This document shows, piece after piece, positions 1 through 64,000 of a stretch of DNA of 64,000 nt. Numbering within the stretch: the stretch's first letter is position 1; every line of letters starts with the position of its first letter. The DNA comes from Rhizobium sp. Root708. Its GTDB lineage: Bacteria > Pseudomonadota > Alphaproteobacteria > Rhizobiales > Rhizobiaceae. The translations under genes were made by a program, and so were the position numbers. Below the pieces are notes generated by a model that searched no databases, was not told the origin of the DNA, and saw nothing but the letters and a program-made list of their open reading frames with translations. The stretch is taken from assembly GCF_001429725.1 (NCBI RefSeq), contig NZ_LMHV01000041.1, positions 124,001 through 188,000 on the forward strand, in the 5' to 3' direction.

Positions 1-119
1 ACGCCGACCGTGTGGATCTTGATCTTCACCTGGCCGGGACCGGTATCCATCGGCAGGTCGATATCACGGAGCGCGAGTTCATGCTGGCGCTCGAGCACCA
101 GGGCGCGGACTTTGGCCAT
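1..119 (-). CDS. Zinc-type polyol (xylitol/sorbitol-like) dehydrogenase, N-terminal part only
   Basis: The first 39 codons of a leftward gene whose remainder lies outside the window. The peptide begins [19 protein letters not shown] and continues with a Pro-rich turn and a Val-Lys-Ile-Lys-Ile strand ending in His-Thr-Val-Gly-Val. This is the GroES-like N-terminal fold of medium-chain zinc alcohol dehydrogenases, and it matches best my memory of rhizobial xylitol/sorbitol dehydrogenases. The zinc-binding Cys that normally follows directly (VCGSD) would be the next residues. Such enzymes oxidise polyols to ketoses with NAD. Substrate cannot be decided from this fragment. Confidence 0.7.
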
Positions 120-455
120 TGTTCTGTTTCCTTCCCGTTGCCTCCCCGCGCCGATCAAATCGACGCGCCTTTGGGAGGACTATAAGACCCGAAGCGCTCG
201 AAATTCAATCGCGCCCTTCTGGCTTTTGCCCACGAAACGATGAATTGCTCGAAATCTGACGTTTCACGAAGGGCTGCGGCATTTATGCCTCCTTTATATT
301 TCCCGACCCCACACCCCCTCGACCATTTACCCGAATTGAACATATGAACGACTGAACGTTGCGCGGGAACTTCAGTTTCCAGCAAGCGCGCCCGGATAAA
401 CCTGCGACGATTGCGCGAGCCATCGCGTGGCCATGCAGACGAGCAGAGAATTTCT
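120..455. other. Intergenic region between divergent genes
   Basis: About 335 bases separate the leftward dehydrogenase from the rightward EIIA gene and should hold both promoters. It is more AT-rich than its surroundings around 250-350. No convincing small ORF with a ribosome binding site, RNA gene or repeat was seen. Confidence 0.5.
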
Positions 456-911
456 ATGGACTTCACGAAGATCATTCAGCCGGAGCATGTGTTCATCGGC
501 GTTTCCGCAACGACAAAGTGGCGCGGGCTGCAAGCGATCGCGGAAAAGGCATCGCGTGCATTCGGGATCGAGGAAAAGACGATCCTTCATGCCTTGGAAA
601 GCCGCGAAAGCCTGGGCTCGACCGGGATCGGCAACGGCGTCGCCGTGCCGCATGCGGTCGTGGAGGGAATGGCCCATCCGCGCGGACTGCTGCTGCGATT
701 TGCCAAGCCGGTGGATTTCGAAGCCGTCGACGACCTGCCGACCGACATCGCCTTTGCGCTCCTCTTTGGCGAGGCGCAGCGCGGCGAGTATCTGAACGCG
801 CTGGCAGCGATTGCCCGCCAGTTGCAGTCGCCTGGAATCCTCATGGCGATGCGCAAGGCAAAGACTTCGGAGGAACTCTACTCCGATTTCCTGGCCGACT
901 CCCGCACCTGA
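456..911 (+). CDS. PTS EIIA-type protein, PtsN-like (EIIA-Ntr family)
   Basis: A 151-residue single EIIA domain of the fructose/nitrogen class. The phospho-acceptor histidine sits at about residue 66 in the motif GIGNGVAVPHA, matching the GxGxAxPH signature of PtsN. Length is typical for PtsN (about 150-165 aa). The start at 456 (MDFTKIIQPEH) is preferred over an in-frame upstream ATG at 411 because family members begin close to this point. In rhizobia the canonical ptsN sits near rpoN. That context is absent here, so this is probably a paralogue. It may act as a phosphorylation-dependent regulator rather than in sugar import, since no EIIB/EIIC is nearby. Confidence 0.8.
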   Translation: MDFTKIIQPEHVFIGVSATTKWRGLQAIAEKASRAFGIEEKTILHALESRESLGSTGIGNGVAVPHAVVEGMAHPRGLLLRFAKPVDFEAVDDLPTDIAFALLFGEAQRGEYLNALAAIARQLQSPGILMAMRKAKTSEELYSDFLADSRT

Positions 912-1090
912 CAGCCGCGCATCGGTCTCGTGCTTCCCCAGGCAGTCACCAGGGGTGCGAGCAAGTTCATTTCAAAAGTCGGCCCGAAATGGCACTCCAT
1001 TCCGGCTGGCAGCCGCGGAACAGAAACAATCTTCGTTTCATTATACGACCAACTTGGTAGAGTTTGGCTCACGAACGAAGGAGGTTCCCG

Positions 1091-2116
1091 ATGAAATCAG
1101 TACGGATCACGCGGCTTCTGGCAGCCGCGGTTTTTGCAGGCAGCGTAGCAATCAGCGCTGCGGCGCCCGCATTCGCGGACCAGACCCTCTTGAACGTTTC
1201 CTACGATCCGACGAGGGAACTCTACAAGGATTTCAACGCAGCGTTCGCGAAGAAGTGGCAGGCGGACACGGGCGAAGCGGTTACGATCCAGGCGTCGCAT
1301 GGCGGATCTGGCGCACAGGCTCGCTCGGTGATCGACGGGCTTGAGGCCGATGTCGTGACGCTGGCGCTCGAAGGCGACATCGACGCGATCGCCAAGAAGA
1401 CCGGCAAAATCCCGGCCGACTGGAAGACCAAGTTCCCGAACAATTCCACGCCCTACACCTCGACGATCGTCTTCCTCGTCCGCAAGGGCAATCCGAAGGG
1501 CATCAAGGACTGGGGCGATCTGGTCAAGGACGACGTCCAGGTCATCACGCCGAACCCGAAGACCTCGGGCGGCGCTCGCTGGAACTTCCTGGCTGCCTGG
1601 GCATGGGCGAAGCAGGCCAATGGTGGCGATGACGCCAAGGCTCAGGAATACGTCACCAAGCTGCTTCAGCACGTTCCGGTTCTCGATACCGGCGCGCGCG
1701 GCGCGACGACGACCTTCGTACAGCGTGGCCTGGGCGACGTGTTGCTTGCCTGGGAAAATGAGGCCTACCTCTCCCTCGAAGAGCTCGGACCTGACCAGTT
1801 CGAGATCGTGACGCCGAGCTTCTCGATCCGCGCGGACCCGCCGGTTGCGATCGTCGACGGCAACGTCGACAAGAAGGGCACCCGCAAGGTGGCCGAAGCC
1901 TACCTCAACTATCTTTATTCCGACGAAGGTCAGAAGATCGCCGCCAAGCACTTCTACCGTCCGTTCAAGCCGGAAGCCGCCGATCCTGCGGATATCGCCC
2001 GCTTTCCGAAGCTGACGCTGGCAACGATCGACGACTTCGGTGGTTGGAAGGACGCTCAGCCGAAGTTCTTCGGCGACGGCGGTGTATTTGACCAAATCTA
2101 CAAGCCGGCCCAGTAA
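1091..2116 (+). CDS. sbp: Sulfate ABC transporter periplasmic binding protein
   Basis: A 341-residue secreted protein. An N-terminal signal peptide (Lys-Arg start, hydrophobic core, cleavage near AFA-DQ at about residue 30) is followed by the Sbp/CysP family opening [13 protein letters not shown] and the internal Ser/Gly-rich anion-binding loop ([11 protein letters not shown]). It delivers sulfate or thiosulfate to CysTWA in the inner membrane. The ATG at 1091 is chosen because a strong AAGGAGG Shine-Dalgarno lies at 1078-1084; an upstream in-frame ATG lacks one. It is first in a four-gene operon, with cysT starting 9 bases after its stop. Confidence 0.95.
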
Positions 2117-2124
2117 TACATCGC

Positions 2125-2982
2125 ATGACAGCACATAGCCCCTCACGGTGGCGGTTCAGACGGCCGAGCGTCATTCCAGGATTTGGAATGGCGCTCGGCC
2201 TCACCTTGACCTGGCTCACCCTCTTGATCCTCATCCCGCTCTCTGGCCTTGCCTGGAGGTCGAGCGAGCTCGGCTGGGCAAATTTCTGGGCTATCGCATT
2301 CGATGCCCGCACGCTGAACGCCTTGCGCATCAGCTTCGGAACGGCCTTTGCAGCCGCCTGTGTCAACGCCGTGTTCGGCATCGTGCTTGCCTGGGTGCTG
2401 GTCCGCTATCGCTTCCCCGGAAAACGCGTGATCGACGCGATGGTCGACCTGCCTTTTGCCTTGCCGACAGCAGTGGCCGGTATTGCGCTCGCCACCCTCT
2501 ATGCGCCGAACGGCTGGGTCGGGCAGTTTCTGACGCCGCTCGGGATCAAGATCGCCTTTACCCCGCTCGGCATCGTCATCGCTCTCGTTTTCGTCGGCCT
2601 GCCCTTCGTGGTTCGAACGGTCCAGCCTGTCATGGAAGAGATCGACAAGGAAGTCGAGGAAGCGGCAGCCACGCTCGGCGCGACGCGCCTTCAGACGATT
2701 TTTCGCGTACTGTTGCCGGGCCTAGCGCCTGCTGTCCTGACCGGCTTTGCCCTCGCCTTCGCGCGCGGCGTCGGAGAGTATGGCTCGGTGATCTTCATCG
2801 CCGGCAACCTGCCGTTCAAATCGGAAATCGCGCCCCTGCTGATCGTGATCAAGCTGGAAGAATACAACTACGCAGCCGCCACGGGCATTGCCGCAGTCAT
2901 GCTGGTGCTGTCGTTCGCGATGCTGCTGGTGATCAATCTGATCCAGGGATGGAGCAGGCGGAGGTACGGCTATGGCGCTTGA
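2125..2982 (+). CDS. cysT: Sulfate ABC transporter permease CysT (CysU)
   Basis: A 285-residue integral membrane protein with about six hydrophobic segments and the EAA loop of binding-protein-dependent permeases ([21 protein letters not shown], residues about 178-198), which contacts the ATPase. The sequence order is that of CysT: an N-terminal segment [15 protein letters not shown], the [17 protein letters not shown] signature of sulfate and molybdate permeases, and the [14 protein letters not shown] motif. The stop overlaps the start of cysW by 11 bases, so the two permease subunits are probably translationally coupled. With CysW it forms the heterodimeric channel of the sulfate importer. 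Confidence 0.95.
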
Positions 2983-3844
2983 TGGCACCGTCACGACGAC
3001 CAAGGTTCGCTCCGTCGTCACCGAAAACAGGGTGGCGCGTTGGACGCTGATCCTGGCATCGCTCGTCTTTCTAACGTTGATCCTGCTCTTGCCGCTTGCC
3101 GCCGTCTTCGTCGAGGCTTTCCGCAAGGGCGGAGCCGCATTCTTCGAAGCGCTTCAGGACGCGGAGACCTTCTCCGCGATCACGCTGACACTGATCGTGG
3201 CGGGCGTCAGCGTACCGCTGAACCTGGTCTTCGGCGTTGCCGCCGCCTGGGCGATCGCCAAATTCGAGTTCAAGGGCAAGGCTTTCCTGACGACATTGAT
3301 CGACCTGCCGTTTTCGGTATCGCCTGTCATCGCCGGTCTGGTCTTCGTTCTACTGTTCGGGGCCAACACCTATCTCGGCCACTGGTTGAGCTCGCACGAC
3401 ATCAAGATTCTCTTCGCGGTCCCCGGTCTCATCCTCGCGACCATGTTCGTGACCTTTCCCTTCGTGGCGCGGGAACTGATCCCGCTGATGCAGGAGCAGG
3501 GAACGGGCGATGAAGAGGCGGCAATTTCGCTCGGCGCCAATGGTTGGCAGACCTTCTGGTATGTCACGCTGCCGAACATCAAATGGGGCCTGCTCTATGG
3601 CGTGCTGCTTTGCAACGCCCGCGCCATGGGCGAATTCGGCGCGGTATCGGTTGTTTCGGGCCATATTCGCGGCCAGACCAACACGATGCCGCTGCAGGTC
3701 GAAATCCTTTATAACGAGTACAATTTCACCGGTGCCTTCGCTGTTGCCACGCTGCTTGCCCTGCTTGCTTTGGTCACGCTCGTTTTGAAGACGCTCCTCG
3801 AAATGCGCTACAGCGAAGAAATCGCCGCAAGCCGGCGGCATTGA
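2972..3844 (+). CDS. cysW: Sulfate ABC transporter permease CysW
   Basis: A 290-residue membrane permease with six predicted transmembrane segments. It carries the [20 protein letters not shown] signature, the EAA loop ([16 protein letters not shown], residues about 179-194) and the [19 protein letters not shown] stretch typical of CysW. It overlaps cysT at its start. It is the second pore subunit and pairs with CysT, receiving sulfate from Sbp and powered by CysA. Length is typical for the family. Confidence 0.95.
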
Positions 3845-3854
3845 AGGAAATAGA

Positions 3855-4901
3855 ATGGAAGTTCGCGTCCAAAACATACGCAAGGAATTCGAGCGCTTTC
3901 CGGCTCTTCACGATGTGTCGCTCGACATCCGCTCGGGCGAGCTCATCGCTCTGCTCGGACCATCCGGTTCGGGCAAGACCACGCTTCTGCGGTTGATCGC
4001 CGGCCTTGAAAGCCCGACCGAGGGCCAGGTGTTCTTCGGCAACGAAGATGCCTCCAGGAAGACCGTACAGGAACGCAACATCGGCTTCGTCTTCCAGCAC
4101 TACGCGTTGTTCCGGCATATGACCGTTCTCGACAACGTCTCGTTCGGTCTCAAGGTGCGTAACGGCGTGCGCCGGCCGTCGAAGGCGGAAATTCGCCGCC
4201 GCGCACTGGAACTGCTGGAGCTGGTTCAGCTTTCCGGTCTGGAGAAGCGTTATCCCACGCAGCTTTCGGGCGGCCAACGCCAGCGCGTCGCCCTGGCGCG
4301 CGCCATGGCAGTCGAGCCGAACGTGCTGCTGCTTGACGAACCGTTCGGCGCGCTCGACGCCCAGGTCCGCAAGGATCTGCGCAAATGGCTCCGCGAGATC
4401 CACGATCGCACCGGCCACACGACTGTTTTCGTGACGCACGACCAGGATGAAGCGATGGAACTCGCTGACCGGGTCGTGGTGATGAGCCAGGGGGCGATCG
4501 AACAGGTCGGCACTCCCGATGACGTCTATGACAACCCGAACTCGCCCTTCGTGTTCGGCTTCGTCGGCCAGTCCAACTGTCTGCAGATCAGGATCGCGGA
4601 TGGAGACATCTGGTTCGAGGATCGGCCACTGGGGCTGAAGGTCGAAGGTGAACCGGACGGCGAGGCGCAGCTCTACTTCCGCCCACACGATATTGAGCTC
4701 AGGGACGGCTGCGGCGGTTGCATCGCAGGACTGATGACGAGCAGCAGACGCGTCGCCGGCACCCGTCACATCGAGCTGAACATCGGCAAGGACCATCCGC
4801 CGATCGAGCTGGAGCTTCCACCCGCCCAGATCGACAGCCTCGACCGTAGTCGGATCGCCTTCCGACCAACGCGCTGGAAGCTGTTTCGCACGGAATCGTG
4901 A
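3855..4901 (+). CDS. cysA: Sulfate/thiosulfate import ATPase CysA
   Basis: A 348-residue ABC ATPase. Walker A is GPSGSGKTT at about residues 36-44, the Q-loop is VFQHYALF, the signature is LSGGQRQR, Walker B is [12 protein letters not shown], and the switch histidine is in [10 protein letters not shown]-terminal regulatory (TOBE-like) domain of about 100 residues carries the YFRPHDIEL motif of CysA. The start lies 10 bases after the cysW stop, so this closes the operon. Its paralogous relatives transport molybdate, but the adjacent Sbp and CysTW make sulfate the assignment. Confidence 0.95.
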
Positions 4902-5046
4902 CACCGGTCTGACTGTCGGCACTGGCAAAATGGTGCCGCCAACGTCAATCTATGGTTTACCAATCGCTAGTAAAAGTTGAAGCAATCTCCCGATCAGGCG
5001 CGCGCCTTCGACCGCGCTTACGATTTGACGCTCTAGCGGTGACCCC

Positions 5047-6507
5047 ATGACAGCTGACTCGGCCGACACTGACGTTTTCGATCTGGCGCCAATTGCGATG
5101 TGGATCGAGGATTTCAGCGGCGTCAAAGCCCAATTCGATGCCTGGCGCTCAGCCGGCGTTGAAGACATCCGCGCATTCCTGCGGGAAGACCCGTCGCGGG
5201 TCGCAAGCTGCTCCGCCCGGATCCGGGTCCTGCGGGTCAACGCCAAGACACTCGAGCTCTTCGAAGCCGAAGACATCGATCACCTGACCAGCAATCTCGG
5301 CAGGGTGTTTCGCGACGAAATGCTTGAAAGCCACGTCAATGAATTGGCGGCTCTCTGGGAAGGAAAGACGGAATTCAGCGGCAGCGCTGTCAACTATAGC
5401 CTCTCCGGACGACGGCTCGACATTCAGCTGCGCGGTGCGGTGCTTCCCGGGCATGAGCAAACCTTGTCCCGGCTCCTTCTGACGACGGAAGATGTCAGCG
5501 ACCGGGAGCAGGCGCGGCGGAACGAACGCGAGAACCGCCAGTATGCCGAAGGCATATTCGAGCACTCTCCGGTATCGCTCTGGGTCGAGGACTTCAGCCG
5601 CATAAAGATATTGCTGCAGGACGTGCGCGATCGCGGTATCGTCGATTTTCGCGTCTTCACCGACGTCCACCCGGAATTCGTTCGGCAGTGCATGAGCGAA
5701 ATCAAGGTCATCAACGTCAACCAGGCCACACTCGACCTGTTCTGCGCGCCCGACCGCAAGACGCTGCTGCAAAGCCTGAACAGCATCTTCCGCGACGAGA
5801 TGGAAAAGCATTTCCGTGAGCAACTGATCGAGTTGTGGAACGGAAATCTCATCCACCAGCGCGAAGTCATCAATTATGCGCTCGATGGCTCCGAGCGCTT
5901 CGTCCTCCTGCAATTCTCGGTCCTGCCCGGACACGAGAAAGACTGGTCGCTGATCCAGGTTGCGCTCACCGACATTACGGCGCGCAAGAAGGCGGAAGCT
6001 TATCTGGAATACCTCGGCAAGCACGACGTTCTGACGAAACTGCACAATCGCGCCTTCTATGTGGACGAACTGAACCGGCTGGAGCGCAAGACATTGCGTC
6101 CGGTCTCGGCGATCATCATCGACCTCAACGGTCTGAAGGATGCCAACGACCAGCTTGGCCACGATGCCGGCGACGCGCTTTTGCGGCGGCTCGGCGAGGT
6201 GCTGAACGGCGCGGTCTCGCTTCCGAACCATGCCGCCCGCATCGGCGGCGACGAATTCGCCGTCTTGATGCCCGGCGCGGATCGACAGGCTGCGGGCGTT
6301 ATGATGGAGACCATCAACGAGCTGCTGAAGATCAACAACCAGTTCTACTCGAACGCACCGTTGAGCATATCTTTCGGCGTTGCGACGAGCGATGCCGGCG
6401 AGACCATGGAAGCAACGGTTCGGCGGGCCGATCTCGCGATGTACGAGCAGAAGCGCGCCTATCACGCAGACAGCAAGCGCGGCTCACCCCGCATCCAGGC
6501 TGTGTGA
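5047..6507 (+). CDS. Double-PAS diguanylate cyclase (GGDEF)
   Basis: A 486-residue cytoplasmic protein without membrane segments. Two tandem sensor domains (about residues 10-140 and 170-315) each open with a variant PAS motif, PIAMWIEDFS and PVSLWVEDFS, and each contains a VNxxTLxLF helix. The C-terminal 165 residues are a GGDEF domain with an intact RIGGDEFA active site at about residues 398-405, so it should make cyclic di-GMP from two GTP. No RxxD-type inhibitory site is obvious upstream of GGDEF. The ligand of the PAS domains is unknown. The gene stands alone, 145 bases after cysA. The same PAS variant occurs in the kinase at 37113. Confidence 0.88.
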   Translation: MTADSADTDVFDLAPIAMWIEDFSGVKAQFDAWRSAGVEDIRAFLREDPSRVASCSARIRVLRVNAKTLELFEAEDIDHLTSNLGRVFRDEMLESHVNELAALWEGKTEFSGSAVNYSLSGRRLDIQLRGAVLPGHEQTLSRLLLTTEDVSDREQARRNERENRQYAEGIFEHSPVSLWVEDFSRIKILLQDVRDRGIVDFRVFTDVHPEFVRQCMSEIKVINVNQATLDLFCAPDRKTLLQSLNSIFRDEMEKHFREQLIELWNGNLIHQREVINYALDGSERFVLLQFSVLPGHEKDWSLIQVALTDITARKKAEAYLEYLGKHDVLTKLHNRAFYVDELNRLERKTLRPVSAIIIDLNGLKDANDQLGHDAGDALLRRLGEVLNGAVSLPNHAARIGGDEFAVLMPGADRQAAGVMMETINELLKINNQFYSNAPLSISFGVATSDAGETMEATVRRADLAMYEQKRAYHADSKRGSPRIQAV

Positions 6508-6554
6508 GCCGACGAACCTCTACGCTACCGACGTAGGTCGCCAGGCCGCAAAGT

Positions 6555-7592
6555 TCATTCCTTTGGTCGGTCTGAAAAATGCTGCAGCGCGTATTCGGCT
6601 GCTTTCTGGTTGGATTGGCGGGCATCATCCAGCCAGAATGGGAAGAGCTGCCATTGGTGGGTCATCCCCGGCCACTGCTGCAGGGTAACATCGACCCCGA
6701 CCTGCCGGGCTTTCTCCGCGTGCTGCAGCGTATCGTTTAGCAATACGTCGTTCGAACCGACCTGGACCAGCAGCGGCGGAAAGCCTGTCATGTCTGCATA
6801 GAGCGGCGATATCCGCGGATCAGTTGGCGAACGGGCGCCCAGGTAGGCCGCGCGCGCGTCGTCCGCCAAAAAGCTGCCGATCAAAGGGTCCGAGGTATCC
6901 TGAGCCGCTGGCTGCAGATTGACCACCGGGCTCATGGCGATGACTGCCGCGGGCAACGGTCCCTTCAGGGCCATCTGCCGCAGCACGGATTCGATCGCAA
7001 GGGTGGCCCCCGTCGAGTCGCCGGCGATAATCACATTGTCGTTCTCGTAACCGGAATCCAGAAGCCACTGATAAGCCGTGAGCGTGTCATCTATCTGAGC
7101 CGGAAACGGATACTCCGGCGCAAGCCGATAATCGATCAGCAGAACATCTGACGACGCCGCCTTCGCCAGGGAACCGGCGAGTGCCTGATGCGTCTCGGGT
7201 GACCCAGCGAAGAAACCGCCGCCGTGAACGTAAAGGATCACGCGTTTACCCATTGGATGGTGCAATCGGGCCGGCCAGATGAGTTCCGCATCCACGCCTC
7301 CCGCATCCACCTGCCTGACCTGCACACGTGACGCTTCCGGAGCCTGCTCCATCAGCTCATCGAAGGCGTAGCGCCGCTGTTTCAGGCTCTTGGCGCCCGC
7401 ATAGCCCGTCTGCAGTTTCTGCTGCAGGTCGCTGACCTGCTGTTTCGACGCGTCGCTTTGCGGAGGTTGGTCGATGGCATGTGCCGCCGCGAGGCCGATG
7501 GTCGACGACAGCACCGCCGATGCAATCAACACCGCGACGCGTCGCACACGCTCACGCAGTTGCGCTTTTCCTGCCACATGCGACGTCGGCAT
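6555..7592 (-). CDS. Secreted alpha/beta hydrolase, HSL-family esterase
   Basis: A 345-residue hydrolase of the hormone-sensitive-lipase class. An Arg-rich N-terminus and hydrophobic stretch (about residues 15-40) look like a signal peptide ending near AHA. The oxyanion-hole motif HGGGFFAG, the nucleophile elbow GDSTGA (Ser about residue 194), a DVLLNDT acid region and the catalytic His in GMTHQWQ are all present, so it should be active on short-chain esters. A GAGG-type ribosome site precedes the ATG. It is single and convergent to the diguanylate cyclase. Substrate cannot be assigned. Confidence 0.85.
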   Translation of the reverse strand: MPTSHVAGKAQLRERVRRVAVLIASAVLSSTIGLAAAHAIDQPPQSDASKQQVSDLQQKLQTGYAGAKSLKQRRYAFDELMEQAPEASRVQVRQVDAGGVDAELIWPARLHHPMGKRVILYVHGGGFFAGSPETHQALAGSLAKAASSDVLLIDYRLAPEYPFPAQIDDTLTAYQWLLDSGYENDNVIIAGDSTGATLAIESVLRQMALKGPLPAAVIAMSPVVNLQPAAQDTSDPLIGSFLADDARAAYLGARSPTDPRISPLYADMTGFPPLLVQVGSNDVLLNDTLQHAEKARQVGVDVTLQQWPGMTHQWQLFPFWLDDARQSNQKAAEYALQHFSDRPKE

Positions 7593-7673
7593 AGTCGAGC
7601 CTCTCCAATGCTCAATCGAATGCCGCTGAAACTGCCATGTCCCGCTACGGAGTCAAGCGTGTGGATTTGGTCA

Positions 7674-8534
7674 TTATCCGGCGTGGCCGGCTTTCGGGCG
7701 GGAGGGTTTTCCAACCACATTCCCGTCCTCACCGCGCAGATTGACGATCGCCTTGATCGGCAGGTGGTCGGAGGCAATGCGCGCCAACGGCGTATCGTGC
7801 GCTTCGACGGCCGTTACCACCCCGCGGCGATTTGCCATGATACGATCCAGCGCCAGAACAGGCAGACGAGCGGGAAAGCTCGGAACGGCGACCGGTTGAG
7901 GTCCGAAAACGGATTGGAACGTGTGCAACGACGACCGGTCGCCAAGGCGCCATTCGTTCAAGTCCCCGAGCAGAATGGTCGGCGTATCGGATTTCTGTCC
8001 CATCAACTCCACGAGAACCTTCGCCTGTTGCGCCCTAGAATGCCGGAGCAAGCCGAAATGGGCGGCGATGATGCGCAGCCCGCCACCCGCCTCAAGCTCA
8101 AGCTCGGCGACCAACGCACCACGCGGCTCCAGCCCTGGCAGAACGATCTGGTGGACGTCGCGCACGAGACCCTTCTTGAAGAGAACGACATTGCCATGCC
8201 ATCCGTGCGCCTTGCTCATCCCCGCCACCGGGACCGGCAGCAGCCCGGTTTCCCGTTCCAGCCGGTTCAGATCGAGTATCCCGGTTCGTTCACCGAAGCG
8301 CGTATCCGCCTCCTGCAGCGCAATGACGTCGGCATCGATCTCGTGGATCACGCGACTTGTTCGCTCCGGATCGAAACGCCGATCGTTGCCCACGCACTTG
8401 TGGACATTGTAGGACGCGATGAGAGTGCCTTGCTGGCGCGGCGACTTGTCGAGATGCAGCGCATCCAGTCGTTTCTTGCGGTTTCGGATCGAAGCAAGAA
8501 TGCTGGCGGGGAGGCTATCTTTGCGGGCATGCAT
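7674..8534 (-). CDS. Endonuclease/exonuclease/phosphatase (EEP) family protein, YbhP-like
   Basis: A 286-residue metal-dependent phosphodiesterase/phosphatase fold. Recognisable EEP motifs in order are SYNVHKC (Asn metal ligand), ALQEADTR (Glu), the GDLNEWR active-site Asp/Asn pair and the terminal SDHLP (Asp-His). It lies 88 bases downstream of a cardiolipin synthase gene in the same direction, so they are probably co-transcribed. Escherichia coli has a comparable ybhP-clsB arrangement, which suggests a role around phospholipid head groups. The exact substrate of the family member is not known. Confidence 0.8.
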   Translation of the reverse strand: MHARKDSLPASILASIRNRKKRLDALHLDKSPRQQGTLIASYNVHKCVGNDRRFDPERTSRVIHEIDADVIALQEADTRFGERTGILDLNRLERETGLLPVPVAGMSKAHGWHGNVVLFKKGLVRDVHQIVLPGLEPRGALVAELELEAGGGLRIIAAHFGLLRHSRAQQAKVLVELMGQKSDTPTILLGDLNEWRLGDRSSLHTFQSVFGPQPVAVPSFPARLPVLALDRIMANRRGVVTAVEAHDTPLARIASDHLPIKAIVNLRGEDGNVVGKPSRPKAGHAG

Positions 8535-8622
8535 CGCGATGACGAGGTTCCGTTAAACAGGGGCACCTATGGCAGTATAGGCGCCCTACCGAAACTTGCC
8601 ATGTCGGATCGCGGAAAAACTG

Positions 8623-10116
8623 TCACAGGTATGGCGATCCCAGCCACAAAATCTTGTCCAGCAGCCGCACCAGGAACGGACGCGATCGCAGCCCATTCAA
8701 GGTAACGGGCGAGGCTGACTTGATTGCCTCGTCGATATGTTCGTCGATCTCGTTGGCGAACCCCTCATTGAGAACTTCGAGATCGATCTCGAAGTTCAGG
8801 CGCAGCGACCGCGGATCGAGGTTGGAGGACCCGACATAGGACCAGACCCCGTCGATCGACAGCAGCTTCGAGTGGCTGAAGGCGCCGCTCGCCCGCCAGA
8901 TGCGGCAGTAGTTGGCAACGATCTGGTCGAATTGCGCGGTCATCGCTCGATCGACCAGCACCAGATTATTGACCTGCGGGACGACGATATCGACCTCCAC
9001 ACCGCGGCGCGCGGCCGTCGCCAGCGCGCTGATCAGTTCGCGATCCGGCAGGAAATAAGGCGACATGATCCTGATCGATTTGCGGGCAACCGAGAATGCG
9101 CCCATCAGCATCTTGTGGTTTGTCTCAATGCTTCTGTCCGGCCCGGAGGCAACGGCGCGGATAAACACGGGATCGCCGACGGCCCGTTCGGGCGGCGCAA
9201 TCCGCCACGCTTCCGTCGTCAATTCCTCGCCCGTCGTGAAGCGCCAGTCTTCGGCAGCAACGTTGAAGAGGTCGGCAACCACCGGCCCGGTCACCGAGAA
9301 ATGCGTATCGCGCGCGAAACTGTCACCAACGGTCTCCCGCGAAAAGCCCTCCCGAATGTTCATCCCACCCGTCAGCACGAGGCCGCCGTCGACGACGAGA
9401 ATCTTGCGGTGGGTGCGAAGGTTCGCATAGGGCAGCCGCAAACCCATGATGACGTTACCGTTGAAGACCGCGACCCGCACGCCACCCTTGTCGAGGTAAC
9501 TGAGAATGCTCGGCACCGAATAGCGGGCGCCAACCGCGTCGATCAGCACCCGAACCTCGACGCCGCGCTTGGCTGCCGCAATCAGAGCGTCGGCAATGCG
9601 CATCCCGATCCTGTCGCGGTCGAATATGTAGGTTTCGAGGAGGATGGAGCGCTGGGCGTTGCCGATCGCAGACTGCATGGCATTGTAGCAGTCGTCGCCG
9701 GTTTCCAGCATGTCGATGGTGTTACCCGTTGCGATCGGGTTGCGGGCGACGCGATCGCCGAGCGTCTGCAGAGCAGCAAACCGCCGGCCAAAGCCGCTGA
9801 TGACAAGCTCCGCGTCCGCATCGAAGCTCTCCAGTTCGTCAAGATCCGCCTCGGGTATCAGGGCGTCGCGGCGCAGGCTGAGCGAGGCCCGGCGAATGCG
9901 GTTTATACCGGCGATGGCATAGAAGACGGCACCGACGATGGGCGACAGGAGGATGACGCCGACCCAGCCGAGCGCGGCGCGAACCTCCTCCTTGGTCATG
10001 GTGGCGTGTATTGCTGCCGCCGCGCCCATGGCAATCGAAAGAACGAATAATATATGCGGCCAGTAGGTCGATATCATATAAAACATGCGCAAAATATAGC
10101 GGCTATCGCTCGCCAT
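8623..10116 (-). CDS. cls: Cardiolipin synthase / phospholipase D-like
   Basis: A 497-residue membrane-anchored enzyme. Two N-terminal hydrophobic segments (about residues 16-36 and 46-70) are followed by two phospholipase D catalytic motifs: HRKILVVDGG at about residue 230 and HSKLLSIDG at about residue 410. Both retain the His-x-Lys(x4)Asp core. Architecture and length match bacterial ClsA, which condenses two phosphatidylglycerols to cardiolipin at the inner membrane. The start is uncertain, because no clear Shine-Dalgarno precedes 10116 and later ATGs near 10077-10083 are possible. It leads a two-gene unit with the EEP gene. Confidence 0.88.
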   Translation of the reverse strand: MASDSRYILRMFYMISTYWPHILFVLSIAMGAAAAIHATMTKEEVRAALGWVGVILLSPIVGAVFYAIAGINRIRRASLSLRRDALIPEADLDELESFDADAELVISGFGRRFAALQTLGDRVARNPIATGNTIDMLETGDDCYNAMQSAIGNAQRSILLETYIFDRDRIGMRIADALIAAAKRGVEVRVLIDAVGARYSVPSILSYLDKGGVRVAVFNGNVIMGLRLPYANLRTHRKILVVDGGLVLTGGMNIREGFSRETVGDSFARDTHFSVTGPVVADLFNVAAEDWRFTTGEELTTEAWRIAPPERAVGDPVFIRAVASGPDRSIETNHKMLMGAFSVARKSIRIMSPYFLPDRELISALATAARRGVEVDIVVPQVNNLVLVDRAMTAQFDQIVANYCRIWRASGAFSHSKLLSIDGVWSYVGSSNLDPRSLRLNFEIDLEVLNEGFANEIDEHIDEAIKSASPVTLNGLRSRPFLVRLLDKILWLGSPYL

Positions 10117-10295
10117 TCAATTGCATCAAAAGGACGGCTCTGGCCCACCGCTATGACCGCACCCGAAACCCCCAATGTTGCGGCGCAAATATATTGCCGC
10201 AGCGCATCAAAAATAGCTTGAAAGAGGGTGATTCGTCTGGAACTCTGCCTTTGGTATCGCGTTAGACATTCGCATCCTTGCACTGGAGATCGGCG

Positions 10296-10559
10296 ATGAC
10301 GGAAACTCAGGAAGAGTGGATCAAAAAGCGCGCCTATGCGCTTTGGGAAGAAGAAGGTCGCCAAAGCGGCCGAGACCACATCCATTGGGAACAGGCCAAG
10401 CGGGAACGCGCGGCACTTGAAGGGTCGGCCGCCTCGGTCGACGGAAAAGAAGTGAAAAATCGCGCCAAGCGCGCTGCCAGCGCGCCCAAATCCAACGGCG
10501 CCGCGAAGGATGTTCCGAAGACCGAGGCAAAGCGCGGTTCGGTTCGAAAATCCGCCTGA
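10296..10559 (+). CDS. DUF2934 small hydrophilic protein
   Basis: An 87-residue protein. The first 40 residues contain the DUF2934 signature (WIKKRAYALWEEEGRQSGRD, then HWEQA), followed by a Lys/Ala-rich disordered tail with basic repeats such as NRAKRAA. The ATG at 10296 is used because a GGAGAT site precedes it. Such proteins are frequent in rhizobial genomes, and their function is unknown. It is followed by a compact inverted repeat. The adjacent small genes at 10762-11418 suggest a stress-type small-protein neighbourhood, which is inference. Confidence 0.75.
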   Translation: MTETQEEWIKKRAYALWEEEGRQSGRDHIHWEQAKRERAALEGSAASVDGKEVKNRAKRAASAPKSNGAAKDVPKTEAKRGSVRKSA

Positions 10560-10583
10560 CGCAGAAGATTTCTGTTCAGTTTC

Positions 10584-10605
10584 AAGGGCGCCCATGGGCG
10601 CCCTT
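10584..10605 (+). terminator. Inverted-repeat terminator after DUF2934 gene
   Basis: A near-perfect 10-bp palindromic stem (AAGGGCGCCC / GGGCGCCCTT) with a minimal loop lies 25 bases after the stop. It is followed by a weak T-containing tract, so termination is likely but not certain. Confidence 0.6.
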
Positions 10606-10761
10606 ACTTAACGCGTCATACGCCTGAAGCAATCGCTCACTATCGTTGTCATCGGCGCGTTCACGACATGATTCCAACTCACAGAAAATTCATCTCGGCT
10701 CGACCGGATGGAACAAAAATCGGGCTCGAATGTTTTCTGCGTGCATCGATGGAGGATCGTC

Positions 10762-10839
10762 ATGAACAGAAGCTATTTTGACGCCATTCTGGTTTCCCTG
10801 ATCGTCGCAGGTTGCTACCTGTTCATCGCCCCCGTGTGA
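10762..10839 (+). CDS. 25-residue single-pass membrane miniprotein
   Basis: A very short ORF reading MNRSYFDAILVSLIVAGCYL and ending FIAPV. A strong GGAGGA ribosome site sits six bases upstream (10751-10756). Almost the whole peptide is one hydrophobic helix. Its stop is followed seven bases later by the ATG of the next small ORF, which suggests coupled translation. Function is unknown. The good ribosome site and the coherent pair of membrane peptides are the reasons for calling it. Confidence 0.5.
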   Translation: MNRSYFDAILVSLIVAGCYLFIAPV

Positions 10840-10845
10840 GATGTA

Positions 10846-11019
10846 ATGTACCTCGTGGTTTTCGCCGCAATCTCCTATCTCATCCTTGCCATGATCCTCG
10901 TGATCGCGGTCGACAACATGGTCGGCCTTTTCTTCCGGGAAACGAGCCAGATTTCGGCGCAGCGCCTGTCGACGATCGCGCGCGTCATTGCCGTATCCCG
11001 CAAGTATTACCGCCGCTAG
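10846..11019 (+). CDS. 57-residue small membrane protein with basic tail
   Basis: This ORF starts almost directly after the preceding 25-codon gene. Residues 2-22 form a strongly hydrophobic helix (LVVFAAISYLILAMILVIAV). They are followed by an amphipathic stretch (GLFFRETSQISAQRLSTIAR) and a tail ending SRKYYRR, as expected for a protein inserted with a positively charged cytoplasmic C-terminus. No domain is recognised. Tight spacing to the preceding gene suggests one two-gene transcript. A competing longer ORF in another frame looks like a shadow. Confidence 0.5.
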   Translation: MYLVVFAAISYLILAMILVIAVDNMVGLFFRETSQISAQRLSTIARVIAVSRKYYRR

Positions 11020-11103
11020 ATTTCATCGTCTCCGTTGTGAAAAAGGGCTCGGAACCTTTCGCACGCCTCATCATTGACCTTCTTTCAACGAAAGGAGATC
11101 GAC

Positions 11104-11418
11104 ATGCCTAGAGGCGACAAATCCGCTTACACCGACAAGCAGAAACGCAAGGCCGAGCATATCGAGGAAGGCTACGAGGATCGCGGCGTTTCCACGAAGG
11201 AGGCCGAACGCCGCGCCTGGGCAACCGTGAACAAGGAAAGCGGCGGCGGCAACAAGTCCGGATCCGGCCGGGGCAAGGCCGACACACACGAGTCCTCCGA
11301 AAAGGGCGGGCGAAAAGGCGGAGCTGCCGCGGCGGCGCGTCCGGCAGCCGAACGTTCCGCATCCGCAAAGAAGGCCGCGGCCACGCGTAAGCGCAATGAG
11401 CAGCACGCGCATCACTGA
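11104..11418 (+). CDS. Small basic KGG/plasmid-stabilisation-type protein
   Basis: A 104-residue, highly charged protein. The N-terminal part (MPRGDKSAYTDKQKRKAEHI, then EEGYEDRGVSTKEAERRAWATVNK) is the conserved core of small rhizobial proteins often labelled plasmid stabilisation or stress proteins. The second half is low-complexity Gly/Ser/Lys/Ala with KGGRKGG repeats and a His-containing end. The ATG at 11104 has an AAGGAG site at about 11092-11097. It is predicted to be intrinsically disordered and nucleic-acid-binding-like in composition. The true function is unknown. Confidence 0.7.
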   Translation: MPRGDKSAYTDKQKRKAEHIEEGYEDRGVSTKEAERRAWATVNKESGGGNKSGSGRGKADTHESSEKGGRKGGAAAAARPAAERSASAKKAAATRKRNEQHAHH

Positions 11419-11461
11419 TGGCGGGTGAGAAACCAACGGAAGAACATCGGGAGGGATATCG

Positions 11462-12193
11462 ATGGCCTACGCGCTATATTATTGGGACGGCATTCAGGGG
11501 CGTGGCGAGTTCGTCCGTCTCGCGCTTGAAGAGGCCGGGGCTGAGTATATCGACATAGCAAGGCAATCGGGCCACGGCATGGGCACCGGCGCCATGCTTG
11601 AGCTCATGAAAAGCAAGCACGAGCCACACCTCCCGTTTGCGCCGCCCTTTCTGAAGGACGGCGACCTCATCATATCTCACGTCGCCAATATTCTCTTCTA
11701 TCTCGGTCCGAAGCTCGGTCTTGCGCCGGAGGACCAAAAGCTGCGCTACGTGGCCAACGGCTTGCAGCTGACGATCACCGACCTTGTCGCCGAGGTGCAC
11801 GACACGCACCATCCGATCGCAACGTCGCTTTACTACGAGGACCAGAAGGAGGAGGCGAAGGCTCGCTCCGCTGCGTTCATCAAGGAACGCATCCCGAAAT
11901 TCCTCGGCTATTTCGAGCAAGTGCTTCAGCAAAACCCGAGCGGCGCGGCACATGTCGTCGGCGATAAGCTCAGCCATGTCGATCTTTCACTGTTTCAGGT
12001 GATCGAGGGTTTGCGCTATGCTTTTCCAAAAGCGATGAAGATCTATGCGGCCGACTATCCGGGCTTGACAGCGCTGCACGACAATGTCGCCAAACGCCCG
12101 AACATTGCCGCCTATCTGCGTTCGGATCGCCGCCTCGCCTTCAATGAGGATGGAATCTTCCGCCACTATCCGGAGCTTGATCTCGTGCCATAG
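11462..12193 (+). CDS. Glutathione S-transferase
   Basis: A 243-residue GST-fold protein. The N-terminal thioredoxin-like half starts ALYYWDGIQGRGEFVRLALEE with a Tyr/Trp-rich active-site region and an IISHVANILFYL segment where glutathione usually binds. The C-terminal half is all-helical, with the GDKLSHVDLSLFQ N-capping motif typical of GSTs. It is similar in layout to sigma/mu-like GSTs. A GGAGGGATATC ribosome site precedes the start. It lies 95 bases upstream of an SDR gene in the same direction, but no pathway can be stated. Confidence 0.88.
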   Translation: MAYALYYWDGIQGRGEFVRLALEEAGAEYIDIARQSGHGMGTGAMLELMKSKHEPHLPFAPPFLKDGDLIISHVANILFYLGPKLGLAPEDQKLRYVANGLQLTITDLVAEVHDTHHPIATSLYYEDQKEEAKARSAAFIKERIPKFLGYFEQVLQQNPSGAAHVVGDKLSHVDLSLFQVIEGLRYAFPKAMKIYAADYPGLTALHDNVAKRPNIAAYLRSDRRLAFNEDGIFRHYPELDLVP

Positions 12194-12288
12194 CGGATAT
12201 GCCATTGCGGCGCGTCGATAGTGGCTGATAAGGTCTGACCAACTCGCCCTTACCCCGTCCCAACACATTCCTGGAGGCTATCGCTGCC

Positions 12289-13083
12289 ATGGCAAATCTT
12301 GCTCAATTGCTTGGATCCATCAAGATTCCGGATCTCGCCGGAAAATCAGTGCTGATCACCGGCGCCTCGACCGGTATCGGTGCGGCGCTTGCCCGCGCCT
12401 TTGCCGCGCAGGACATGAAGGTCGGCATTCACTACAATGCCAGCCGGGAGCCCGCCGAGGCGCTGGCTGAAGAAATCCGAGGGGCCGGCGGCACGGTACA
12501 CCTCATTCACGGCGACGTGTCGAAGGAGGGAGAGACGGAACGGGTGGTTGAGGAGACCGCCAGAACCTTCGGCCATCTCGACGGCCTGATCAACAACGCT
12601 GGCGGCATGCTCGGTCGCAAGCCCACAGCCGAATATACCGACGAGCATTACCTGAAGGTCATGGATCTGAACGCACGCTCGGTGCTCGCCGCGACACGCG
12701 CGGCCCATCCGTGGCTGAAGAAGCAGGGCGGCTTCATCATCAACACGACGTCGATTGCAGCGCGTAACGGCGGCGGTAATGGCGCCGTGCTCTATGCGGC
12801 ATCAAAGGGCTTCGTTTCGACCATCACGCGCGGTCAAGCCAAGGAGTTCGTTCCGGATCGCATCCGCGTGAATGCGGTGGCGCCTGGAGTCATCGGCACC
12901 CCGTTCCACGAGCGCTACACCAACGACGAACAAATGGAACTCCAGCGTAAATCCATCCCGATGGGCTTCGTCGGAACGCCGGAGGATTGCGTCGGGGCCT
13001 ATCTCTTCCTGGCGTCCCCAACGCTGTCAGGCTACGTTACTGGCCAGATCATCGAGGTCAATGGCGGCCAGCTGATGCCATAA
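12289..13083 (+). CDS. Short-chain dehydrogenase/reductase (classical SDR)
   Basis: A 264-residue Rossmann enzyme with all classical SDR motifs: TGASTGIG near residue 23 for cofactor binding, INNAGG, an active-site Ser in NTTSIAA, YAASK for the catalytic Tyr/Lys, and the C-terminal EVNGGQLMP found in FabG-like proteins. It should interconvert an alcohol and a carbonyl using NAD(P). The missing acidic residue after the glycine motif and a nearby YNAS favour NADP. Substrate is unknown. It ends at a strong bidirectional terminator shared with pcaF. Confidence 0.88.
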   Translation: MANLAQLLGSIKIPDLAGKSVLITGASTGIGAALARAFAAQDMKVGIHYNASREPAEALAEEIRGAGGTVHLIHGDVSKEGETERVVEETARTFGHLDGLINNAGGMLGRKPTAEYTDEHYLKVMDLNARSVLAATRAAHPWLKKQGGFIINTTSIAARNGGGNGAVLYAASKGFVSTITRGQAKEFVPDRIRVNAVAPGVIGTPFHERYTNDEQMELQRKSIPMGFVGTPEDCVGAYLFLASPTLSGYVTGQIIEVNGGQLMP

Positions 13084-13102
13084 GCACAGACTTTCGTTTG
13101 TG

Positions 13103-13133
13103 AAAACGGCGCGGACGATCTCCGCGCCGTTTT
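13103..13133. terminator. Bidirectional intrinsic terminator between SDR and pcaF
   Basis: A perfect 13-bp stem (AAAACGGCGCGGA / TCCGCGCCGTTTT) with a 5-base loop sits between two convergent genes. T-runs occur on both sides, so it can end transcription of the SDR rightward and of pcaIJF leftward. Confidence 0.85.
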
Positions 13134-13149
13134 CATTTTGCGGGGCAGG

Positions 13150-14355
<1,206 letters not shown>

Positions 14356-14356
14356 T

Positions 14357-15139
14357 TCAAGCGGCCTCCTTGTCGCCCTGATGGGCCTTCTTCGTGCGCG
14401 CGTTGATGTCGCGCAGCGTCGCAAGCTCCGTCTCGGTTGGAACGGGCGTCTCGATCACATGGTCGGCGAACCTGATCGCCCAGCCGCAGTTTTCGACAAT
14501 CTGCTCGCGGCTGACGCCATGATGGATCGACACGACCGTCAGCTCCTTCGTCACCGGATCGGGCTCGAGGATGCAGAGATCGGTGATGACCCGCGTCGGT
14601 CCCTTTGTTTTCATGCCGAGGCGCTCGCGATGATTGCCGCCTTCGCCGTGGCCCATGGAGGTGATGAAGGGCAGCTTTTCGACGAAGCCGCGCTTGGAGA
14701 GCGCCATGGTGATGAAGATCTGGCCGCAATTGCTGGCAATTTCCGGCGCACCGCCGCCGCCCGGCAGACGAACCTTCGGATGGTCGTATGGGCCGACGAC
14801 GGTGGTGTTCAGATTGGCGAACTTGTCGATCTGGGCGCCACCGAGAAAGCCGGTGGTGATGCGGCCGCCCTGCAGCCAGTAGCGGAACATTTCCGGCACC
14901 GAGACGGTAAACAGAGCGGTGTCGCAGAGTTCGCCGTCGCCGATCGAGAGCGGCAGCACATCGGGTTTCGTGCCGACGGTGCCGCTCTCATAGATCAGCG
15001 TCATGTCGGGCGCATGTGTGAGACGCGCAACGTTGCAGGCCGCCGACGGCGCGCCGATGCCGACGAAGCAGACATCTTCGTTGGTAAGGGCACGCGCGGC
15101 CGCGATGGTCATCATTTCAGTGGGGGTAAAATCGCTCAT
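14357..15139 (-). CDS. pcaJ: 3-oxoadipate CoA-transferase beta subunit
   Basis: A 260-residue small subunit of the class I CoA-transferase that moves CoA from succinyl-CoA to 3-oxoadipate. The catalytic Glu51 lies in the YESGTVG motif, and the oxyanion loop GGGGAPEIA is present. The start MSDFTPTEMM at 15139 is preferred over an in-frame upstream Met because it fits the family and clears the pcaI stop by 10 bases. It acts with PcaI as a cytoplasmic heterotetramer. The tail is longer than in acetoacetate transferases and ends AHQGDKEAA. Confidence 0.95.
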   Translation of the reverse strand: MSDFTPTEMMTIAAARALTNEDVCFVGIGAPSAACNVARLTHAPDMTLIYESGTVGTKPDVLPLSIGDGELCDTALFTVSVPEMFRYWLQGGRITTGFLGGAQIDKFANLNTTVVGPYDHPKVRLPGGGGAPEIASNCGQIFITMALSKRGFVEKLPFITSMGHGEGGNHRERLGMKTKGPTRVITDLCILEPDPVTKELTVVSIHHGVSREQIVENCGWAIRFADHVIETPVPTETELATLRDINARTKKAHQGDKEAA

Positions 15140-15149
15140 CCTGGCCTCC

Positions 15150-15998
15150 TCACGCAACCTTCTTCGCATGCCCGGCGAAATCATCCGGACCTGCCTGCAT
15201 GACGTTCTCGTCGATCCATTTCAGGAAGCTGTCACGATCGCGTGCGATCTCGTCCCAGGCGATATAGAAGGCATTCGAGCGCGGATAGTAACCCTGAGCG
15301 TAAGACGGAAAGGCACCGCCCGGAACCTCGGCGACGGCAGTCACGGCCCAGCTCGGAAGCACAACGGAATTCGGAGATGGCGGATCGAGTTCGTCGACGA
15401 TCTCCTCGACCGTGACGATCGATCGCTTGGCCGCAAGAACCGCCTCCTTCTGGACGCCGACAATGCCTTCAAGCAGCACGTTGCCCTTACGATCGGCGCG
15501 CAGCGCGTGGATGATCGTGACATCGGGGCGGATCGCCGGGACCGCAGCCAGCACCTCGCCGGTGAAAGGGCATGTCACCGACTTGATATTCGGGTTCACC
15601 TTCGGAAGATCGGCGCCGATGTAACCGCGCAATGCCGCGAACGGCAGGTTCGCGGCGCCCGCCTCATAGGCATTGGCCATCGCGGCATGGCTGTGTTCCT
15701 CGATCTCCAGCGGTCGCGGCCACTGGTTTTCCACGGCATCGCGAAAGCGGTGCAGCGAACCGACACCGGGATTGCCGCCCCAGGAGAATTTCATGCCACG
15801 AGCTGCACCTACGCCGATCAACTGATCGTAGAGGATATCCGGGGTCATGCGAATGAGGAAAAGATCCTTCTTGCCCTGACGGATCACTTCGTGACCGGCG
15901 GCATAGGGAATGAGATGGGTGAAGCCTTCCATGGCAACCGTGTCGCCATCCCTGACGTTTTCGGCAACGGCTTCCTTCAACGATACGATCTTCGCCAT
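15150..15998 (-). CDS. pcaI: 3-oxoadipate CoA-transferase alpha subunit
   Basis: A 282-residue large subunit of the succinyl-CoA:3-oxoadipate CoA-transferase. It starts MAKIVSLKEAVAENVRDGD with a GGGAGGCC ribosome site just upstream. It has the conserved EGFTHLIPYAAGHE stretch and the CoA-binding SWGGNPGVGS loop. First gene of pcaIJF. A PcaR-like operator lies about 90 bases upstream, consistent with induction by beta-ketoadipate through the IclR-family regulator found at 56901. Normally pcaR is close by; here it is 40 kb away. Confidence 0.95.
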   Translation of the reverse strand: MAKIVSLKEAVAENVRDGDTVAMEGFTHLIPYAAGHEVIRQGKKDLFLIRMTPDILYDQLIGVGAARGMKFSWGGNPGVGSLHRFRDAVENQWPRPLEIEEHSHAAMANAYEAGAANLPFAALRGYIGADLPKVNPNIKSVTCPFTGEVLAAVPAIRPDVTIIHALRADRKGNVLLEGIVGVQKEAVLAAKRSIVTVEEIVDELDPPSPNSVVLPSWAVTAVAEVPGGAFPSYAQGYYPRSNAFYIAWDEIARDRDSFLKWIDENVMQAGPDDFAGHAKKVA

Positions 15999-16086
15999 AT
16001 GGCCTCCCGCACTCTTCTGTCGAATGCGCGCCAATAAGCGCCAGTGCCGGCGTATGGTCAAATATTTTGTGCGTTATTTGATATTT

Positions 16087-16101
16087 GTTCGTATATCGCA
16101 C
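16087..16101. promoter_or_regulatory. Probable PcaR operator upstream of pcaI
   Basis: The 15-mer GTTCGTATATCGCAC matches the Pseudomonas putida PcaR-box consensus GTTCGATAATCGCAC, as I remember it, at 13 of 15 positions. It lies about 90 bases before the pcaI start. A GTGCG half-site in opposite orientation about 25 bases away adds partial dyad symmetry. It should be the site where IclR-type PcaR activates pcaIJF. Confidence 0.65.
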
Positions 16102-16303
16102 ATTGAAGCACTGAGTTTGCGGGCCAGCGAGCTGATCGCTTACCTTCGAACGACTGCTGGCTAGTTCACACGGGAATGAATGCGCCGTGACAGGCTCGCG
16201 GCAATTCCCACGGGAACCGTTCCGGCAAGCATCCTTCGCGCAGCAATCGCACCGGCTTTCCAGTTGTCGTTGGGTGTCTCGCTTTTTCGGCTATCTCATC
16301 AAG

Positions 16304-16341
16304 CGACTGGTCCGGCTCTCTTGCAGCAGCCGGACCAGTCG
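16304..16341 (-). terminator. Strong hairpin after the small secreted protein gene
   Basis: A perfect 14-bp stem (CGACTGGTCCGGCT / AGCCGGACCAGTCG) with a 10-base loop begins 6 bases beyond the stop of the leftward gene at 16347. There is no T-run, so it may act as a 3' stabiliser or a factor-assisted terminator. Confidence 0.55.
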
Positions 16342-16346
16342 ATTCG

Positions 16347-16703
16347 TTAGCGGATCCAGAAGGTCATGCTGCCGTCGGCGGCCTGCTCGACGTTGACCAC
16401 GTTGTCGACGGCGATGCCCTTGGAGGCAAGCTTCTCGGAAAGCGGCTTGTTGGACTTGATGGCGGCCTGGATGTGCTGGACACCTTCCGTGGTGCGCGGT
16501 GCTGCGGTATCCTCCGCGTCCGGCTGATCCTTCTGGTTCTGATAGTCGTTGAGATACTTGACGTCGAAGCCCTGGTCGAAAGTCGCCAGCGTCTTTTCGA
16601 TCTGCGGGCCGTCGTTCATCGCGAGGCTGTCGGCGTAGCTGGCGCTCGCGAAAGCAAGCGTGGAGAAAGCGGCAGCGATTGCGAAGCTTGAAATGCGGTT
16701 CAT
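16347..16703 (-). CDS. Small secreted protein of unknown function
   Basis: A 118-residue protein. A signal peptide (MNRISSFAIAAAFSTLAFAS, cleaved near SYA-DS) leaves a mature part of about 92 residues. The mature part contains an acidic, Gln-rich region (YLNDYQNQKDQPDAEDTAAP) and a C-terminal half that reads like a periplasmic beta-structured domain (IAVDNVVNVEQAADGSMTFWIR). The start at 16703 is supported by an AAAGGA ribosome site; the longer in-frame ORF is not. I do not recognise a family. It has a strong hairpin right after the stop. Confidence 0.65.
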   Translation of the reverse strand: MNRISSFAIAAAFSTLAFASASYADSLAMNDGPQIEKTLATFDQGFDVKYLNDYQNQKDQPDAEDTAAPRTTEGVQHIQAAIKSNKPLSEKLASKGIAVDNVVNVEQAADGSMTFWIR

Positions 16704-17095
16704 GGTTTTATCCTTTCGATCAAGGGCGCTGCGGGTTTCCGCCAGCGCTGCAAACAACGATGTTTATTCAGTCAACCGCTCTGTGGGCGGCTCGTAAAAC
16801 CTATGTTCCGGACGAGAGCGCTGAAATCATACTCAAGTGCTTTCGCGCCTATCCTTTGGTTTGGGGAGTTCATTTTCAGCGGTCTATTCAGCCGGCGACG
16901 ACGAGGCATCGATCGGCCTGCCGCGGCAAAATCGCGAACCTCATCGCTATTGGGGAAGGAGCCAAATCGGCCGGACCCAGGGAGTGACCGCTGACGCGTA
17001 AACCAATGGGTAGGCTTCCGATCCAACAGTATAGCATTGGGCCTTAGTGGAAGATGCCATGCTCTCGTTGTTCAAAACAAATCGAGAGAGTGGAC
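16704..17095. other. Intergenic region
   Basis: About 390 bases between a leftward secreted-protein gene and a rightward lipoprotein gene. It should contain two divergent promoters. Several overlapping ORFs exist in it, but none has a ribosome site or family resemblance. Codon use here does not look coding. Confidence 0.4.
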
Positions 17096-17545
17096 ATGAG
17101 ATCGAGGAAAGATTTTCGCAACATTATAGCAGCAACCGTTCTCACTCTGGGTGCAGTTCCCTTGATCGCTTCGTGCACGACAGTGGCAGACAAGGGCCAG
17201 AGCCGGGAGGATCGATTGGCGGCAGCGGGCTTCGTCGCACGCCCGGCCAATACACCCGAACGCGAAGCCATGTTGAAGCGGCTTCCGCCGAACAAACTCC
17301 TTATCCTGGCGCGTGGAAAGACCGTGAACTACGTGTATGCGGACCCGAAGAACTGCGACTGCCTCTATGTCGGATCATCGCAGGCCTATGGGCGCTATCA
17401 AAAGACGCGGATCCAGGAAAAGATCGCGAACCGGCAGTTGCAGGCGGCCCAGACTTACGCCGATACGAGCTGGGATTGGTCGAGATGGGGGTCCGACATC
17501 GCAAACTTCGACGGCCCTTTCGGACCGGACATTGATTGGTATTAA
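17096..17545 (+). CDS. Putative lipoprotein
   Basis: A 149-residue protein starting MRSRKDFRNIIAATVLTLGA. A lipobox LIASC at about residues 23-27 means it should be lipidated on Cys27 and held in the cell envelope. The mature part contains a CDCLYVG motif and a Trp-rich C-terminal segment (SWDWSRWGSDIANF). The start is chosen to give a normal lipoprotein leader; an in-frame ATG 42 bases upstream would displace it. No function is recognised. It converges on an SDR gene across a hairpin. Confidence 0.7.
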   Translation: MRSRKDFRNIIAATVLTLGAVPLIASCTTVADKGQSREDRLAAAGFVARPANTPEREAMLKRLPPNKLLILARGKTVNYVYADPKNCDCLYVGSSQAYGRYQKTRIQEKIANRQLQAAQTYADTSWDWSRWGSDIANFDGPFGPDIDWY

Positions 17546-17551
17546 CGACAT

Positions 17552-17584
17552 AGCGCTGGAAAGGATCTGATCCTATCCAGCGCT
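17552..17584. terminator. Hairpin between convergent lipoprotein and SDR genes
   Basis: An interrupted inverted repeat with outer stem AGCGCTGGA / TCCAGCGCT and inner stem AGGAT / ATCCT lies directly after the lipoprotein stop and before the end of the SDR. It is probably a shared terminator although it lacks a T-run. Confidence 0.5.
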
Positions 17585-17615
17585 CCGTTGCCGGCATTCC
17601 ATGCTGGCGGTGAAC

Positions 17616-18416
17616 TCAGTTCACGGACCGGACCGTGCCCCCGTCGACGCGGAGTGTCGCACCACTGATGTAGCCAGCGTGAACGCTCGCCAGATAGGTA
17701 ACCGCGCCGGCGATTTCCTCGGGGCGTCCCAATCGGCCAATGTCGTTCGGGACCATATCGTTCACACAACCACGTTCAATCTCATCCCAACTGTCACCCC
17801 AACCGTGGCTGGGGGCGATCTTCTCAAGCAGGTCCTTCACTGCGGGCACGAGAATGGCGCCGGGCGAAACGATGTTCGACGTTACGCCGGTATCCTTCAA
17901 CCGACGCGCCAGCGAAACCGCAAGATTATGACGAGCGGCAAGCGATGCTTCGTAGTCCGGCTGCATGGGAATGGGCTGGCTCGCCAGGCCTCCGCCGATC
18001 TGAATGACCCTGCCCCATCCACGTTTGACCATCGCCGGAACAAGCTGTTGAATCATGCGGACACCGGACAGCACGTTGATCTGATAGGTCTCTGCCCATA
18101 TGTCCGGTGTCGCTGAGTGCCAATCCAGATGATGGTAGTGACCGGCATTGTTGACGAGAATGTCGATGTCGCCGCCTGCCAATGCCTGATTGGCCACGGT
18201 ATCGGCGCCTTCATCGTTTGCGAGATCACCGATCGCAACGTCGGCCCGCCCGCCGGCTTCACGAATCTCCTTCGCCACCGCATTCGCGCGAGCCGCATCC
18301 CGACCATGAACGACGACCGCCGCTCCTTCAGCGGCAAGCATCTTTGCAGTTGCCTCGCCCAGTCCGGCGGACGAACCGGTGACAAGCGCTCTTTTCCCTG
18401 TGAGGTGCATATCCAT
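17616..18416 (-). CDS. SDR-family protein with replaced catalytic lysine
   Basis: A 266-residue Rossmann protein with TGSSAGLG (cofactor loop), NNAGH, and a C-terminal RVDGGTVRSVN. At the active site the usual Tyr-x-x-x-Lys reads YEASL, so the lysine is Leu; the upstream Ser position reads IQIGGGLAS. Some SDR subfamilies carry this pattern, so it may use another residue or have altered chemistry. It is divergent from a LysR regulator at 18503 with only 86 bases between, the classical layout in which the regulator controls the enzyme. Confidence 0.82.
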   Translation of the reverse strand: MDMHLTGKRALVTGSSAGLGEATAKMLAAEGAAVVVHGRDAARANAVAKEIREAGGRADVAIGDLANDEGADTVANQALAGGDIDILVNNAGHYHHLDWHSATPDIWAETYQINVLSGVRMIQQLVPAMVKRGWGRVIQIGGGLASQPIPMQPDYEASLAARHNLAVSLARRLKDTGVTSNIVSPGAILVPAVKDLLEKIAPSHGWGDSWDEIERGCVNDMVPNDIGRLGRPEEIAGAVTYLASVHAGYISGATLRVDGGTVRSVN

Positions 18417-18502
18417 TCAATTTCTCCACGGTAACACTCTTGGATACCGAAGAAGTAAGCGATATGAATTATCCTGTTTAGACTGCTCAATCGGGATGAG
18501 TT

Positions 18503-19420
18503 ATGCCGAAATTCCGTACAATTCAGTCGAGTGGTTTTACGGAACTAAGGGCTGCGATCACCGTGGCAGAGTGCCTTAGCTTTCGCGCCGCAGCAGACGC
18601 GCTTGGGATGTCGGCGACCGCACTCAGCAGCAACGTTCGCATGCTTGAAAATCGCCTCGGCATCCGCCTGTTCAACCGCACGACACGCAGCGTCTCACTG
18701 ACATCCGCCGGCGAGGAATTCATCCGCAGGGTGGCCCCGTCTCTCAACGAGATCGAGCGCGCCATGGACGCGGCCGGAAGCCACGGGACGACGCCGAGCG
18801 GCACTCTTCGCATCAACAGTTCGGTCACCGCGGCCCATGAGATCTTGTCGCCGCTATTGCGCGACTACCTCGGCAAATACCCTGATGTGCACGTGGAAGT
18901 GACGACCGAAACGCGTCTCGTCGACGTGGTCCTAGAAGGTTGCGATGTGGGTATCAGGCTCGCCGAGTCTATTCCGGCCGACATGGTCGCCGTGCCGCTC
19001 CCATTTAATCTCGATTTCTGCGTTGTCGGATCTCCCGAATATCTGGACAGCAACCCCGCTCCCCAAAAGCCCGCGGATCTGATCGACCACGCCTGCATAA
19101 AGGCAGCCATACCGAACGGGAGCACATATCGCTGGGAGTTCGAGGAGCAGGGACGAGCCCACGCGGTCGAAGTCCACGGCTCCCTGACGCTAGACGACCA
19201 AAATCTGATGCTGAAGGCAGCCCTTGACGGGATGGGCCTCGCCTACATTTCGAAGGCGGTTGCCCGGGAAGCAGTCGATCTGGGACGGCTCCGTTACGTC
19301 CTCGACGATTGGATGCCCAAACACTCACGTCTCTGTCTCTACTATCCCAGGAATCGAAATCCGTCGGCCGCTCTCAGGGCGTTGATCAGCCAAATCCGGG
19401 CTGAACCCGATCGTTCCTGA
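18503..19420 (+). CDS. LysR-family transcriptional regulator
   Basis: A 305-residue regulator. The N-terminal winged helix-turn-helix (about residues 15-75) includes FRAAADALGMSATALSSNVRML and the family hallmark RLFNRTTRSVSLT. A C-terminal co-inducer domain runs from about residue 95. It resembles the DmlR/CrgA-like group that controls neighbouring oxidoreductases. It is divergent from the SDR at 17616 and most likely binds in the 86-base gap. The effector is unknown. The regulator at 39579 belongs to the same group. Confidence 0.9.
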   Translation: MPKFRTIQSSGFTELRAAITVAECLSFRAAADALGMSATALSSNVRMLENRLGIRLFNRTTRSVSLTSAGEEFIRRVAPSLNEIERAMDAAGSHGTTPSGTLRINSSVTAAHEILSPLLRDYLGKYPDVHVEVTTETRLVDVVLEGCDVGIRLAESIPADMVAVPLPFNLDFCVVGSPEYLDSNPAPQKPADLIDHACIKAAIPNGSTYRWEFEEQGRAHAVEVHGSLTLDDQNLMLKAALDGMGLAYISKAVAREAVDLGRLRYVLDDWMPKHSRLCLYYPRNRNPSAALRALISQIRAEPDRS

Positions 19421-19560
19421 GTGCCCGATCAAGAAGTGGGGTACCGCGACTGCTTACAAATGAAACGCGTTACTCGCGTTCTGATGTCGACGCGACATAA
19501 GCTGGAAGCATCCTGTCTCGGCCGGGCTCTTGATGATGGCCGCGGACCAGGAGAACGCTT

Positions 19561-20670
19561 TTGAGAATACTGATTGTTGGAGCAGGCATTGCCGGTCTCG
19601 CCGCGGCCCGCGCTTTGGAAATACACGGTCATCGGGTCAACATCGTCGAGCGTCACACCGAGTCTCCCGTCGCCGGGCAAAGTATCTTCCTCCTCGGAAA
19701 CGCGATGCGCGCGCTCGGCGATTTGGGGCTGCAGGAGCAGGTCCGCGCACAGGCTTGTCCAATCGGCGCGCAAACGATCATGTCATCCCGAGGCAAGGTC
19801 CTGAATCATGTCGTTACAAATGATCTCTGGGACTCCTGCGGGCCGTGTGTCGCACTCCATCGCCGCGCGCTCATCGAGGTAATCCAACAATCGCTCGCCA
19901 ACACTCAGATCGACTTTGGAACCTCGGTAATACACACGATTTCGAGGCCGGAGTGCCGTGAGGTCTACTTCTCCGACGGTCGCGTGCAGGAATATGATCT
20001 CGTGATCGGGGCGGACGGGCTTCGTTCATCGATCCGCGCTTCTGCCTTTCCGGAGAGTGTGCCCAAGCCAACCGGCCTGTTCGCATGGCGCCTTTTGACG
20101 CAAAACAGGTACGGGATCGAAGGGTGGACGGCGATGCTCGGCGCGGGCAAAACGCTTCTCGCCATACCGCTGAACGATTCAGAGCTTTATCTCTACGCGG
20201 ATTCTTTCGCCAAGGACTTTGGCGACGGTTCGATTTCCGCTCTCAAGGCAGCATTCCGGGATTTCGCCTCACCCCTTGGCCCGATCGTCGCAAATCTGTC
20301 GGATGTCATCGACGCGCATCGATCAGCGATCGAGGAAGTTCCCTTCAGTACGTTTATCGCCGGCCGGCTCGCCCTGATTGGAGACGCCGCCCATGCTTCA
20401 TCTCCCAGCATGGCGCAAGGCGCTGGGATGGCGATAGAGGACGCAGTCGTCCTGGCGGAATGCATCTCTCGACCTCAGCCCGTGACGAGCGCCTTGTCGC
20501 AATTTCACGAGTTGCGCAAGCATCGCGTTGCGTGGGTTCAGAAGCAGAGCCGCAATCGCGACAGACTGAGAACAGCCCCCGATCTTGTCCGGAACATGCT
20601 TCTCGGTGTTCTCGGCAACCGCTTGTACCATGTCGCCTACGACTCCCTGATCGAACCGTTCCCTCGCTGA
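19561..20670 (+). CDS. FAD-dependent monooxygenase (PHBH/salicylate-hydroxylase type)
   Basis: A 369-residue flavoprotein. Its N-terminal Rossmann loop is IVGAGIAGLAAARAL. A DGxRSSIR motif (GADGLRSSIR, about residue 151) and a second FAD motif LALIGDAAHASSPSMAQGAG (about residue 276) follow, so all three group A hydroxylase signatures are present. It should hydroxylate an aromatic or similar ring using NAD(P)H and oxygen. The start is a TTG at 19561 preceded by an AGGAG site. It follows the LysR gene in the same direction, which may make it part of the same regulated unit. Substrate is unknown. Confidence 0.85.
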   Translation: MRILIVGAGIAGLAAARALEIHGHRVNIVERHTESPVAGQSIFLLGNAMRALGDLGLQEQVRAQACPIGAQTIMSSRGKVLNHVVTNDLWDSCGPCVALHRRALIEVIQQSLANTQIDFGTSVIHTISRPECREVYFSDGRVQEYDLVIGADGLRSSIRASAFPESVPKPTGLFAWRLLTQNRYGIEGWTAMLGAGKTLLAIPLNDSELYLYADSFAKDFGDGSISALKAAFRDFASPLGPIVANLSDVIDAHRSAIEEVPFSTFIAGRLALIGDAAHASSPSMAQGAGMAIEDAVVLAECISRPQPVTSALSQFHELRKHRVAWVQKQSRNRDRLRTAPDLVRNMLLGVLGNRLYHVAYDSLIEPFPR

Positions 20671-20934
20671 CACTGGCAACACGAACGCATCTTTGCGACG
20701 CAGCGCTGACGCCCAGCGCCTCCCGCGCTCACGTGTGAAAAGGGCTGGTTTGAACAAGAAGCCGAACCGGACGCGAGAACAGTTGGCGCCCGCCGGACAC
20801 GCAAGAAATAACCCTCGCAACTCGGGTCGGTTCGTCGAGGACAATTGCATCTGAAACCCGCATCTCTGGATTCGAAATTCGGCTCTTTTGCTCGCCCTCC
20901 ATCGTTACATTGCCAACATGAACTGGAGGGCGCC

Positions 20935-21747
20935 ATGCATCTGAGAGCGAATGAGCTTTATTCCGAGCTCCATGAGTCAATCGGACAGTTCACCGACACC
21001 TGGGAAAAAATTGTCTTCGATTATGGCGCTGGCGCGGTCTGGAATCAGAACGGTCTGGCCCGGCGGTGGGCAGATAGCGACTTTCGCCTATTCAACTCGA
21101 TCACGCTCGTCGAACCGGTCTTCAAGAAAGAGGCACTTACACAACGGCTTCTCGCAGGACGCGAGTATATGGAGCGGCGAACGAGACCAGGCTACTTCTG
21201 GCTCTTCGAGGAGCTTCTGACAGTGGAGCTACGTCATCAGCTCCCCGCCCTTGCCCGTGAGGTTGGACTTGAGGTCGCAGAAACAGCCTACGGCATGGCG
21301 AGCAACTGGATACCTCAAGCGCCGCCATCGCACCCATCGCTTACATTCGTTCGCGTGGCGAGCGAGCAGCACCTCCTGGCCTATGCCGACATCAATTCAG
21401 CCGCCTATGGCCTGCCGAGCGAAAGCGGACGAGACGGGATCTCTCGTTCCATGCTGTTGCGTGAAGATGCGTTCGCGTATCTGGCGCTGAAAGATGGCGT
21501 ACCGGTCTCTACGGCGGCCGCAATCGAGACAAACGATCGGCTGGTTATCGCACTGGTCGCGACCAAGCCAGGCTTGCAGCGACGTGGATTCGCCGAGGCG
21601 ACGGTCAAGAAGGCCTTATACGAAGGACATCGCGCGGCCGGCCTCACACGGTCGGTCCTTCACGCTTCCGAGGGAGCACGACCGCTGTACGAGCGGCTTG
21701 GCTACCATTGCACCTCGACGATACGGCTTCTCGCCCGCAAGGGGTAA
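20935..21747 (+). CDS. GNAT-family N-acetyltransferase
   Basis: A 270-residue protein whose C-terminal half has the acetyl-CoA-binding core of GNAT enzymes: LVIALVATKPGLQRRGFAEA (beta4 and the Arg/Gly pyrophosphate loop), then the final LYERLGYHCTSTIRLL. The N-terminal half (residues 1-115) is helical and without a clear family. The start at 20935 has a CTGGAGGG ribosome site; a longer in-frame start at 20845 has none. Substrate cannot be assigned. Confidence 0.8.
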   Translation: MHLRANELYSELHESIGQFTDTWEKIVFDYGAGAVWNQNGLARRWADSDFRLFNSITLVEPVFKKEALTQRLLAGREYMERRTRPGYFWLFEELLTVELRHQLPALAREVGLEVAETAYGMASNWIPQAPPSHPSLTFVRVASEQHLLAYADINSAAYGLPSESGRDGISRSMLLREDAFAYLALKDGVPVSTAAAIETNDRLVIALVATKPGLQRRGFAEATVKKALYEGHRAAGLTRSVLHASEGARPLYERLGYHCTSTIRLLARKG

Positions 21748-22206
21748 TTTGCCTCGCCTGGCACATACGATCCCTTGCGGCCGAGCCGACAGCCTTGGGA
21801 ATAGTCGGTATGCGAGAGGATGCCGGTTGCGGCCTCGTACTCGCAACAGGCACGCCTGCCGCTGATCCATAACACCGATCAAAGCCACCGTTGATCGCCT
21901 GGCAGTGTGGATATCGTATCTGACGCAATCGCCGCCGCCGGATCAAATACGGACCCGCATGATTTCGACCGAACGCAAGCAGCACCAACAACGCGACAGC
22001 AGTGGCGTGCGCGTAGTCATTCGCCCAGTTTCCACCGGCGGCGGCGAATGCTCCGGCTATCCCCAGAAACACCGGCACATTGTACCGAAGAATGTATGGG
22101 CGTTATTTTGCGACATGCATATTCAATATCATCTTCCAAGGGACATAACGGGGATACAACGCGGAGGTCTTCTAGTTCTGTTAGTTGAACAAACCGGAGA
22201 CTGCTC
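21748..22206. other. Intergenic region, possible leftward gene remnant
   Basis: About 460 bases with no confident gene. On the minus strand near 21960-22085 a short reading frame contains a coherent hydrophobic segment (NVPVFLGIAGAFAAAGG, then HATAVALLVLLAF), then loses protein-like character. It may be a fragment of a degraded membrane protein, but the family is not recognisable. Confidence 0.3.
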
Positions 22207-23256
22207 ATGCCAGATACAATCAACCATCAGCGACGAGGCTTGCTCGGTGCTGCCGCACTAACTGTTGCCGCGGTCGAATTCGGCCTTATCGGTTCGGCAA
22301 AAGCCCAGACACAGGGAACAGCCGACGCAGCAGCGGCTGTCAAACCCGGCTCCCACACGTCGTTTGAGGCATTGAAGCAGGTAAAGACGAAAGTGTTGGA
22401 CATCGGTTACGCCGAAGCCGGCCCAGCGGACGGTCCTGTTGCCCTACTGCTGCATGGCTGGCCCTATGATATCTACAGCTATGTCGATGTCGCTCCCATT
22501 CTCGCGGCGGCCGGCTACCGGGTTATCATTCCCTATCTGCGTGGCTATGGAACAACCCGCTTTCTCTCGAAGAACGCCTTCCGCAATGCACAGCAAGCCG
22601 CCCTTGCTGTCGATATGATCGAGTTCATGGACGCGCTGAAGATCAAGGAAGCCGTCGTCGGCGGGTTCGATTGGGGCGCCCGGACCGTAAACATCATGGC
22701 GGCTCTCTGGCCTGAGCGATGCAAGGGCATGGTGTCCGTCAGCGGCTATCTGATCGGCAGCCAGGAAGCGAACAAGAAGCCGCTCCCCCCGCAAGCCGAA
22801 CTCGCCTGGTGGTACCAGTACTATTTTGCGACGGAGCGCGGCCGCGAAGGCTACGACAAATACAGACACGACTTCGCAAAGCTCATCTGGAAGCTGGCTT
22901 CGCCGGACTGGCACTTCGACGACGCGACGTTCGATCGCTCAGCAACGGCGCTCGAGAACGAGGACAATGTGGCGATCACCATCGACAACTACCGTTGGCG
23001 GTTGGGTCTCGCGGAAAGCCAGCGGGAGTACGACGCCCTGGAAAGAAAGCTTGCCGCATCCCCAACCATCGGCATCCCGACGATTACCATGGAAGGCGAT
23101 GCCAACGGTGCGCCGCATCCCGCGCCGGCAAGTTATGCCGGAAAATTCACGGGCAAGTACGAGCATCGTGATGTGACCGGCGGGATTGGTCACAACCTGC
23201 CGCAGGAAGCCCCGCAAGCCTTCGCACAGGCTATGCTGGACGTAACGCGCCTCTAA
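22207..23256 (+). CDS. Exported alpha/beta hydrolase, epoxide-hydrolase-like, with Tat signal
   Basis: A 349-residue protein starting with a twin-arginine-type leader (HQRRGLLGAAALTVAAVEFG). The hydrolase core has the oxyanion motif LLHGWPYD, a nucleophile elbow GGFDWGART with Asp155 in place of Ser, and the catalytic His in GGIGHNLPQEAP. Asp nucleophiles are found in epoxide hydrolases and haloalkane dehalogenases. Export through Tat fits the RR leader, and a TatA paralogue is 2 kb away. A 12-bp hairpin follows it, then an Ohr-type gene in the same direction. Confidence 0.85.
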   Translation: MPDTINHQRRGLLGAAALTVAAVEFGLIGSAKAQTQGTADAAAAVKPGSHTSFEALKQVKTKVLDIGYAEAGPADGPVALLLHGWPYDIYSYVDVAPILAAAGYRVIIPYLRGYGTTRFLSKNAFRNAQQAALAVDMIEFMDALKIKEAVVGGFDWGARTVNIMAALWPERCKGMVSVSGYLIGSQEANKKPLPPQAELAWWYQYYFATERGREGYDKYRHDFAKLIWKLASPDWHFDDATFDRSATALENEDNVAITIDNYRWRLGLAESQREYDALERKLAASPTIGIPTITMEGDANGAPHPAPASYAGKFTGKYEHRDVTGGIGHNLPQEAPQAFAQAMLDVTRL

Positions 23257-23265
23257 TCGCAGAAA

Positions 23266-23296
23266 CCGGCTGCCGAACTCTCGTTTCGGCAGCCGG
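23266..23296 (+). terminator. Hairpin after the exported hydrolase gene
   Basis: A perfect 12-bp stem (CCGGCTGCCGAA / TTCGGCAGCCGG) with a 7-base loop begins 10 bases after the stop. It has no T-run, so it is a likely but non-canonical terminator. Confidence 0.55.
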
Positions 23297-23531
23297 ATAG
23301 CCGCTCAAGCGCGGATGTCTGCGCGTCCTTGTTGATCGCATCAGAGACGCGACTGCTGCTCATACCAGAGATGCAAGCGCTACCGCTGAGAGCGGCGACC
23401 GCTACAAGAGAATTCCTCTACGCTTGGATACACTCAGCAGCTTTGCCGGAAATATACGAGATACGTCCCTGCGTCAGAATCGGAACTGTAAAGACGTGTC
23501 GCATCCCGCGACCCGATAAAGGACGTGCCCC

Positions 23532-23948
23532 ATGACGACGATCGACAAAGTGCTCTATACCGCCAAAACACACGTGACCGGAGGTCGCGACGGTTTTGCG
23601 AGGAGCAGTGACGAGCAGCTTGTGATCAGGCTCTCGCCTCCCGGCAGCAATCACGCCGGCACCAATCCCGAGCAGCTTTTCGCGGCTGGCTGGTCGGCCT
23701 GCTTCATTGGCGCAATGAGCCATGCTGCGGCGAAGCGCGATATCAAGATTCCGGCCGATACCGCCGTGGACGCGGAAGTTGACCTCGGAATGACAAACGG
23801 CGGCTATCTGCTTCAGGCAAGATTGCGCGTCACTCTACCTGGCCTTGATGGCGAAACCGCTCGCAGCCTTGTCGCCGAGGCGCATCAGAATTGCCCATAC
23901 TCCAAAGCAACCCGCGGCAACATCACCGTCGAGATATCAGTCGTTTGA
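23532..23948 (+). CDS. ohr: OsmC/Ohr-family organic hydroperoxide resistance protein
   Basis: A 138-residue protein of the Ohr subclass. It has the peroxidatic Cys57 in GWSACFIGAM and the resolving Cys121 in HQNCPYSKATRG, plus the NPEQLFAAG helix. Such enzymes reduce organic and fatty acid hydroperoxides using lipoyl-dependent thiols. The usual MarR-type regulator OhrR is not beside it, so control is not visible. It may form a unit with the preceding hydrolase, but 275 bases and a hairpin separate them. Confidence 0.9.
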   Translation: MTTIDKVLYTAKTHVTGGRDGFARSSDEQLVIRLSPPGSNHAGTNPEQLFAAGWSACFIGAMSHAAAKRDIKIPADTAVDAEVDLGMTNGGYLLQARLRVTLPGLDGETARSLVAEAHQNCPYSKATRGNITVEISVV

Positions 23949-24007
23949 TCCAGCGCGAACCCACCCCGTTGACAAAGGGAGGGGCATTACCCTCCCGAGG
24001 AGTTGAT

Positions 24008-24157
24008 ATGAAAGCAGCAATTATTGCCATTCTTGTCGCCAGCGTACTCGCAGCGCCATGCATATACGAGATCAGTTCGAAAGAACCATCCCCACTCGTG
24101 GGCCTCATCGACGCCTCGCGCCTCGGTCAGGAGCCATTACCAACGACCGGTCCATGA
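24008..24157 (+). CDS. 49-residue small secreted or membrane-anchored protein
   Basis: A short ORF starting MKAAIIAILVASVLAAPCIY preceded by a good GAGGAGTTGAT ribosome site. The first 18 residues look like a signal peptide or anchor, with AAPC allowing either cleavage or a weak lipobox-like Cys18. The rest is a short hydrophilic tail (EISSKEPSPLVGLIDASRL). No family is recognised. It lies 59 bases after ohr, so may be co-transcribed. Confidence 0.55.
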   Translation: MKAAIIAILVASVLAAPCIYEISSKEPSPLVGLIDASRLGQEPLPTTGP

Positions 24158-24448
24158 GCTCGAATAAGGGGTCCTATTGTTGGTTCGTGTTTCAGGCGAA
24201 AGCGACCAAGTAGTTGAGCCGTACGCCGGCACGGATTGGCCTTCGCGCAGACGGTGGCCGATCCGCAAAGTCATGACATTGAAGGCGAGTGTTTGGCGCC
24301 GGATGATGGACATCGCACAAATAGCTCTGACCACGCCAGCAGAGCCGGTGCAGAGCTCAAGAGGCCATGAACAATAGCGGCGACCGTCGCTGGAAACACG
24401 GCGGCATGATCCCGGGTATCTCCACCACATGCGCCATTCGAGAACCGC

Positions 24449-25204
24449 TCAGACGGTCCTTTGATTGGCGGGTACGCGCGACTGATTGACGTGGGCAGAG
24501 AAGACATAACCTTCGCTCCGCACGGTCTTGATGTAGGCGGGATCGCGGGCGTCGTCATTCAGTCTCTGGCGGAGCCGGCTGACGAGCAAGTCGATAGAGC
24601 GGTCGAAAACATCCGCGTCCTTGCCTTGGCTGAGATATAGAAGTTGATCGCGGCTGAGCACGCGATGCGCGTGATCCAGAAACACCTTGAGAAGCCGATA
24701 CTCCCCTCCGCTGAGCGCAACCGACGTTCCTCCCTTATCGAAGAGACGACGGGCAGCGGTATCAAGCATCCATTTCCCAAAGGCCACTACATCGGGCAGC
24801 CCCGCCTCGCTCAAGTTCGGCGGCATCATTCGCGCGCGCCGCAGGATTGCATTGATGCGTGCCAATAGCTCACGAGCGGAAAACGGCTTCGTCAGGTAGT
24901 CATCCGCTCCCATCTCAAGCCCAAGGATTCTATCCGCATCATCCGATCTCGAGGTAAGCATGATGATCGGTAGCGAACGTTCCTTCATCGAGCGCAATTC
25001 CCTGCAGAGCTCGAGCCCGTCATCTCCCGGCATCATGATATCAAGAACGATCAAATCGAATGCGTTTGCTTCCAGGTGGCCGCGCATCTGACGACCGTCG
25101 GCGGCCGCCGTTATGCGGAATCCGTTCTTTCTAAGGTAATCAGATATGAGTTCGCGGATATCACGGTCATCATCCACGACAAGTATGTGATCGATGTGGT
25201 CCAT
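24449..25204 (-). CDS. OmpR/PhoB-type response regulator, no adjacent kinase
   Basis: A 251-residue regulator with an N-terminal receiver (acidic patch DDD at residues 11-13, phospho-acceptor Asp55 in LIVLDIMMPG, Lys in TKPFSARE) and a C-terminal winged helix (about residues 140-235) of the OmpR family. The usual histidine kinase gene is not next to it. The EnvZ-type kinase at 34474 also lacks a partner and is a candidate by elimination. Targets are unknown. Confidence 0.9.
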   Translation of the reverse strand: MDHIDHILVVDDDRDIRELISDYLRKNGFRITAAADGRQMRGHLEANAFDLIVLDIMMPGDDGLELCRELRSMKERSLPIIMLTSRSDDADRILGLEMGADDYLTKPFSARELLARINAILRRARMMPPNLSEAGLPDVVAFGKWMLDTAARRLFDKGGTSVALSGGEYRLLKVFLDHAHRVLSRDQLLYLSQGKDADVFDRSIDLLVSRLRQRLNDDARDPAYIKTVRSEGYVFSAHVNQSRVPANQRTV

Positions 25205-25273
25205 ATTCGCCTCTAGTTTATTCTTCTGAAATCGCGGAATTGCTACGCTGTCTAAAATCCCTGGGCACAGCGC

Positions 25274-25453
25274 TCATCCATGTTTTGGATCATCGTTGCT
25301 CTGCTCAATCGCGTCCTCGAAGGGCATCTCCCGGCGAAACTTTTTGATTCCGGAAGCAACGTCTTCCATCAATGCAGGAAACTTCCCGCGGCCGAATAGC
25401 AGTACGACGATTGCGAGGACGATTAGCCAGTGCCAGGCGCTGAACGATCCCAT
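25274..25453 (-). CDS. tatA: TatA/TatE-family twin-arginine translocase subunit (solo)
   Basis: A 59-residue protein starting [20 protein letters not shown]. It contains one transmembrane helix, the [10 protein letters not shown] hinge with its conserved Phe-Gly, and an amphipathic helix ([13 protein letters not shown]). These are the TatA hallmarks. TatB and TatC are not beside it, so it is an extra pore subunit rather than the main locus. The gene precedes an OmpR-type regulator in the same direction. Proteins with twin-arginine leaders (22207) lie nearby, which may be chance. Confidence 0.82.
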
Positions 25454-25869
25454 ATATGCCTCCATAGGCTCAACGATCGACGATATTCAGATTACAATCC
25501 GTTGGTTTTGGAAGGACTGTTCTGTCGGGAACATTGGTGCCCCGCATGTCAGCTTCCATCGGTGATAAAACAGCACCGATGTATCGCGGCTATGTCCGCA
25601 AGCTTATCGAATTGAAGGCTATTGTAGCTGCCGTTGGGTTGGACACATTGAGATACAATGTCGAGTATAACCATCTCGGACGCGGCACCGATCGGTGCAA
25701 GTTTCACGCATAATCCGGTAGTCTGAAAAGTGCCATAATGTTCATCGCCAGCGCGGCTGCCGACTTCTTGCGCCCGGCCCCATGCTCTGCGGCCACCCCT
25801 GCGCTCTTTCAAACTGCTGTGTTATCGGAATGCCGCTAGGAACGGCGGCAATTCCGGCTGTTGGACGGA
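25454..25869. other. Intergenic region
   Basis: About 415 bases between tatA and the cytochrome P460 gene. A leftward ORF of 87 codons exists, but it has no ribosome site, no domain and an irregular composition, so it is not called. No RNA gene or repeat was seen. Confidence 0.35.
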
Positions 25870-26379
25870 CTACTGCGCGTACCGAGTGAAGACGTAGTCA
25901 TGGTCTTTCACTCTCGATTCGTGACACGCCAGGCAGGTTTCGTGCTGAGCCACATCGACAGGTTTGCCGTCGATGAAACGTCCAAATCCCCACCCATGGC
26001 TGTCGGGATACTTCTTCGAATCCTTCACCATCACCTGGACAGTCGTCGGGGCACCCGGCACCGTCGCCGGCGGAAATTCCGTGGATTGCTTCCGCTTGTA
26101 GGCAAGCTTGACGAGGATGGAGCCATCCGGGAACGGCAGCGTCCCACTCTTGTAGGCATCGATGGCGATATCGTTTGCGAGCACCGCCCGCAACTCATCC
26201 AACGGCGGCGCTTCCTGGGCTGGAGCGACAAACTTCCAGTCGCGATAGCCTTCAGGGATCGTGACGCCGTAAATCGGCGAAGCATTGGCGGAAGGTGCTT
26301 CCGTGGCCTCGGAGTAGGATACCGCGACTGCAAAACCGGCAGCCGCAACGGCAACCGCACCAAGAATAGCAAGCTTCAT
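25870..26379 (-). CDS. Cytochrome P460-family c-type heme protein
   Basis: A 169-residue exported protein with a signal peptide in the first 20-25 residues (MKLAILGAVAVAAAGFAVAV). The P460 fold core VMVKDSKKYPDSHGWGFGRF is followed by a CLACH heme-binding motif at residues 149-153 near the C-terminus. Cytochromes P460 of ammonia oxidisers turn hydroxylamine into N2O or NO. Many rhizobial homologues are of unknown activity. It is a periplasmic single-heme redox protein whose physiological donor is not encoded nearby. Confidence 0.85.
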   Translation of the reverse strand: MKLAILGAVAVAAAGFAVAVSYSEATEAPSANASPIYGVTIPEGYRDWKFVAPAQEAPPLDELRAVLANDIAIDAYKSGTLPFPDGSILVKLAYKRKQSTEFPPATVPGAPTTVQVMVKDSKKYPDSHGWGFGRFIDGKPVDVAQHETCLACHESRVKDHDYVFTRYAQ

Positions 26380-26510
26380 TCCACACTCCTACGGTGATCA
26401 GGCTTCTCGAAGAAGATCACCGGTGAATGTATCTGTCGGATTTCCGCTGCCCGCCGTTTTGTATCCGTGTGTACGTCGCGTGCGATTGGCTTAGGCGAAG
26501 CTATTGGCCG

Positions 26511-26696
26511 TCAGGGCTTGTCCCTGTTGCGGGGATCCAACTGGAAGATCAGCCACATCCCTCCCGCGATCAAGAAGACACTGAACACGTTCCAGACGAA
26601 AAAAACCGGCAGACCGAATACGGTTCCATCGGTATTGCAGGCAATGCTGCCCGCAAAAACGATCGCCACCATGATGAAAACGATCACTCCTCTCAC
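26511..26696 (-). CDS. DUF3311 small membrane protein, symporter partner
   Basis: A 61-residue protein with two transmembrane helices (VIVFIMVAIVFAGSI, then FFVWNVFSVFLIAGGMWLIF) and a polar tail FQLDPRNRDKP. DUF3311 proteins regularly accompany SSS-family symporters and are thought to be small subunits. The GTG at 26696 is preferred because TTGGAGG precedes it and it starts after the symporter stop at 26740. A longer in-frame ATG would overlap the symporter. Confidence 0.72.
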   Translation of the reverse strand: MRGVIVFIMVAIVFAGSIACNTDGTVFGLPVFFVWNVFSVFLIAGGMWLIFQLDPRNRDKP

Positions 26697-26739
26697 AGTC
26701 GCCTCCAATGCACGTGTTTCGCTGGAGCCATTTTGAAAG

Positions 26740-28206
26740 CTACCTGTAGTTCGTGGACGAGACGGGACGCTGCGCCGTCGCGACACTGACGAGCAACGCC
26801 ACCAGCACGTTCAACGTCAACGCTATGAATCCGGTATTGACCTGCTTGATCATGACGGGAGCACCGGGAAAGAAACTCGAAATGGTCAGGCCGGTTGTTA
26901 CGACCACGCCGACAGTGCCGACCCCAACGATAATGCCGGCCGCCGCCCCCTCCTTCGTGAAGGGATTCCTGGGCAACAAACTGGCGAAGAGCGCGGGAAA
27001 CAGTTGGGTCACGATGCTGTAGCCCATGATCAGGATGGCGACGATACTTTCTCCCCCGACAAGGGTGAAGTAGACAGCAACGGTGCTGATCAAGACGACA
27101 GACAGGCGCGCGGACGTCGTTGCGCCTTTATCGGACATAGCGGGTGCCAGGCGTTTGACGATATTGGTCGATATCAGTGTCGAGCCGACGATCAGGATCG
27201 TCGAACCGGGAACTAGTGCGGTGAGAACTCCCGCAGCTCCGATGACACCGACGAACCACGGATCGAAGGTCTTGATGGACAGTTTCAGGAGAGCGAGATC
27301 TATCTCGCCGCCTTGCAGTCCGGGCACCTGCAAAACGGCAGCAAACCCCACCAGCATCGCGAACAGCATAACCAGGGCGTAAAGCGGCATAAAGACGGCG
27401 TTTCGCCGAAACGCGGCGTCTGTTTTCGAGGTGTAGACCGACGAGAATGTGTGCGGCCACATGTATAGACCGAGGGCGGACAGAGCGATCGTGCTACAGT
27501 ACCAAACGATCGTTTCCCCGGCATCCGGCAGCGAGAGAAATCCCGGCTTCGCGATCTCGATCTGCGCAAACATTTCGCCGATGCCACCGTAGTAGTGATA
27601 GGGAAGATAGATTCCCAGAAACGCGCAGATCACCCAGGTCGTGCCGTCTTTGACTGTCGCCGCCCAGGCCGATCCCCGCATGCCGGATGCGATCACGTAT
27701 AACGCCATAACCGCCGCCCCGACGATGATTGCGACCGCATGGGGTATTTTACCGTCCGACACCGTCTCCGCTATGATGCCCAATCCTTTCAGCTGCAGGA
27801 TCAGGTAGGGAATCAAAGCAACCAAGCCGACGATCGTTACCAACAGCCCCAGACCGGAACTCTGGTACTTCTGCTCGAAAAAATCCGGTTGGGTGACTAA
27901 CCTTCTCTGACTGGCGAAGCGCCAGATCGGAGGCAGCAACCAGTACGAGGAAATGAACGCCAAGCAGGTGTAGGTTAAAATGTAGAACGCGGCCCCGCCC
28001 TTCCCGTAGGCGAATCCGCTGGCTCCGAGGAACGTGAATGTCGTGTAAATCTCGCCAGCCATAAGGACGAAGACGAGCAGGGCTCCAAAGCGTCTTCCGC
28101 CGAGCGCCCACTGTTCGAGACTGATAGGCCGTTGGGCTCGTCCCAGATAGCCTACGAGCATGATGCCAGCAGTGATTCCGAAAACGAAGAGGAGCGCGAT
28201 GTTCAT
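26740..28206 (-). CDS. Sodium:solute symporter (SSS family, monocarboxylate-type)
   Basis: A 488-residue permease with about 13 transmembrane segments. Typical SSS features include GGRRFGALLVFVLMAGEIYTTF near the N-terminus and the conserved Na-site helix region (ALVPGSTILIVGSTLIS). It should couple Na+ entry to uptake of a small carboxylate or related solute. Its start overlaps a 60-codon ORF stop in an ATGA arrangement, and the DUF3311 partner follows it. Substrate is unknown. Confidence 0.85.
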   Translation of the reverse strand: MNIALLFVFGITAGIMLVGYLGRAQRPISLEQWALGGRRFGALLVFVLMAGEIYTTFTFLGASGFAYGKGGAAFYILTYTCLAFISSYWLLPPIWRFASQRRLVTQPDFFEQKYQSSGLGLLVTIVGLVALIPYLILQLKGLGIIAETVSDGKIPHAVAIIVGAAVMALYVIASGMRGSAWAATVKDGTTWVICAFLGIYLPYHYYGGIGEMFAQIEIAKPGFLSLPDAGETIVWYCSTIALSALGLYMWPHTFSSVYTSKTDAAFRRNAVFMPLYALVMLFAMLVGFAAVLQVPGLQGGEIDLALLKLSIKTFDPWFVGVIGAAGVLTALVPGSTILIVGSTLISTNIVKRLAPAMSDKGATTSARLSVVLISTVAVYFTLVGGESIVAILIMGYSIVTQLFPALFASLLPRNPFTKEGAAAGIIVGVGTVGVVVTTGLTISSFFPGAPVMIKQVNTGFIALTLNVLVALLVSVATAQRPVSSTNYR

Positions 28207-28385
28207 GTCCGCAGCTCCAAGGCAGAACTTTGCGTGCTTTCACGACAGCTGAAAAGCCAGCCAATAATTGCCTTCAATCTCGCCGCTTTCGCATTATCGA
28301 TCGCTCGGATTATGGACAGTGTTCCTCCGGGCGGACCATCGAAACGCAGCAACAGGCCACCGTCGGTCACTCTCTGTTTTCTCAT
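28203..28385 (-). CDS. 60-codon ORF coupled to the symporter start
   Basis: A 60-residue reading frame (MRKQRVTDGGLLLRFDGPPG, then GTLSIIRAIDNAKAARLKAI) whose TGA overlaps the symporter ATG in an ATGA arrangement. That arrangement is a common sign of translational coupling. No domain is recognised and no strong ribosome site precedes it. It may be a real leader protein or chance. Confidence 0.35.
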   Translation of the reverse strand: MRKQRVTDGGLLLRFDGPPGGTLSIIRAIDNAKAARLKAIIGWLFSCRESTQSSALELRT

Positions 28386-28650
28386 GATCTGCTTTGATGT
28401 TCAGGCGCTCCAACCAGTTGCAACCGTATCGCCTCGGTAACCGGCTGACCAGCGCCATTGAGGCCGGTCGCGCGTCTATCGTCTTACGATCGTAATAATC
28501 ACAGCCAGCCTGTTACGATTAAAATCAGAATGGTCACTTCTGCAACAGAACCCTCACCTTCGGCCTGCAGGTCTCGGCAGGGAAAACGGGTGCGCCGACA
28601 CATATCGTCGGCAGAATGCAGCCCCTGTTCATCGTTGAACGGAAAAAGAG

Positions 28651-29304
28651 ATGGCTCGAATTATCATCGTCGGAAACGGCAGAGTTGACAGAAGGTTTGC
28701 TTCCACAATTGATGCGGCAGATCTGGTCGTGCGTTTGGACGACTGCCGATCGCAAGGGGTTGCCGGAACAAGGACCGATATCGTGGCGGTTCGCAATTTC
28801 GGGCAACCGGCAAGATCGGTGCTTGAATCGCGGAAATGGCAATCCCAGCCTGCCGTTCAGCAGGCAACCGAGATCTGGGGCCTCAACGATCCGAAGAAGT
28901 TCAACGCGATACGGCCGCTGGTGGCGGTGTTGCATCCGGAATTGCGCGACTTTTGCGACGACCACTCAGGCGAATTTGATCGACTGTGTGCCGCGACTTC
29001 AAAGGTCTTTCGTGTGGTCGATGAACGGCTGCATGATTGGGTCGACGACGCTCTTCGCTTCTATGGCCCTGGACCCTACCTGGTGCCGAGCAGCGAGATT
29101 ATTCTGGTCGCCGCCGTTCTCGACAGGTTCTCTGGGGCTAACGTGACCATCGTAGGCCTTGAGCACTCCGGCCCCCCATACCATCCATTCGCTGCCGAAC
29201 GACGACTTGTCGACGAATATGTTGCGGTAGGAAAGCTCAGACGACTGGCGTTTGCCCCACATCGCTGGCCAAAATCCGCGCAGGTCGCCGAGAGCCATTG
29301 GTAG
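28651..29304 (+). CDS. Rhizobial urease-operon-accessory-type protein (GT29-like fold)
   Basis: A 217-residue protein starting MARIIIVGNGRVDRRFASTI. The pattern IVGNG...ID.AD.VVR.DDCRS...GTRTDI resembles the nucleotide-sugar-binding part of sialyltransferase-family (GT29-like) proteins, which in rhizobia are often named urease operon accessory proteins. No urease gene is present here. A later VTIVGLEH strand and a Lys/Arg-rich end follow. It could be a small glycosyltransferase; the activity is unproven. It precedes the virG-like gene. Confidence 0.65.
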   Translation: MARIIIVGNGRVDRRFASTIDAADLVVRLDDCRSQGVAGTRTDIVAVRNFGQPARSVLESRKWQSQPAVQQATEIWGLNDPKKFNAIRPLVAVLHPELRDFCDDHSGEFDRLCAATSKVFRVVDERLHDWVDDALRFYGPGPYLVPSSEIILVAAVLDRFSGANVTIVGLEHSGPPYHPFAAERRLVDEYVAVGKLRRLAFAPHRWPKSAQVAESHW

Positions 29305-29346
29305 CGACCTCATCCGATGGCTGCCGCTTTCTCCGTGTCAGAAAAT

Positions 29347-29389
29347 TGCATTTGTAACAAAGCTTTGCCGATTGAAACGCATTTGAAAT
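29347..29389 (+). promoter_or_regulatory. Three vir-box-like sites upstream of virG homologue
   Basis: Three 12-mers resemble the Agrobacterium vir-box consensus TNCAATTGAAAY: TGCATTTGTAAC (29347), GCCGATTGAAAC (29367) and CGCATTTGAAAT (29378). Each matches 9 of 11 defined positions. They start 20 and 11 bases apart, close to two and one helical turns, so they lie on one face of the DNA. They end about 110 bases before the virG-like start and suggest autoregulation. Confidence 0.6.
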
Positions 29390-29500
29390 TTGGCGGCGTG
29401 ATACGAAAAATTCGAACTGCAACTCACGCGATCAAGCGACAGTATCGCTGAATATGTGGTACGCAATGCCGGATCAACGACTGCCGCCCCAGGGGGAAAC

Positions 29501-30223
29501 GTGAAACACATTCTCGTCGTCGACGATGACAGCAAGCTTCGCGGTCTTCTCATCGATTACCTGTCCCAGCACGCTTTCAGGGTCACCGGGGTCAAGGATA
29601 GCCATCAACTCGGGCAGGTGCTGCAAGCCGAGCCCGTGGACCTCATTATCGTCGATCTGAACCTCGGCCACGAAGATGGCCTCGAGATTGTCCGCACGCT
29701 GTCCGGGAGGTCTGATGCTCCCATCATCATCATCAGCGGCGATCGGCTCGAAGAGACCGACAAAGTCGTCGGGCTGGAACTCGGTGCGTCCGACTATGTG
29801 ACAAAGCCATTTGGACTGCGCGAATTCCTTGCGCGCGTCCGCGCCGCGCTCAGAGTTCGTCCCGTGGTTACCGATCGCAGGGAACGAAAGATCTACGCCT
29901 TCGACAAGTGGACATTGAACGTCAAGAAGCGACAGCTGATGTCGGCGGAGGAGAGCGAAGTCAAGCTGACGGCGGGTGAATTCAATCTCTTGATCGCCTT
30001 CCTCGATGCGCCGCGCCAGGTTCTGTCGCGAGAGCAGCTGCTTTCCGCCAGCCGTGTTCACGACGAGGAAATCTTCGATCGGAGCATCGACGTCCTAATT
30101 CTCAGGCTGCGCCGTAAATTGGAGACCGATCCCTCGACACCAAAGCTCATCCGCACCGAACGAGGCGCCGGGTACATTTTCGATAGCGACGTGGCTATCG
30201 AGGCTAGAAGGCGCCAGAGATAG
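29501..30223 (+). CDS. virG: VirG-like OmpR-family response regulator
   Basis: A 240-residue regulator. The receiver has DDD at residues 8-10, phospho-acceptor Asp52 in IIVDLNLGHEDGLEIVR, and the block IIIISGDRLEETDKVVGLEL. The C-terminal winged helix has VKLTAGEFNLLIAFLDAPR and VLSREQLLSASRVHDEE. These blocks closely match my memory of Agrobacterium VirG, including the Asp position, more closely than general OmpR proteins. The GTG at 29501 follows an AGGGGG site. It is paired with the VirA-like kinase at 30429 and has vir-box-like sites upstream. No virB, virC, virD or virE genes are visible, so its regulon is unknown. Confidence 0.8.
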   Translation: MKHILVVDDDSKLRGLLIDYLSQHAFRVTGVKDSHQLGQVLQAEPVDLIIVDLNLGHEDGLEIVRTLSGRSDAPIIIISGDRLEETDKVVGLELGASDYVTKPFGLREFLARVRAALRVRPVVTDRRERKIYAFDKWTLNVKKRQLMSAEESEVKLTAGEFNLLIAFLDAPRQVLSREQLLSASRVHDEEIFDRSIDVLILRLRRKLETDPSTPKLIRTERGAGYIFDSDVAIEARRRQR

Positions 30224-30428
30224 GCGCCCTCGTCGGCTTCTATCTGTCGACGGAAGCCTAGCGTTCGCCGTGTGATCAACTATACCAACGTATCGGTTGT
30301 GCGGTATCGGCCTGGGGTTCCAATATGACTGCGTATATGTTTTAGGCGTTTCGAAGAATCCGCGTGAAAGCCCGTGCAGCGAGCCGCACCTGCTCCCTTG
30401 CCCACGACCGGACCCAGTTGGTTAGACG

Positions 30429-32972
30429 ATGGAAATAAGCCCACGACCGCCAAGGCGGCGAGCAACGGTTGAATTATGGCGCATAGCCGTACTCGTCGTG
30501 GGAGCTCTTTGCTTCGCCTTGCTTGCCCTCGGTCGCGTTCCGTCCCGAGATACCCATGAGGCTATCCTCACGTCGCTGCGCGCGATCGACGTGAACCATG
30601 CGTCCCTCCAGCGTGACGTTCTGCAGGCCAGGGCCGGCCTCCTTAGAAGCTACGACCCCTTGGTAAGATCCATCTCGGATCTGCGCGCCACCGTGAACCG
30701 ACTGAGATCGGTATTCCCCGAGAGCGGCGTGGAAAACATTCCGGCCCTCACCATGGAATTGAATGCCCTGTCGGGGTCGATCGATCGTGACGAAGAGCTG
30801 GTAGAGCGTTTCAGAAAGGACAACACACTCCTGCAGACCTCGCTCACTGCAGCCAATCAACTGCTCACCGAACTTCACGAAAGCAACGACCCCGCCATCA
30901 AGGAGGCGGTCGGTAGGTCCGTCGATCTTGGCAATCTGATGATGCGGTTTACCACCGAGCCGAACGAGAGATTGGCGCGTGCAATCCAGGACAAATTAGG
31001 CGCAATGCTTCGGTCCGATAAAGCCGTTGATCCGAGCATCGTTTCGTATGTCGCCCAGGCACGCACAATCCTGACCGCACTTCCGGCCGTGGACGATACG
31101 ATCCAGGCCATACAGGCGTCGAAGACATCCTACGAAGCGCAGATACTTCAGAAGCAATATCTGGATGCTTACGGCTTGATCAGCGTCCGATCGTCGTGGA
31201 GCCGGACATTGCTCGGCTCCATCTCGGTCTTCCTGTGCATCTACATCGGCATCCTCGTTTACCGCTTGCGGGCGCAAACCCACCGGCTGACGCAGCAATT
31301 GGATCTCGAAACGTTGACGGCGGACATAAGGCGACGGTTCGGTGACGATACCGACGACGTTTCGGCACCTCTTGTCGATTGCCTGTCGATCGTCGCCGAC
31401 TTCTTCGATGCCAGCAGATACAGCTTCTTTATCGTCGACAGCAGAACGAAGATGATCATGTCGAGCTATGGAGAAACGGACCAATCCGCTTTGGCTCCTC
31501 TTCTTCAGCGGCACTCCGAACAAATTTCGACGGCAACGATGAAGGAGCAGCTCCACTGGGACCGCTTCTACTACCACAACCTGCAGCAATCGGAGATTCT
31601 GGCATTTCCCGAGGGGGCGATGAGTGCCGGTTCGGTTGTCGCCGCCAGCATAGACGCCGACTCTGTTGCGCTGATGTTTCTTGAACACAAGGACCTCCGC
31701 AGCAAGCCCGGCGGAGACGAAATCCGTCTTCTTGGCCACGCAATCATCACGCTGGCACAATGCATAAAGGGCCAGCGTGAACGAAGGGAGCGGCGGCAGC
31801 TGGAGGCCAGGCTCGAACATTCTCAGCGTCTTGAAGCATTGGGCACATTGGCTGGCGGCATTGCTCACGAATTCAACAACACCTTGGGTGCGATCATGGG
31901 CTACGGCGAGATGGCGCTCCACCTCAACAATCGCACCTCTCGCACACGGCAGTATCTGCAGGAAATTGTTTCGAGCGGACATCGCGCGAAACATATCATC
32001 GATCAAATTCTGACCTTCAGCCGCAAACGAGAGCGAGTAAGTCGACCCTTCGACTTGAAGGAAGCGATCGATGACATTGTGCCGTTGGTGCAGATGTCTA
32101 TTCCGGCGGGAATATCCGTAACCGCAGCGATCGCCGACGAGATGCCGGCCATTGTCGGCAATCCGCTGGAGCTGCAACAGGCCATCATGAACCTGTGCAT
32201 GAATGCGGCGCAGGCGTCCGGAGAAGAAGGACGCATTCGGCTCACGGCCGAGCGGATAGAGATCGCCGGAGATACGCCGCTCTCACACGATGTGCTTCCT
32301 CGCGGACGATACATAATGATTGATGTCACCGACAACGGAAGCGGCATTGCGCCTGGCCTTCTGCGCCATGTTTTCGAACCTTTCTTCACGACCAAATCGA
32401 AATCCGGCGGGACCGGCTTGGGTCTGGCGGCTGTTCACGGCTACGTCACCGGGATGAATGGGAGAATCCATGTCGAGAGCACGCCGGCGACGGGAACGAC
32501 CTTCAAGCTCTATTTTCCGTTTACAGCGGAAAACCCCGTTCCACTCGCCCAGTTCTTCGATGAGCGAACTGTCCCACTTGGCGACGGGCAAGTGGTTGCG
32601 TTGGCGCAAAGAGACCAAAGCCTACGGCTGATGTTCGAGGAGAAAATTGCAGCACTTGGATACGAGCCGGTCGGATTTTCAAACCTCGCCGCCCTGCGGA
32701 AATGGATCGCAGACGGTGAGCGGCATCCTGACCTGATCGTCTTCGACCTGGATATTTGGCAGTCCCCGCCGGACCTGGAAGCAGTGGCTCAGGAATATCC
32801 GTTTGGCTCGACACTTTTCCTCACCGATCCGGCGCGCGACGGACTGGATCCAAGGCGCTTTCCGAGTGTTCCAACCCTGCGAAAACCTGTCAGCGCGAAC
32901 AGTCTCGCGACCACGCTTTCGAGGCTGATCGAGACCAAGATGGTGGCGATCGATTCAAGATCGGAAGGCTGA
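30429..32972 (+). CDS. virA: VirA-like hybrid sensor histidine kinase
   Basis: An 847-residue kinase with VirA layout and length (Agrobacterium VirA is about 829). It has a first transmembrane helix at about 18-36, a helical periplasmic domain of about 220 residues, a second helix at about 260-278 and a GAF-like linker (about 290-445). The kinase domain has His480 in AGGIAHEFNNTLGAIMGYGE, followed by the VTDNGSGIAPG ATP box, the FFTTKSKSGGTGLGL region and a C-terminal receiver-like domain with VFDLD and LRKPV. VirA senses phenolics and, with ChvE, sugars; the ligand here is not proven. It lies 205 bases after the virG-like gene in the same direction. Confidence 0.82.
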   Translation: MEISPRPPRRRATVELWRIAVLVVGALCFALLALGRVPSRDTHEAILTSLRAIDVNHASLQRDVLQARAGLLRSYDPLVRSISDLRATVNRLRSVFPESGVENIPALTMELNALSGSIDRDEELVERFRKDNTLLQTSLTAANQLLTELHESNDPAIKEAVGRSVDLGNLMMRFTTEPNERLARAIQDKLGAMLRSDKAVDPSIVSYVAQARTILTALPAVDDTIQAIQASKTSYEAQILQKQYLDAYGLISVRSSWSRTLLGSISVFLCIYIGILVYRLRAQTHRLTQQLDLETLTADIRRRFGDDTDDVSAPLVDCLSIVADFFDASRYSFFIVDSRTKMIMSSYGETDQSALAPLLQRHSEQISTATMKEQLHWDRFYYHNLQQSEILAFPEGAMSAGSVVAASIDADSVALMFLEHKDLRSKPGGDEIRLLGHAIITLAQCIKGQRERRERRQLEARLEHSQRLEALGTLAGGIAHEFNNTLGAIMGYGEMALHLNNRTSRTRQYLQEIVSSGHRAKHIIDQILTFSRKRERVSRPFDLKEAIDDIVPLVQMSIPAGISVTAAIADEMPAIVGNPLELQQAIMNLCMNAAQASGEEGRIRLTAERIEIAGDTPLSHDVLPRGRYIMIDVTDNGSGIAPGLLRHVFEPFFTTKSKSGGTGLGLAAVHGYVTGMNGRIHVESTPATGTTFKLYFPFTAENPVPLAQFFDERTVPLGDGQVVALAQRDQSLRLMFEEKIAALGYEPVGFSNLAALRKWIADGERHPDLIVFDLDIWQSPPDLEAVAQEYPFGSTLFLTDPARDGLDPRRFPSVPTLRKPVSANSLATTLSRLIETKMVAIDSRSEG

Positions 32973-32988
32973 GACGACCGTGGCGCCG

Positions 32989-34416
32989 TCAGTCCGCGCC
33001 GTAGCGAAGAACGTCGGGCTTCGCCAGAAAATAGATACCGAGACAAACCGCAAGGACGCTGATCGCGAGGAGATAAAAGACGTGCGACTGAGGGTGGAGG
33101 TTCAACAGCATGGCGATCATCAGCGGTGTCGTACCGCCGGCAACCGCATAGGTGACGTTATAGGAAAACGACACTCCTGAGAAACGCACTGCGGGCGGAA
33201 AGCACGACACCATCGCAACGGGAACGCCAGCAATGATTGCGCCGCAAAATCCAATCAGGGCGCTCAGTGCATAGACATATGACGGCTCGACCATGGCAAC
33301 GCTGAAAAACGCGCAACCGCCAACAGCCAAGAGCCCTCCCCCCAAAAGGAAAAACCAGCCAGCCCCGACCCGATCGTAGACCAGCCCTCCAACCATGACG
33401 CCGACTCCCAGAAAGATCGAACTGGTCGTCGTCGAGATCATCGCTGTTGACCGCTCGAAATGATGAGCGCCTTGAAGGATCGTTGGAACCATCAGCGTCA
33501 AAATCACCACGGAGCCCGAGAGGATCCAGGTGCAAATAGCGGAGATAGCCACTCCACGAAGATGGGTGCGAATGACCACACCGATCGGAAGCTCGGGAAC
33601 CAGGACCCTTCGCGCTCGCAGCGCGACGAAGATGGGGGTCTCATGGAGCATCCGCCGCAGTCGAACAGCGACAAAGCCAAACACCCCTCCGAGGAGGAAA
33701 GGTATGCGCCATCCGAAGTCCAGCATGGACGCCGGAGACAGGACCAGGGAAAGCAGACCGGACAGCCCAGCTCCAACAAACACACCCACGCTCAACCCGG
33801 CGCAAACAAGCGCGCACGCAACCGCCCTGCGGTTATGGGGAACGTGCTCGGCGACAAAGATCCACGCGCCGGGAACCTCCCCCCCAATGGCGATGCCTTG
33901 TGTAATCCTCAGCACGACCAAAAGAACAGGAGCCACTGGGCCGATCATCTTATAGGTCGGCAACAGGCCAACACCGAGCGTCGAAGCGGCCATGAGAAGA
34001 ATTGAAAAGGCGAACACCCTTTTCCTGCCGAACAGGTCGCCGAAATGCGCGAGAACAATGCCGCCCAGCGGACGAAAAACATATCCGGTGGCGAAGATCC
34101 CGAAGGTCTGCATGGTAGCCAACCATCGCGGAAGACCCGGAGGAAAGAAAAGTACGCTTATGATGTCCGCAAAAAAAACGAATATAACAAAATCATAGAA
34201 CTCGAGCGCTCCGCCGGCTGCTGCTATTCCAAGCATGCGAACCACGCTGCGCGGTTCCTGTTCGTGTTGAGACGAGACCTCCCGGCTGGCAGAGGTGTGA
34301 GCATCATGCTGGGTCAATGTAGCGAGGCCATAAGAATTGTATCGAAGTTTCAGAGGTCCTAATATTGAACCGCCGCCAATGTAAGCCGAATTCTGATTAC
34401 ATCTGAAAGAGAGCAA
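32989..34416 (-). CDS. MHS-family MFS transporter
   Basis: A 475-residue major facilitator with about 12 transmembrane segments. Its hallmarks are the metabolite:H+ symporter block GGALEFYDFVIFVFFADIIS, the GxLxDRxGRK-like loop (ALAHFGD-type LAHFGDLFGRKRV) and RITQGIAIGGEVPGAWIF. Relatives import citrate, 2-oxoglutarate, shikimate, proline betaine or aromatic acids by proton symport. The true start is uncertain: the first 60 residues are hydrophilic and no ribosome site precedes 34416. It converges on the virA-like gene with 16 bases between. Confidence 0.85.
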   Translation of the reverse strand: MLSFRCNQNSAYIGGGSILGPLKLRYNSYGLATLTQHDAHTSASREVSSQHEQEPRSVVRMLGIAAAGGALEFYDFVIFVFFADIISVLFFPPGLPRWLATMQTFGIFATGYVFRPLGGIVLAHFGDLFGRKRVFAFSILLMAASTLGVGLLPTYKMIGPVAPVLLVVLRITQGIAIGGEVPGAWIFVAEHVPHNRRAVACALVCAGLSVGVFVGAGLSGLLSLVLSPASMLDFGWRIPFLLGGVFGFVAVRLRRMLHETPIFVALRARRVLVPELPIGVVIRTHLRGVAISAICTWILSGSVVILTLMVPTILQGAHHFERSTAMISTTTSSIFLGVGVMVGGLVYDRVGAGWFFLLGGGLLAVGGCAFFSVAMVEPSYVYALSALIGFCGAIIAGVPVAMVSCFPPAVRFSGVSFSYNVTYAVAGGTTPLMIAMLLNLHPQSHVFYLLAISVLAVCLGIYFLAKPDVLRYGAD

Positions 34417-34473
34417 CCGGGGGGCGGTGAAGCGTGTCTCGACACCTGCACCGAGGTGGCCCGATCGTTTCTC

Positions 34474-35769
34474 TCAAGCTGACGCCAGAGCAGCTTCCGA
34501 ACGCGGAGTTTCCAACGCTTGCGGGGCGGTGGCCGATAGTATCAACTCGGCAATCAACCCGCCGCCGGCCCGCCGACGAAGGTTGAAATTCGCACCCAGG
34601 CTGGCAGTAAGTTGCTGAGCAATTGCCAGACCGAGGCCTGTCCCCTGGACCTGGCCCGTCGCCGACTGCGCGCCTCTCACAAAGGGCTTCTTGACCCTCT
34701 CGAGCAGTTCCTCCGCTATACCGGGGCCACGGTCCAACACCGAAATCACGATTTTGCCGTTGTCTTTGTGCTCAACACGCACTTCGGCAGCGCCGGAAAA
34801 CTTGAGCGCATTGTCGACGAAATTCGTGAGCGCGCGCCGCAACGCCTGAGGCCGGGTCATGATCACGCCGCCCACATTGCCGATAAGGCTCACGGCGCGC
34901 TCGGTTTCCTGATAGTCCGTGACAAGGCAATCGATGAATGCGTGCAGATCAACGGACTTGATTTCCTCCTGCCTCACATGCGCATTTCGCGCATAGGCCA
35001 TTCCCTCTCTGATCAGCCGTTCAGTTTCATCAAGATCTCGCAAGAACTTCTCCCTATCCGGAAACGTGTTTGCCAGCTCTGCTCGAAGTCGCATCCGGGT
35101 GATCGGTGTCTGCATGTCATGAGAGAAGGCGGAGAGCATTTGAATCCGCTCGTCCATATGGCCTCGCATGCGGCGACGCATCGTATTGAATGCCCTCGCC
35201 ATGGCAGCCACCTCGGGTGGTCCATTCTCTTCCAGTTCATGGCCGAGACGTTCAGGCCCCAATGCACTGACGGCTGAGGTGATTTGCGACAGTGGCCTGA
35301 TTGTCGTGCGGATCACATAAGCGAACATCAGACCGATCAGCAGCAGAAGAACGATATGGCTTCCCACCATTGCCGTCAGCGGATCGACAGTCGCTGCCGG
35401 AAATTCCAGCCGCGCAAAAGACGGCACAGGGGCCGCGATTGCATCGAACTCCGGACGATCAGCTTCGGCCCGTTGGAACAATCCGGCTGGGAAACGCTCC
35501 GGCATGCGCTGGGATTGATACCTGGGATCGAGGACCATTTGATCGGTGAGTGCGGCATACTCTACAGGCGTCGCCCTTTCCAATTGCGGATCGCGACGCT
35601 CATGCAAGGTCCCCCGCATCTGGTACACGCCGAGTGCGAGTGCTCCGTGCGCCAGCAATACTCCCGCCATCGTTACGAATATCAGTCGGTCCCGCATAGT
35701 GCTGAGCCTGGGCCTGACACTCGGTTTAGGGAAACCGTGCATTCGAGAATCTGAAAATCGGCTGGCCAT
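34474..35769 (-). CDS. EnvZ-type sensor histidine kinase, no adjacent regulator
   Basis: A 431-residue kinase with two transmembrane helices (about 29-47 and 137-155) flanking a periplasmic domain of about 85 residues. A HAMP domain follows, then an H-box with His217 in FSHDMQTPITRMRLRAEL, a NALKFSGAAE N-box, a DRGPGIAEE G1 and GTGLGLAIAQQLT. This order is that of EnvZ-like kinases. The start at 35769 is chosen because upstream codons in the same frame look non-coding. No response regulator adjoins it; that at 24449 is a possible partner. Confidence 0.85.
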   Translation of the reverse strand: MASRFSDSRMHGFPKPSVRPRLSTMRDRLIFVTMAGVLLAHGALALGVYQMRGTLHERRDPQLERATPVEYAALTDQMVLDPRYQSQRMPERFPAGLFQRAEADRPEFDAIAAPVPSFARLEFPAATVDPLTAMVGSHIVLLLLIGLMFAYVIRTTIRPLSQITSAVSALGPERLGHELEENGPPEVAAMARAFNTMRRRMRGHMDERIQMLSAFSHDMQTPITRMRLRAELANTFPDREKFLRDLDETERLIREGMAYARNAHVRQEEIKSVDLHAFIDCLVTDYQETERAVSLIGNVGGVIMTRPQALRRALTNFVDNALKFSGAAEVRVEHKDNGKIVISVLDRGPGIAEELLERVKKPFVRGAQSATGQVQGTGLGLAIAQQLTASLGANFNLRRRAGGGLIAELILSATAPQALETPRSEAALASA

Positions 35770-36076
35770 CGGAATCTCTGTGGTTGCTTTACTGACGTGT
35801 CGGGCTGCTATCCCCGAGGGCATCCTTTGAAGCCCTCGATCGAGGTCAGTAGTGCGTTCCCAAAGCCATGCTTTCGTTTCAGATCCGGTCGGATGTATTT
35901 CGTCTGTAATGAGGGGTTTATTCCGAGGCGACACCCGGAGGATCGCCGGCGTTTGTATCCTCGTATGTCGTGGCCGCCGAAACTTACACGACATTGCAAA
36001 AACTGCGGTCTTCCGAAATTCACCAGATACATACGGGGCCAACGATCCGGGACAAACAAAGTCTCGGAGATTGGCG
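35770..36076. other. Divergent promoter region between kinase and SDR
   Basis: About 310 bases separating the leftward EnvZ-type kinase and the rightward SDR. It should hold both promoters. No vir-box-like or other recognised operator was seen. In-frame upstream extensions of both genes pass through it but have no protein-like character. Confidence 0.4.
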
Positions 36077-36931
36077 ATGAAGCAACGTTGGTTGGTAACT
36101 GGAAGCTCCAAGGGTCTTGGCCGTGCGCTCGTCCACGCCGCCTTGGAAAGCGGACATCATGTTGTTGCGACCGCTCGCGACACCGATGGGTTCGCGGATC
36201 TGTCGCTCAAGTACGGCGATCGAGTGATGATCCTGCGCTTGGACGTGACGAACGCCGACGAAGTTTCCGCAACTGTCGAGAGAGCTGTCGATCAATTCGG
36301 CGGGCTCGATGTTGTCGTCAACAATGCGGGATACGGCACGATCAATTCCATCGAAGATGCGACGCTGGCAGATATACGAAATGAGATCGAAACGAACCTG
36401 TTCGGGACCATCATGGTCGCCAAGGCGGTGATCCCGGTTTTCCGAGAACAGCGCAGTGGCCATTTCATCAACTTTTCCTCGGTGGGCGGACGCCTCGGAG
36501 CACCGGGTCGTGGTGCTTACTCCGCCTCGAAATGGGGTGTGGAAGGTTTCTCGGAGGTCCTCGCCGGCGAAATGGCTCTGTTTGGCGTCAAGGTGACGAT
36601 CATCGAGCCGGGTGGCTTCAGAACGGACTTCGCAGGCGCCTCGACCACGCTGAATTTCGGACGTCCAGAATACGATCAGGTCGTCGGCGCTGCCGCCAGA
36701 ACACAGCGCGCCTATGACGGACGCCAACCCGGCGATCCTCAGAAGGCCGCTCAGGCGATCTTGCAAGTCGCTCGAGCCAATGCACCCCCGCTCAGGCTCG
36801 CGCTGGGAAGCGACGCCGTAAAAGCAATCCGCGCTGCAAGCCAGCGGCGGCAGATTGAGCTCGATGGCTGGGAGGAGCTCAGCCTTTCCACCGACTTCGA
36901 GCAAGTTCGCACGCCTCAAAAGACGAATTGA
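36077..36931 (+). CDS. Classical SDR-family oxidoreductase
   Basis: A 284-residue enzyme with WLVTGSSKGLGRAL, VVNNAGYG, an active-site Ser in INFSSVGGRLG and YSASKWGVEG. The IEPGGFRTDFAG block after the Lys is typical of the long C-terminal SDR subgroup (17-beta-hydroxysteroid-like). The start at 36077 has a CGGAGA site; longer in-frame starts do not. It should act on a ketone/alcohol with NADP. It ends before a strong terminator. Substrate is unknown. Confidence 0.88.
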   Translation: MKQRWLVTGSSKGLGRALVHAALESGHHVVATARDTDGFADLSLKYGDRVMILRLDVTNADEVSATVERAVDQFGGLDVVVNNAGYGTINSIEDATLADIRNEIETNLFGTIMVAKAVIPVFREQRSGHFINFSSVGGRLGAPGRGAYSASKWGVEGFSEVLAGEMALFGVKVTIIEPGGFRTDFAGASTTLNFGRPEYDQVVGAAARTQRAYDGRQPGDPQKAAQAILQVARANAPPLRLALGSDAVKAIRAASQRRQIELDGWEELSLSTDFEQVRTPQKTN

Positions 36932-36985
36932 CTTCGGCGATCACCCCTCCTCGCGCCGAAGTCGCGGATCGCCCTCCGATCCGCC

Positions 36986-37030
36986 AAGGGCCGCCTCTCC
37001 TCCCCCCTCAAGAGGCGGCCCTTGTTTATT
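36986..37030 (+). terminator. Intrinsic terminator after SDR gene
   Basis: A perfect 13-bp GC-rich stem (AAGGGCCGCCTCT / AGAGGCGGCCCTT) with a 12-base pyrimidine-rich loop is followed directly by GTTTATTT. A typical rho-independent terminator. Confidence 0.85.
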
Positions 37031-37112
37031 TCCGCCACACCGGTCCCTAAGGCGCCGACTGAAATCCGACAAAACGAAATGACCGATGTCTTGATCGAAA
37101 TGGGTTGAAGAA

Positions 37113-38696
37113 ATGGCTATCGGCTTTGACGGGTTCTTTGCGAGACATGAGGCGGAACACCATGACCTGGTTTTCGGCGGTCTGTCTCTCCTGATCGGTT
37201 CAGCGGTATTTGCCGTCGATATGTTTACAGGGATCGAGGGTGCCGTCGCGGTCCTCTATTCGATGGCCCTTCTGTTCGCCGCCCAGGCCGCCAGTCGCAA
37301 AGCGTTAGTGGCGCTGTCTGCGATTTTCATCGCGCTTACCCTTTTCGCGTTCTTCTTTGGCCACGGTCCCGATCCCGACATGCAGGCATTCTTGCGGCTT
37401 GTCGTCGCCTTGGCCTCGCTTGGGGTAACGACAGCGTTGCTCGTCCGAAATGACCAGGCAAGGGCGGAGCTGTTGCGGATGAATTTCGCCCTTCGTGAAA
37501 GCGAAACGCGCTATCGCTCGATCTTCCACGGGACAAGGGTTGCTCTTTGGGAGCGTGACTATTCGCGCTTGCGCCACCATCTCGTCTCGCTGAAAGCGCG
37601 GGGCATCAGCGACGTCAAGCTTTACGCACGCGACAACCCGGAATTCATTCGGGACTGCATCGAGATGATCGAGATCGTCGCGGCCAATGCCGCCGCGAAT
37701 GACTTGCTGGGAACACCGCCCGATCACCCCTCCAGCTGCGCGATGGCCGGCTACATTCCGCCAGAGAGCGCGGCAATCACCGAGGTGCTTCAAGCGATCA
37801 TGGATGGCGCCTCTCATCTTGAACACAGTGCGGAAGTCATCAGCGAGAACGGCGAGACGAAGTCCGTTCTGCTCAGCATCGGTTTTCCCGACGATACGTC
37901 TGCGTTCAACCGTGTCGTCGTCAGTATGGTCGATGTCACGCAGAGGGAAGAGGCGCGCAAGACGCTGGCAGAGGCTCAGGCGGAGCTTAGCCGAGCATCG
38001 AAGGCAGCAACCGTCGGGGTTCTTTCCGCATCCCTTGCGCACGAACTCAACCAACCGCTCGGCGCAGTGGTGGTGAACTCGCAGACGCTGCTCAGGTGGC
38101 TGGCAAAAGACCCGCCGGATCTTGACGCGGCACGTCGCTCCGCGGAGCGCATCCTGCGTGACGGCAACCGCGCAAGCGACATCATCAAGAACACCCGGTC
38201 AATGCTATCAGCGACTCCGCCTGAGGCTGAGCATATCGATCTCAACGCCCTTCTCAGCGAAACCCTGACATTGATGGAGCATGATCTTCAGCGGGAACGC
38301 ACCGCCGTCGAAATTATCCAGGACGAGGAGATCTCTCCGGTATCCGGCATCAAGATCGAGATGCAGCAAGTCCTGATAAACCTCATCTCCAACGCGGCTC
38401 ATGCGATCGCCGCCGCCGCTGCAAAGCGAAGGCTCGTGACGATCACGTTAAGAAATGAAGCAGATGGAGAGCACGTTCTGATCTCCGTCCGCGACACCGG
38501 AAACGGCCTGGACCTGGAATCCACGCAGAAAATATTCATGCCATTCTTCACGACAAAAAAGAACGGAATGGGCATGGGCCTGTCGATCTGCAGGACCGCT
38601 ATCGAGGCCAGAGGAGGAACGCTCGAGGCGCGCAACCATCCCGAGGGAGGCGCAGTGTTTGAGATCCGGCTGCCCAAGGAGAAAGCTGATGCCTGA
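37113..38696 (+). CDS. Membrane-bound PAS histidine kinase (FixL-like)
   Basis: A 527-residue kinase. Three to four transmembrane helices in residues 20-110 form a MASE-like sensor. A PAS domain with the opening VALWERDYSRL follows (about 135-275), then a kinase core with His310 in LSASLAHELNQPLGAVV, NLISNAAHAI, VRDTGNGLD and MGMGLSICRT. The HELNQPL H-box is the FixL/DctB class. It is translated with its regulator: the stop overlaps the start at 38689 by 8 bases. It lacks the FixL His-heme motif, so it is not simply an oxygen sensor. Confidence 0.88.
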   Translation: MAIGFDGFFARHEAEHHDLVFGGLSLLIGSAVFAVDMFTGIEGAVAVLYSMALLFAAQAASRKALVALSAIFIALTLFAFFFGHGPDPDMQAFLRLVVALASLGVTTALLVRNDQARAELLRMNFALRESETRYRSIFHGTRVALWERDYSRLRHHLVSLKARGISDVKLYARDNPEFIRDCIEMIEIVAANAAANDLLGTPPDHPSSCAMAGYIPPESAAITEVLQAIMDGASHLEHSAEVISENGETKSVLLSIGFPDDTSAFNRVVVSMVDVTQREEARKTLAEAQAELSRASKAATVGVLSASLAHELNQPLGAVVVNSQTLLRWLAKDPPDLDAARRSAERILRDGNRASDIIKNTRSMLSATPPEAEHIDLNALLSETLTLMEHDLQRERTAVEIIQDEEISPVSGIKIEMQQVLINLISNAAHAIAAAAAKRRLVTITLRNEADGEHVLISVRDTGNGLDLESTQKIFMPFFTTKKNGMGMGLSICRTAIEARGGTLEARNHPEGGAVFEIRLPKEKADA

Positions 38697-39417
38697 ATCG
38701 ACCGCACCGGTGCGCGGCACCCGCGACCCAATCATCAATATCGTCGAGGACGACGTCTCAATGCGTGAGTCGTTGATCGATCTATTCCAATCGATGAACC
38801 TTCAGGCGACCGCATTTGCGAGCCCGGAGGAATTTCTTGAACGTGCGGAACTTGCCCGACCCGGCTGCATCGTTCTCGATGTCAGGCTTCCAGGGCTCAA
38901 CGGGCTGGATCTCCAGGAACATCTTGAGCGAAACGGCAGCATACTCCCGATCGTGTTTATGACCGGATTTGGCGATATCTCGATGAGCGTCAGGGCAATG
39001 AAAGCCGGCGCGATCGATTTCCTGACAAAGCCATTCCGAGATCAGGATATGCTGGACTCGGTGCTGGCGGCGATCGAGCAGGATTCAGTCCGCCGCAAGA
39101 AGATGTGCGACGTTGATCGCTTCAGTTCTCGGATGGACACTCTGTCTCCCCGGGAGCGAGACGTCCTGGAGGCGGTTGTTGAGGGGCTGATGAACAAGCA
39201 AATTGCCTACAAGCTCGGGATCAGCGAAATCACTGTAAAGCTGCACCGCGCGAGCATGATGAAGAAGATGGAGGTGACCTCTGTCGCTGAACTGGTTCGT
39301 GCCAACGAGCGCGTGAGCCGTCATCGGGCGCTGAAGAAGCAAGCAGACGACAAGCGCCCGGCAAACAGCGCGTTGCGCAGCGGGCAAGGCGATATAGCAC
39401 TGCCTCCCCGCGGTTAA
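38689..39417 (+). CDS. FixJ-family (LuxR-type) response regulator
   Basis: A 242-residue regulator with a receiver (EDD at residues 20-22, Asp64 in CIVLDVRLPGLNG, Lys in LTKPFRDQD) and a C-terminal LuxR helix-turn-helix (about 148-205, LSPRERDVLEAVVEGLMNKQ). It is coupled to the kinase at 37113 by an 8-base overlap, so they form a pair. The tail after residue 215 is Lys-rich and probably disordered. Targets are unknown. Confidence 0.9.
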   Translation: MPESTAPVRGTRDPIINIVEDDVSMRESLIDLFQSMNLQATAFASPEEFLERAELARPGCIVLDVRLPGLNGLDLQEHLERNGSILPIVFMTGFGDISMSVRAMKAGAIDFLTKPFRDQDMLDSVLAAIEQDSVRRKKMCDVDRFSSRMDTLSPRERDVLEAVVEGLMNKQIAYKLGISEITVKLHRASMMKKMEVTSVAELVRANERVSRHRALKKQADDKRPANSALRSGQGDIALPPRG

Positions 39418-39578
39418 TGTTAGGATGAAACGGTCGGCGCTCATCTCAACAGAAGCTCTCAACGCAGGATGCCATCGTGTGCGTAGGCGTGCCCACTCGT
39501 CCACGCTCGCGGATGTGCCGTCTACGCGGGTCTTGCACACAGGCTGGATTGATATCCGTGGCCTATCCGCGAGCGAGC

Positions 39579-40475
39579 TCAATCCCACCGGATTTCCTTG
39601 ATGAGATCTACGAAGGCGCGGAGTTTTGCGGGGATATGACGCCGGCCGGGGTAATAAAGGCATAGTCCCGGATAGGGCGACGTCCAGTCTGACAGGATCC
39701 GCACGAGGCGTCCGGAAGCGAGGTCCTCGCCTACCTGCCACTCGTTGAGATAGGCAATGCCTGCACCCGCTCTTGTCGCTTGCAGCATTATGTCGCTCTC
39801 GTCGAGAACGAGCCGGCCTGGGACGTTCATCGTGAATGTCTCCCCGCGCCGCTCGAACTCCCAATGATATATTTCCCCGCTCGCCATGCGGCCTCGGATG
39901 CACTCATGATTTTGCAAATCGGCAGGAACGCGCGGTTGGCCGTGTGCGGCGAAATACTCGGGCGACGCAACGATCGCGGGCCGGACGAAGCGGCTGATCG
40001 GAACCACAATCATGTCCGGCGGAACAGCTTCCAATATACGGATACCCGCATCGAAACCCCGAGCATTGATGTCCACCAATGCACCTTCCGTGACGATCTC
40101 CAGCGACATCTTCGGGTGACGGCGCAGATATTCCAGCACGAGCTGAGAGAGGACCATACGAGCAGCGCCGAGCGATGTGTTGATCCGCAGTATTCCGGTC
40201 GGCTCGGCACGATGTTCATCCGCAAGATCAAGCGCATTACGGATGGCTGCCAATGCCGGCGTGATCTCGGCAACGAACTGCTCTCCTGCCGAGGATAACG
40301 CCACACTGCGCGTCGTGCGATTGAAGAGACGCACGCCGATCCGCGCCTCCAACGCTCCTATTTGCTGGCTAAGAGCCGACGCCGATATTCCAAGTTCGCG
40401 CGCCGCGGCGCGGAATCCGCCATGTGCCGCGACCGTCATGACCGCCTCCAGCTCCGCCAGGGTCCCACGCATCAT
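39579..40475 (-). CDS. LysR-family transcriptional regulator
   Basis: A 298-residue regulator starting MMRGTLAELEAVMTVAAHGG. The helix-turn-helix spans about residues 20-75 (FRAAARELGISASALSQQIG) and contains RLFNRTTRSVALS. The C-terminal half is the substrate-binding-protein-like co-inducer domain. The start at 40475 is used because family members begin close to the HTH; upstream codons look non-coding. It is divergent from the aldehyde dehydrogenase gene with 96 bases between, so it probably controls it. Confidence 0.9.
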   Translation of the reverse strand: MMRGTLAELEAVMTVAAHGGFRAAARELGISASALSQQIGALEARIGVRLFNRTTRSVALSSAGEQFVAEITPALAAIRNALDLADEHRAEPTGILRINTSLGAARMVLSQLVLEYLRRHPKMSLEIVTEGALVDINARGFDAGIRILEAVPPDMIVVPISRFVRPAIVASPEYFAAHGQPRVPADLQNHECIRGRMASGEIYHWEFERRGETFTMNVPGRLVLDESDIMLQATRAGAGIAYLNEWQVGEDLASGRLVRILSDWTSPYPGLCLYYPGRRHIPAKLRAFVDLIKEIRWD

Positions 40476-40571
40476 TGTCCGTAATTCCTTATCGGCTTGT
40501 CCGTATTTGACCAGCTTATCAGAGCAATCGACGATGGCTAGATGAAGGGCATCACTTCCACGGAGACAGAA

Positions 40572-41987
40572 ATGCACACCATCGAAAAGATCTACATCGA
40601 CGGCCAGTTCATCATCCCGCATGGGACAGAAACCGCCGATCTCTTCAATCCCTCGACCGAGGAAAAGATAGGCACGGTACGGCTTGGTGACGTGGAGGAT
40701 GCCCGGGCGGCCATTGCGGCGGCCAAGCGCGCGTTTCCGGCCTTTTCCCGCAGCAGCAAAGCCGAACGCATCGCCATTCTGAAGCGCCTAAGCGCGGCAA
40801 TCGCTGCGCGTAGCGAGGAACTCACTGCCGCCATGGTCGAGGAATACGGCGCTCCGCAGTATTTTACCGGCTTCTCGGTTGCAAATGCCTCGGCGACTTT
40901 TCTGACCCTCGCGAAGGTGCTCGAGGATTACGAATTCACGCAGCGCATCGGCCGCGCCGAGGTGACGATGCAGCCTGTTGGGATCGCCGCGGCAATCACC
41001 CCCTGGAACAACAACTACGGCTTCATCTGCACCAAGCTTGCGACCGCAATCGCAGCAGGAACGACACTCGTCATGAAGCCGAGCGAGATGAGCGCAATCC
41101 AGACGCAACTGCTGACCGAATGCCTGCACGAAGCCGATGTGCCCAAAGGGGTATTCAATATCGTCAACGGCCGCGGAGACGTGGTCGGGGCGGAGTTCAG
41201 CCGTCATCCCGACATCGCGAAGGTAACCTTCACTGGATCGACGGCAGTCGGCAAGGAAATCCTTCGCGTCGGCGCCGAAACGCTGAAGCGCGTGACGCTT
41301 GAACTCGGCGGCAAGGGACCGAACATCATTGTCGAAGATGCCGATCTCAATACGGTCATCCCCAATGTGCTGATGATGGGTCTGATGAACAGCGGGCAGG
41401 CGTGCGTGGCCGGCACCCGCGTTCTGGTCCCGGAGAGCAGGATGGATGAGGTGCTGGAACGGCTCAAGGACGGGATCAAGACCTTCAAACCTGGTGAACC
41501 CACCAAGGCCGAGGTGATGATTGGACCGATGGTCAGCAGCAAGCAATACGAGCGTGTGCAGTCCTACATTCAGCTTGGTCTCGAGGAGGGAGCTGAATTG
41601 CTTGCGGGAGGACCGGGGCGTCCCGAAGGCATCGATCGCGGCTGGTTCTCGCAGCCGACAATCTTCACGAAGGTCAACAACACCATGCGGATCGCTCGCG
41701 AGGAGATCTTCGGACCGGTCCTGTGCGTCATTCCTTACCGGGATGAGGAGGAAGCCATCCAGATCGCCAACGATACGAGCTACGGCCTCCAGGCCTACCT
41801 CAATGGCAGCGACATGGCTCACATGCGGGAATTGGCGGAACGCATCGACACGGGTCGTGTCGTCATAAATGCAGCTCCGCACGAGCCGCTCGCACCCTTC
41901 GGCGGCTTCAAGCAATCGGGTATCGGACGCGAGTATGGTGTGTTCGGACTGGAGGCTTTCCTGGAGCGCAAGGCCGTGCTCGCATAA
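40572..41987 (+). CDS. NAD(P)-dependent aldehyde dehydrogenase
   Basis: A 471-residue ALDH. The catalytic Cys278 is in NSGQACVAGTR and the general base Glu244 in TLELGGKGPN. Cofactor motifs ITPWNNNYG and FTGSTAVGKEI are present, as is the EEIFGPVL near-C-terminal block. It should oxidise an aldehyde to the acid. Which aldehyde is unknown; aromatic or aliphatic are both possible. It is divergent from a LysR regulator. The start at 40572 (MHTIEKIYIDGQ) has a CGGAGA site. A hairpin lies just after it. Confidence 0.9.
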   Translation: MHTIEKIYIDGQFIIPHGTETADLFNPSTEEKIGTVRLGDVEDARAAIAAAKRAFPAFSRSSKAERIAILKRLSAAIAARSEELTAAMVEEYGAPQYFTGFSVANASATFLTLAKVLEDYEFTQRIGRAEVTMQPVGIAAAITPWNNNYGFICTKLATAIAAGTTLVMKPSEMSAIQTQLLTECLHEADVPKGVFNIVNGRGDVVGAEFSRHPDIAKVTFTGSTAVGKEILRVGAETLKRVTLELGGKGPNIIVEDADLNTVIPNVLMMGLMNSGQACVAGTRVLVPESRMDEVLERLKDGIKTFKPGEPTKAEVMIGPMVSSKQYERVQSYIQLGLEEGAELLAGGPGRPEGIDRGWFSQPTIFTKVNNTMRIAREEIFGPVLCVIPYRDEEEAIQIANDTSYGLQAYLNGSDMAHMRELAERIDTGRVVINAAPHEPLAPFGGFKQSGIGREYGVFGLEAFLERKAVLA

Positions 41988-42295
41988 GGAGCTTGGCAAC
42001 CGTGGGCCGGATTCATTTCGAGGCCGGCCCACGTTGGCGATGCAGCGAAAAATCGAACCAACGTAGAAACGGTACCGCAGCGATTGCCCGCGAAGCTGTA
42101 CCAAGGCTTATCCCCACACGATTTCATGAAGCTCGGCCTCGCGTTTCTTCCTCAACAAACCTCTTCCAGGAAGTCAGGCGAGACGTATCGCGGAAGTGCC
42201 AGTGTTAAATCTGTAGCACTTGATGCGGAGGCTGTAATAGCTCCAAAGCCTGCCGGCTCAATTCTCCTGAAACCGCAATTCTAGGAGAATGCACA
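41988..42295 (+). other. Intergenic region with hairpin after ALDH
   Basis: About 310 bases between ALDH and the next rightward gene. A 10-bp inverted repeat (CGTGGGCCGG at 42001-42010 and CCGGCCCACG at 42024-42033) lies 13 bases after the ALDH stop and may terminate its transcript. No small gene was recognised in the rest. Confidence 0.5.
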
Positions 42296-43297
42296 ATGGG
42301 TAATAGAGACGAATTCGCAGGCTCGATTTGTGTCGTGGGGCCGGGCGCAATCGGCATCACGATCGCCGCCCGCCTTTGCCTGGCGGGTCTCGCGCCGAAC
42401 CTCGTCGCCCGTGGCGAGAGCATCGGCTTCATTAAACGAAATGGTATCAGATTGTTTGATCTGGAAGGAGAGCATCATAGTCACGTCAGCGTCGGCCGCG
42501 CTGGCGATTTCGGACCGCAGGACATCGTGTTTCTTTGCCCGAAGTCGCAAGACATGCCGGAGATGGCCAAGGATATTCAGCCGCTCATCGCGGACCACAC
42601 CATGATCGTGCCGCTTATAAACGGGATTCCCTGGTGGTATTTTGACGGCGAGGGAGACCGCTGGGGCGGCTTCGACATCACCTCCGTTGATCCCGACCAT
42701 GCGCTAAAGAAGCTCATTCCATCGCGTCAGGTTATCGGCACCACGACGATGATCGCCGCGGAACGCTTGCGAGTGGGCACCGCCCGCACAATCCATCCGA
42801 TGCATCTGACGATTGGCGAACTGAACGATCATCCATCCAAGCGCTTGGAAGAACTCGCCGGGATATTGAGGCGCTCGGGTATCGACGTCCGCGTTGCATC
42901 ACGCATCAGGGATGCCGTCTGGACCAAGGTCGTACGAAACCTAATTTCCAATCCCGTGACTGCAATTACCGGTGCAACGCTGGGCGAGAACTTTGGAGAC
43001 GAACATCTCGCAGCGATCAGCCAGCAGATGCTCCACGAAGTTCTTCCGGTTATCGCCGCATACGGATCGAAGCTTGAGTTGGACCCGGATGAAATCCTCG
43101 AATCCGGGCGTCGGCTCGGAGAGGTCAAGACCTCCATGCTGCAGGATTTCGAGCGCGGCAGTCCTCTGGAGTTGGCCGCAATCTGCGACGCGGTAATCGA
43201 ACTGGCCGACCGGCGCGGTATCGATCTTCCCATTGTTCGTGCGATCACCGGAATCGCGCATTTTAAAAGCCGAGATCGGCGCCGCGACGTTGCCTAA
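42296..43297 (+). CDS. Ketopantoate-reductase-family dehydrogenase (PanE/ApbA-like)
   Basis: A 333-residue protein with a Rossmann loop CVVGPGAIGITIAARL and a C-terminal all-helical domain. It contains the family Lys in WTKVVRNLISNPVTAITG and a Glu/Asp-rich region. 2-dehydropantoate 2-reductases reduce ketopantoate to pantoate with NADPH, but rhizobia carry several paralogues with other substrates. No pantothenate gene is nearby, so the true substrate is open. It stands alone after ALDH. Confidence 0.82.
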   Translation: MGNRDEFAGSICVVGPGAIGITIAARLCLAGLAPNLVARGESIGFIKRNGIRLFDLEGEHHSHVSVGRAGDFGPQDIVFLCPKSQDMPEMAKDIQPLIADHTMIVPLINGIPWWYFDGEGDRWGGFDITSVDPDHALKKLIPSRQVIGTTTMIAAERLRVGTARTIHPMHLTIGELNDHPSKRLEELAGILRRSGIDVRVASRIRDAVWTKVVRNLISNPVTAITGATLGENFGDEHLAAISQQMLHEVLPVIAAYGSKLELDPDEILESGRRLGEVKTSMLQDFERGSPLELAAICDAVIELADRRGIDLPIVRAITGIAHFKSRDRRRDVA

Positions 43298-43384
43298 CCG
43301 GCTCGATCGCGCCCCGTTTCATCATGCGGATCGGCTGTGTAGCGCCAATCTCGAGCCGATCGCGACCTCACGAATTAAGCACCA

Positions 43385-43672
43385 ATGACATTTGAGTTTG
43401 TGGCAATGAATGCATTTTTTACGACCGTCTTCGGCACGGTGGAACTTGGAATTGTCGACGAAGTGCTCACCGAGTGGCGAAACGAACGCTTGTTGGATTT
43501 GCACGATCCCGACGTTGAACTGGCGGCCGCGATCCTGATCCACTTGTTCCGTGAAGGACACCGAACCACACCAGGGCTTCGAAACGCCGCATCCTGCCAC
43601 AAGTGGCTCTCGGAACATACGTTTCGAGACATTCCCGCATACGCCTCCGTGGCGGATATGCGAACGAGTTGA
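43385..43672 (+). CDS. Small hypothetical protein
   Basis: A 95-codon frame (or 88 codons from the ATG at 43406) reading FFTTVFGTVELGIVDEVLTE, then a DPDVELAAAILIHLFREGHR block. It has an orderly helical pattern and resembles a family of small rhizobial proteins of unknown function. No strong ribosome site was seen, and it sits in a stretch with decayed genes, so it may itself be a remnant. Confidence 0.4.
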   Translation: MTFEFVAMNAFFTTVFGTVELGIVDEVLTEWRNERLLDLHDPDVELAAAILIHLFREGHRTTPGLRNAASCHKWLSEHTFRDIPAYASVADMRTS

Positions 43673-43754
43673 CTGCCTCCGGTGACCGTCGAACGGTCGA
43701 AGCCGTTTGACCGCATCGACGTGTTGTAGCAGGCCAATAGCGAGGGCGCGTACT

Positions 43755-43949
43755 TTACGCGCGCTGTCGGACGCGTCGCGCGGCTGCTTCGAGAAGTTCG
43801 GTCTCGAAAGAGTTGTCGCGATCGACGGTTTTGAACAGCTTGAAATTATCGGTGTAGTCGACGTTCACGCTGATCAGCACCGAGCCGGCTGTTTCGAAGG
43901 CCTTGTGCAGCGTCGGTCCGATGTCATGGCAGCGAAAGGCGTGTTCCAA
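43755..43949 (-). pseudogene. Fragment of acetolactate synthase C-terminus
   Basis: A leftward reading frame of about 64 codons contains DIGPTLHKAFETAGSVLISV followed by NVDYTDNFKLF. This matches the C-terminal part of catabolic acetolactate synthases, where VDYxDNxxLF is conserved. The rest of the roughly 550-residue enzyme is missing. It directly follows a fragment of acetolactate decarboxylase on the same strand, so an acetoin-forming operon has been deleted and fused here. Confidence 0.6.
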
Positions 43950-43952
43950 TCA

Positions 43953-44138
43953 TCTCGCACGACGCGAGCGGAACCGTCCGATCTCAGCTGATAGAAAACG
44001 CCACCGAAGCCGATCATCTCATCGTCAAGATTGCTGAAAGTGCCGAGGCCGAAATCGCCATAGGTCGTCTCACCGACTTACACACTGTCCGCGAGTGCGG
44101 AAATCGTCGAGGTCTGATATCCTATTGAATGCTCCACT
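43953..44138 (-). pseudogene. Degraded acetolactate decarboxylase N-terminal fragment
   Basis: Reading leftward, the frame gives YQTSTISALADSV, an in-frame TAA, then VGETTYGDFGLGTFSNLDDE followed by MIGFGGVFYQLRSDGSA. The blocks GDFGLGTF and LDxEM are hallmarks of acetolactate decarboxylase (BudA/AlsD), which makes acetoin from acetolactate. The stop codon and the missing C-terminal two thirds (with the zinc-binding histidines) mean it is inactive. It abuts an acetolactate synthase remnant. Confidence 0.7.
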
Positions 44139-44248
44139 ATCGTAGCTCGCTGGGTCACCGGCCGCGCCGAGGCACGGTGCATCGGCTCGCGGGCCTGGCC
44201 GGCGTCAACGTCGCCGACAGGCCCTACTAAATCTTCAGAATTGCTCCG

Positions 44249-45133
44249 CTACCCGGCCTGCGGCACGCCGATGGTTCCTACGAATTCTCTGACGACGGAG
44301 CAAAACTCCTCGGATTCTTCCATGAACAGGAAGTGTCCCGATGCAGCGAACTCGACCAATGTCGATCGCGGAATATTCTTGGCGAGAAAACGACTTGCCC
44401 GCGGCGGGCACACCCAATCATACCTGCCGACTAGCACCAGCGCGGGCACGACGATTTCCTGCAGTCGAGACCTAACGTCGTAGCTCGGGGCAATGTCATG
44501 CATAAAGTGCCGCATCATCCCGATGTCGGCGGAACAAAGGTCGAGAAGCTGCGGGACGCGATCCATATTGGCGGGTGCCGCGTAATAGGGTGCCACCTCG
44601 GTGAAGAACAACGCGATCGTCTCCGACGTGATTTCTCCGGAGAAGATTCGTGCAGCCGCTGCCAAGGCATCCGGCGACGCTCGAGATGCCAGCGGCGGAG
44701 CGACCGTCCCACCGTCGTCATCCAGCGAAGCGGTCGTCGGGCTGCTGCCGCAGAGAATGAGACCGCCGGTAAACGATGGATACTTCAGCGCGAGATGCAG
44801 GGCTACGAAGCCGCCGGCCGAATGCCCGAACACGATGGGCGAGGAAATGCCGAGGTGCCCGCACAAGGAAACGACGTCATCAGCCATCTGCTCCAAGGTA
44901 CAGGTGCTGAGATCCGGCCTGCCCGATCGGCCCTGCCCCCTCAGATCGACAAAGATGATCTGCGCTATGTCACTGAGTTTGCCGAGATCCGGCCGCAGGT
45001 AGGCGTGATCGAAGCCCAGGCCTCCATGCAAAACGATGATGGAGGGCTTGGGGCTGAGCCGATTTCCCTCAATGGAGAAACCGCTGCCTTCGATATCGAA
45101 GAAAATTTCCGTGCCGTTTAATTTAGCGTACAT
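44249..45133 (-). CDS. Alpha/beta hydrolase, proline-iminopeptidase-like
   Basis: A 294-residue hydrolase with the oxyanion motif VLHGGLGFDH, a DLRGQGRSGRPD strand-turn, the nucleophile elbow FGHSAGGFVALH (Ser about residue 116), the acid in LVGRYDWVCP and the catalytic His in AASGHFLFMEE. No signal peptide, so cytoplasmic. The cap domain is of the iminopeptidase/hydrolase type, but peptide, ester or lactone substrates are all possible. It lies beside decayed acetoin genes and does not obviously share a pathway with them. Confidence 0.85.
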   Translation of the reverse strand: MYAKLNGTEIFFDIEGSGFSIEGNRLSPKPSIIVLHGGLGFDHAYLRPDLGKLSDIAQIIFVDLRGQGRSGRPDLSTCTLEQMADDVVSLCGHLGISSPIVFGHSAGGFVALHLALKYPSFTGGLILCGSSPTTASLDDDGGTVAPPLASRASPDALAAAARIFSGEITSETIALFFTEVAPYYAAPANMDRVPQLLDLCSADIGMMRHFMHDIAPSYDVRSRLQEIVVPALVLVGRYDWVCPPRASRFLAKNIPRSTLVEFAASGHFLFMEESEEFCSVVREFVGTIGVPQAG

Positions 45134-45277
45134 CGCACTGCCTTGTTTTTTGGAAGACCCGTTCGAATTCTGGGGCGAGCAGATCGATCCAAGGTTTCAA
45201 CGGGCCTGTATCGCACTACAGTTGCAACGACGGACCGAGGGACTGCAGGGCTCGGTGTGACCGCGGATGGGACCGGC

Positions 45278-45991
45278 CTACTGCCAAGCCCCGTTCGGCA
45301 ATTGCCCATGATACGGAGTGTCCCGGCAGTCACCCCAGGGTCCCAACCAGAAACCCGGAGGGCACGCGCTCGGAGGATAATAGGGATCATAATAGGAAGG
45401 CTCTGCGTAAACCGGACGCGGCGGATGAGCGAGCTGCGCCGCAGCGACCGCGCCCGTTGCCAGGCCAAGCCCGTACCAGCCCGCATTGTTCCAGCCGTGC
45501 CAATGATCGACAAAGAGGGCGGCGGGTCCGCTCGCACCGTTCAAGCTTCCCTCGAGCACAGTGACATCGAAAGTCAGCGTGTCGCCTGCGAGCGCGGCGG
45601 ACTTCAGCGTTACGACCGCATCACTGATATCGGATCTGCCGTTCAGCACCGAGATCGTCGCGTTCGGCGGGTCCACAGCAAAACTGTCGGGTCCCTGGTC
45701 CCACTGCTTGATGAGGTCTTCAGTCGAAAGGTGGCCGGCTGCCTGGGTGGGCCTATCGGCGAAGACGATCGAGTTTGGGGACACGCCGGTCAGAATAAGC
45801 TTGTTCCCTTCGAGCGTCGCCGCTTTTGAATCGATCACGAGTAGCGACGCCGCAGGCTCCTGTCGAGACGTCTGACCGACTATCTTCTGCGCGTGGATCT
45901 TGGCGGAGCGCTCATTCTCCATCGCCAGCGCATCCGAGGCGATAAGCCCAAACGAAATGAGCGCCAAACAAAATGCTGATTTCACTCTCAT
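45278..45991 (-). CDS. Secreted protein with Cys-Pro-Gly C-terminal motif
   Basis: A 237-residue exported protein. A signal peptide (MRVKSAFCLALISFGLIASD, ending ALA) precedes a beta-rich middle region of about 110 residues. A Gly/Ala hydrophobic hinge (GLGLATGAVAAAQL) then leads to a Tyr/Pro-rich tail ending SACPPGFWLGPWGDCRDTPY and LPNGAWQ. The tail is a recurrent motif of small rhizobial exported proteins of unknown role (GCG-CRPN-like). The start at 45991 is preferred over an in-frame upstream Met because it gives a clean signal peptide. Confidence 0.7.
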   Translation of the reverse strand: MRVKSAFCLALISFGLIASDALAMENERSAKIHAQKIVGQTSRQEPAASLLVIDSKAATLEGNKLILTGVSPNSIVFADRPTQAAGHLSTEDLIKQWDQGPDSFAVDPPNATISVLNGRSDISDAVVTLKSAALAGDTLTFDVTVLEGSLNGASGPAALFVDHWHGWNNAGWYGLGLATGAVAAAQLAHPPRPVYAEPSYYDPYYPPSACPPGFWLGPWGDCRDTPYHGQLPNGAWQ

Positions 45992-46107
45992 CGAAATTCT
46001 TTCTACGGGTCGTGCTACGAGCGCGCCATTGAGAGTGCGTGGACAGATGTGCCCACGCACCCTGACTTCATAAAAGTCTGCACGGTCGCCTTATGGATGA
46101 CGGGTGA

Positions 46108-47244
46108 TCAACGTACGATAGCTTCGCGGGTTTGGCGCAGAGCCTTCATCACAGTCTCGTTGAGGTTCAGATGGCCCTTTACGAGGTCTGGCGGCGTCAA
46201 TGCCATCCATCGGTTCAGCGATACATCCGTGCAGAGGCGACTGTTGAAGACGTTGATCACCTTGACCGGCGTGGTGCCTGTGTTCTCGATGTAATGGCCC
46301 AGGGTACGCGGTACGAAGCCGACGTCGCCGGCGCGATAGTTGAACGTTCGTGCTTTCGACGTGGCATCGAAAACCGTCATTCGCGCTTCGCCTTCGACGT
46401 AGTACTGCCATTCGTCGGCGTCCGGATGCCAATGCATCTCCCGCATCCCGCCCGGCTCGATCTCGATGATCAGCGCGGAAAGCGTCGTTACCGGGAAGTT
46501 GCGCGCATCGATCGTCTTCACCGACCCGCCCATGTAACCGACCGCCGGGATTTCGGAGGAATGGAAGACATAGGACAAGGGCGGCGGGCTGTTGGGCAGC
46601 AGTCGGCGCACGGCATCAAGCGGTGCCGGCACCGGGAGTCGGAAGATGTATTTCTCCGATTTCGGAATGTCGGCGAAATTTTCGCTGGCGACGCCGAAAT
46701 TCTTCGCAAGGACGCTCGGCGGAGTGTGCGCCATGTATTCGGTGATCAGCAGCGTCTCGTTCTCGGAGAAATTGCCGTCGTCAAACACGAGAAGGAATTC
46801 CGTTCCCACTTCAAGGCCCTGGATCGAGTGCGGCACACCGGCGGGCACGAGCCAGACGTCGCCCGGCTCGAGGTCGTCGATCGAGAGATTTCCTTCCGGA
46901 TCAACAATGGTAAGGCGAGCGGTTCCCTGCAGGATATAGGCCCACTCGGCTTCCTTGTGCCAATGCAGTTCACGGACCACGCCAGGACCGAGGCGCATGT
47001 TCACGCCGGCCATGCTCTTGGCAACCGGAAATTCGCGCACGGTCACCTCGCGCGCCCAACCACCATCCTCGAGACGGTTGTGAGCCATCGCGAACGGGAA
47101 TCTCAGGTTTGGCAACGAGCCGTTGTCTGTTTCCGGCGGGATCAGAACATCGGGGTTCTGCAGATCGAGCTCGATGTTGCGAGGACCGGGATCATCCGCT
47201 CCCCTGGTGCCACGGATCGGTTGAATGGTTTCGTGCTTGTTCAT
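46108..47244 (-). CDS. oxdC: Oxalate decarboxylase (bicupin)
   Basis: A 378-residue protein with two cupin domains. Each has the Mn-binding motif: HWHKEAEWAYILQGTARL in the first and HWHPDADEWQYYVEGEARM in the second. The flexible lid in domain 1 reads SENET, keeping the Ser-Glu-Asn of decarboxylases rather than the oxidase-type lid. It should convert oxalate to formate and CO2. No signal peptide, so cytoplasmic. It follows the formate dehydrogenase gene by 94 bases in the same direction, so the formate made can be oxidised at once. Confidence 0.9.
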   Translation of the reverse strand: MNKHETIQPIRGTRGADDPGPRNIELDLQNPDVLIPPETDNGSLPNLRFPFAMAHNRLEDGGWAREVTVREFPVAKSMAGVNMRLGPGVVRELHWHKEAEWAYILQGTARLTIVDPEGNLSIDDLEPGDVWLVPAGVPHSIQGLEVGTEFLLVFDDGNFSENETLLITEYMAHTPPSVLAKNFGVASENFADIPKSEKYIFRLPVPAPLDAVRRLLPNSPPPLSYVFHSSEIPAVGYMGGSVKTIDARNFPVTTLSALIIEIEPGGMREMHWHPDADEWQYYVEGEARMTVFDATSKARTFNYRAGDVGFVPRTLGHYIENTGTTPVKVINVFNSRLCTDVSLNRWMALTPPDLVKGHLNLNETVMKALRQTREAIVR

Positions 47245-47338
47245 TGGGAATCCTCTGATTTTACGGTCTTTGGCGATGACCAAGGCCAGTGGCTGCCTGC
47301 CCTTGGTCGTGACGACACTCCCGGCAAGAGACGCAGAG

Positions 47339-48511
47339 TTAGGCAAGTTTGTAGGAAGCAGCGCCGGTGCCGGCGAGATTGCCGGCGTCGACGATCAGGT
47401 ATTCCGGGCGGATCGGTGCGCCCTCAAGGAAGTTCTGCAGGATTTCGAGGGTACCGGCGGCATACCGAGCCTGTCCGGAGAGCGACGCCCCTGACATATG
47501 CGGCACCATTCCCTGGTGCGGCATGGTCCGCCACGGATGATCTGCCGGCGCGGGCTGCGGGAACCAGACGTCGCCGCCGTAGCCTGCGAGAGTGCCGTTT
47601 TCCAGCGCACGAACGACCGCGTCGCGATCGCACAACTTCCCGCGCGCCGTATTGATGAGATAGCTGCCAGGCTTCATCAGCGCGAACATCTTGTCATCGA
47701 ACATGTGCTCGGTCGACGGATAGAGCGGCGTTTGCAGGTTGACGACATCGCAGACCTTGACGAGATCGTGCGGCGTCGCGTGATAGGCAAGATTCAGCTC
47801 CATCTCCACGGCCGGCGAAAGGCGGTGAGGATCGTAGTAGTGAAGATGGACATCGAAGGGCTTCAGGCGACGAAGCACGGCCAGGCCGATGCGGCCTGCG
47901 GCGATCGTTCCGAAATGCATGCCTTCAAGATCGTAACTGCGGCTGACGCAATCGGCGATGTTCCAGCCTCCGGAATTGGCAATCTCGTGAGCCGGAAGAT
48001 AGTTTCGGACCAGCGACAAGACAGTCATGACGACGTGCTCGGCCACGCTGATGCTGTTCGAGAACGTGACCTCGGCAACGGTGATGCCGTGGTCCGCCGC
48101 GGCCTTGAGATCGACGTGATCAGAACCGATGCCGGCCGTGAGAGCGAGCTTGAGCTTCTTGGCTTTAGCAATGCGCTCGGCAGTCAGGTATGCCGGCCAG
48201 AAAGGCTGCGAAATGACAACGTCCGCGTCGGCGAGGTGACGGTCGAACTCGGAGTTTTCACCGTCCTTGTCACTGGTTACGACGAGCTCGTGGCCGTGCG
48301 AGGCGAGGTATGGCCGCAAGCCAAGCTCACCGGAAACGCAACCAACCAATTCACCCGGTTTGAAGCCAAGTGTTTCTCTTGGCGACGGCACGGTCTGGCC
48401 ATTCGGATAGGCTTTGATGAAAGGGATATTGTCCCGAGCGTACTTGGGCGGATAGCCTGTCTTGGGATCCGGGAAAAGTACGCAAAGAATCTTGGCCACT
48501 GGGCTCTCCAT
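47339..48511 (-). CDS. fdh: NAD-dependent formate dehydrogenase
   Basis: A 390-residue D-hydroxyacid-dehydrogenase-fold FDH, close to the Pseudomonas sp. 101 enzyme as I remember it. Conserved blocks include SGELGLRPYLASHGHELVVT, QPFWPAYLT, GTIAAGRIGLAVL (NAD loop), the Asp of HYYDPHRL for NAD specificity, the catalytic Arg in NTARGKLCDRDAV, Gln in WFPQPAPADHPW and His in VPHMSGAS. It oxidises formate to CO2 and yields NADH. First gene of the two-gene unit with oxalate decarboxylase. Start at 48511 gives the family N-terminus. Confidence 0.93.
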   Translation of the reverse strand: MESPVAKILCVLFPDPKTGYPPKYARDNIPFIKAYPNGQTVPSPRETLGFKPGELVGCVSGELGLRPYLASHGHELVVTSDKDGENSEFDRHLADADVVISQPFWPAYLTAERIAKAKKLKLALTAGIGSDHVDLKAAADHGITVAEVTFSNSISVAEHVVMTVLSLVRNYLPAHEIANSGGWNIADCVSRSYDLEGMHFGTIAAGRIGLAVLRRLKPFDVHLHYYDPHRLSPAVEMELNLAYHATPHDLVKVCDVVNLQTPLYPSTEHMFDDKMFALMKPGSYLINTARGKLCDRDAVVRALENGTLAGYGGDVWFPQPAPADHPWRTMPHQGMVPHMSGASLSGQARYAAGTLEILQNFLEGAPIRPEYLIVDAGNLAGTGAASYKLA

Positions 48512-49057
48512 TGGTTTCGCGCCGTTTCGGTGCCGCGAGGGCACAGGCTCTCGTTTGCAGGAGAGGCGCTTTGGCTCCACTGCAGGACAAGTCGGGGTCG
48601 GCTTTCGATTTCAATAAATGGTGCATCACCCAATCCGGATATGATCCGGGTTGGCATCGTTGCGCCTTGTTTCATCAACGATGTGAAGGTAATTCGCCGG
48701 GTTACGAACCGCATCTATACAAAGGTTTAGACGCATTAGATCGATGGATCATGCCCCACGTGCTCGCGGAATTGACGTGTATCAAGCCATGCGCTTGCAG
48801 CAGCGTCATCCAAGCGGACGTTCGCTTATCTCGCTGCGGTCGATGTATATTCTGGTCACCTACGCGGCTCTCTATCCCGCAGTTCGCTGCTCCACGTCGA
48901 CGCAATTGCACATCGGATAACTCTCAAGACTATTGCGAATAGTCTTGGCCGATTTCTCTGATAGGCCTTTGTCCGGTACCGCCTAAACGTAGGTATAGAT
49001 GCCCGTTCTTTGCGTCGCGAATAACATCTTCGGAGCTGTTATCGACGGAGAATTTTC
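48512..49057. other. Intergenic region between divergent fdh and RND genes
   Basis: About 545 bases between the leftward fdh and the rightward RND adaptor gene. It should contain both promoters. ORFs overlap it on both strands but none has a ribosome site or a domain, and I see no conserved RNA structure, repeat or operator I can name. Confidence 0.4.
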
Positions 49058-50233
49058 ATGCTGACTGGTCCGAGAATAGTGTTCCGGCACTCCTTGATGA
49101 AGGCTGCCTCGACCATCTTGATATGCGGCGCGCCGGCGTGCGGCTTTGTTGCCGAGTCCTCCCTTGCGGCCGACAGCGCTGTGGCGGGTCCCTCGACCGT
49201 TCCGGTTCAAGTCGCCAGTCCTGTGATCAGCGACGTTCCAATCTACCTGGATGGCTTGGGCGCCGTGCAGGCGTTCAATACGGTCGCGGTCAAGTCTCGC
49301 GTCGACGGACAATTGCAGAGCGTCAATTTCATCGAGGGGCAGTATGTGAAGAAGGGGGACCTGCTGGCGGTCATCGACCCTCGTCCATACCAGGCCGCGC
49401 TCGATCAGGCGGTGGCCAAGATTCAACAGGACGAAGCCGATCTGGCCAACGCTAAGTTTTTGCTCGGCAAAGACCAGAAGCTCTCGGAACAGGGGATCAC
49501 AACGCAAGAGACTCTTGAGGCGCAGGAGAGCCAGGTGAGCCAGCTGGTCGCGCAGCTCGCCCAAGACAAGGCGGCCAAAGCGGCGGCTGATATTTCGCTT
49601 TCTTACACCCAGATAACGTCGCCGATCGACGGGCGCACAGGTATTCGCCTGATCGACGCCGGCAATCAGATCCAGACCACGGATTCCGGCGGCATCGTCG
49701 TGGTGACGGAGATGCAACCGATCTCGGTCATTTCAACGCTCAGAGAAGATGATCTGCCGTCCGTTCAGCAAGCGCAGAAACAAGGTCCTGTCGAGGTCGA
49801 GGCGCTCAGCAGCGACAAGTCGAGCAAGCTGGCGACCGGCCACCTTTCCCTGATCGACAATGAAATCGATCAGTCCAGCGGGACAATCCGCATCAAGTCG
49901 GAGTTCCAGAACGCCGATAATGCATTGTGGCCCGGCCAGTTTGTCACGCTCAGGCTCCGGGATCGAACTCTCTCAGGCGCGCTGACCGTGCCGTCATCCG
50001 CTCTCCAGCGGGGAACCGATGGTTTCTACGTCTACGTCGTCAATCCAGACTCCACCGTTTCGGTCAGACAGGTCTCTCCCGGGCCGATTGAAGACGGCAA
50101 AGCGGCCATCACCACCGGGCTGGCGGCATCCGACAAGGTCGTGACCCAAGGCCAGTATCGGCTGCAGGAAGGAACGAAGGTTTCCTTCACTCCCATCCAA
50201 ACTTCCACAACCTCCGCAAGCAAGGTGAACTAG
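49058..50233 (+). CDS. RND efflux periplasmic adaptor (MdtA/AcrA-like)
   Basis: A 391-residue membrane fusion protein. An N-terminal signal-like segment (about 14-38) precedes the biotinyl-lipoyl domain (VKSRVDGQLQSVNFIEGQYV), a helical hairpin (about 120-185, Gln/Ala-rich coiled coil), the second lipoyl half (ITSPIDGRTGIRLIDAGNQI) and a beta-barrel/MP domain. It bridges the inner-membrane pump to an outer-membrane channel. A GACGGAG site precedes the ATG. It is followed 3 bases later by the pump gene. No TolC-like gene is present, so an unlinked channel is needed. Confidence 0.9.
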   Translation: MLTGPRIVFRHSLMKAASTILICGAPACGFVAESSLAADSAVAGPSTVPVQVASPVISDVPIYLDGLGAVQAFNTVAVKSRVDGQLQSVNFIEGQYVKKGDLLAVIDPRPYQAALDQAVAKIQQDEADLANAKFLLGKDQKLSEQGITTQETLEAQESQVSQLVAQLAQDKAAKAAADISLSYTQITSPIDGRTGIRLIDAGNQIQTTDSGGIVVVTEMQPISVISTLREDDLPSVQQAQKQGPVEVEALSSDKSSKLATGHLSLIDNEIDQSSGTIRIKSEFQNADNALWPGQFVTLRLRDRTLSGALTVPSSALQRGTDGFYVYVVNPDSTVSVRQVSPGPIEDGKAAITTGLAASDKVVTQGQYRLQEGTKVSFTPIQTSTTSASKVN

Positions 50234-50236
50234 CCG

Positions 50237-53200
50237 ATGTCGATCAGCTCTTGGTTCATTCAAAGGCCCATCGCGACCTCGCTGTTGATGGCCGGACTTT
50301 TCGCCGTGGGGGTTGCAGCATATCCCTTGCTGCCGGTCGCCCCCCTGCCCCAGGTCGACTTTCCAACGATCCAGGTTTCGACGCAGCTTCCGGGCGCGGA
50401 CCCCAAGACCATGGCGTCTTCGGTGACGCAGCCACTGGAACGACAGTTCGGGCAAATTCCCGGCGTCACCCAGATGACATCAAGCAGCACGCTCGGAAGC
50501 AGCTCGATTACCCTTCAGTTTGACCTGTCCCGCAATGTGGACGGCGCCGCACAGGACGTCCAGACAGCCATCAACGCTGCCGGCGGGCAATTGCCGACAG
50601 GCCTTCCATCCCCGCCCACCTATCGCAAGGTAAATCCAGCCGACCCACCGGTCATGGTCCTCGCTCTCACATCGAATACGGCACCCCTGACGCAGGTGGA
50701 TGACTTCTCCGAAAGCATCCTTTCACAACACATCAGCCAGCTCAGCGGCGTTTCGCAGGTTCTGGTGTTTGGTCAGCAAAAGCCAGCCGTGCGGCTGCAG
50801 ATCGAGCCACGCAAGATCGCGGAGCTTGGCCTGGGACTGGAAGACGTTCGCACAGCAGTGACGGCTCTCACCACCGACTCCCCGAAGGGAAGCATACAGG
50901 GCAAAGAGCGAACCTACACCCTCTACGACAACGATCAGATCCTTCAGGCAGCTCCCTGGAACGACGCAATCGTTGCCTACAAGAACGGCGCGCCGGTTCG
51001 CATCCGCGATATCGGGCAGGCCGTCGATGCCGCGGAAAATACGCAGCTCGCAGCCTGGTCGAACGGAAAGCCCGCGATCCTCCTCGCGGTGTTCAAGCTG
51101 CCGGGCGCCAACGTCATCGACACGGTCGAACAAATCAAAGCTGAACTGCCTGGCCTGCAGCTGCTTGCTCCCGCTGATATTCATCTCGATATTCTGAGCG
51201 ACAGGACAGTCACCATCCGGGCTTCGGTGCTCGATGTCGAGACGACGCTGATGATCACCGTCGCCTTGGTGGTGGCCGTGATTTTTATCTTCCTTCGAAG
51301 CTTCTGGGCCACGGTCATCCCGAGCGTAACGGTACCGCTGGCGCTCATGGCCACGCTCGCGCTGATGTATGTGGCCGGCTTCAGCCTGGATAACCTGTCG
51401 CTGATGGGGCTGAGTATTGCGGTCGGATTCGTGGTCGATGACGCCATCGTCATGATCGAGAACATCCAGCGGCACATGGAGATGGGAAAGACGCCTTTTC
51501 GGGCCGCGCTCGACGGGGCTCAGGAAATCGGGTTCACTATTGTTTCCATCAGCATTTCGCTGGTCGCGGTGTTCATCCCGCTGCTCTTGATGGGTGGCAT
51601 TGTCGGCGAACTCCTCAGGGAATTCGCGATCACGGTCACGATGACCATCATTGTTTCGGCTCTCATCTCGTTGACAATCACCCCGATGATGAGCTCGCGG
51701 TTCTTGAAACCTGAGAACAAGGCAGCGCATGGCCGCGCCTATCTGGTCTTCGAACGCGGTTTCGATCATTTGCTGTCTGGCTATCGGCGATCGCTGGACG
51801 TAGCACTGCGCTATCATCGCATCACCTTCGCGATCTTCCTCGCGTCGCTCGGTGCAACGGCATTTGTGTTCATCCAGATTCCCAAGGGCTTTTTCCCGAC
51901 CCAAGATACCGGCCTGATCACCGGCGTCCTCGAAGCCTCGCAGGACATATCCTTCAAGAAGATGTCGCAGCTTCAGCTTGAAGCCGACCGGATCGTCCGA
52001 AGTGATCCGGCAATCGCCACCGTCGGCATGCAGGTTGGTGGCGGCGCGGGCTCAACATTGAACGTCAGCCGTATGTTCATCACCCTCAAGCCGCTCGACG
52101 AGCGGGACGCGTCAGCGACTGGCATTATCGAAAGACTGCGCCCGAAGCTGGCGCGGCTGGAAGGCGCACAGCTCTTTCTGCAGGCGGCCCAGGATATCAA
52201 CGTTGGGGGACGAAGTGCTGCGACGCAGTTCCAGTATACCCTCCAGGACGGCAATCCGGCGGAGTTGAATGATTGGGCAGACAAGCTTCTGGCCAAATTC
52301 AAGACCCTTCCGGAACTCGCCGACGTCGCGACCGACCAGCAGAACGGCGGGGCCACGGTGACGTTGCAGATCGATCGAGATCAAGCCTCTCGGTTCGGCA
52401 TCCCGCCTCAGCTGATTGACAGCACGCTTGATGACGCCTTCGGCCAGCGGCAGATCACCCAGTATTTCACCGATCTCAACAGCTATCATGTCGTGCTTGA
52501 GGTGGCTCCCGAGTTTCAGCATTCGCCGGATGCGATAGACAACCTCTATCTGAAATCGCCGCTGACCGGACAGCAGGTTCCGTTGAATCAGTTGGTAAAG
52601 CAAACGACCGAGCCCAATGCCGCGCTGGCCGTAAACCACCAGAGCCAGTTTCCGTCGGTAACGCTGTCCTTCAATCTGTCGAAGGGTACCGCCCTCAGTC
52701 AGGCTGTCGCGGCGATTTCCCGGGCCGAACACGAGTTGAACAAGCCAGCAACGCTCATCAGCACGTTTCAGGGCAATGCGCAGGCCTTTCAATCTTCGCT
52801 TGCAACAGAACCCGTTCTGGTTCTTGCAGCTCTCATCGTGATCTATCTGATCCTCGGAGTTCTCTACGAGAGCTACCTGCATCCGCTTACAATTCTGTCG
52901 ACCCTGCCGTCAGCCGGATTGGGTGCTCTCACCATGCTTTGGCTGTTCGGATTCGACTTCACAGTGATTGCGCTCATTGGCGTCATTCTCCTCATCGGTA
53001 TCGTGAAGAAGAACGGCATCATGATCGTGGATTTCGCGATCGAGGCACAGCGACAGTCCGGATTGTCACCCGAGGATGCCATTCGGCAGGCATGCCTGCT
53101 GCGCTTCCGGCCGATCATCATGACAACCGCAGCTGCCATTCTCGCGGGCGTTCCTCTGATGTTGGGTCACGGAACGGGATCGGAGCTGCGCCAGCCTCTG

Positions 53201-53344
53201 GGTTACGCAATCGTTGGCGGTCTGCTGATCAGTCAGATGATGACGCTCTACACCACGCCAGTCGTCTATCTCTATCTTGAGCAACTGAGCTCGATGTTCA
53301 GACGGCGCGGATCCGTGGAGACTCCCACCGAGGCCGCCCGATAG
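50237..53344 (+). CDS. RND multidrug efflux permease (MdtB/MdtC-like)
   Basis: A 1035-residue pump of the HAE1/AcrB class. It has one N-terminal helix, two large periplasmic loops and about 11 further helices. The proton-relay Asp pair is D401-D402 in VGFVVDDAIVMIENIQRH. The start IQRPIATSLLMAGLFAVGVA and the docking/porter region VLEASQDISFKK are characteristic. It exports hydrophobic drugs, dyes or bile/phenolic compounds using proton influx. It is in one operon with the adaptor (3-base gap). Given the phenolic-acid pathway in the window, export of toxic aromatics is possible but unproven. Confidence 0.93.
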   Translation: MSISSWFIQRPIATSLLMAGLFAVGVAAYPLLPVAPLPQVDFPTIQVSTQLPGADPKTMASSVTQPLERQFGQIPGVTQMTSSSTLGSSSITLQFDLSRNVDGAAQDVQTAINAAGGQLPTGLPSPPTYRKVNPADPPVMVLALTSNTAPLTQVDDFSESILSQHISQLSGVSQVLVFGQQKPAVRLQIEPRKIAELGLGLEDVRTAVTALTTDSPKGSIQGKERTYTLYDNDQILQAAPWNDAIVAYKNGAPVRIRDIGQAVDAAENTQLAAWSNGKPAILLAVFKLPGANVIDTVEQIKAELPGLQLLAPADIHLDILSDRTVTIRASVLDVETTLMITVALVVAVIFIFLRSFWATVIPSVTVPLALMATLALMYVAGFSLDNLSLMGLSIAVGFVVDDAIVMIENIQRHMEMGKTPFRAALDGAQEIGFTIVSISISLVAVFIPLLLMGGIVGELLREFAITVTMTIIVSALISLTITPMMSSRFLKPENKAAHGRAYLVFERGFDHLLSGYRRSLDVALRYHRITFAIFLASLGATAFVFIQIPKGFFPTQDTGLITGVLEASQDISFKKMSQLQLEADRIVRSDPAIATVGMQVGGGAGSTLNVSRMFITLKPLDERDASATGIIERLRPKLARLEGAQLFLQAAQDINVGGRSAATQFQYTLQDGNPAELNDWADKLLAKFKTLPELADVATDQQNGGATVTLQIDRDQASRFGIPPQLIDSTLDDAFGQRQITQYFTDLNSYHVVLEVAPEFQHSPDAIDNLYLKSPLTGQQVPLNQLVKQTTEPNAALAVNHQSQFPSVTLSFNLSKGTALSQAVAAISRAEHELNKPATLISTFQGNAQAFQSSLATEPVLVLAALIVIYLILGVLYESYLHPLTILSTLPSAGLGALTMLWLFGFDFTVIALIGVILLIGIVKKNGIMIVDFAIEAQRQSGLSPEDAIRQACLLRFRPIIMTTAAAILAGVPLMLGHGTGSELRQPLGYAIVGGLLISQMMTLYTTPVVYLYLEQLSSMFRRRGSVETPTEAAR

Positions 53345-53417
53345 CGAAAACGCGCAGTCGCGCCCCTAGGCCAACAACGCGTCGATCCGTTTTCCTCGAT
53401 TTCAGGAGACCTACAAA

Positions 53418-53753
53418 ATGCAACTCAAACAATTTCGGAAGAACTTACGGCTCGCCCTGGTCCCGGTTTCGCTTTCCGCGATATTCCTTCTGGATATCCT
53501 GGGACCGTTCGATCCGGTGATCACCGTTCTCTACATTCCCGTCATCGTCATATCGACGCGAATTTTCCCGAAGGGCATTGTGACCTATCTCGGTCTTGTG
53601 TGCGTGGTCCTGACCTGCGCGAGTTTCGTGCTCGGACACGTCGAAGGCTTCGACAAGGTAAGGCTCGGGCAGTTTGCCGCGATCCTGCTTGCAATCACGG
53701 CAACCACCTCGTTTGCCGTATGGCTTCCAAACTCGAACCGGCTAGGCGAATAG
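53418..53753 (+). CDS. Free-standing multi-helix membrane protein (MASE-like, truncated sensor)
   Basis: A 111-residue protein with three to four transmembrane helices (VPVSLSAIFLLDILG, ITVLYIPVIVISTRIF, YLGLVCVVLTCASFVLGH, FAAILLAITATTSF). Its helix layout, including the Asp/Gly between helices and the VLYIPV motif, resembles the N-terminal membrane sensor of the kinase at 37113. Here no PAS, kinase or GGDEF domain follows, so it looks like a sensor stripped of its output domain. A CAGGAGAC ribosome site is present, so it is probably expressed. Function unknown. Confidence 0.6.
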   Translation: MQLKQFRKNLRLALVPVSLSAIFLLDILGPFDPVITVLYIPVIVISTRIFPKGIVTYLGLVCVVLTCASFVLGHVEGFDKVRLGQFAAILLAITATTSFAVWLPNSNRLGE

Positions 53754-53857
53754 GCGTAGCGTTTGCGGGGCTGCAGATATCGAGAACGCCTGTCTTCAAG
53801 ACCGGAACAAAAAGGGCCGACGTAGCATTTGCGCTAGGCCGGCCCGACATTGCCAGT

Positions 53858-55363
53858 TTAAGCAGCCGCGAACGGCACAGCCACGAAGGTCTTGTTTTCG
53901 CCGCGCTGTATCAGCAGCAGCACTGACTTCTTTTCGTCCTTCGCCGCGGTCGCAACCGCGCTCTTGGCTTCACTGGCATCGTGTACAGCCTTGCCGTTGA
54001 CCGATACGATGATGTCACCGGCTTTGAGGCCTGCCTCGGCCGCCGGCTTATCGGGCGCGACATCCGCTACAACAGCACCTTCGACATCCTCGGAGACACC
54101 GACGCGCTCGCGCACCTGCGGTGTCAGGTCGCCGAGCGATACTCCGATCCGCGGACCGGTCGGCGCTGCTTTGTCGTCGGCCTTGAACGACGCCTTCTCC
54201 GGCTTGCCGTCGTCGTTTCCGCCGATCGCAACGTTCAGGTCGAGACTCTTTCCGTCACGCCAGACCGTAATGGTCTGCTTGTCGCCAGGCGAGAGATCCG
54301 CGACGAGCCGCGAGAGGTCCTTCGGCGTGGAGACTGTCTTGTCGCCGACAGCGGTAATCGCATCGCCCTGCTCGATACCGGCGCGGGCCGCGGGAGAACC
54401 CTTCGTCACGTCAGCAACCAGTGCTCCGGCCGGCTTTGCCAGCCCGATCGCATCGGCAACGTCCTGCGAGACTGGCTGGATTTGGACACCGAGATAGCCA
54501 TGGTCGATGGAGCCGTTCTTTTGGAGCTTGGCGACGATCATCTTCGCCTGATCGGCGGGAATAGCGAAGCCTACGCCCACGCTGCCGCCGTTAGGCGAGT
54601 AGATCGCCGTGTTGATGCCGACAACCTTGCCGTCGCTGTCCACGAGCGGACCACCCGAGTTGCCATGGTTGATCGGTGCGTCGATCTGGATGAAGTCGTC
54701 ATAGGGACCACTATGCAGGTCCCTGCCGCGGGCGGATACGATACCTGCGGTGACCGTCGTCCCGATGCCAAACGGGTTGCCGATAGCAAGCACCTGATCG
54801 CCAAGTCTCAGCTTGTCGGAGTCACCCCAAGCTACGGTCGGAAGCTCCTTCTTCGCGTCCACCTTGACGACAGCGAGATCGGCCTTTGGATCAGCGCCGA
54901 CGAGCTTGGCGGACAGTTCAGTCCCGTCATCCAATGTCACCTTGATATCCGTGGCATTCGCGATCACGTGGTTGTTGGTCACGATGTAGCCGTCCGGGCT
55001 GATGATGAAGCCCGATCCGAGCGCCTGTGCGCGCTCGCCGGATTGCGGACCGGGAGCCTGTTGAGGCACCGGAATGCCCTGCTGTTCGAAGAATTGCTTG
55101 AACTGCTCCTGCATCTGCGAATTGTCGTCGCCGTCTTGCTGGGCCGGCGCTTTCATCGTCGTAACGATCGTCACGACAGCCGGCTTGTCGGCATCGACGA
55201 CCGAGGAAAAGGAATTGCCGGCAGACGATCCCGAGATCGAAGCGCTTGCCGGCGTGGCGAACGCCGACGACGTTTCAAGAGCGAGCGGAATGGAAGCAGC
55301 GCCAACAACAAATGCTGCACCGAGAAGGGCCACCGACCGGCGGCGTTTGATAATGTTCGTCAC
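53858..55363 (-). CDS. Do/DegP-family periplasmic serine protease
   Basis: A 501-residue protease with a signal anchor in the first 35 residues and a trypsin-like domain. The triad is His132 (TNNHVIANA), Asp162 (ADLAVVKVD) and Ser236 (INHGNSGGPLVD). Two PDZ domains follow (about 265-360 and 395-490). It degrades or refolds damaged envelope proteins in the periplasm. A Gln-rich LA-loop-like region at about 78-105 (QMQEQFKQFFEQQGIPVPQQ) is typical of rhizobial DegP. Rhizobia have several copies, so the exact paralogue cannot be named. Confidence 0.92.
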   Translation of the reverse strand: MTNIIKRRRSVALLGAAFVVGAASIPLALETSSAFATPASASISGSSAGNSFSSVVDADKPAVVTIVTTMKAPAQQDGDDNSQMQEQFKQFFEQQGIPVPQQAPGPQSGERAQALGSGFIISPDGYIVTNNHVIANATDIKVTLDDGTELSAKLVGADPKADLAVVKVDAKKELPTVAWGDSDKLRLGDQVLAIGNPFGIGTTVTAGIVSARGRDLHSGPYDDFIQIDAPINHGNSGGPLVDSDGKVVGINTAIYSPNGGSVGVGFAIPADQAKMIVAKLQKNGSIDHGYLGVQIQPVSQDVADAIGLAKPAGALVADVTKGSPAARAGIEQGDAITAVGDKTVSTPKDLSRLVADLSPGDKQTITVWRDGKSLDLNVAIGGNDDGKPEKASFKADDKAAPTGPRIGVSLGDLTPQVRERVGVSEDVEGAVVADVAPDKPAAEAGLKAGDIIVSVNGKAVHDASEAKSAVATAAKDEKKSVLLLIQRGENKTFVAVPFAAA

Positions 55364-55504
55364 GATATCAGTCCTGAGAAGAGTTGCTCAAACCGCGTGA
55401 ATTCGTAACTCATCGCGTGGACTAGATATGAAACTACAAGTACGGATTTACAAATTAAAGGTTAGTTACATTCTCATTGCGAATATTTAATACATTACTT
55501 CCAG

Positions 55505-56245
55505 TTAATACTTTGAAGAACGCTCCAACGACTGCCTTCCAGCCGAGCACTGCCCTCCAGCAGGATCGCATGAAACGGCCGTATCGACCACCAGCGCTGT
55601 CATTGCCAGCAAACCGACGCAGGCAAATCCGAGCGAGGCAGCGACGCCTACAGACGAAACAAAAATCGTTCCTCCGATGACCCCCGTTATGAACGAGATC
55701 CATGAACATCCGTGCACGCGTGCATGTGACCAACTGGCCGACTTCTTGAACGCGTGACCGATGGCCTGGCCGAAGCCGAACAGGGCTCCGGTAATGAACC
55801 CCTTGCCGACGTCCGTGCCCGAGACATTCTGGTGCATGACATTTTGCATCCCCATCGTCAGCCCGATGAGCAGCAAGGCAGGAGTGCCAAACCCGATAGC
55901 CGCCAGAAAGGCCGAAACGCAACAGAGCGCGATCTCACTCAAAATGAGAGCGAGAAGAGGTCTCTCAAGGGCATCAGATATCAGCGTTCCTATCGCGGAG
56001 CCTGCTACGAACGCAGAAATCACATAGAACGCCTGGAGGACATCGCTCCATTTTGCCTGTGCAAATGACATGCCCAAATGCGTGCTGTTCCCACTCATGA
56101 AGGACACATACAGATGATTGAGTTGCTGATACCCGATGGCATCCAGGAAACCTGCAATTGCGGTCGCGATTGACGCAAACAGCATCGGCTTCGACGGGTT
56201 TTCTCGACTCAGTCTTTTTAGCAGCGGGAGGAAAGTGCTTCGCAT
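55505..56245 (-). CDS. YoaK-family (DUF1275) integral membrane protein
   Basis: A 246-residue membrane protein with about six helices and the DUF1275 signatures GFLDAIGYQQLNHLYVSFMS and GMQNVMHQNVSG. Function of the family is unknown; small-molecule transport has been suggested by its topology. A short Cys-containing, charged C-terminal tail (CDPAGGQCSAGRQSLERSSK) is unusual. It is single, between degP and the secreted His-rich protein, reading leftward. Confidence 0.82.
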   Translation of the reverse strand: MRSTFLPLLKRLSRENPSKPMLFASIATAIAGFLDAIGYQQLNHLYVSFMSGNSTHLGMSFAQAKWSDVLQAFYVISAFVAGSAIGTLISDALERPLLALILSEIALCCVSAFLAAIGFGTPALLLIGLTMGMQNVMHQNVSGTDVGKGFITGALFGFGQAIGHAFKKSASWSHARVHGCSWISFITGVIGGTIFVSSVGVAASLGFACVGLLAMTALVVDTAVSCDPAGGQCSAGRQSLERSSKY

Positions 56246-56315
56246 GGTCGGATGCTACTCGTCAGATGGTGACACTGGCAGAGCTGCTCAAGCCGCTCTT
56301 TGATCCAAGTGGTGG

Positions 56316-56663
56316 TCAGTCAGGGCAAACATCTGATCGGAACGGCAGATCATCGCGATTGTAAAACCATTCAGGATAGCACTCATCCTCGTCATCGAAG
56401 TTGTCGATAAATCCGTCGCCGTGGCGGAACCGGCGCGTAATGCGATGGGTGCGGCTGAGATCGCCGCCTTGATACCCGATGTGATCTCCATCGAATCCTT
56501 CACCGCCGTCGCGACCGTAACCATGTGAGCGATCGCCGCCGCCGAAGCCGCCTTCATGTCCGCCACCGTGGTCACCATGGGCGATCGCAGTGGTCGATAT
56601 CAGGCAGGGAGCAGTGAGCGCCATCAAGGCAACTAGGATGACATGTGTCAGGCGCTTGGGCAT
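56316..56663 (-). CDS. Small secreted Gly/His-rich protein
   Basis: A 115-residue exported protein. A signal peptide (MPKRLTHVILVALMALTAPC, ending TTAIA) precedes a low-complexity mature part with GDHGGGHEGGFGGGDRSHGY. The region ends in an acidic patch (DNFDDEDECYPEWF) with two Cys residues overall. Such Gly/His-rich periplasmic proteins may bind metal ions, but that is inference. The start at 56663 gives a normal signal peptide; the longer frame does not. Confidence 0.65.
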   Translation of the reverse strand: MPKRLTHVILVALMALTAPCLISTTAIAHGDHGGGHEGGFGGGDRSHGYGRDGGEGFDGDHIGYQGGDLSRTHRITRRFRHGDGFIDNFDDEDECYPEWFYNRDDLPFRSDVCPD

Positions 56664-56900
56664 GGAGCGTTCCTTTTGAACGGCGACAAGAAGACGGCTG
56701 CAATCCACCGCAATCTAGCTCTTGCCGGCATGCCGGTGATCTATACCGACGTTTAACCGGCTCATACTTACAGGCATGCGCCGCGAGAACGTGCTGGCGC
56801 TGGACGAAAGCCAAGCCGGTTTCTCTTTCCCTATTGACGTCGAGAAGCAGAACCGACCAAACAGTCTTCGAAGCTGCATCAAAGACGGGGACGGGACCGG

Positions 56901-57656
56901 ATGCGAGAAACTGATTTCGTCAGCGGATTCGCCAGAGGGCTGAAGGTCATCGAAGCTTTCGAGGAAACGCGCCAGCGTTTGTCGATTGCGGAAGCGGCGA
57001 AGCTGACCGGGCTCGACCGCGCCACCGTGCGGCGGTCGCTGCTCACCCTCGCCGAACTCGGCTATGCCGATTACGACGGGAAATTCTTCACCCTGACACC
57101 CAAGATCCTGCGGCTCGGACATGCCTACCTCTCGGCGACACCCCTGCCCGTGCTGATCCAGCCGCATCTGGATCAGCTGTCGGAAAAAGCCGGCCAGAGC
57201 GCCTCGGCCTCTGTGCTCGACAACACGGAGGTCGTTTACATCGCGCGCGCCTCGCAGCGTCGCGTCATGTCGATCAACCTGACGCCCGGAAGCCGGTTGC
57301 CTGCCTTCTGCGCCTCGATGGGCCGCGTGCTGCTGGCAGCGCTTCCTGAAGCAGAAGCGAGAGCGGTCCTTGCGCGCACGGACCGTAAGCCCAACACGCC
57401 GAACACCAAGACCGATGTCGAGGAGCTGCTGGCGGAGTTTCGACGCGTCCGCGAGCAAGGCTACGCTCTTATAGACCAGGAGCTGGAAATCGGTCTTTGC
57501 TCGATCGCAGTTCCTGTGGAGAACGATCGCGGGCAGACGGTGGCGGCGATCAACATCGGCGCACCGGCTGCGCACATATCAGCGGCCGAAATGCCTGCGC
57601 GCTACCTGCCGCTGCTCAGAGAGACACAGAAGGCGCTCCGCCTGGTCTTGCGCTAG
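56901..57656 (+). CDS. pcaR: IclR-family regulator of the beta-ketoadipate pathway
   Basis: A 251-residue regulator with an N-terminal winged helix (about residues 12-70, SIAEAAKLTGLDRATVRRSL) and an IclR effector-binding domain (SRLPAFCASMGRVLLAALPE, then an LCSIAVPV end). It resembles PcaR/PobR-type IclR proteins, which activate pcaIJF when beta-ketoadipate is present. Its expected operator lies at 16087 near pcaI, 40 kb away. It converges with pobR, overlapping by 4 bases. PcaR is preferred to PobR because an AraC-type pobR is adjacent. Confidence 0.85.
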   Translation: MRETDFVSGFARGLKVIEAFEETRQRLSIAEAAKLTGLDRATVRRSLLTLAELGYADYDGKFFTLTPKILRLGHAYLSATPLPVLIQPHLDQLSEKAGQSASASVLDNTEVVYIARASQRRVMSINLTPGSRLPAFCASMGRVLLAALPEAEARAVLARTDRKPNTPNTKTDVEELLAEFRRVREQGYALIDQELEIGLCSIAVPVENDRGQTVAAINIGAPAAHISAAEMPARYLPLLRETQKALRLVLR

Positions 57657-58540
57657 CCGCCAAGCTTGGCGCGCTCCGCCTGACGCCATGACCGAGGGGT
57701 CTGCCCGGTCTGCTTGAGAAAGAAACGCGAAAAATAGGCGGGATCGGAAAAGCCGAGGCGATAGGCGATCTCCTGCACGCTGCCAAACGTGAACACCAGC
57801 TCGCGCTTTGCCTCATCAAGCAGCTTGCGAGCGATCAGTTCATGCGCGCCGTAGCCCGTCGTTGCGCGTACGATCCGGTTGAGATGGGTCGGCGAGACGC
57901 CGAGCGCCTTGGCATAGAACGCCGCTGGCTGGTGTGATTTGAAATGCTGCTGGATCAGGCCGTGCAGCAGTTCCATGCGGCGTTCATTTTCGTCCGCAGC
58001 CGCCTTGTCTTCCGGTCCCGCGGAAGACAGCCGTGCCGTCAGCAGCAGCGAGGCCGTCAGATAGGATTCCAGCAAGTCGTTGCGCCCGGCCCGCTGCTGC
58101 GAGAACTCTTGCCCGAGCCGCCGCAGGCAGGTCGCGACATGCCGCGCGTCTTCGTCGTTCACATCGAGCTTCGTCAGATGCGGCGATGCCATCCAGGCGC
58201 CGAGCCGGCTGCGATCGCCGGGGATCGCCTTCAGGTGCGAACTCAACACCGTGATGACGAAGCCATCGATATCCTTGGAAAAACGAAAGCCGTGATCGAG
58301 CCCGGGAGGAACTGTCACCACCGACTGCGCTTCGATCGGATGCCAGACGCCGGAGAACATCGCCTCGCCGGCCCCGCCATCGATGTACAAGATTTGAAAG
58401 AAGCCATCGTGGCGGTGCGGCCGAATTTCCCAATGATGCAAGCTACTTCTTGATGGAATCGTTTCGCAATGCAGCCAGAAATCGGGTTTTTGTCCGCTGC
58501 TTTCACCGTAGAGCTCGTATGTCGGAACACGCCTCGCCAC
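57653..58540 (-). CDS. pobR: AraC-family activator of pobA
   Basis: A 295-residue AraC/XylS regulator. The N-terminal cupin-like domain (HHWEIRPHRHDGFFQILYID) binds the inducer, and two C-terminal helix-turn-helices (about 190-290) include VQEIAYRLGFSDPAYFSRFF. The GTG at 58540 follows an AGGGAGG site and is preferred over a TTG 21 bases upstream. It is divergent from pobA with 114 bases between. This is the known rhizobial pobR-pobA arrangement in which 4-hydroxybenzoate induces hydroxylation. Confidence 0.88.
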   Translation of the reverse strand: MARRVPTYELYGESSGQKPDFWLHCETIPSRSSLHHWEIRPHRHDGFFQILYIDGGAGEAMFSGVWHPIEAQSVVTVPPGLDHGFRFSKDIDGFVITVLSSHLKAIPGDRSRLGAWMASPHLTKLDVNDEDARHVATCLRRLGQEFSQQRAGRNDLLESYLTASLLLTARLSSAGPEDKAAADENERRMELLHGLIQQHFKSHQPAAFYAKALGVSPTHLNRIVRATTGYGAHELIARKLLDEAKRELVFTFGSVQEIAYRLGFSDPAYFSRFFLKQTGQTPRSWRQAERAKLGG

Positions 58541-58630
58541 AGTCGCCTCCCTGCGCCGCAATGTTCGATTAGTGCAATTTCATGGCGGAATTGTCCATTG
58601 TTGATCGCTCCGCGCCTCGGCAGAATTTGA

Positions 58631-59827
<1,197 letters not shown>

Positions 59828-59856
59828 CTCCCCCTTCCGCCATCCACGGAAGGGAA

Positions 59857-59905
59857 CTGTCAAACGGCGGCGGTTTGCGTCACGCCGCCGTTTGACAGAT
59901 TTTTA
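59857..59905 (+). terminator. Strong intrinsic terminator after pobA
   Basis: A perfect 16-bp stem (CTGTCAAACGGCGGCG / CGCCGCCGTTTGACAG) with a 10-base loop is followed by ATTTTTA. It also lies at the end of the convergent cyclase gene. Confidence 0.9.
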
Positions 59906-61495
59906 TGCAGTGCGCGGTGTTTGTTCATCGACAACGGCCATGGCTTCCGCCAGCGCCGCGCGAACACGCGCACGCTCCTCCGGATCGAGCTGCGTCATGT
60001 CGAGGTGCAGATCGAGGCCGGCAAAATGCTCGCTCAGGACACGCAGATTGCAATCGGTGCCAACCAATCCGTTGACCGCATAGGGGACGATCTCCCGCTG
60101 TATCCCCTTCATCGTGATCGGCGGAAGCGGTGTCGCGTCGACGATATCCTTCACCAGCGCGTAGGTTTCGTAGCTGATGACGATCTTCCCGCCCTCGGCG
60201 ATGGACTGCAGCCTTGCTGCCAGGTTCGCCTCGGCGCCGATGATCGTGTAGTCCATCCGGTCGTTGCTGCCGAAATTGCCGACGTTGCAATAGCCCGAGT
60301 TGATGCCCATTCTGACGATGAACGGCTCTTCCGTGCCGTCGAGCCTCCACTTTTCCTTGAGTTCTCCGAGGCGCCGCTGCATGTCGACAGCCATGCGCAG
60401 GCATGCTTTCGCATCCTCGACGGCGCCGTTGGTTTCCGGATCACCGAAGAACACCAGCACGGCATCGCCGATAAACTTGTCGAGCGTACCGCCGTGCTTC
60501 AACGCGATGGCCGCCATCTCGGTCAGGTATTCGTTCAGCATTTCCGTCAGGGCCTCCGGCTGCAGGCGCTCGGCGGTGGCCGTAAAGTCCTTGATGTCAG
60601 AGAAGAAGATGCTCAGCCGCTTGCGCTCCGTCTGAACGACGACGTCCTTCTGGCCGCTGAAAATGCTTTTGTAGACCTGTGGCGAGAGATAACGCGAAAT
60701 CTTCATCGAGATGCTGGCGAGGAACTCGTTGGCCGATTCCAGATCGCGGTTGAAGCCCTGGATCAGCGCGGTCTGCCGTTGCTGGAAGATGATGAAACCG
60801 ATGCCGAGCGCGGCCATGCAGAGGAAGTAAAGCAGGAGATACTTGAACGCGAAGACGTTGCGCGCGAATGGCTGCTTGATGATGACTTCCTGAATACCGC
60901 GCACGTCACCGACCTTCCAGTCCGTCTTCGGGCTCTCCGGGTGCGTGTTGTGGCATGCCACACACGCCTTCCCCATGATGACAGGCGTCACCAGGCGAAA
61001 GGTGTTGGTGAAGCCGCTGCGGGTGATTTCGGTCGGCGTCTGCTTCTGATCTCCACGTAGCGCAGTCAGCGCCTTCGTCTCGAACGGGTCGAGAGGATGA
61101 GGCGCGCGCCGCTTGAACGGCAGATCCGAGAGGAAGCGATAGGTAATGTTGGCCTGCTGCTGACGGATGACGTCGCCCAGTTCCAGTGAAAGAGTGGCAG
61201 GGATGGGAATCGCACCGGGGATGTCCGCGTACTCGTGGGTGACGGTCGTGCCGGTGTCGCCACCGTTGGCGTGCGCGGCAAGAATGCGTCCGACGACATT
61301 GCTGGCATAGTATGAGCGTATGCTTGTTATCAACGAACTCATATCCTCGGCCTGGCGTTTGACGGCGCCCTGTGAGAGGGTGCTGACATCAAGCCAGACG
61401 GCAACCGGCAGACCGGCCAGCATCGCCAGGATCATGAAGGTGATGAAATATCCCGACTTTCGCGCGGTGTGACCGCGATCCGCTCCGTATGCCAC
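59903..61495 (-). CDS. Adenylate/guanylate cyclase with periplasmic c-type heme sensor
   Basis: A 530-residue membrane protein. Two transmembrane helices (about 14-36 and 217-238) enclose a periplasmic domain of the Tll0287-like (DUF3365) type. Its CVACHNTHP motif at about 178-186 should bind a c-type heme. A short coiled linker leads to a class III nucleotide cyclase domain with metal-binding Asp residues in FFSDIKDFT and FIGDAVLVFFGDP. It would make cAMP (or cGMP) in response to heme-ligand or redox state. The GTG start at 61495 has a GAGG site; a TTG at 61510 is possible. Confidence 0.83.
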   Translation of the reverse strand: MAYGADRGHTARKSGYFITFMILAMLAGLPVAVWLDVSTLSQGAVKRQAEDMSSLITSIRSYYASNVVGRILAAHANGGDTGTTVTHEYADIPGAIPIPATLSLELGDVIRQQQANITYRFLSDLPFKRRAPHPLDPFETKALTALRGDQKQTPTEITRSGFTNTFRLVTPVIMGKACVACHNTHPESPKTDWKVGDVRGIQEVIIKQPFARNVFAFKYLLLYFLCMAALGIGFIIFQQRQTALIQGFNRDLESANEFLASISMKISRYLSPQVYKSIFSGQKDVVVQTERKRLSIFFSDIKDFTATAERLQPEALTEMLNEYLTEMAAIALKHGGTLDKFIGDAVLVFFGDPETNGAVEDAKACLRMAVDMQRRLGELKEKWRLDGTEEPFIVRMGINSGYCNVGNFGSNDRMDYTIIGAEANLAARLQSIAEGGKIVISYETYALVKDIVDATPLPPITMKGIQREIVPYAVNGLVGTDCNLRVLSEHFAGLDLHLDMTQLDPEERARVRAALAEAMAVVDEQTPRTA

Positions 61496-61708
61496 GACAA
61501 ACCTCGTCAAGATCGATCCGGGCCAGCACTGAACAGATCAGGAATGCCGGCCGCCGTTGCGCGTCGCCTATTTCCTCTGTCATGCACCGGTAATTCAGCC
61601 ACGCATCTCGGCGAAGAACCCTTCCCGCAATGCAATATCGACAGGAGCACGCGTCCCTCCACGCCGTCAACCGCGCCATCGGTCCAATTTTGGAGGTATG
61701 TCGAGTGG

Positions 61709-62137
61709 CTAGACCTTACGAAACTCCAGTTCGTAGACCACCTCCTCGCCGTTCTTCGGGTCAATACCGGGCGCGCCGGTGATCGACAGACGGCTTCCGT
61801 CGATGGAAAAGGGTCTGATCAGGTCGCTGACGCCCCAGGCAGGATTCCAACTTGCGTCGACATGGTGAACCACGCGCCCGTTCTCGTATGTGTAGGTTCC
61901 GGCATAGGCGAGCATAGAGTCGAATAGCGCAGCCTTCTCGGCATCACTTGGCACCGCCCCCTTCAAGGCCGGTCTGTCCCGCCTGACGACGACAGCCATC
62001 ACCCGCCCGTCCGGTTGATAGGACAGATAGCCGACAGGGTCAGGACCCATTGCATCCGTGACGGCGCCCGAGGCGATGGCCCGACGCTTCCACGAGATCA
62101 TTCGCCACGTCCCATGCAATGCTGCGGCACCTCCCAT
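61709..62137 (-). CDS. Lipocalin-like domain protein
   Basis: A 142-residue single beta-barrel-like domain. Characteristic parts are HGTWRMISWKR, YLSYQPDGRVMAVVVRRDRP, the conserved AYAGTYTYENGRVVHHVDAS and a closing VVYELEFRKV. The family binds small hydrophobic or aromatic ligands, and homologues are often found near aromatic catabolism genes. No signal peptide from this start, so cytoplasmic. It lies between the heme cyclase and pcaQ on the minus strand. The start at 62137 has a GAGGGAGG site. Confidence 0.75.
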   Translation of the reverse strand: MGGAAALHGTWRMISWKRRAIASGAVTDAMGPDPVGYLSYQPDGRVMAVVVRRDRPALKGAVPSDAEKAALFDSMLAYAGTYTYENGRVVHHVDASWNPAWGVSDLIRPFSIDGSRLSITGAPGIDPKNGEEVVYELEFRKV

Positions 62138-62204
62138 GGTCCCCTCCCTCGTGCGCAGTTCATCCGCACAGATTAGCACGTGCGCACTTAAGCGAACAGG
62201 CTGC

Positions 62205-63137
62205 CTAAAGGCTGTCAGCAGCAGCAACCTCGGCGGCGGCCTCGCGGATCGTTTGCATCAGGATCGATTGCGGAAGCGAAGGGATCGCATCGGTACGCAT
62301 GGTCAGGCCAACGGGCCCACGGGTCTCGGTCGTATCGATCGGCAGGACACAGAGAACACCGTCGCTGACATCCGAGGCGACCACACCGCTCGAGATGATC
62401 CAGATCGCATCGCTCTTGCGCACGAAAGCTCGCCCGAATGCGTCTGACACGGTCTCGATCTGGTTCGGCAGGCTCGCCACGCCGTTGGCGATCAGGAAGC
62501 TTTCGACGAATGGCCTGATGATCGAGGCTCTCGTCGGCATCAGCACGGTATAATCTCCAAGGCTGGAGAACAGAGACCGGCGGGACTCGAGAAGCGGATG
62601 ACCGGCCCTGACCGCAAAGACGACCTGTTCGGAATACAGATGTTCGAACGAGAAGCCCGCCATCTTCTCCGCACTGGCAAGCCGGCCGACGACCACATCG
62701 AGATCGCCGACCCTCAACTGCTCGAGAAGAACGGCATTCTCCCCGGTCACGATCTTGATCCGGCTCCAGGTGTTTTCCTTCAGGAAAAGCTCCATCGCGC
62801 GCGGCATGATCCGCGTCGATACCGTCGGAAGCGCGCCGATGCGGATCGGCGGTGCCTCGCCGAAACGTTCCTGCGATACGGAATCCAGTCCCTGGCGCAA
62901 GGCGGTCAGCGCAGCGCCCGCATGCCGCAGGAACACCTCGCCGTAGCGCGTGATCTTGATGCCGCGCCCGTCTCGCTCGAAAACCGCGACGCCCAACACT
63001 TCTTCCAGCTCGCGGATCGTTTTCGTGACGGCGGGCTGGCTGACATGCAGCAGCTCCGCGGCCTTCATCACGCTTTTCTGACGCGCGACCTCGACAAATG
63101 TCTGGAGATGGCGAAACTTCACGCGACTGTCGATCAT
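62205..63137 (-). CDS. pcaQ: LysR-type activator of the protocatechuate genes
   Basis: A 310-residue regulator. The HTH spans residues 5-65 (FRHLQTFVEVARQKSVMKAA) and includes LHVSQPAVTKTIRELEEVLG. The C-terminal domain binds the inducer (carboxymuconolactone or related). It is divergent from pcaD, the known rhizobial pcaQ-pcaD layout, and activates the pcaDCHGB operon. The start at 63137 gives the normal PcaQ beginning MIDSRVKFRHL; an ATG 9 bases upstream is possible. The operator overlaps its start region. Confidence 0.92.
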   Translation of the reverse strand: MIDSRVKFRHLQTFVEVARQKSVMKAAELLHVSQPAVTKTIRELEEVLGVAVFERDGRGIKITRYGEVFLRHAGAALTALRQGLDSVSQERFGEAPPIRIGALPTVSTRIMPRAMELFLKENTWSRIKIVTGENAVLLEQLRVGDLDVVVGRLASAEKMAGFSFEHLYSEQVVFAVRAGHPLLESRRSLFSSLGDYTVLMPTRASIIRPFVESFLIANGVASLPNQIETVSDAFGRAFVRKSDAIWIISSGVVASDVSDGVLCVLPIDTTETRGPVGLTMRTDAIPSLPQSILMQTIREAAAEVAAADSL

Positions 63138-63144
63138 GGTTTTC

Positions 63145-63160
63145 ATAACCTCAGAGTTAT
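63145..63160. promoter_or_regulatory. Probable PcaQ binding site
   Basis: The element ATAACC-TCAG-AGTTAT is nearly palindromic and agrees with the PcaQ consensus ATAACC-N4-GGTTAA on the left half and at four of six bases on the right. It contains a LysR-type T-N11-A core. It lies between pcaQ and pcaD, about 100 bases before the pcaD start. Confidence 0.6.
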
Positions 63161-63258
63161 TGAAATGCCACGAAATATCATTTTACCTAACCAGATTAAA
63201 CATCCAATTTGCCAGTGGGTCTGCGTGTGGCTTAGGCACCGCAGAGAGGAGATTTGCA

Positions 63259-64000
63259 GTGCAGTTTGCTCGTATCAACGATATCGCCATTCACTATCAG
63301 CTGATCGGCGCAGCCGCCGACAAGCCCGTCATCGTCTTTTCCAATTCGCTTGGAACGGACTTCCGCATCTGGCGCGACGTTATCGTGCGTCTGGCCGGTG
63401 ACTACGCGATCGTGCTCTACGACAAGCGCGGACACGGGCTTTCCGATGTCGGCCAAGTGCCCTACTCCATGCAGGACCATGCATCGGATCTGATCGGCCT
63501 CCTGGATCTGCTGTCGGTCAAGCAGGCCTTTATCTGTGGCCTTTCCGTCGGCGGTTTGATCGCGCAAGCGCTCTATGAGCAGCGGCCCGATCTGGTGCGT
63601 GGCCTGATCCTCTGTGACACGGCCCATAAGATCGGCACCACTGAAAGCTGGAACGCGCGCATCGCGACCGTCGCCAGCAAGGGCATCGGCAGCATCGTCG
63701 ATGGTGTGATGAAGTTGTGGTTCACGCCTACGTTCCGGCGTCCCGAAAACACCGCCTATCACGGCTACAGCAACATGCTCGTGCGCCAACCCGTTGAAGG
63801 CTATATCGCCACCTGCGAAGCGATCCGCGACGCCGACTATACGGTGGCAGCCACCAAGATTGGCGTTCCGACGATCTGCATCGTCGGCGATCAGGATGGC
63901 TCGACGCCACCCGATCTCGTCAAGTCCACCGCCAAGCTTATTCCCAATGCCCGTTTCGAGATCATTCGCGATGCCGGGCATATCCCCTGCGTGGAGCAGC
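63259..64000 (+). CDS. pcaD: 3-oxoadipate enol-lactonase, 3' end cut off
   Basis: The first 247 codons of an alpha/beta hydrolase that hydrolyses beta-ketoadipate enol-lactone to beta-ketoadipate. It starts at a GTG (MQFARINDIAIHYQLIG) with a GAGAGGAGA site. The FSNSLGTDFRIW block, the DKRGHGLSD turn and the nucleophile elbow CGLSVGGLIAQALYEQ (Ser about residue 96) are all typical of PcaD, as is VGDQDGSTPPD near the acid. The His-containing end GHIPCVEQ is reached at the window edge. The remaining pca genes should follow. Confidence 0.93.
   Translation, partial: MQFARINDIAIHYQLIGAAADKPVIVFSNSLGTDFRIWRDVIVRLAGDYAIVLYDKRGHGLSDVGQVPYSMQDHASDLIGLLDLLSVKQAFICGLSVGGLIAQALYEQRPDLVRGLILCDTAHKIGTTESWNARIATVASKGIGSIVDGVMKLWFTPTFRRPENTAYHGYSNMLVRQPVEGYIATCEAIRDADYTVAATKIGVPTICIVGDQDGSTPPDLVKSTAKLIPNARFEIIRDAGHIPCVEQ

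Follow-up and report, generated by a model that had tools for sequence, protein, structure and literature searches.

The VirA/VirG two-component system, the switch by which crown-gall bacteria turn on DNA transfer, is a textbook case of inter-kingdom signalling. VirA/VirG pairs are also reported from rhizobia, where they control a symbiotic type IV secretion system (T4SS) in Mesorhizobium loti R7A (PMC4486765) and the T4SS of plasmid p42a in Rhizobium etli (PMC8554961). R. tropici CIAT 899 and PRF 81 are reported as lacking VirA/VirG homologues and as having one di-haem cytochrome c peroxidase (CCP) each (PMC3557214). We found no description, in the open-access literature, of a VirA-like kinase paired with a CCP; two further papers that came up, PMC9747090 and PMC13024110, concern other subjects, judging by title and opening lines.

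The pair studied here lies in a 64,000-nucleotide stretch (the window) of the 99.98% complete genome of a soil Rhizobium (Table 1). With the VirA/VirG pairs encoded on Ti/Ri plasmids in Agrobacterium and on rhizobial plasmids of the vir type it shares family, domain order, the conserved His and Asp, the VirG sequence blocks and a vir-box promoter. In contrast to these pairs, to which its kinase is 37-38% and its regulator ~65% identical, its two genes are adjacent, it falls outside the vir clade, several of its sensing residues differ and its genome has no VirB4. The latter also separates it from the same-family rhizobial pairs of R7A and p42a, R7A being likened by description and not by sequence. 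Beyond the window's own clade, the closest proteins belong to non-virulent VirG-like/ccp/VirA-like cassettes, for example in R. johnstonii, Sinorhizobium sp. B11 (kinase 66%, regulator 89%) and Rhizobium sp. WYJ-E13 (58% and 81%), the last two sharing the MFS neighbour; unlike these cassettes, the window lineage has no ccp gene and at most a possible relic of one. We think it likely that the pair is a VirA/VirG-family system that regulates how compounds, probably of plant origin, are taken up and oxidised, rather than DNA transfer.

Table 1. Features of the window discussed in the text, with positions counted from its first nucleotide.
Feature	Position	Strand	Basis or remark
vir box, 1 mismatch, 5' of FAD monooxygenase gene	19453..19466	.	
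FAD-dependent monooxygenase, predicted target	19561..20670	+	Pfam FAD_binding_3; vir box upstream
vir box, 1 mismatch, ~78 bp 5' of GNAT gene ATG	20844..20857	.	
GNAT-family acetyltransferase, predicted target, ATG 20935	20935..21747	+	Pfam Acetyltransf_1
Sodium:solute symporter	26740..28206	-	Also a neighbour in L017, L077, L080
Exact vir box, 5' of regulator gene	29345..29358	.	Sole exact match in window; 0.05 expected
Further vir-box-like site (2 mismatches), spaced 31 bp from exact box	29376..29389	.	Spacing recurs in L017, L024
VirG-like response regulator	29501..30223	+	NF010430 VirG score; Asp52 and VirG blocks
Possible ccp relic (haem-2 region), its haem motif and reading frame both destroyed	30277..30351	+	tblastn
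VirA-like sensor kinase (periplasmic DAHL domain, linker, core kinase domains and degenerate receiver)	30429..32972	+	NF010411; Pfam; purifying selection
MFS transporter, frequent kinase neighbour	32989..34416	-	

The regulator passes the NCBIfam VirG equivalog model NF010430 (405.8 bits, cut-off 344), against 204 bits for OmpR and 200 for TorR, which rules out an OmpR/TorR-type identity. It has Asp52, Asp8/9 and Lys102, and the blocks GDRLEETDKVV and VKLTAGEFNLL, which begin at residues 80 and 154, are identical in octopine VirG, as are 41 of the 51 residues of the DNA-binding C-terminal stretch; translation might instead begin upstream, at an in-frame GTG (29456). The kinase (847 aa) likewise passes the 'VirA-like' model NF010411 (758.1 bits, cut-off 647), and with 90 bits for TorS a TorS-type identity is ruled out. 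An earlier note on this DNA had proposed a phylogenetic comparison with OmpR and TorS proteins; these model scores favour VirA/VirG. The note's coordinates for the pair, Asp52, the two VirG blocks and the phospho-acceptor His of the H-box, equivalent to H474 of VirA, were all borne out.

Pfam places DAHL, HisKA and HATPase_c above their cut-offs in the window kinase, the same three domains as in C58 VirA. The canonical VirA order (DAHL, linker, HisKA, HATPase_c, receiver) is present, the linker fold and the receiver being recognised by alignment with VirA only. The equivalent of the receiver Asp (D766) is kept. As to the 'GAF-like linker' and 'receiver-like domain' of the earlier note, Pfam finds neither GAF nor receiver in this protein at E<=0.001. 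Among the relatives, L089 has both above cut-off, and L143 and L145 have sub-threshold receivers. Structure predictions for four sequences had a mean pLDDT of 44 and were left unused.

A search of the whole genome with the VirB4 model NF010427 gave no match at E<=1e-60, in agreement with the earlier view that the pair stands without a vir T4SS and ruling out one located outside the window, as far as VirB4 tells, virC, virD and virE lying outside this search. VirB4 is above cut-off in 21 of the 52 genomes bearing a VirA-like kinase. The VirA and VirG trees agree in placing the T4SS-linked members in one clade nested within a larger VirA/VirG-like family, and the window pair in a different branch. 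In the VirG tree, the vir sequences group by themselves (98/97), leaving the window regulator outside, and the kinase trees and AU test exclude the window kinase from the canonical VirA clade. The careful VirA tree had 43 rows, omitting near copies, kinases without a periplasmic domain and four partial, long or odd rows (L031, L070, L090 and L099); a quick tree of 60 rows kept these omitted rows, minus seven near copies. AU tests rejected the grouping of vir with the outgroup (p 0.0035 and 0.0037), with outgroups that span the kinase core only and groups named after the first tree had been inspected.

Virulence is accordingly best read, on these phylogenies, as a derived use of the VirA/VirG family. 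The earlier note's word 'recruited', implying descent from a virulence system, is unsupported because the trees point the opposite way, with the vir VirA/VirG nested. The note had also offered placement outside the VirA/VirG clade as a refutation; the pair does lie outside the T4SS-linked clade, yet inside the wider family. Membership of that family and the presence of vir boxes would suit a remnant of a vir region, Ti/Ri-like or symbiotic, whose secretion system was deleted while its regulators were retained, and leftovers do occur, since a truncated VirA (L099) sits within the vir clade in a genome whose sole VirB4 match is below cut-off. We nevertheless regard this origin as very improbable here: the trees of both proteins disfavour it by placing kinase and regulator outside the vir clade, a topology that unites the window clade with vir and L021 was rejected (p 5.8e-5), and the nearest relatives are ccp cassettes in T4SS-free surroundings.

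A di-haem cytochrome-c-peroxidase-like (ccp) gene precedes the non-vir full-length kinase at 32 of 38 Rhizobiaceae loci, and the same order is found at six of seven loci in five other families. It is absent alongside all six kinases without a periplasmic domain, and no ccp gene lies within 1.5 kb of T4SS-linked virA, a tally in which the VirA matches of five vir-bearing genomes (G397, G438, G442, G455 and G525) were unread and C58 virA (L105), flankless, was uncounted. The family distribution was taken from the genome-wide search; a single-protein locus search gave five loci, three of them full-length relatives. Both CxxCH motifs and the inter-haem Trp are retained in all 40 ccp-like proteins and the Gln in 35, while the catalytic Glu is missing from 39 and kept in L143.

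This conservation, together with the Glu of L143 and the existence of di-haem enzymes with different chemistry (PMC6405878), would fit a working enzyme that shares the pair's regulation, such as a phenolics-oxidising peroxidase or oxidase, with no co-sensor role. We hold this to be a real possibility, if somewhat short of an even chance: the Glu for O-O cleavage is substituted in 39 of the 40 proteins, Glu and Gln variants of bacterial CCP are reported as inactive (PMC10094543), and the gene lies immediately 5' of the kinase gene and is missing at the kinases that lack the periplasmic domain. More tentatively still, we propose that the sensor of plant signals in Agrobacterium virulence goes back to an order-wide metabolic module in which the Glu-less di-haem protein served as a periplasmic co-sensor acting on DAHL, and that the vir and window lineages dropped it independently. 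Candidate inputs on the co-sensor reading are peroxide, phenoxyl radicals or redox state. Dropping the ccp partner while keeping the kinase would then have made room for different periplasmic partners, ChvE being one example; the genome has a ChvE equivalog.

The window's regulator-kinase gap is 205 bp and holds no ccp gene, only the possible relic, whose score was reached by 4 of 500 shuffles in the window and by 0 and 1 of 500 in two sister loci. An open frame ending at 30472, the expected ccp stop position, has no clear CCP similarity. Relocation of the gene is ruled out by the absence of any CCP match in this genome at E<=0.001. The window lineage has lost its ccp gene, possibly leaving a relic. 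Across the three ccp-less genomes, a kinase dN/dS of 0.079-0.096 indicates purifying selection and rules out decay of the kinase following the loss.

As to its input, the alignment sets a gap against VirA W355 and replaces Y293 by Leu, R289 by Gln, K298 by Ala, E430 by Gly and E255, which we take to be a sensing-related residue, by Ser. None of the canonical phenol-response residues (W355, Y293, R289) is therefore kept. W355 is reported as required for the response to acetosyringone (PMC9149312). Phenolic sensing by the pair, suggested in the earlier note, is unproven, because several VirA residues linked to phenol or sugar signalling are unconserved. A true VirA-like sensor of acetosyringone-like compounds would agree with the common domain order and with a predicted target among the FAD monooxygenases, a family with many phenol hydroxylases, but against these substitutions we find it rather doubtful. 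The earlier note's reading is thus supported in part: the pair belongs to the VirA/VirG family, lacks virulence genes and probably has a metabolic role, whereas 'recruited' and 'phenolic-sensing' are unsupported.

Predicted vir boxes lie upstream of the regulator gene itself (exact) and of two other window genes. The regulator promoter has one of three exact sites in the genome. The second lies between divergent genes resembling, from their translations, znuC and znuA, and the third at a kinase gene's 3' end; both are left out of the predicted targets. Across the family, an exact box occurs upstream of virG at 7 of 33 loci (0.009 expected), three being the window clade, and the other 26 have none in the ~220 bp upstream. 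With up to one mismatch, boxes were found at 42 family-locus promoters from 34 loci, whereas 399 permuted palindromes averaged 0.65 and reached 19 at most. This count dropped the near copies L023, L079, L077 and L082 and also excluded L025 and L100 (near copies) and L090. The relatives' boxes are concentrated 5' of transporter and oxidoreductase genes. Single one-mismatch sites may be chance, since the genome has 39 of them (10 for a reversed-pattern control) and extrapolation from window shuffles gives ~57. MFS homologues often have an upstream box, the window copy only a two-mismatch site (34396-34409). The phenolic-acid pathway halves that the earlier note placed on either side of the pair, and the RND pump it placed nearby, do exist, but only loosely near: pcaF (13150-14424), pobA (58655-59827) and the RND permease (50237-53344) are ~15, ~26 and ~17 kb off, and pca/pob are too distant to form one locus with the pair.

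Under the preferred reading of a regulator of uptake and oxidation, periplasmic input on DAHL and cytoplasmic input on the linker would drive autophosphorylation of the kinase and phosphate transfer to Asp52 of the regulator, which would bind vir boxes, raise its own expression and activate genes for catabolism and transport. The Glu-replaced di-haem protein that most relatives encode directly 5' of the kinase may feed the periplasmic domain; in the window lineage the kinase would work without it, possibly with ChvE. VirA/VirG would on this proposal, which is open to testing, have arisen from a regulator of transport and oxidation genes that occurs in six families of the order, in most cases together with an unusual di-haem protein. 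The window strain, like its two sisters, would serve as a natural experiment, having lost the haem partner while its kinase is still under selection.

Regulator and kinase are members of the VirA/VirG-like family and lie outside its virulence clade; the family assignment of the pair is ordinary, its biology interesting. The regulator scored 405.8 bits against the NCBIfam VirG cut-off of 344 and the 847-aa kinase 758.1 bits against the 'VirA-like sensor kinase' cut-off of 647, and the NCBIfam OmpR, TorR and TorS models were discarded, with scores far below these. Pfam recognises a receiver and a winged helix in the regulator, and DAHL, HisKA and HATPase_c in the kinase, the same three domains as in VirA of Agrobacterium C58. 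The VirG residues and sequence blocks highlighted in the earlier note were found in the regulator; the C-terminal receiver-like domain that it gave the kinase is not reached by Pfam, although the position of VirA D766 is kept.

The phylogeny that the note had proposed was run for both proteins and left the pair outside the virulence clades each time. In the careful kinase tree (43 rows), whose outgroups cover the kinase core only, VirA linked to a virulence T4SS forms one clade (100/100) within kinases linked to ccp, a di-haem cytochrome-c-peroxidase-like gene. Locus L021 is its sister (100/99), and the window clade (the window and sister loci L023 and L079) groups with L024 (98/91) and L017 (100/99). 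The VirG tree (52 rows) agrees, with one virulence clade (98/97) and the window with L024, and has one long-branched outgroup row (L010) that strayed inside the family. Placing the virulence proteins with the outgroup was rejected for VirA (p 0.0035) and VirG (p 0.0037), as was a grouping of the window clade with L021 and virulence VirA (p 5.8e-5); deep forks are weak, and the constrained groups were named after the first tree had been seen. When seven loci from other families were added, six fell at the base of a quick tree. L099, a truncated kinase, sits inside the virulence clade of a 60-row quick tree; it has an exact vir box upstream, and the only VirB4 match of its genome is below cut-off.

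The host genome (6.29 Mb, 44 contigs, 99.98% complete) holds no close second copy of the pair, since the next best matches are 30% (kinase) and 46% (regulator) identical. It encodes a ChvE equivalog (576.7 bits, cut-off 460). Judged by VirB4, the T4SS marker, which has 0 matches at E<=1e-60 genome-wide, there is no vir operon just beyond the window. VirB4 exceeded its cut-off in 21 of 52 genomes bearing a VirA-like kinase, sharing a contig with VirA in 17 of these 21.

In several annotated relatives the gene order is virG, ccp (PF03150) and virA-like, often with overlaps. Among 38 full-length Rhizobiaceae kinase loci without a link to a vir T4SS, 32 have ccp immediately upstream of the kinase and in the same orientation, at -40 to +271 nt; four of the 32 are near copies (L025, L077, L082, L100). 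In these 32, virG is upstream of ccp in 22, downstream of the kinase in 5, and inverted, distant or not seen in 5. The exceptions are the three loci of the window clade, L021, L071 (ccp about 2 kb away, accompanied by virG) and L073, which lies at a contig edge. At L021, a virG and a ccp, both seemingly broken, lie downstream of the kinase; this ccp is possibly on its way out. No ccp accompanies the 6 kinases lacking the periplasmic domain, and DAHL is absent by Pfam in all 5 scanned. Five such DAHL-less kinases form one clade in the quick tree, with ccp beside none; three share a locus with a full-length kinase. Within the 1.5 kb examined, ccp was found in 0/16 vir-type loci, 14 of which carry VirB4 over cut-off on the same contig.

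Coordinates of features in the window and in compared loci
Locus	Coordinates	Strand	Feature
Window	23532-23948	+	Organic hydroperoxide reductase gene (Ohr family)
Window	24449-25204	-	Second OmpR-type response regulator
Window	28651-29304	+	Gene without Pfam or NCBIfam match
Window	29345-29358		Exact vir box
Window	29501-30223	+	VirG-like response regulator
Window	30277-30351		ccp-like stretch
Window	30429-32972	+	VirA-like sensor kinase
Window	34474-36111	-	HAMP-type histidine kinase
L019	20405-22438		DAHL-less VirA-like kinase
L081	5051-7039		DAHL-less VirA-like kinase
L082	16643-18676		DAHL-less VirA-like kinase
L098	8978-10891		DAHL-less VirA-like kinase
L101	8712-10634		DAHL-less VirA-like kinase
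L021 (NZ_CP104990.1)	15089-16552		virG and ccp, both seemingly broken
L099 (genome G428)	8595-10361		VirA without periplasmic domain
L107 (own genome, C7:197881-197894)	1501-1514		Exact vir-box match

Distances between CCP proteins and between kinases correlate (r 0.86, 36 loci; 0/2000 permutations as high). The two CxxCH motifs and the inter-haem Trp are conserved throughout 40 copies from the module, a set that includes near copies but not the broken copy of L021. Of these, only L143 retains the Glu that is catalytic in solved bacterial peroxidases; the other 39 carry Leu (26), Ile (6), Val (4), Gly (2) or Met (1) instead. L104, a paralogue outside the module, also has Glu. At the Gln position, 35 copies have Gln, 4 have His and 1 has Ala. 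Because Glu is so widely replaced, and because PMC10094543 describes both residues as important in gonococcal CCP and their variants as inactive, the module protein is, to judge from its residues, probably not a classical peroxidase. We infer a role as co-sensor.

In the window, 205 bp separate regulator and kinase. No CCP match at E<=0.001 was found in its genome or in sister genome G415, and the sole match in sister G508 is a 36% paralogue. Within the gap, a 25-codon stretch resembles the haem-2 region of ccp, with haem motif and frame destroyed; its score was reached by 4/500 shuffles in the window, 0/500 in L079 and 1/500 in L023, three loci that are not independent. The likeness is suggestive of a ccp remnant. 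Among the three ccp-less genomes dN/dS is 0.079-0.096 for the kinase and 0.061-0.079 for its DAHL domain (0.094 and 0.140 in a ccp-bearing comparison pair), and the ccp-less kinase is therefore still under selection.

The single exact vir box in the window (RTTDCAWWTGHAAY; consensus from PMC11351099; shuffle mean 0.05) precedes the regulator, with a two-mismatch site 31 bp further on, a spacing shared by L017 and L024. Exact boxes precede virG in 7 of 33 loci (three being the window clade) against 0.009 expected; their absence in the other 26 counts against the regulon reading. Sites with at most one mismatch number 3 in the window (shuffle mean 0.58; 3 reached in 1/100), the other two in gaps preceding FAD monooxygenase and GNAT genes. 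Over 34 loci, 42 family-locus promoters matched, led by MFS (11 loci), virG (10), GMC oxidoreductase (5), FAD monooxygenase (4) and alpha/beta hydrolase (4). The 399 permuted palindromes used as control averaged 0.65 and reached 19 at most; 2/399 palindromes equalled the hit-to-site ratio. Genome-wide, 39 one-mismatch sites exceed the reversed-pattern control (10) but fall below the ~57 extrapolated from window shuffles, so a lone site means little without position and conservation. One exact match in the same genome (L107) lies between divergent genes resembling znuC and znuA, and probably belongs to a different regulator. Most probably the pair regulates catabolism and transport.

A plant phenolic would be a reasonable guess for the ligand, judged by family and context alone. 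Of VirA W355, required for the acetosyringone response, and the signal node residues Y293 and R289 (PMC9149312), none is kept in the window kinase, and K298 and E430 (PMC4030172) are changed; H474 and D766 are kept.

Elsewhere in the window, the second OmpR-type regulator and the HAMP-type kinase flank the pair about 9 kb apart and may be a split second system. The Ohr gene lies about 6 kb from the pair. Homologues of the protein without a family match recur near the kinase, that of L017 annotated 'urease operon accessory protein' and that of L019 preceded by a one-mismatch vir box.

At E<=1e-110, 40 of 148 genomes from the genus and 13 of 394 sampled from the family encode a VirA-like kinase; at E<=1e-100, so do 9 of 397 sampled from the order. 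Five other families account for seven of these 9, with one VirB4 match among them, under cut-off; ccp immediately precedes the kinase in six of the seven and follows it at 0.7 kb in the other. Two Rhizobium plasmid records (BG6, R. grahamii) match the region at 91% DNA identity, and isolate AFS038290 (L023) is a further close relative. An open-access literature search on VirA-like kinases, on CCP linked to them and on DAHL domains found no account of a VirA-like kinase coupled to a CCP. Sequence comparison points to an origin of VirA/VirG that would pre-date virulence, within a module that includes an unusual haem protein.
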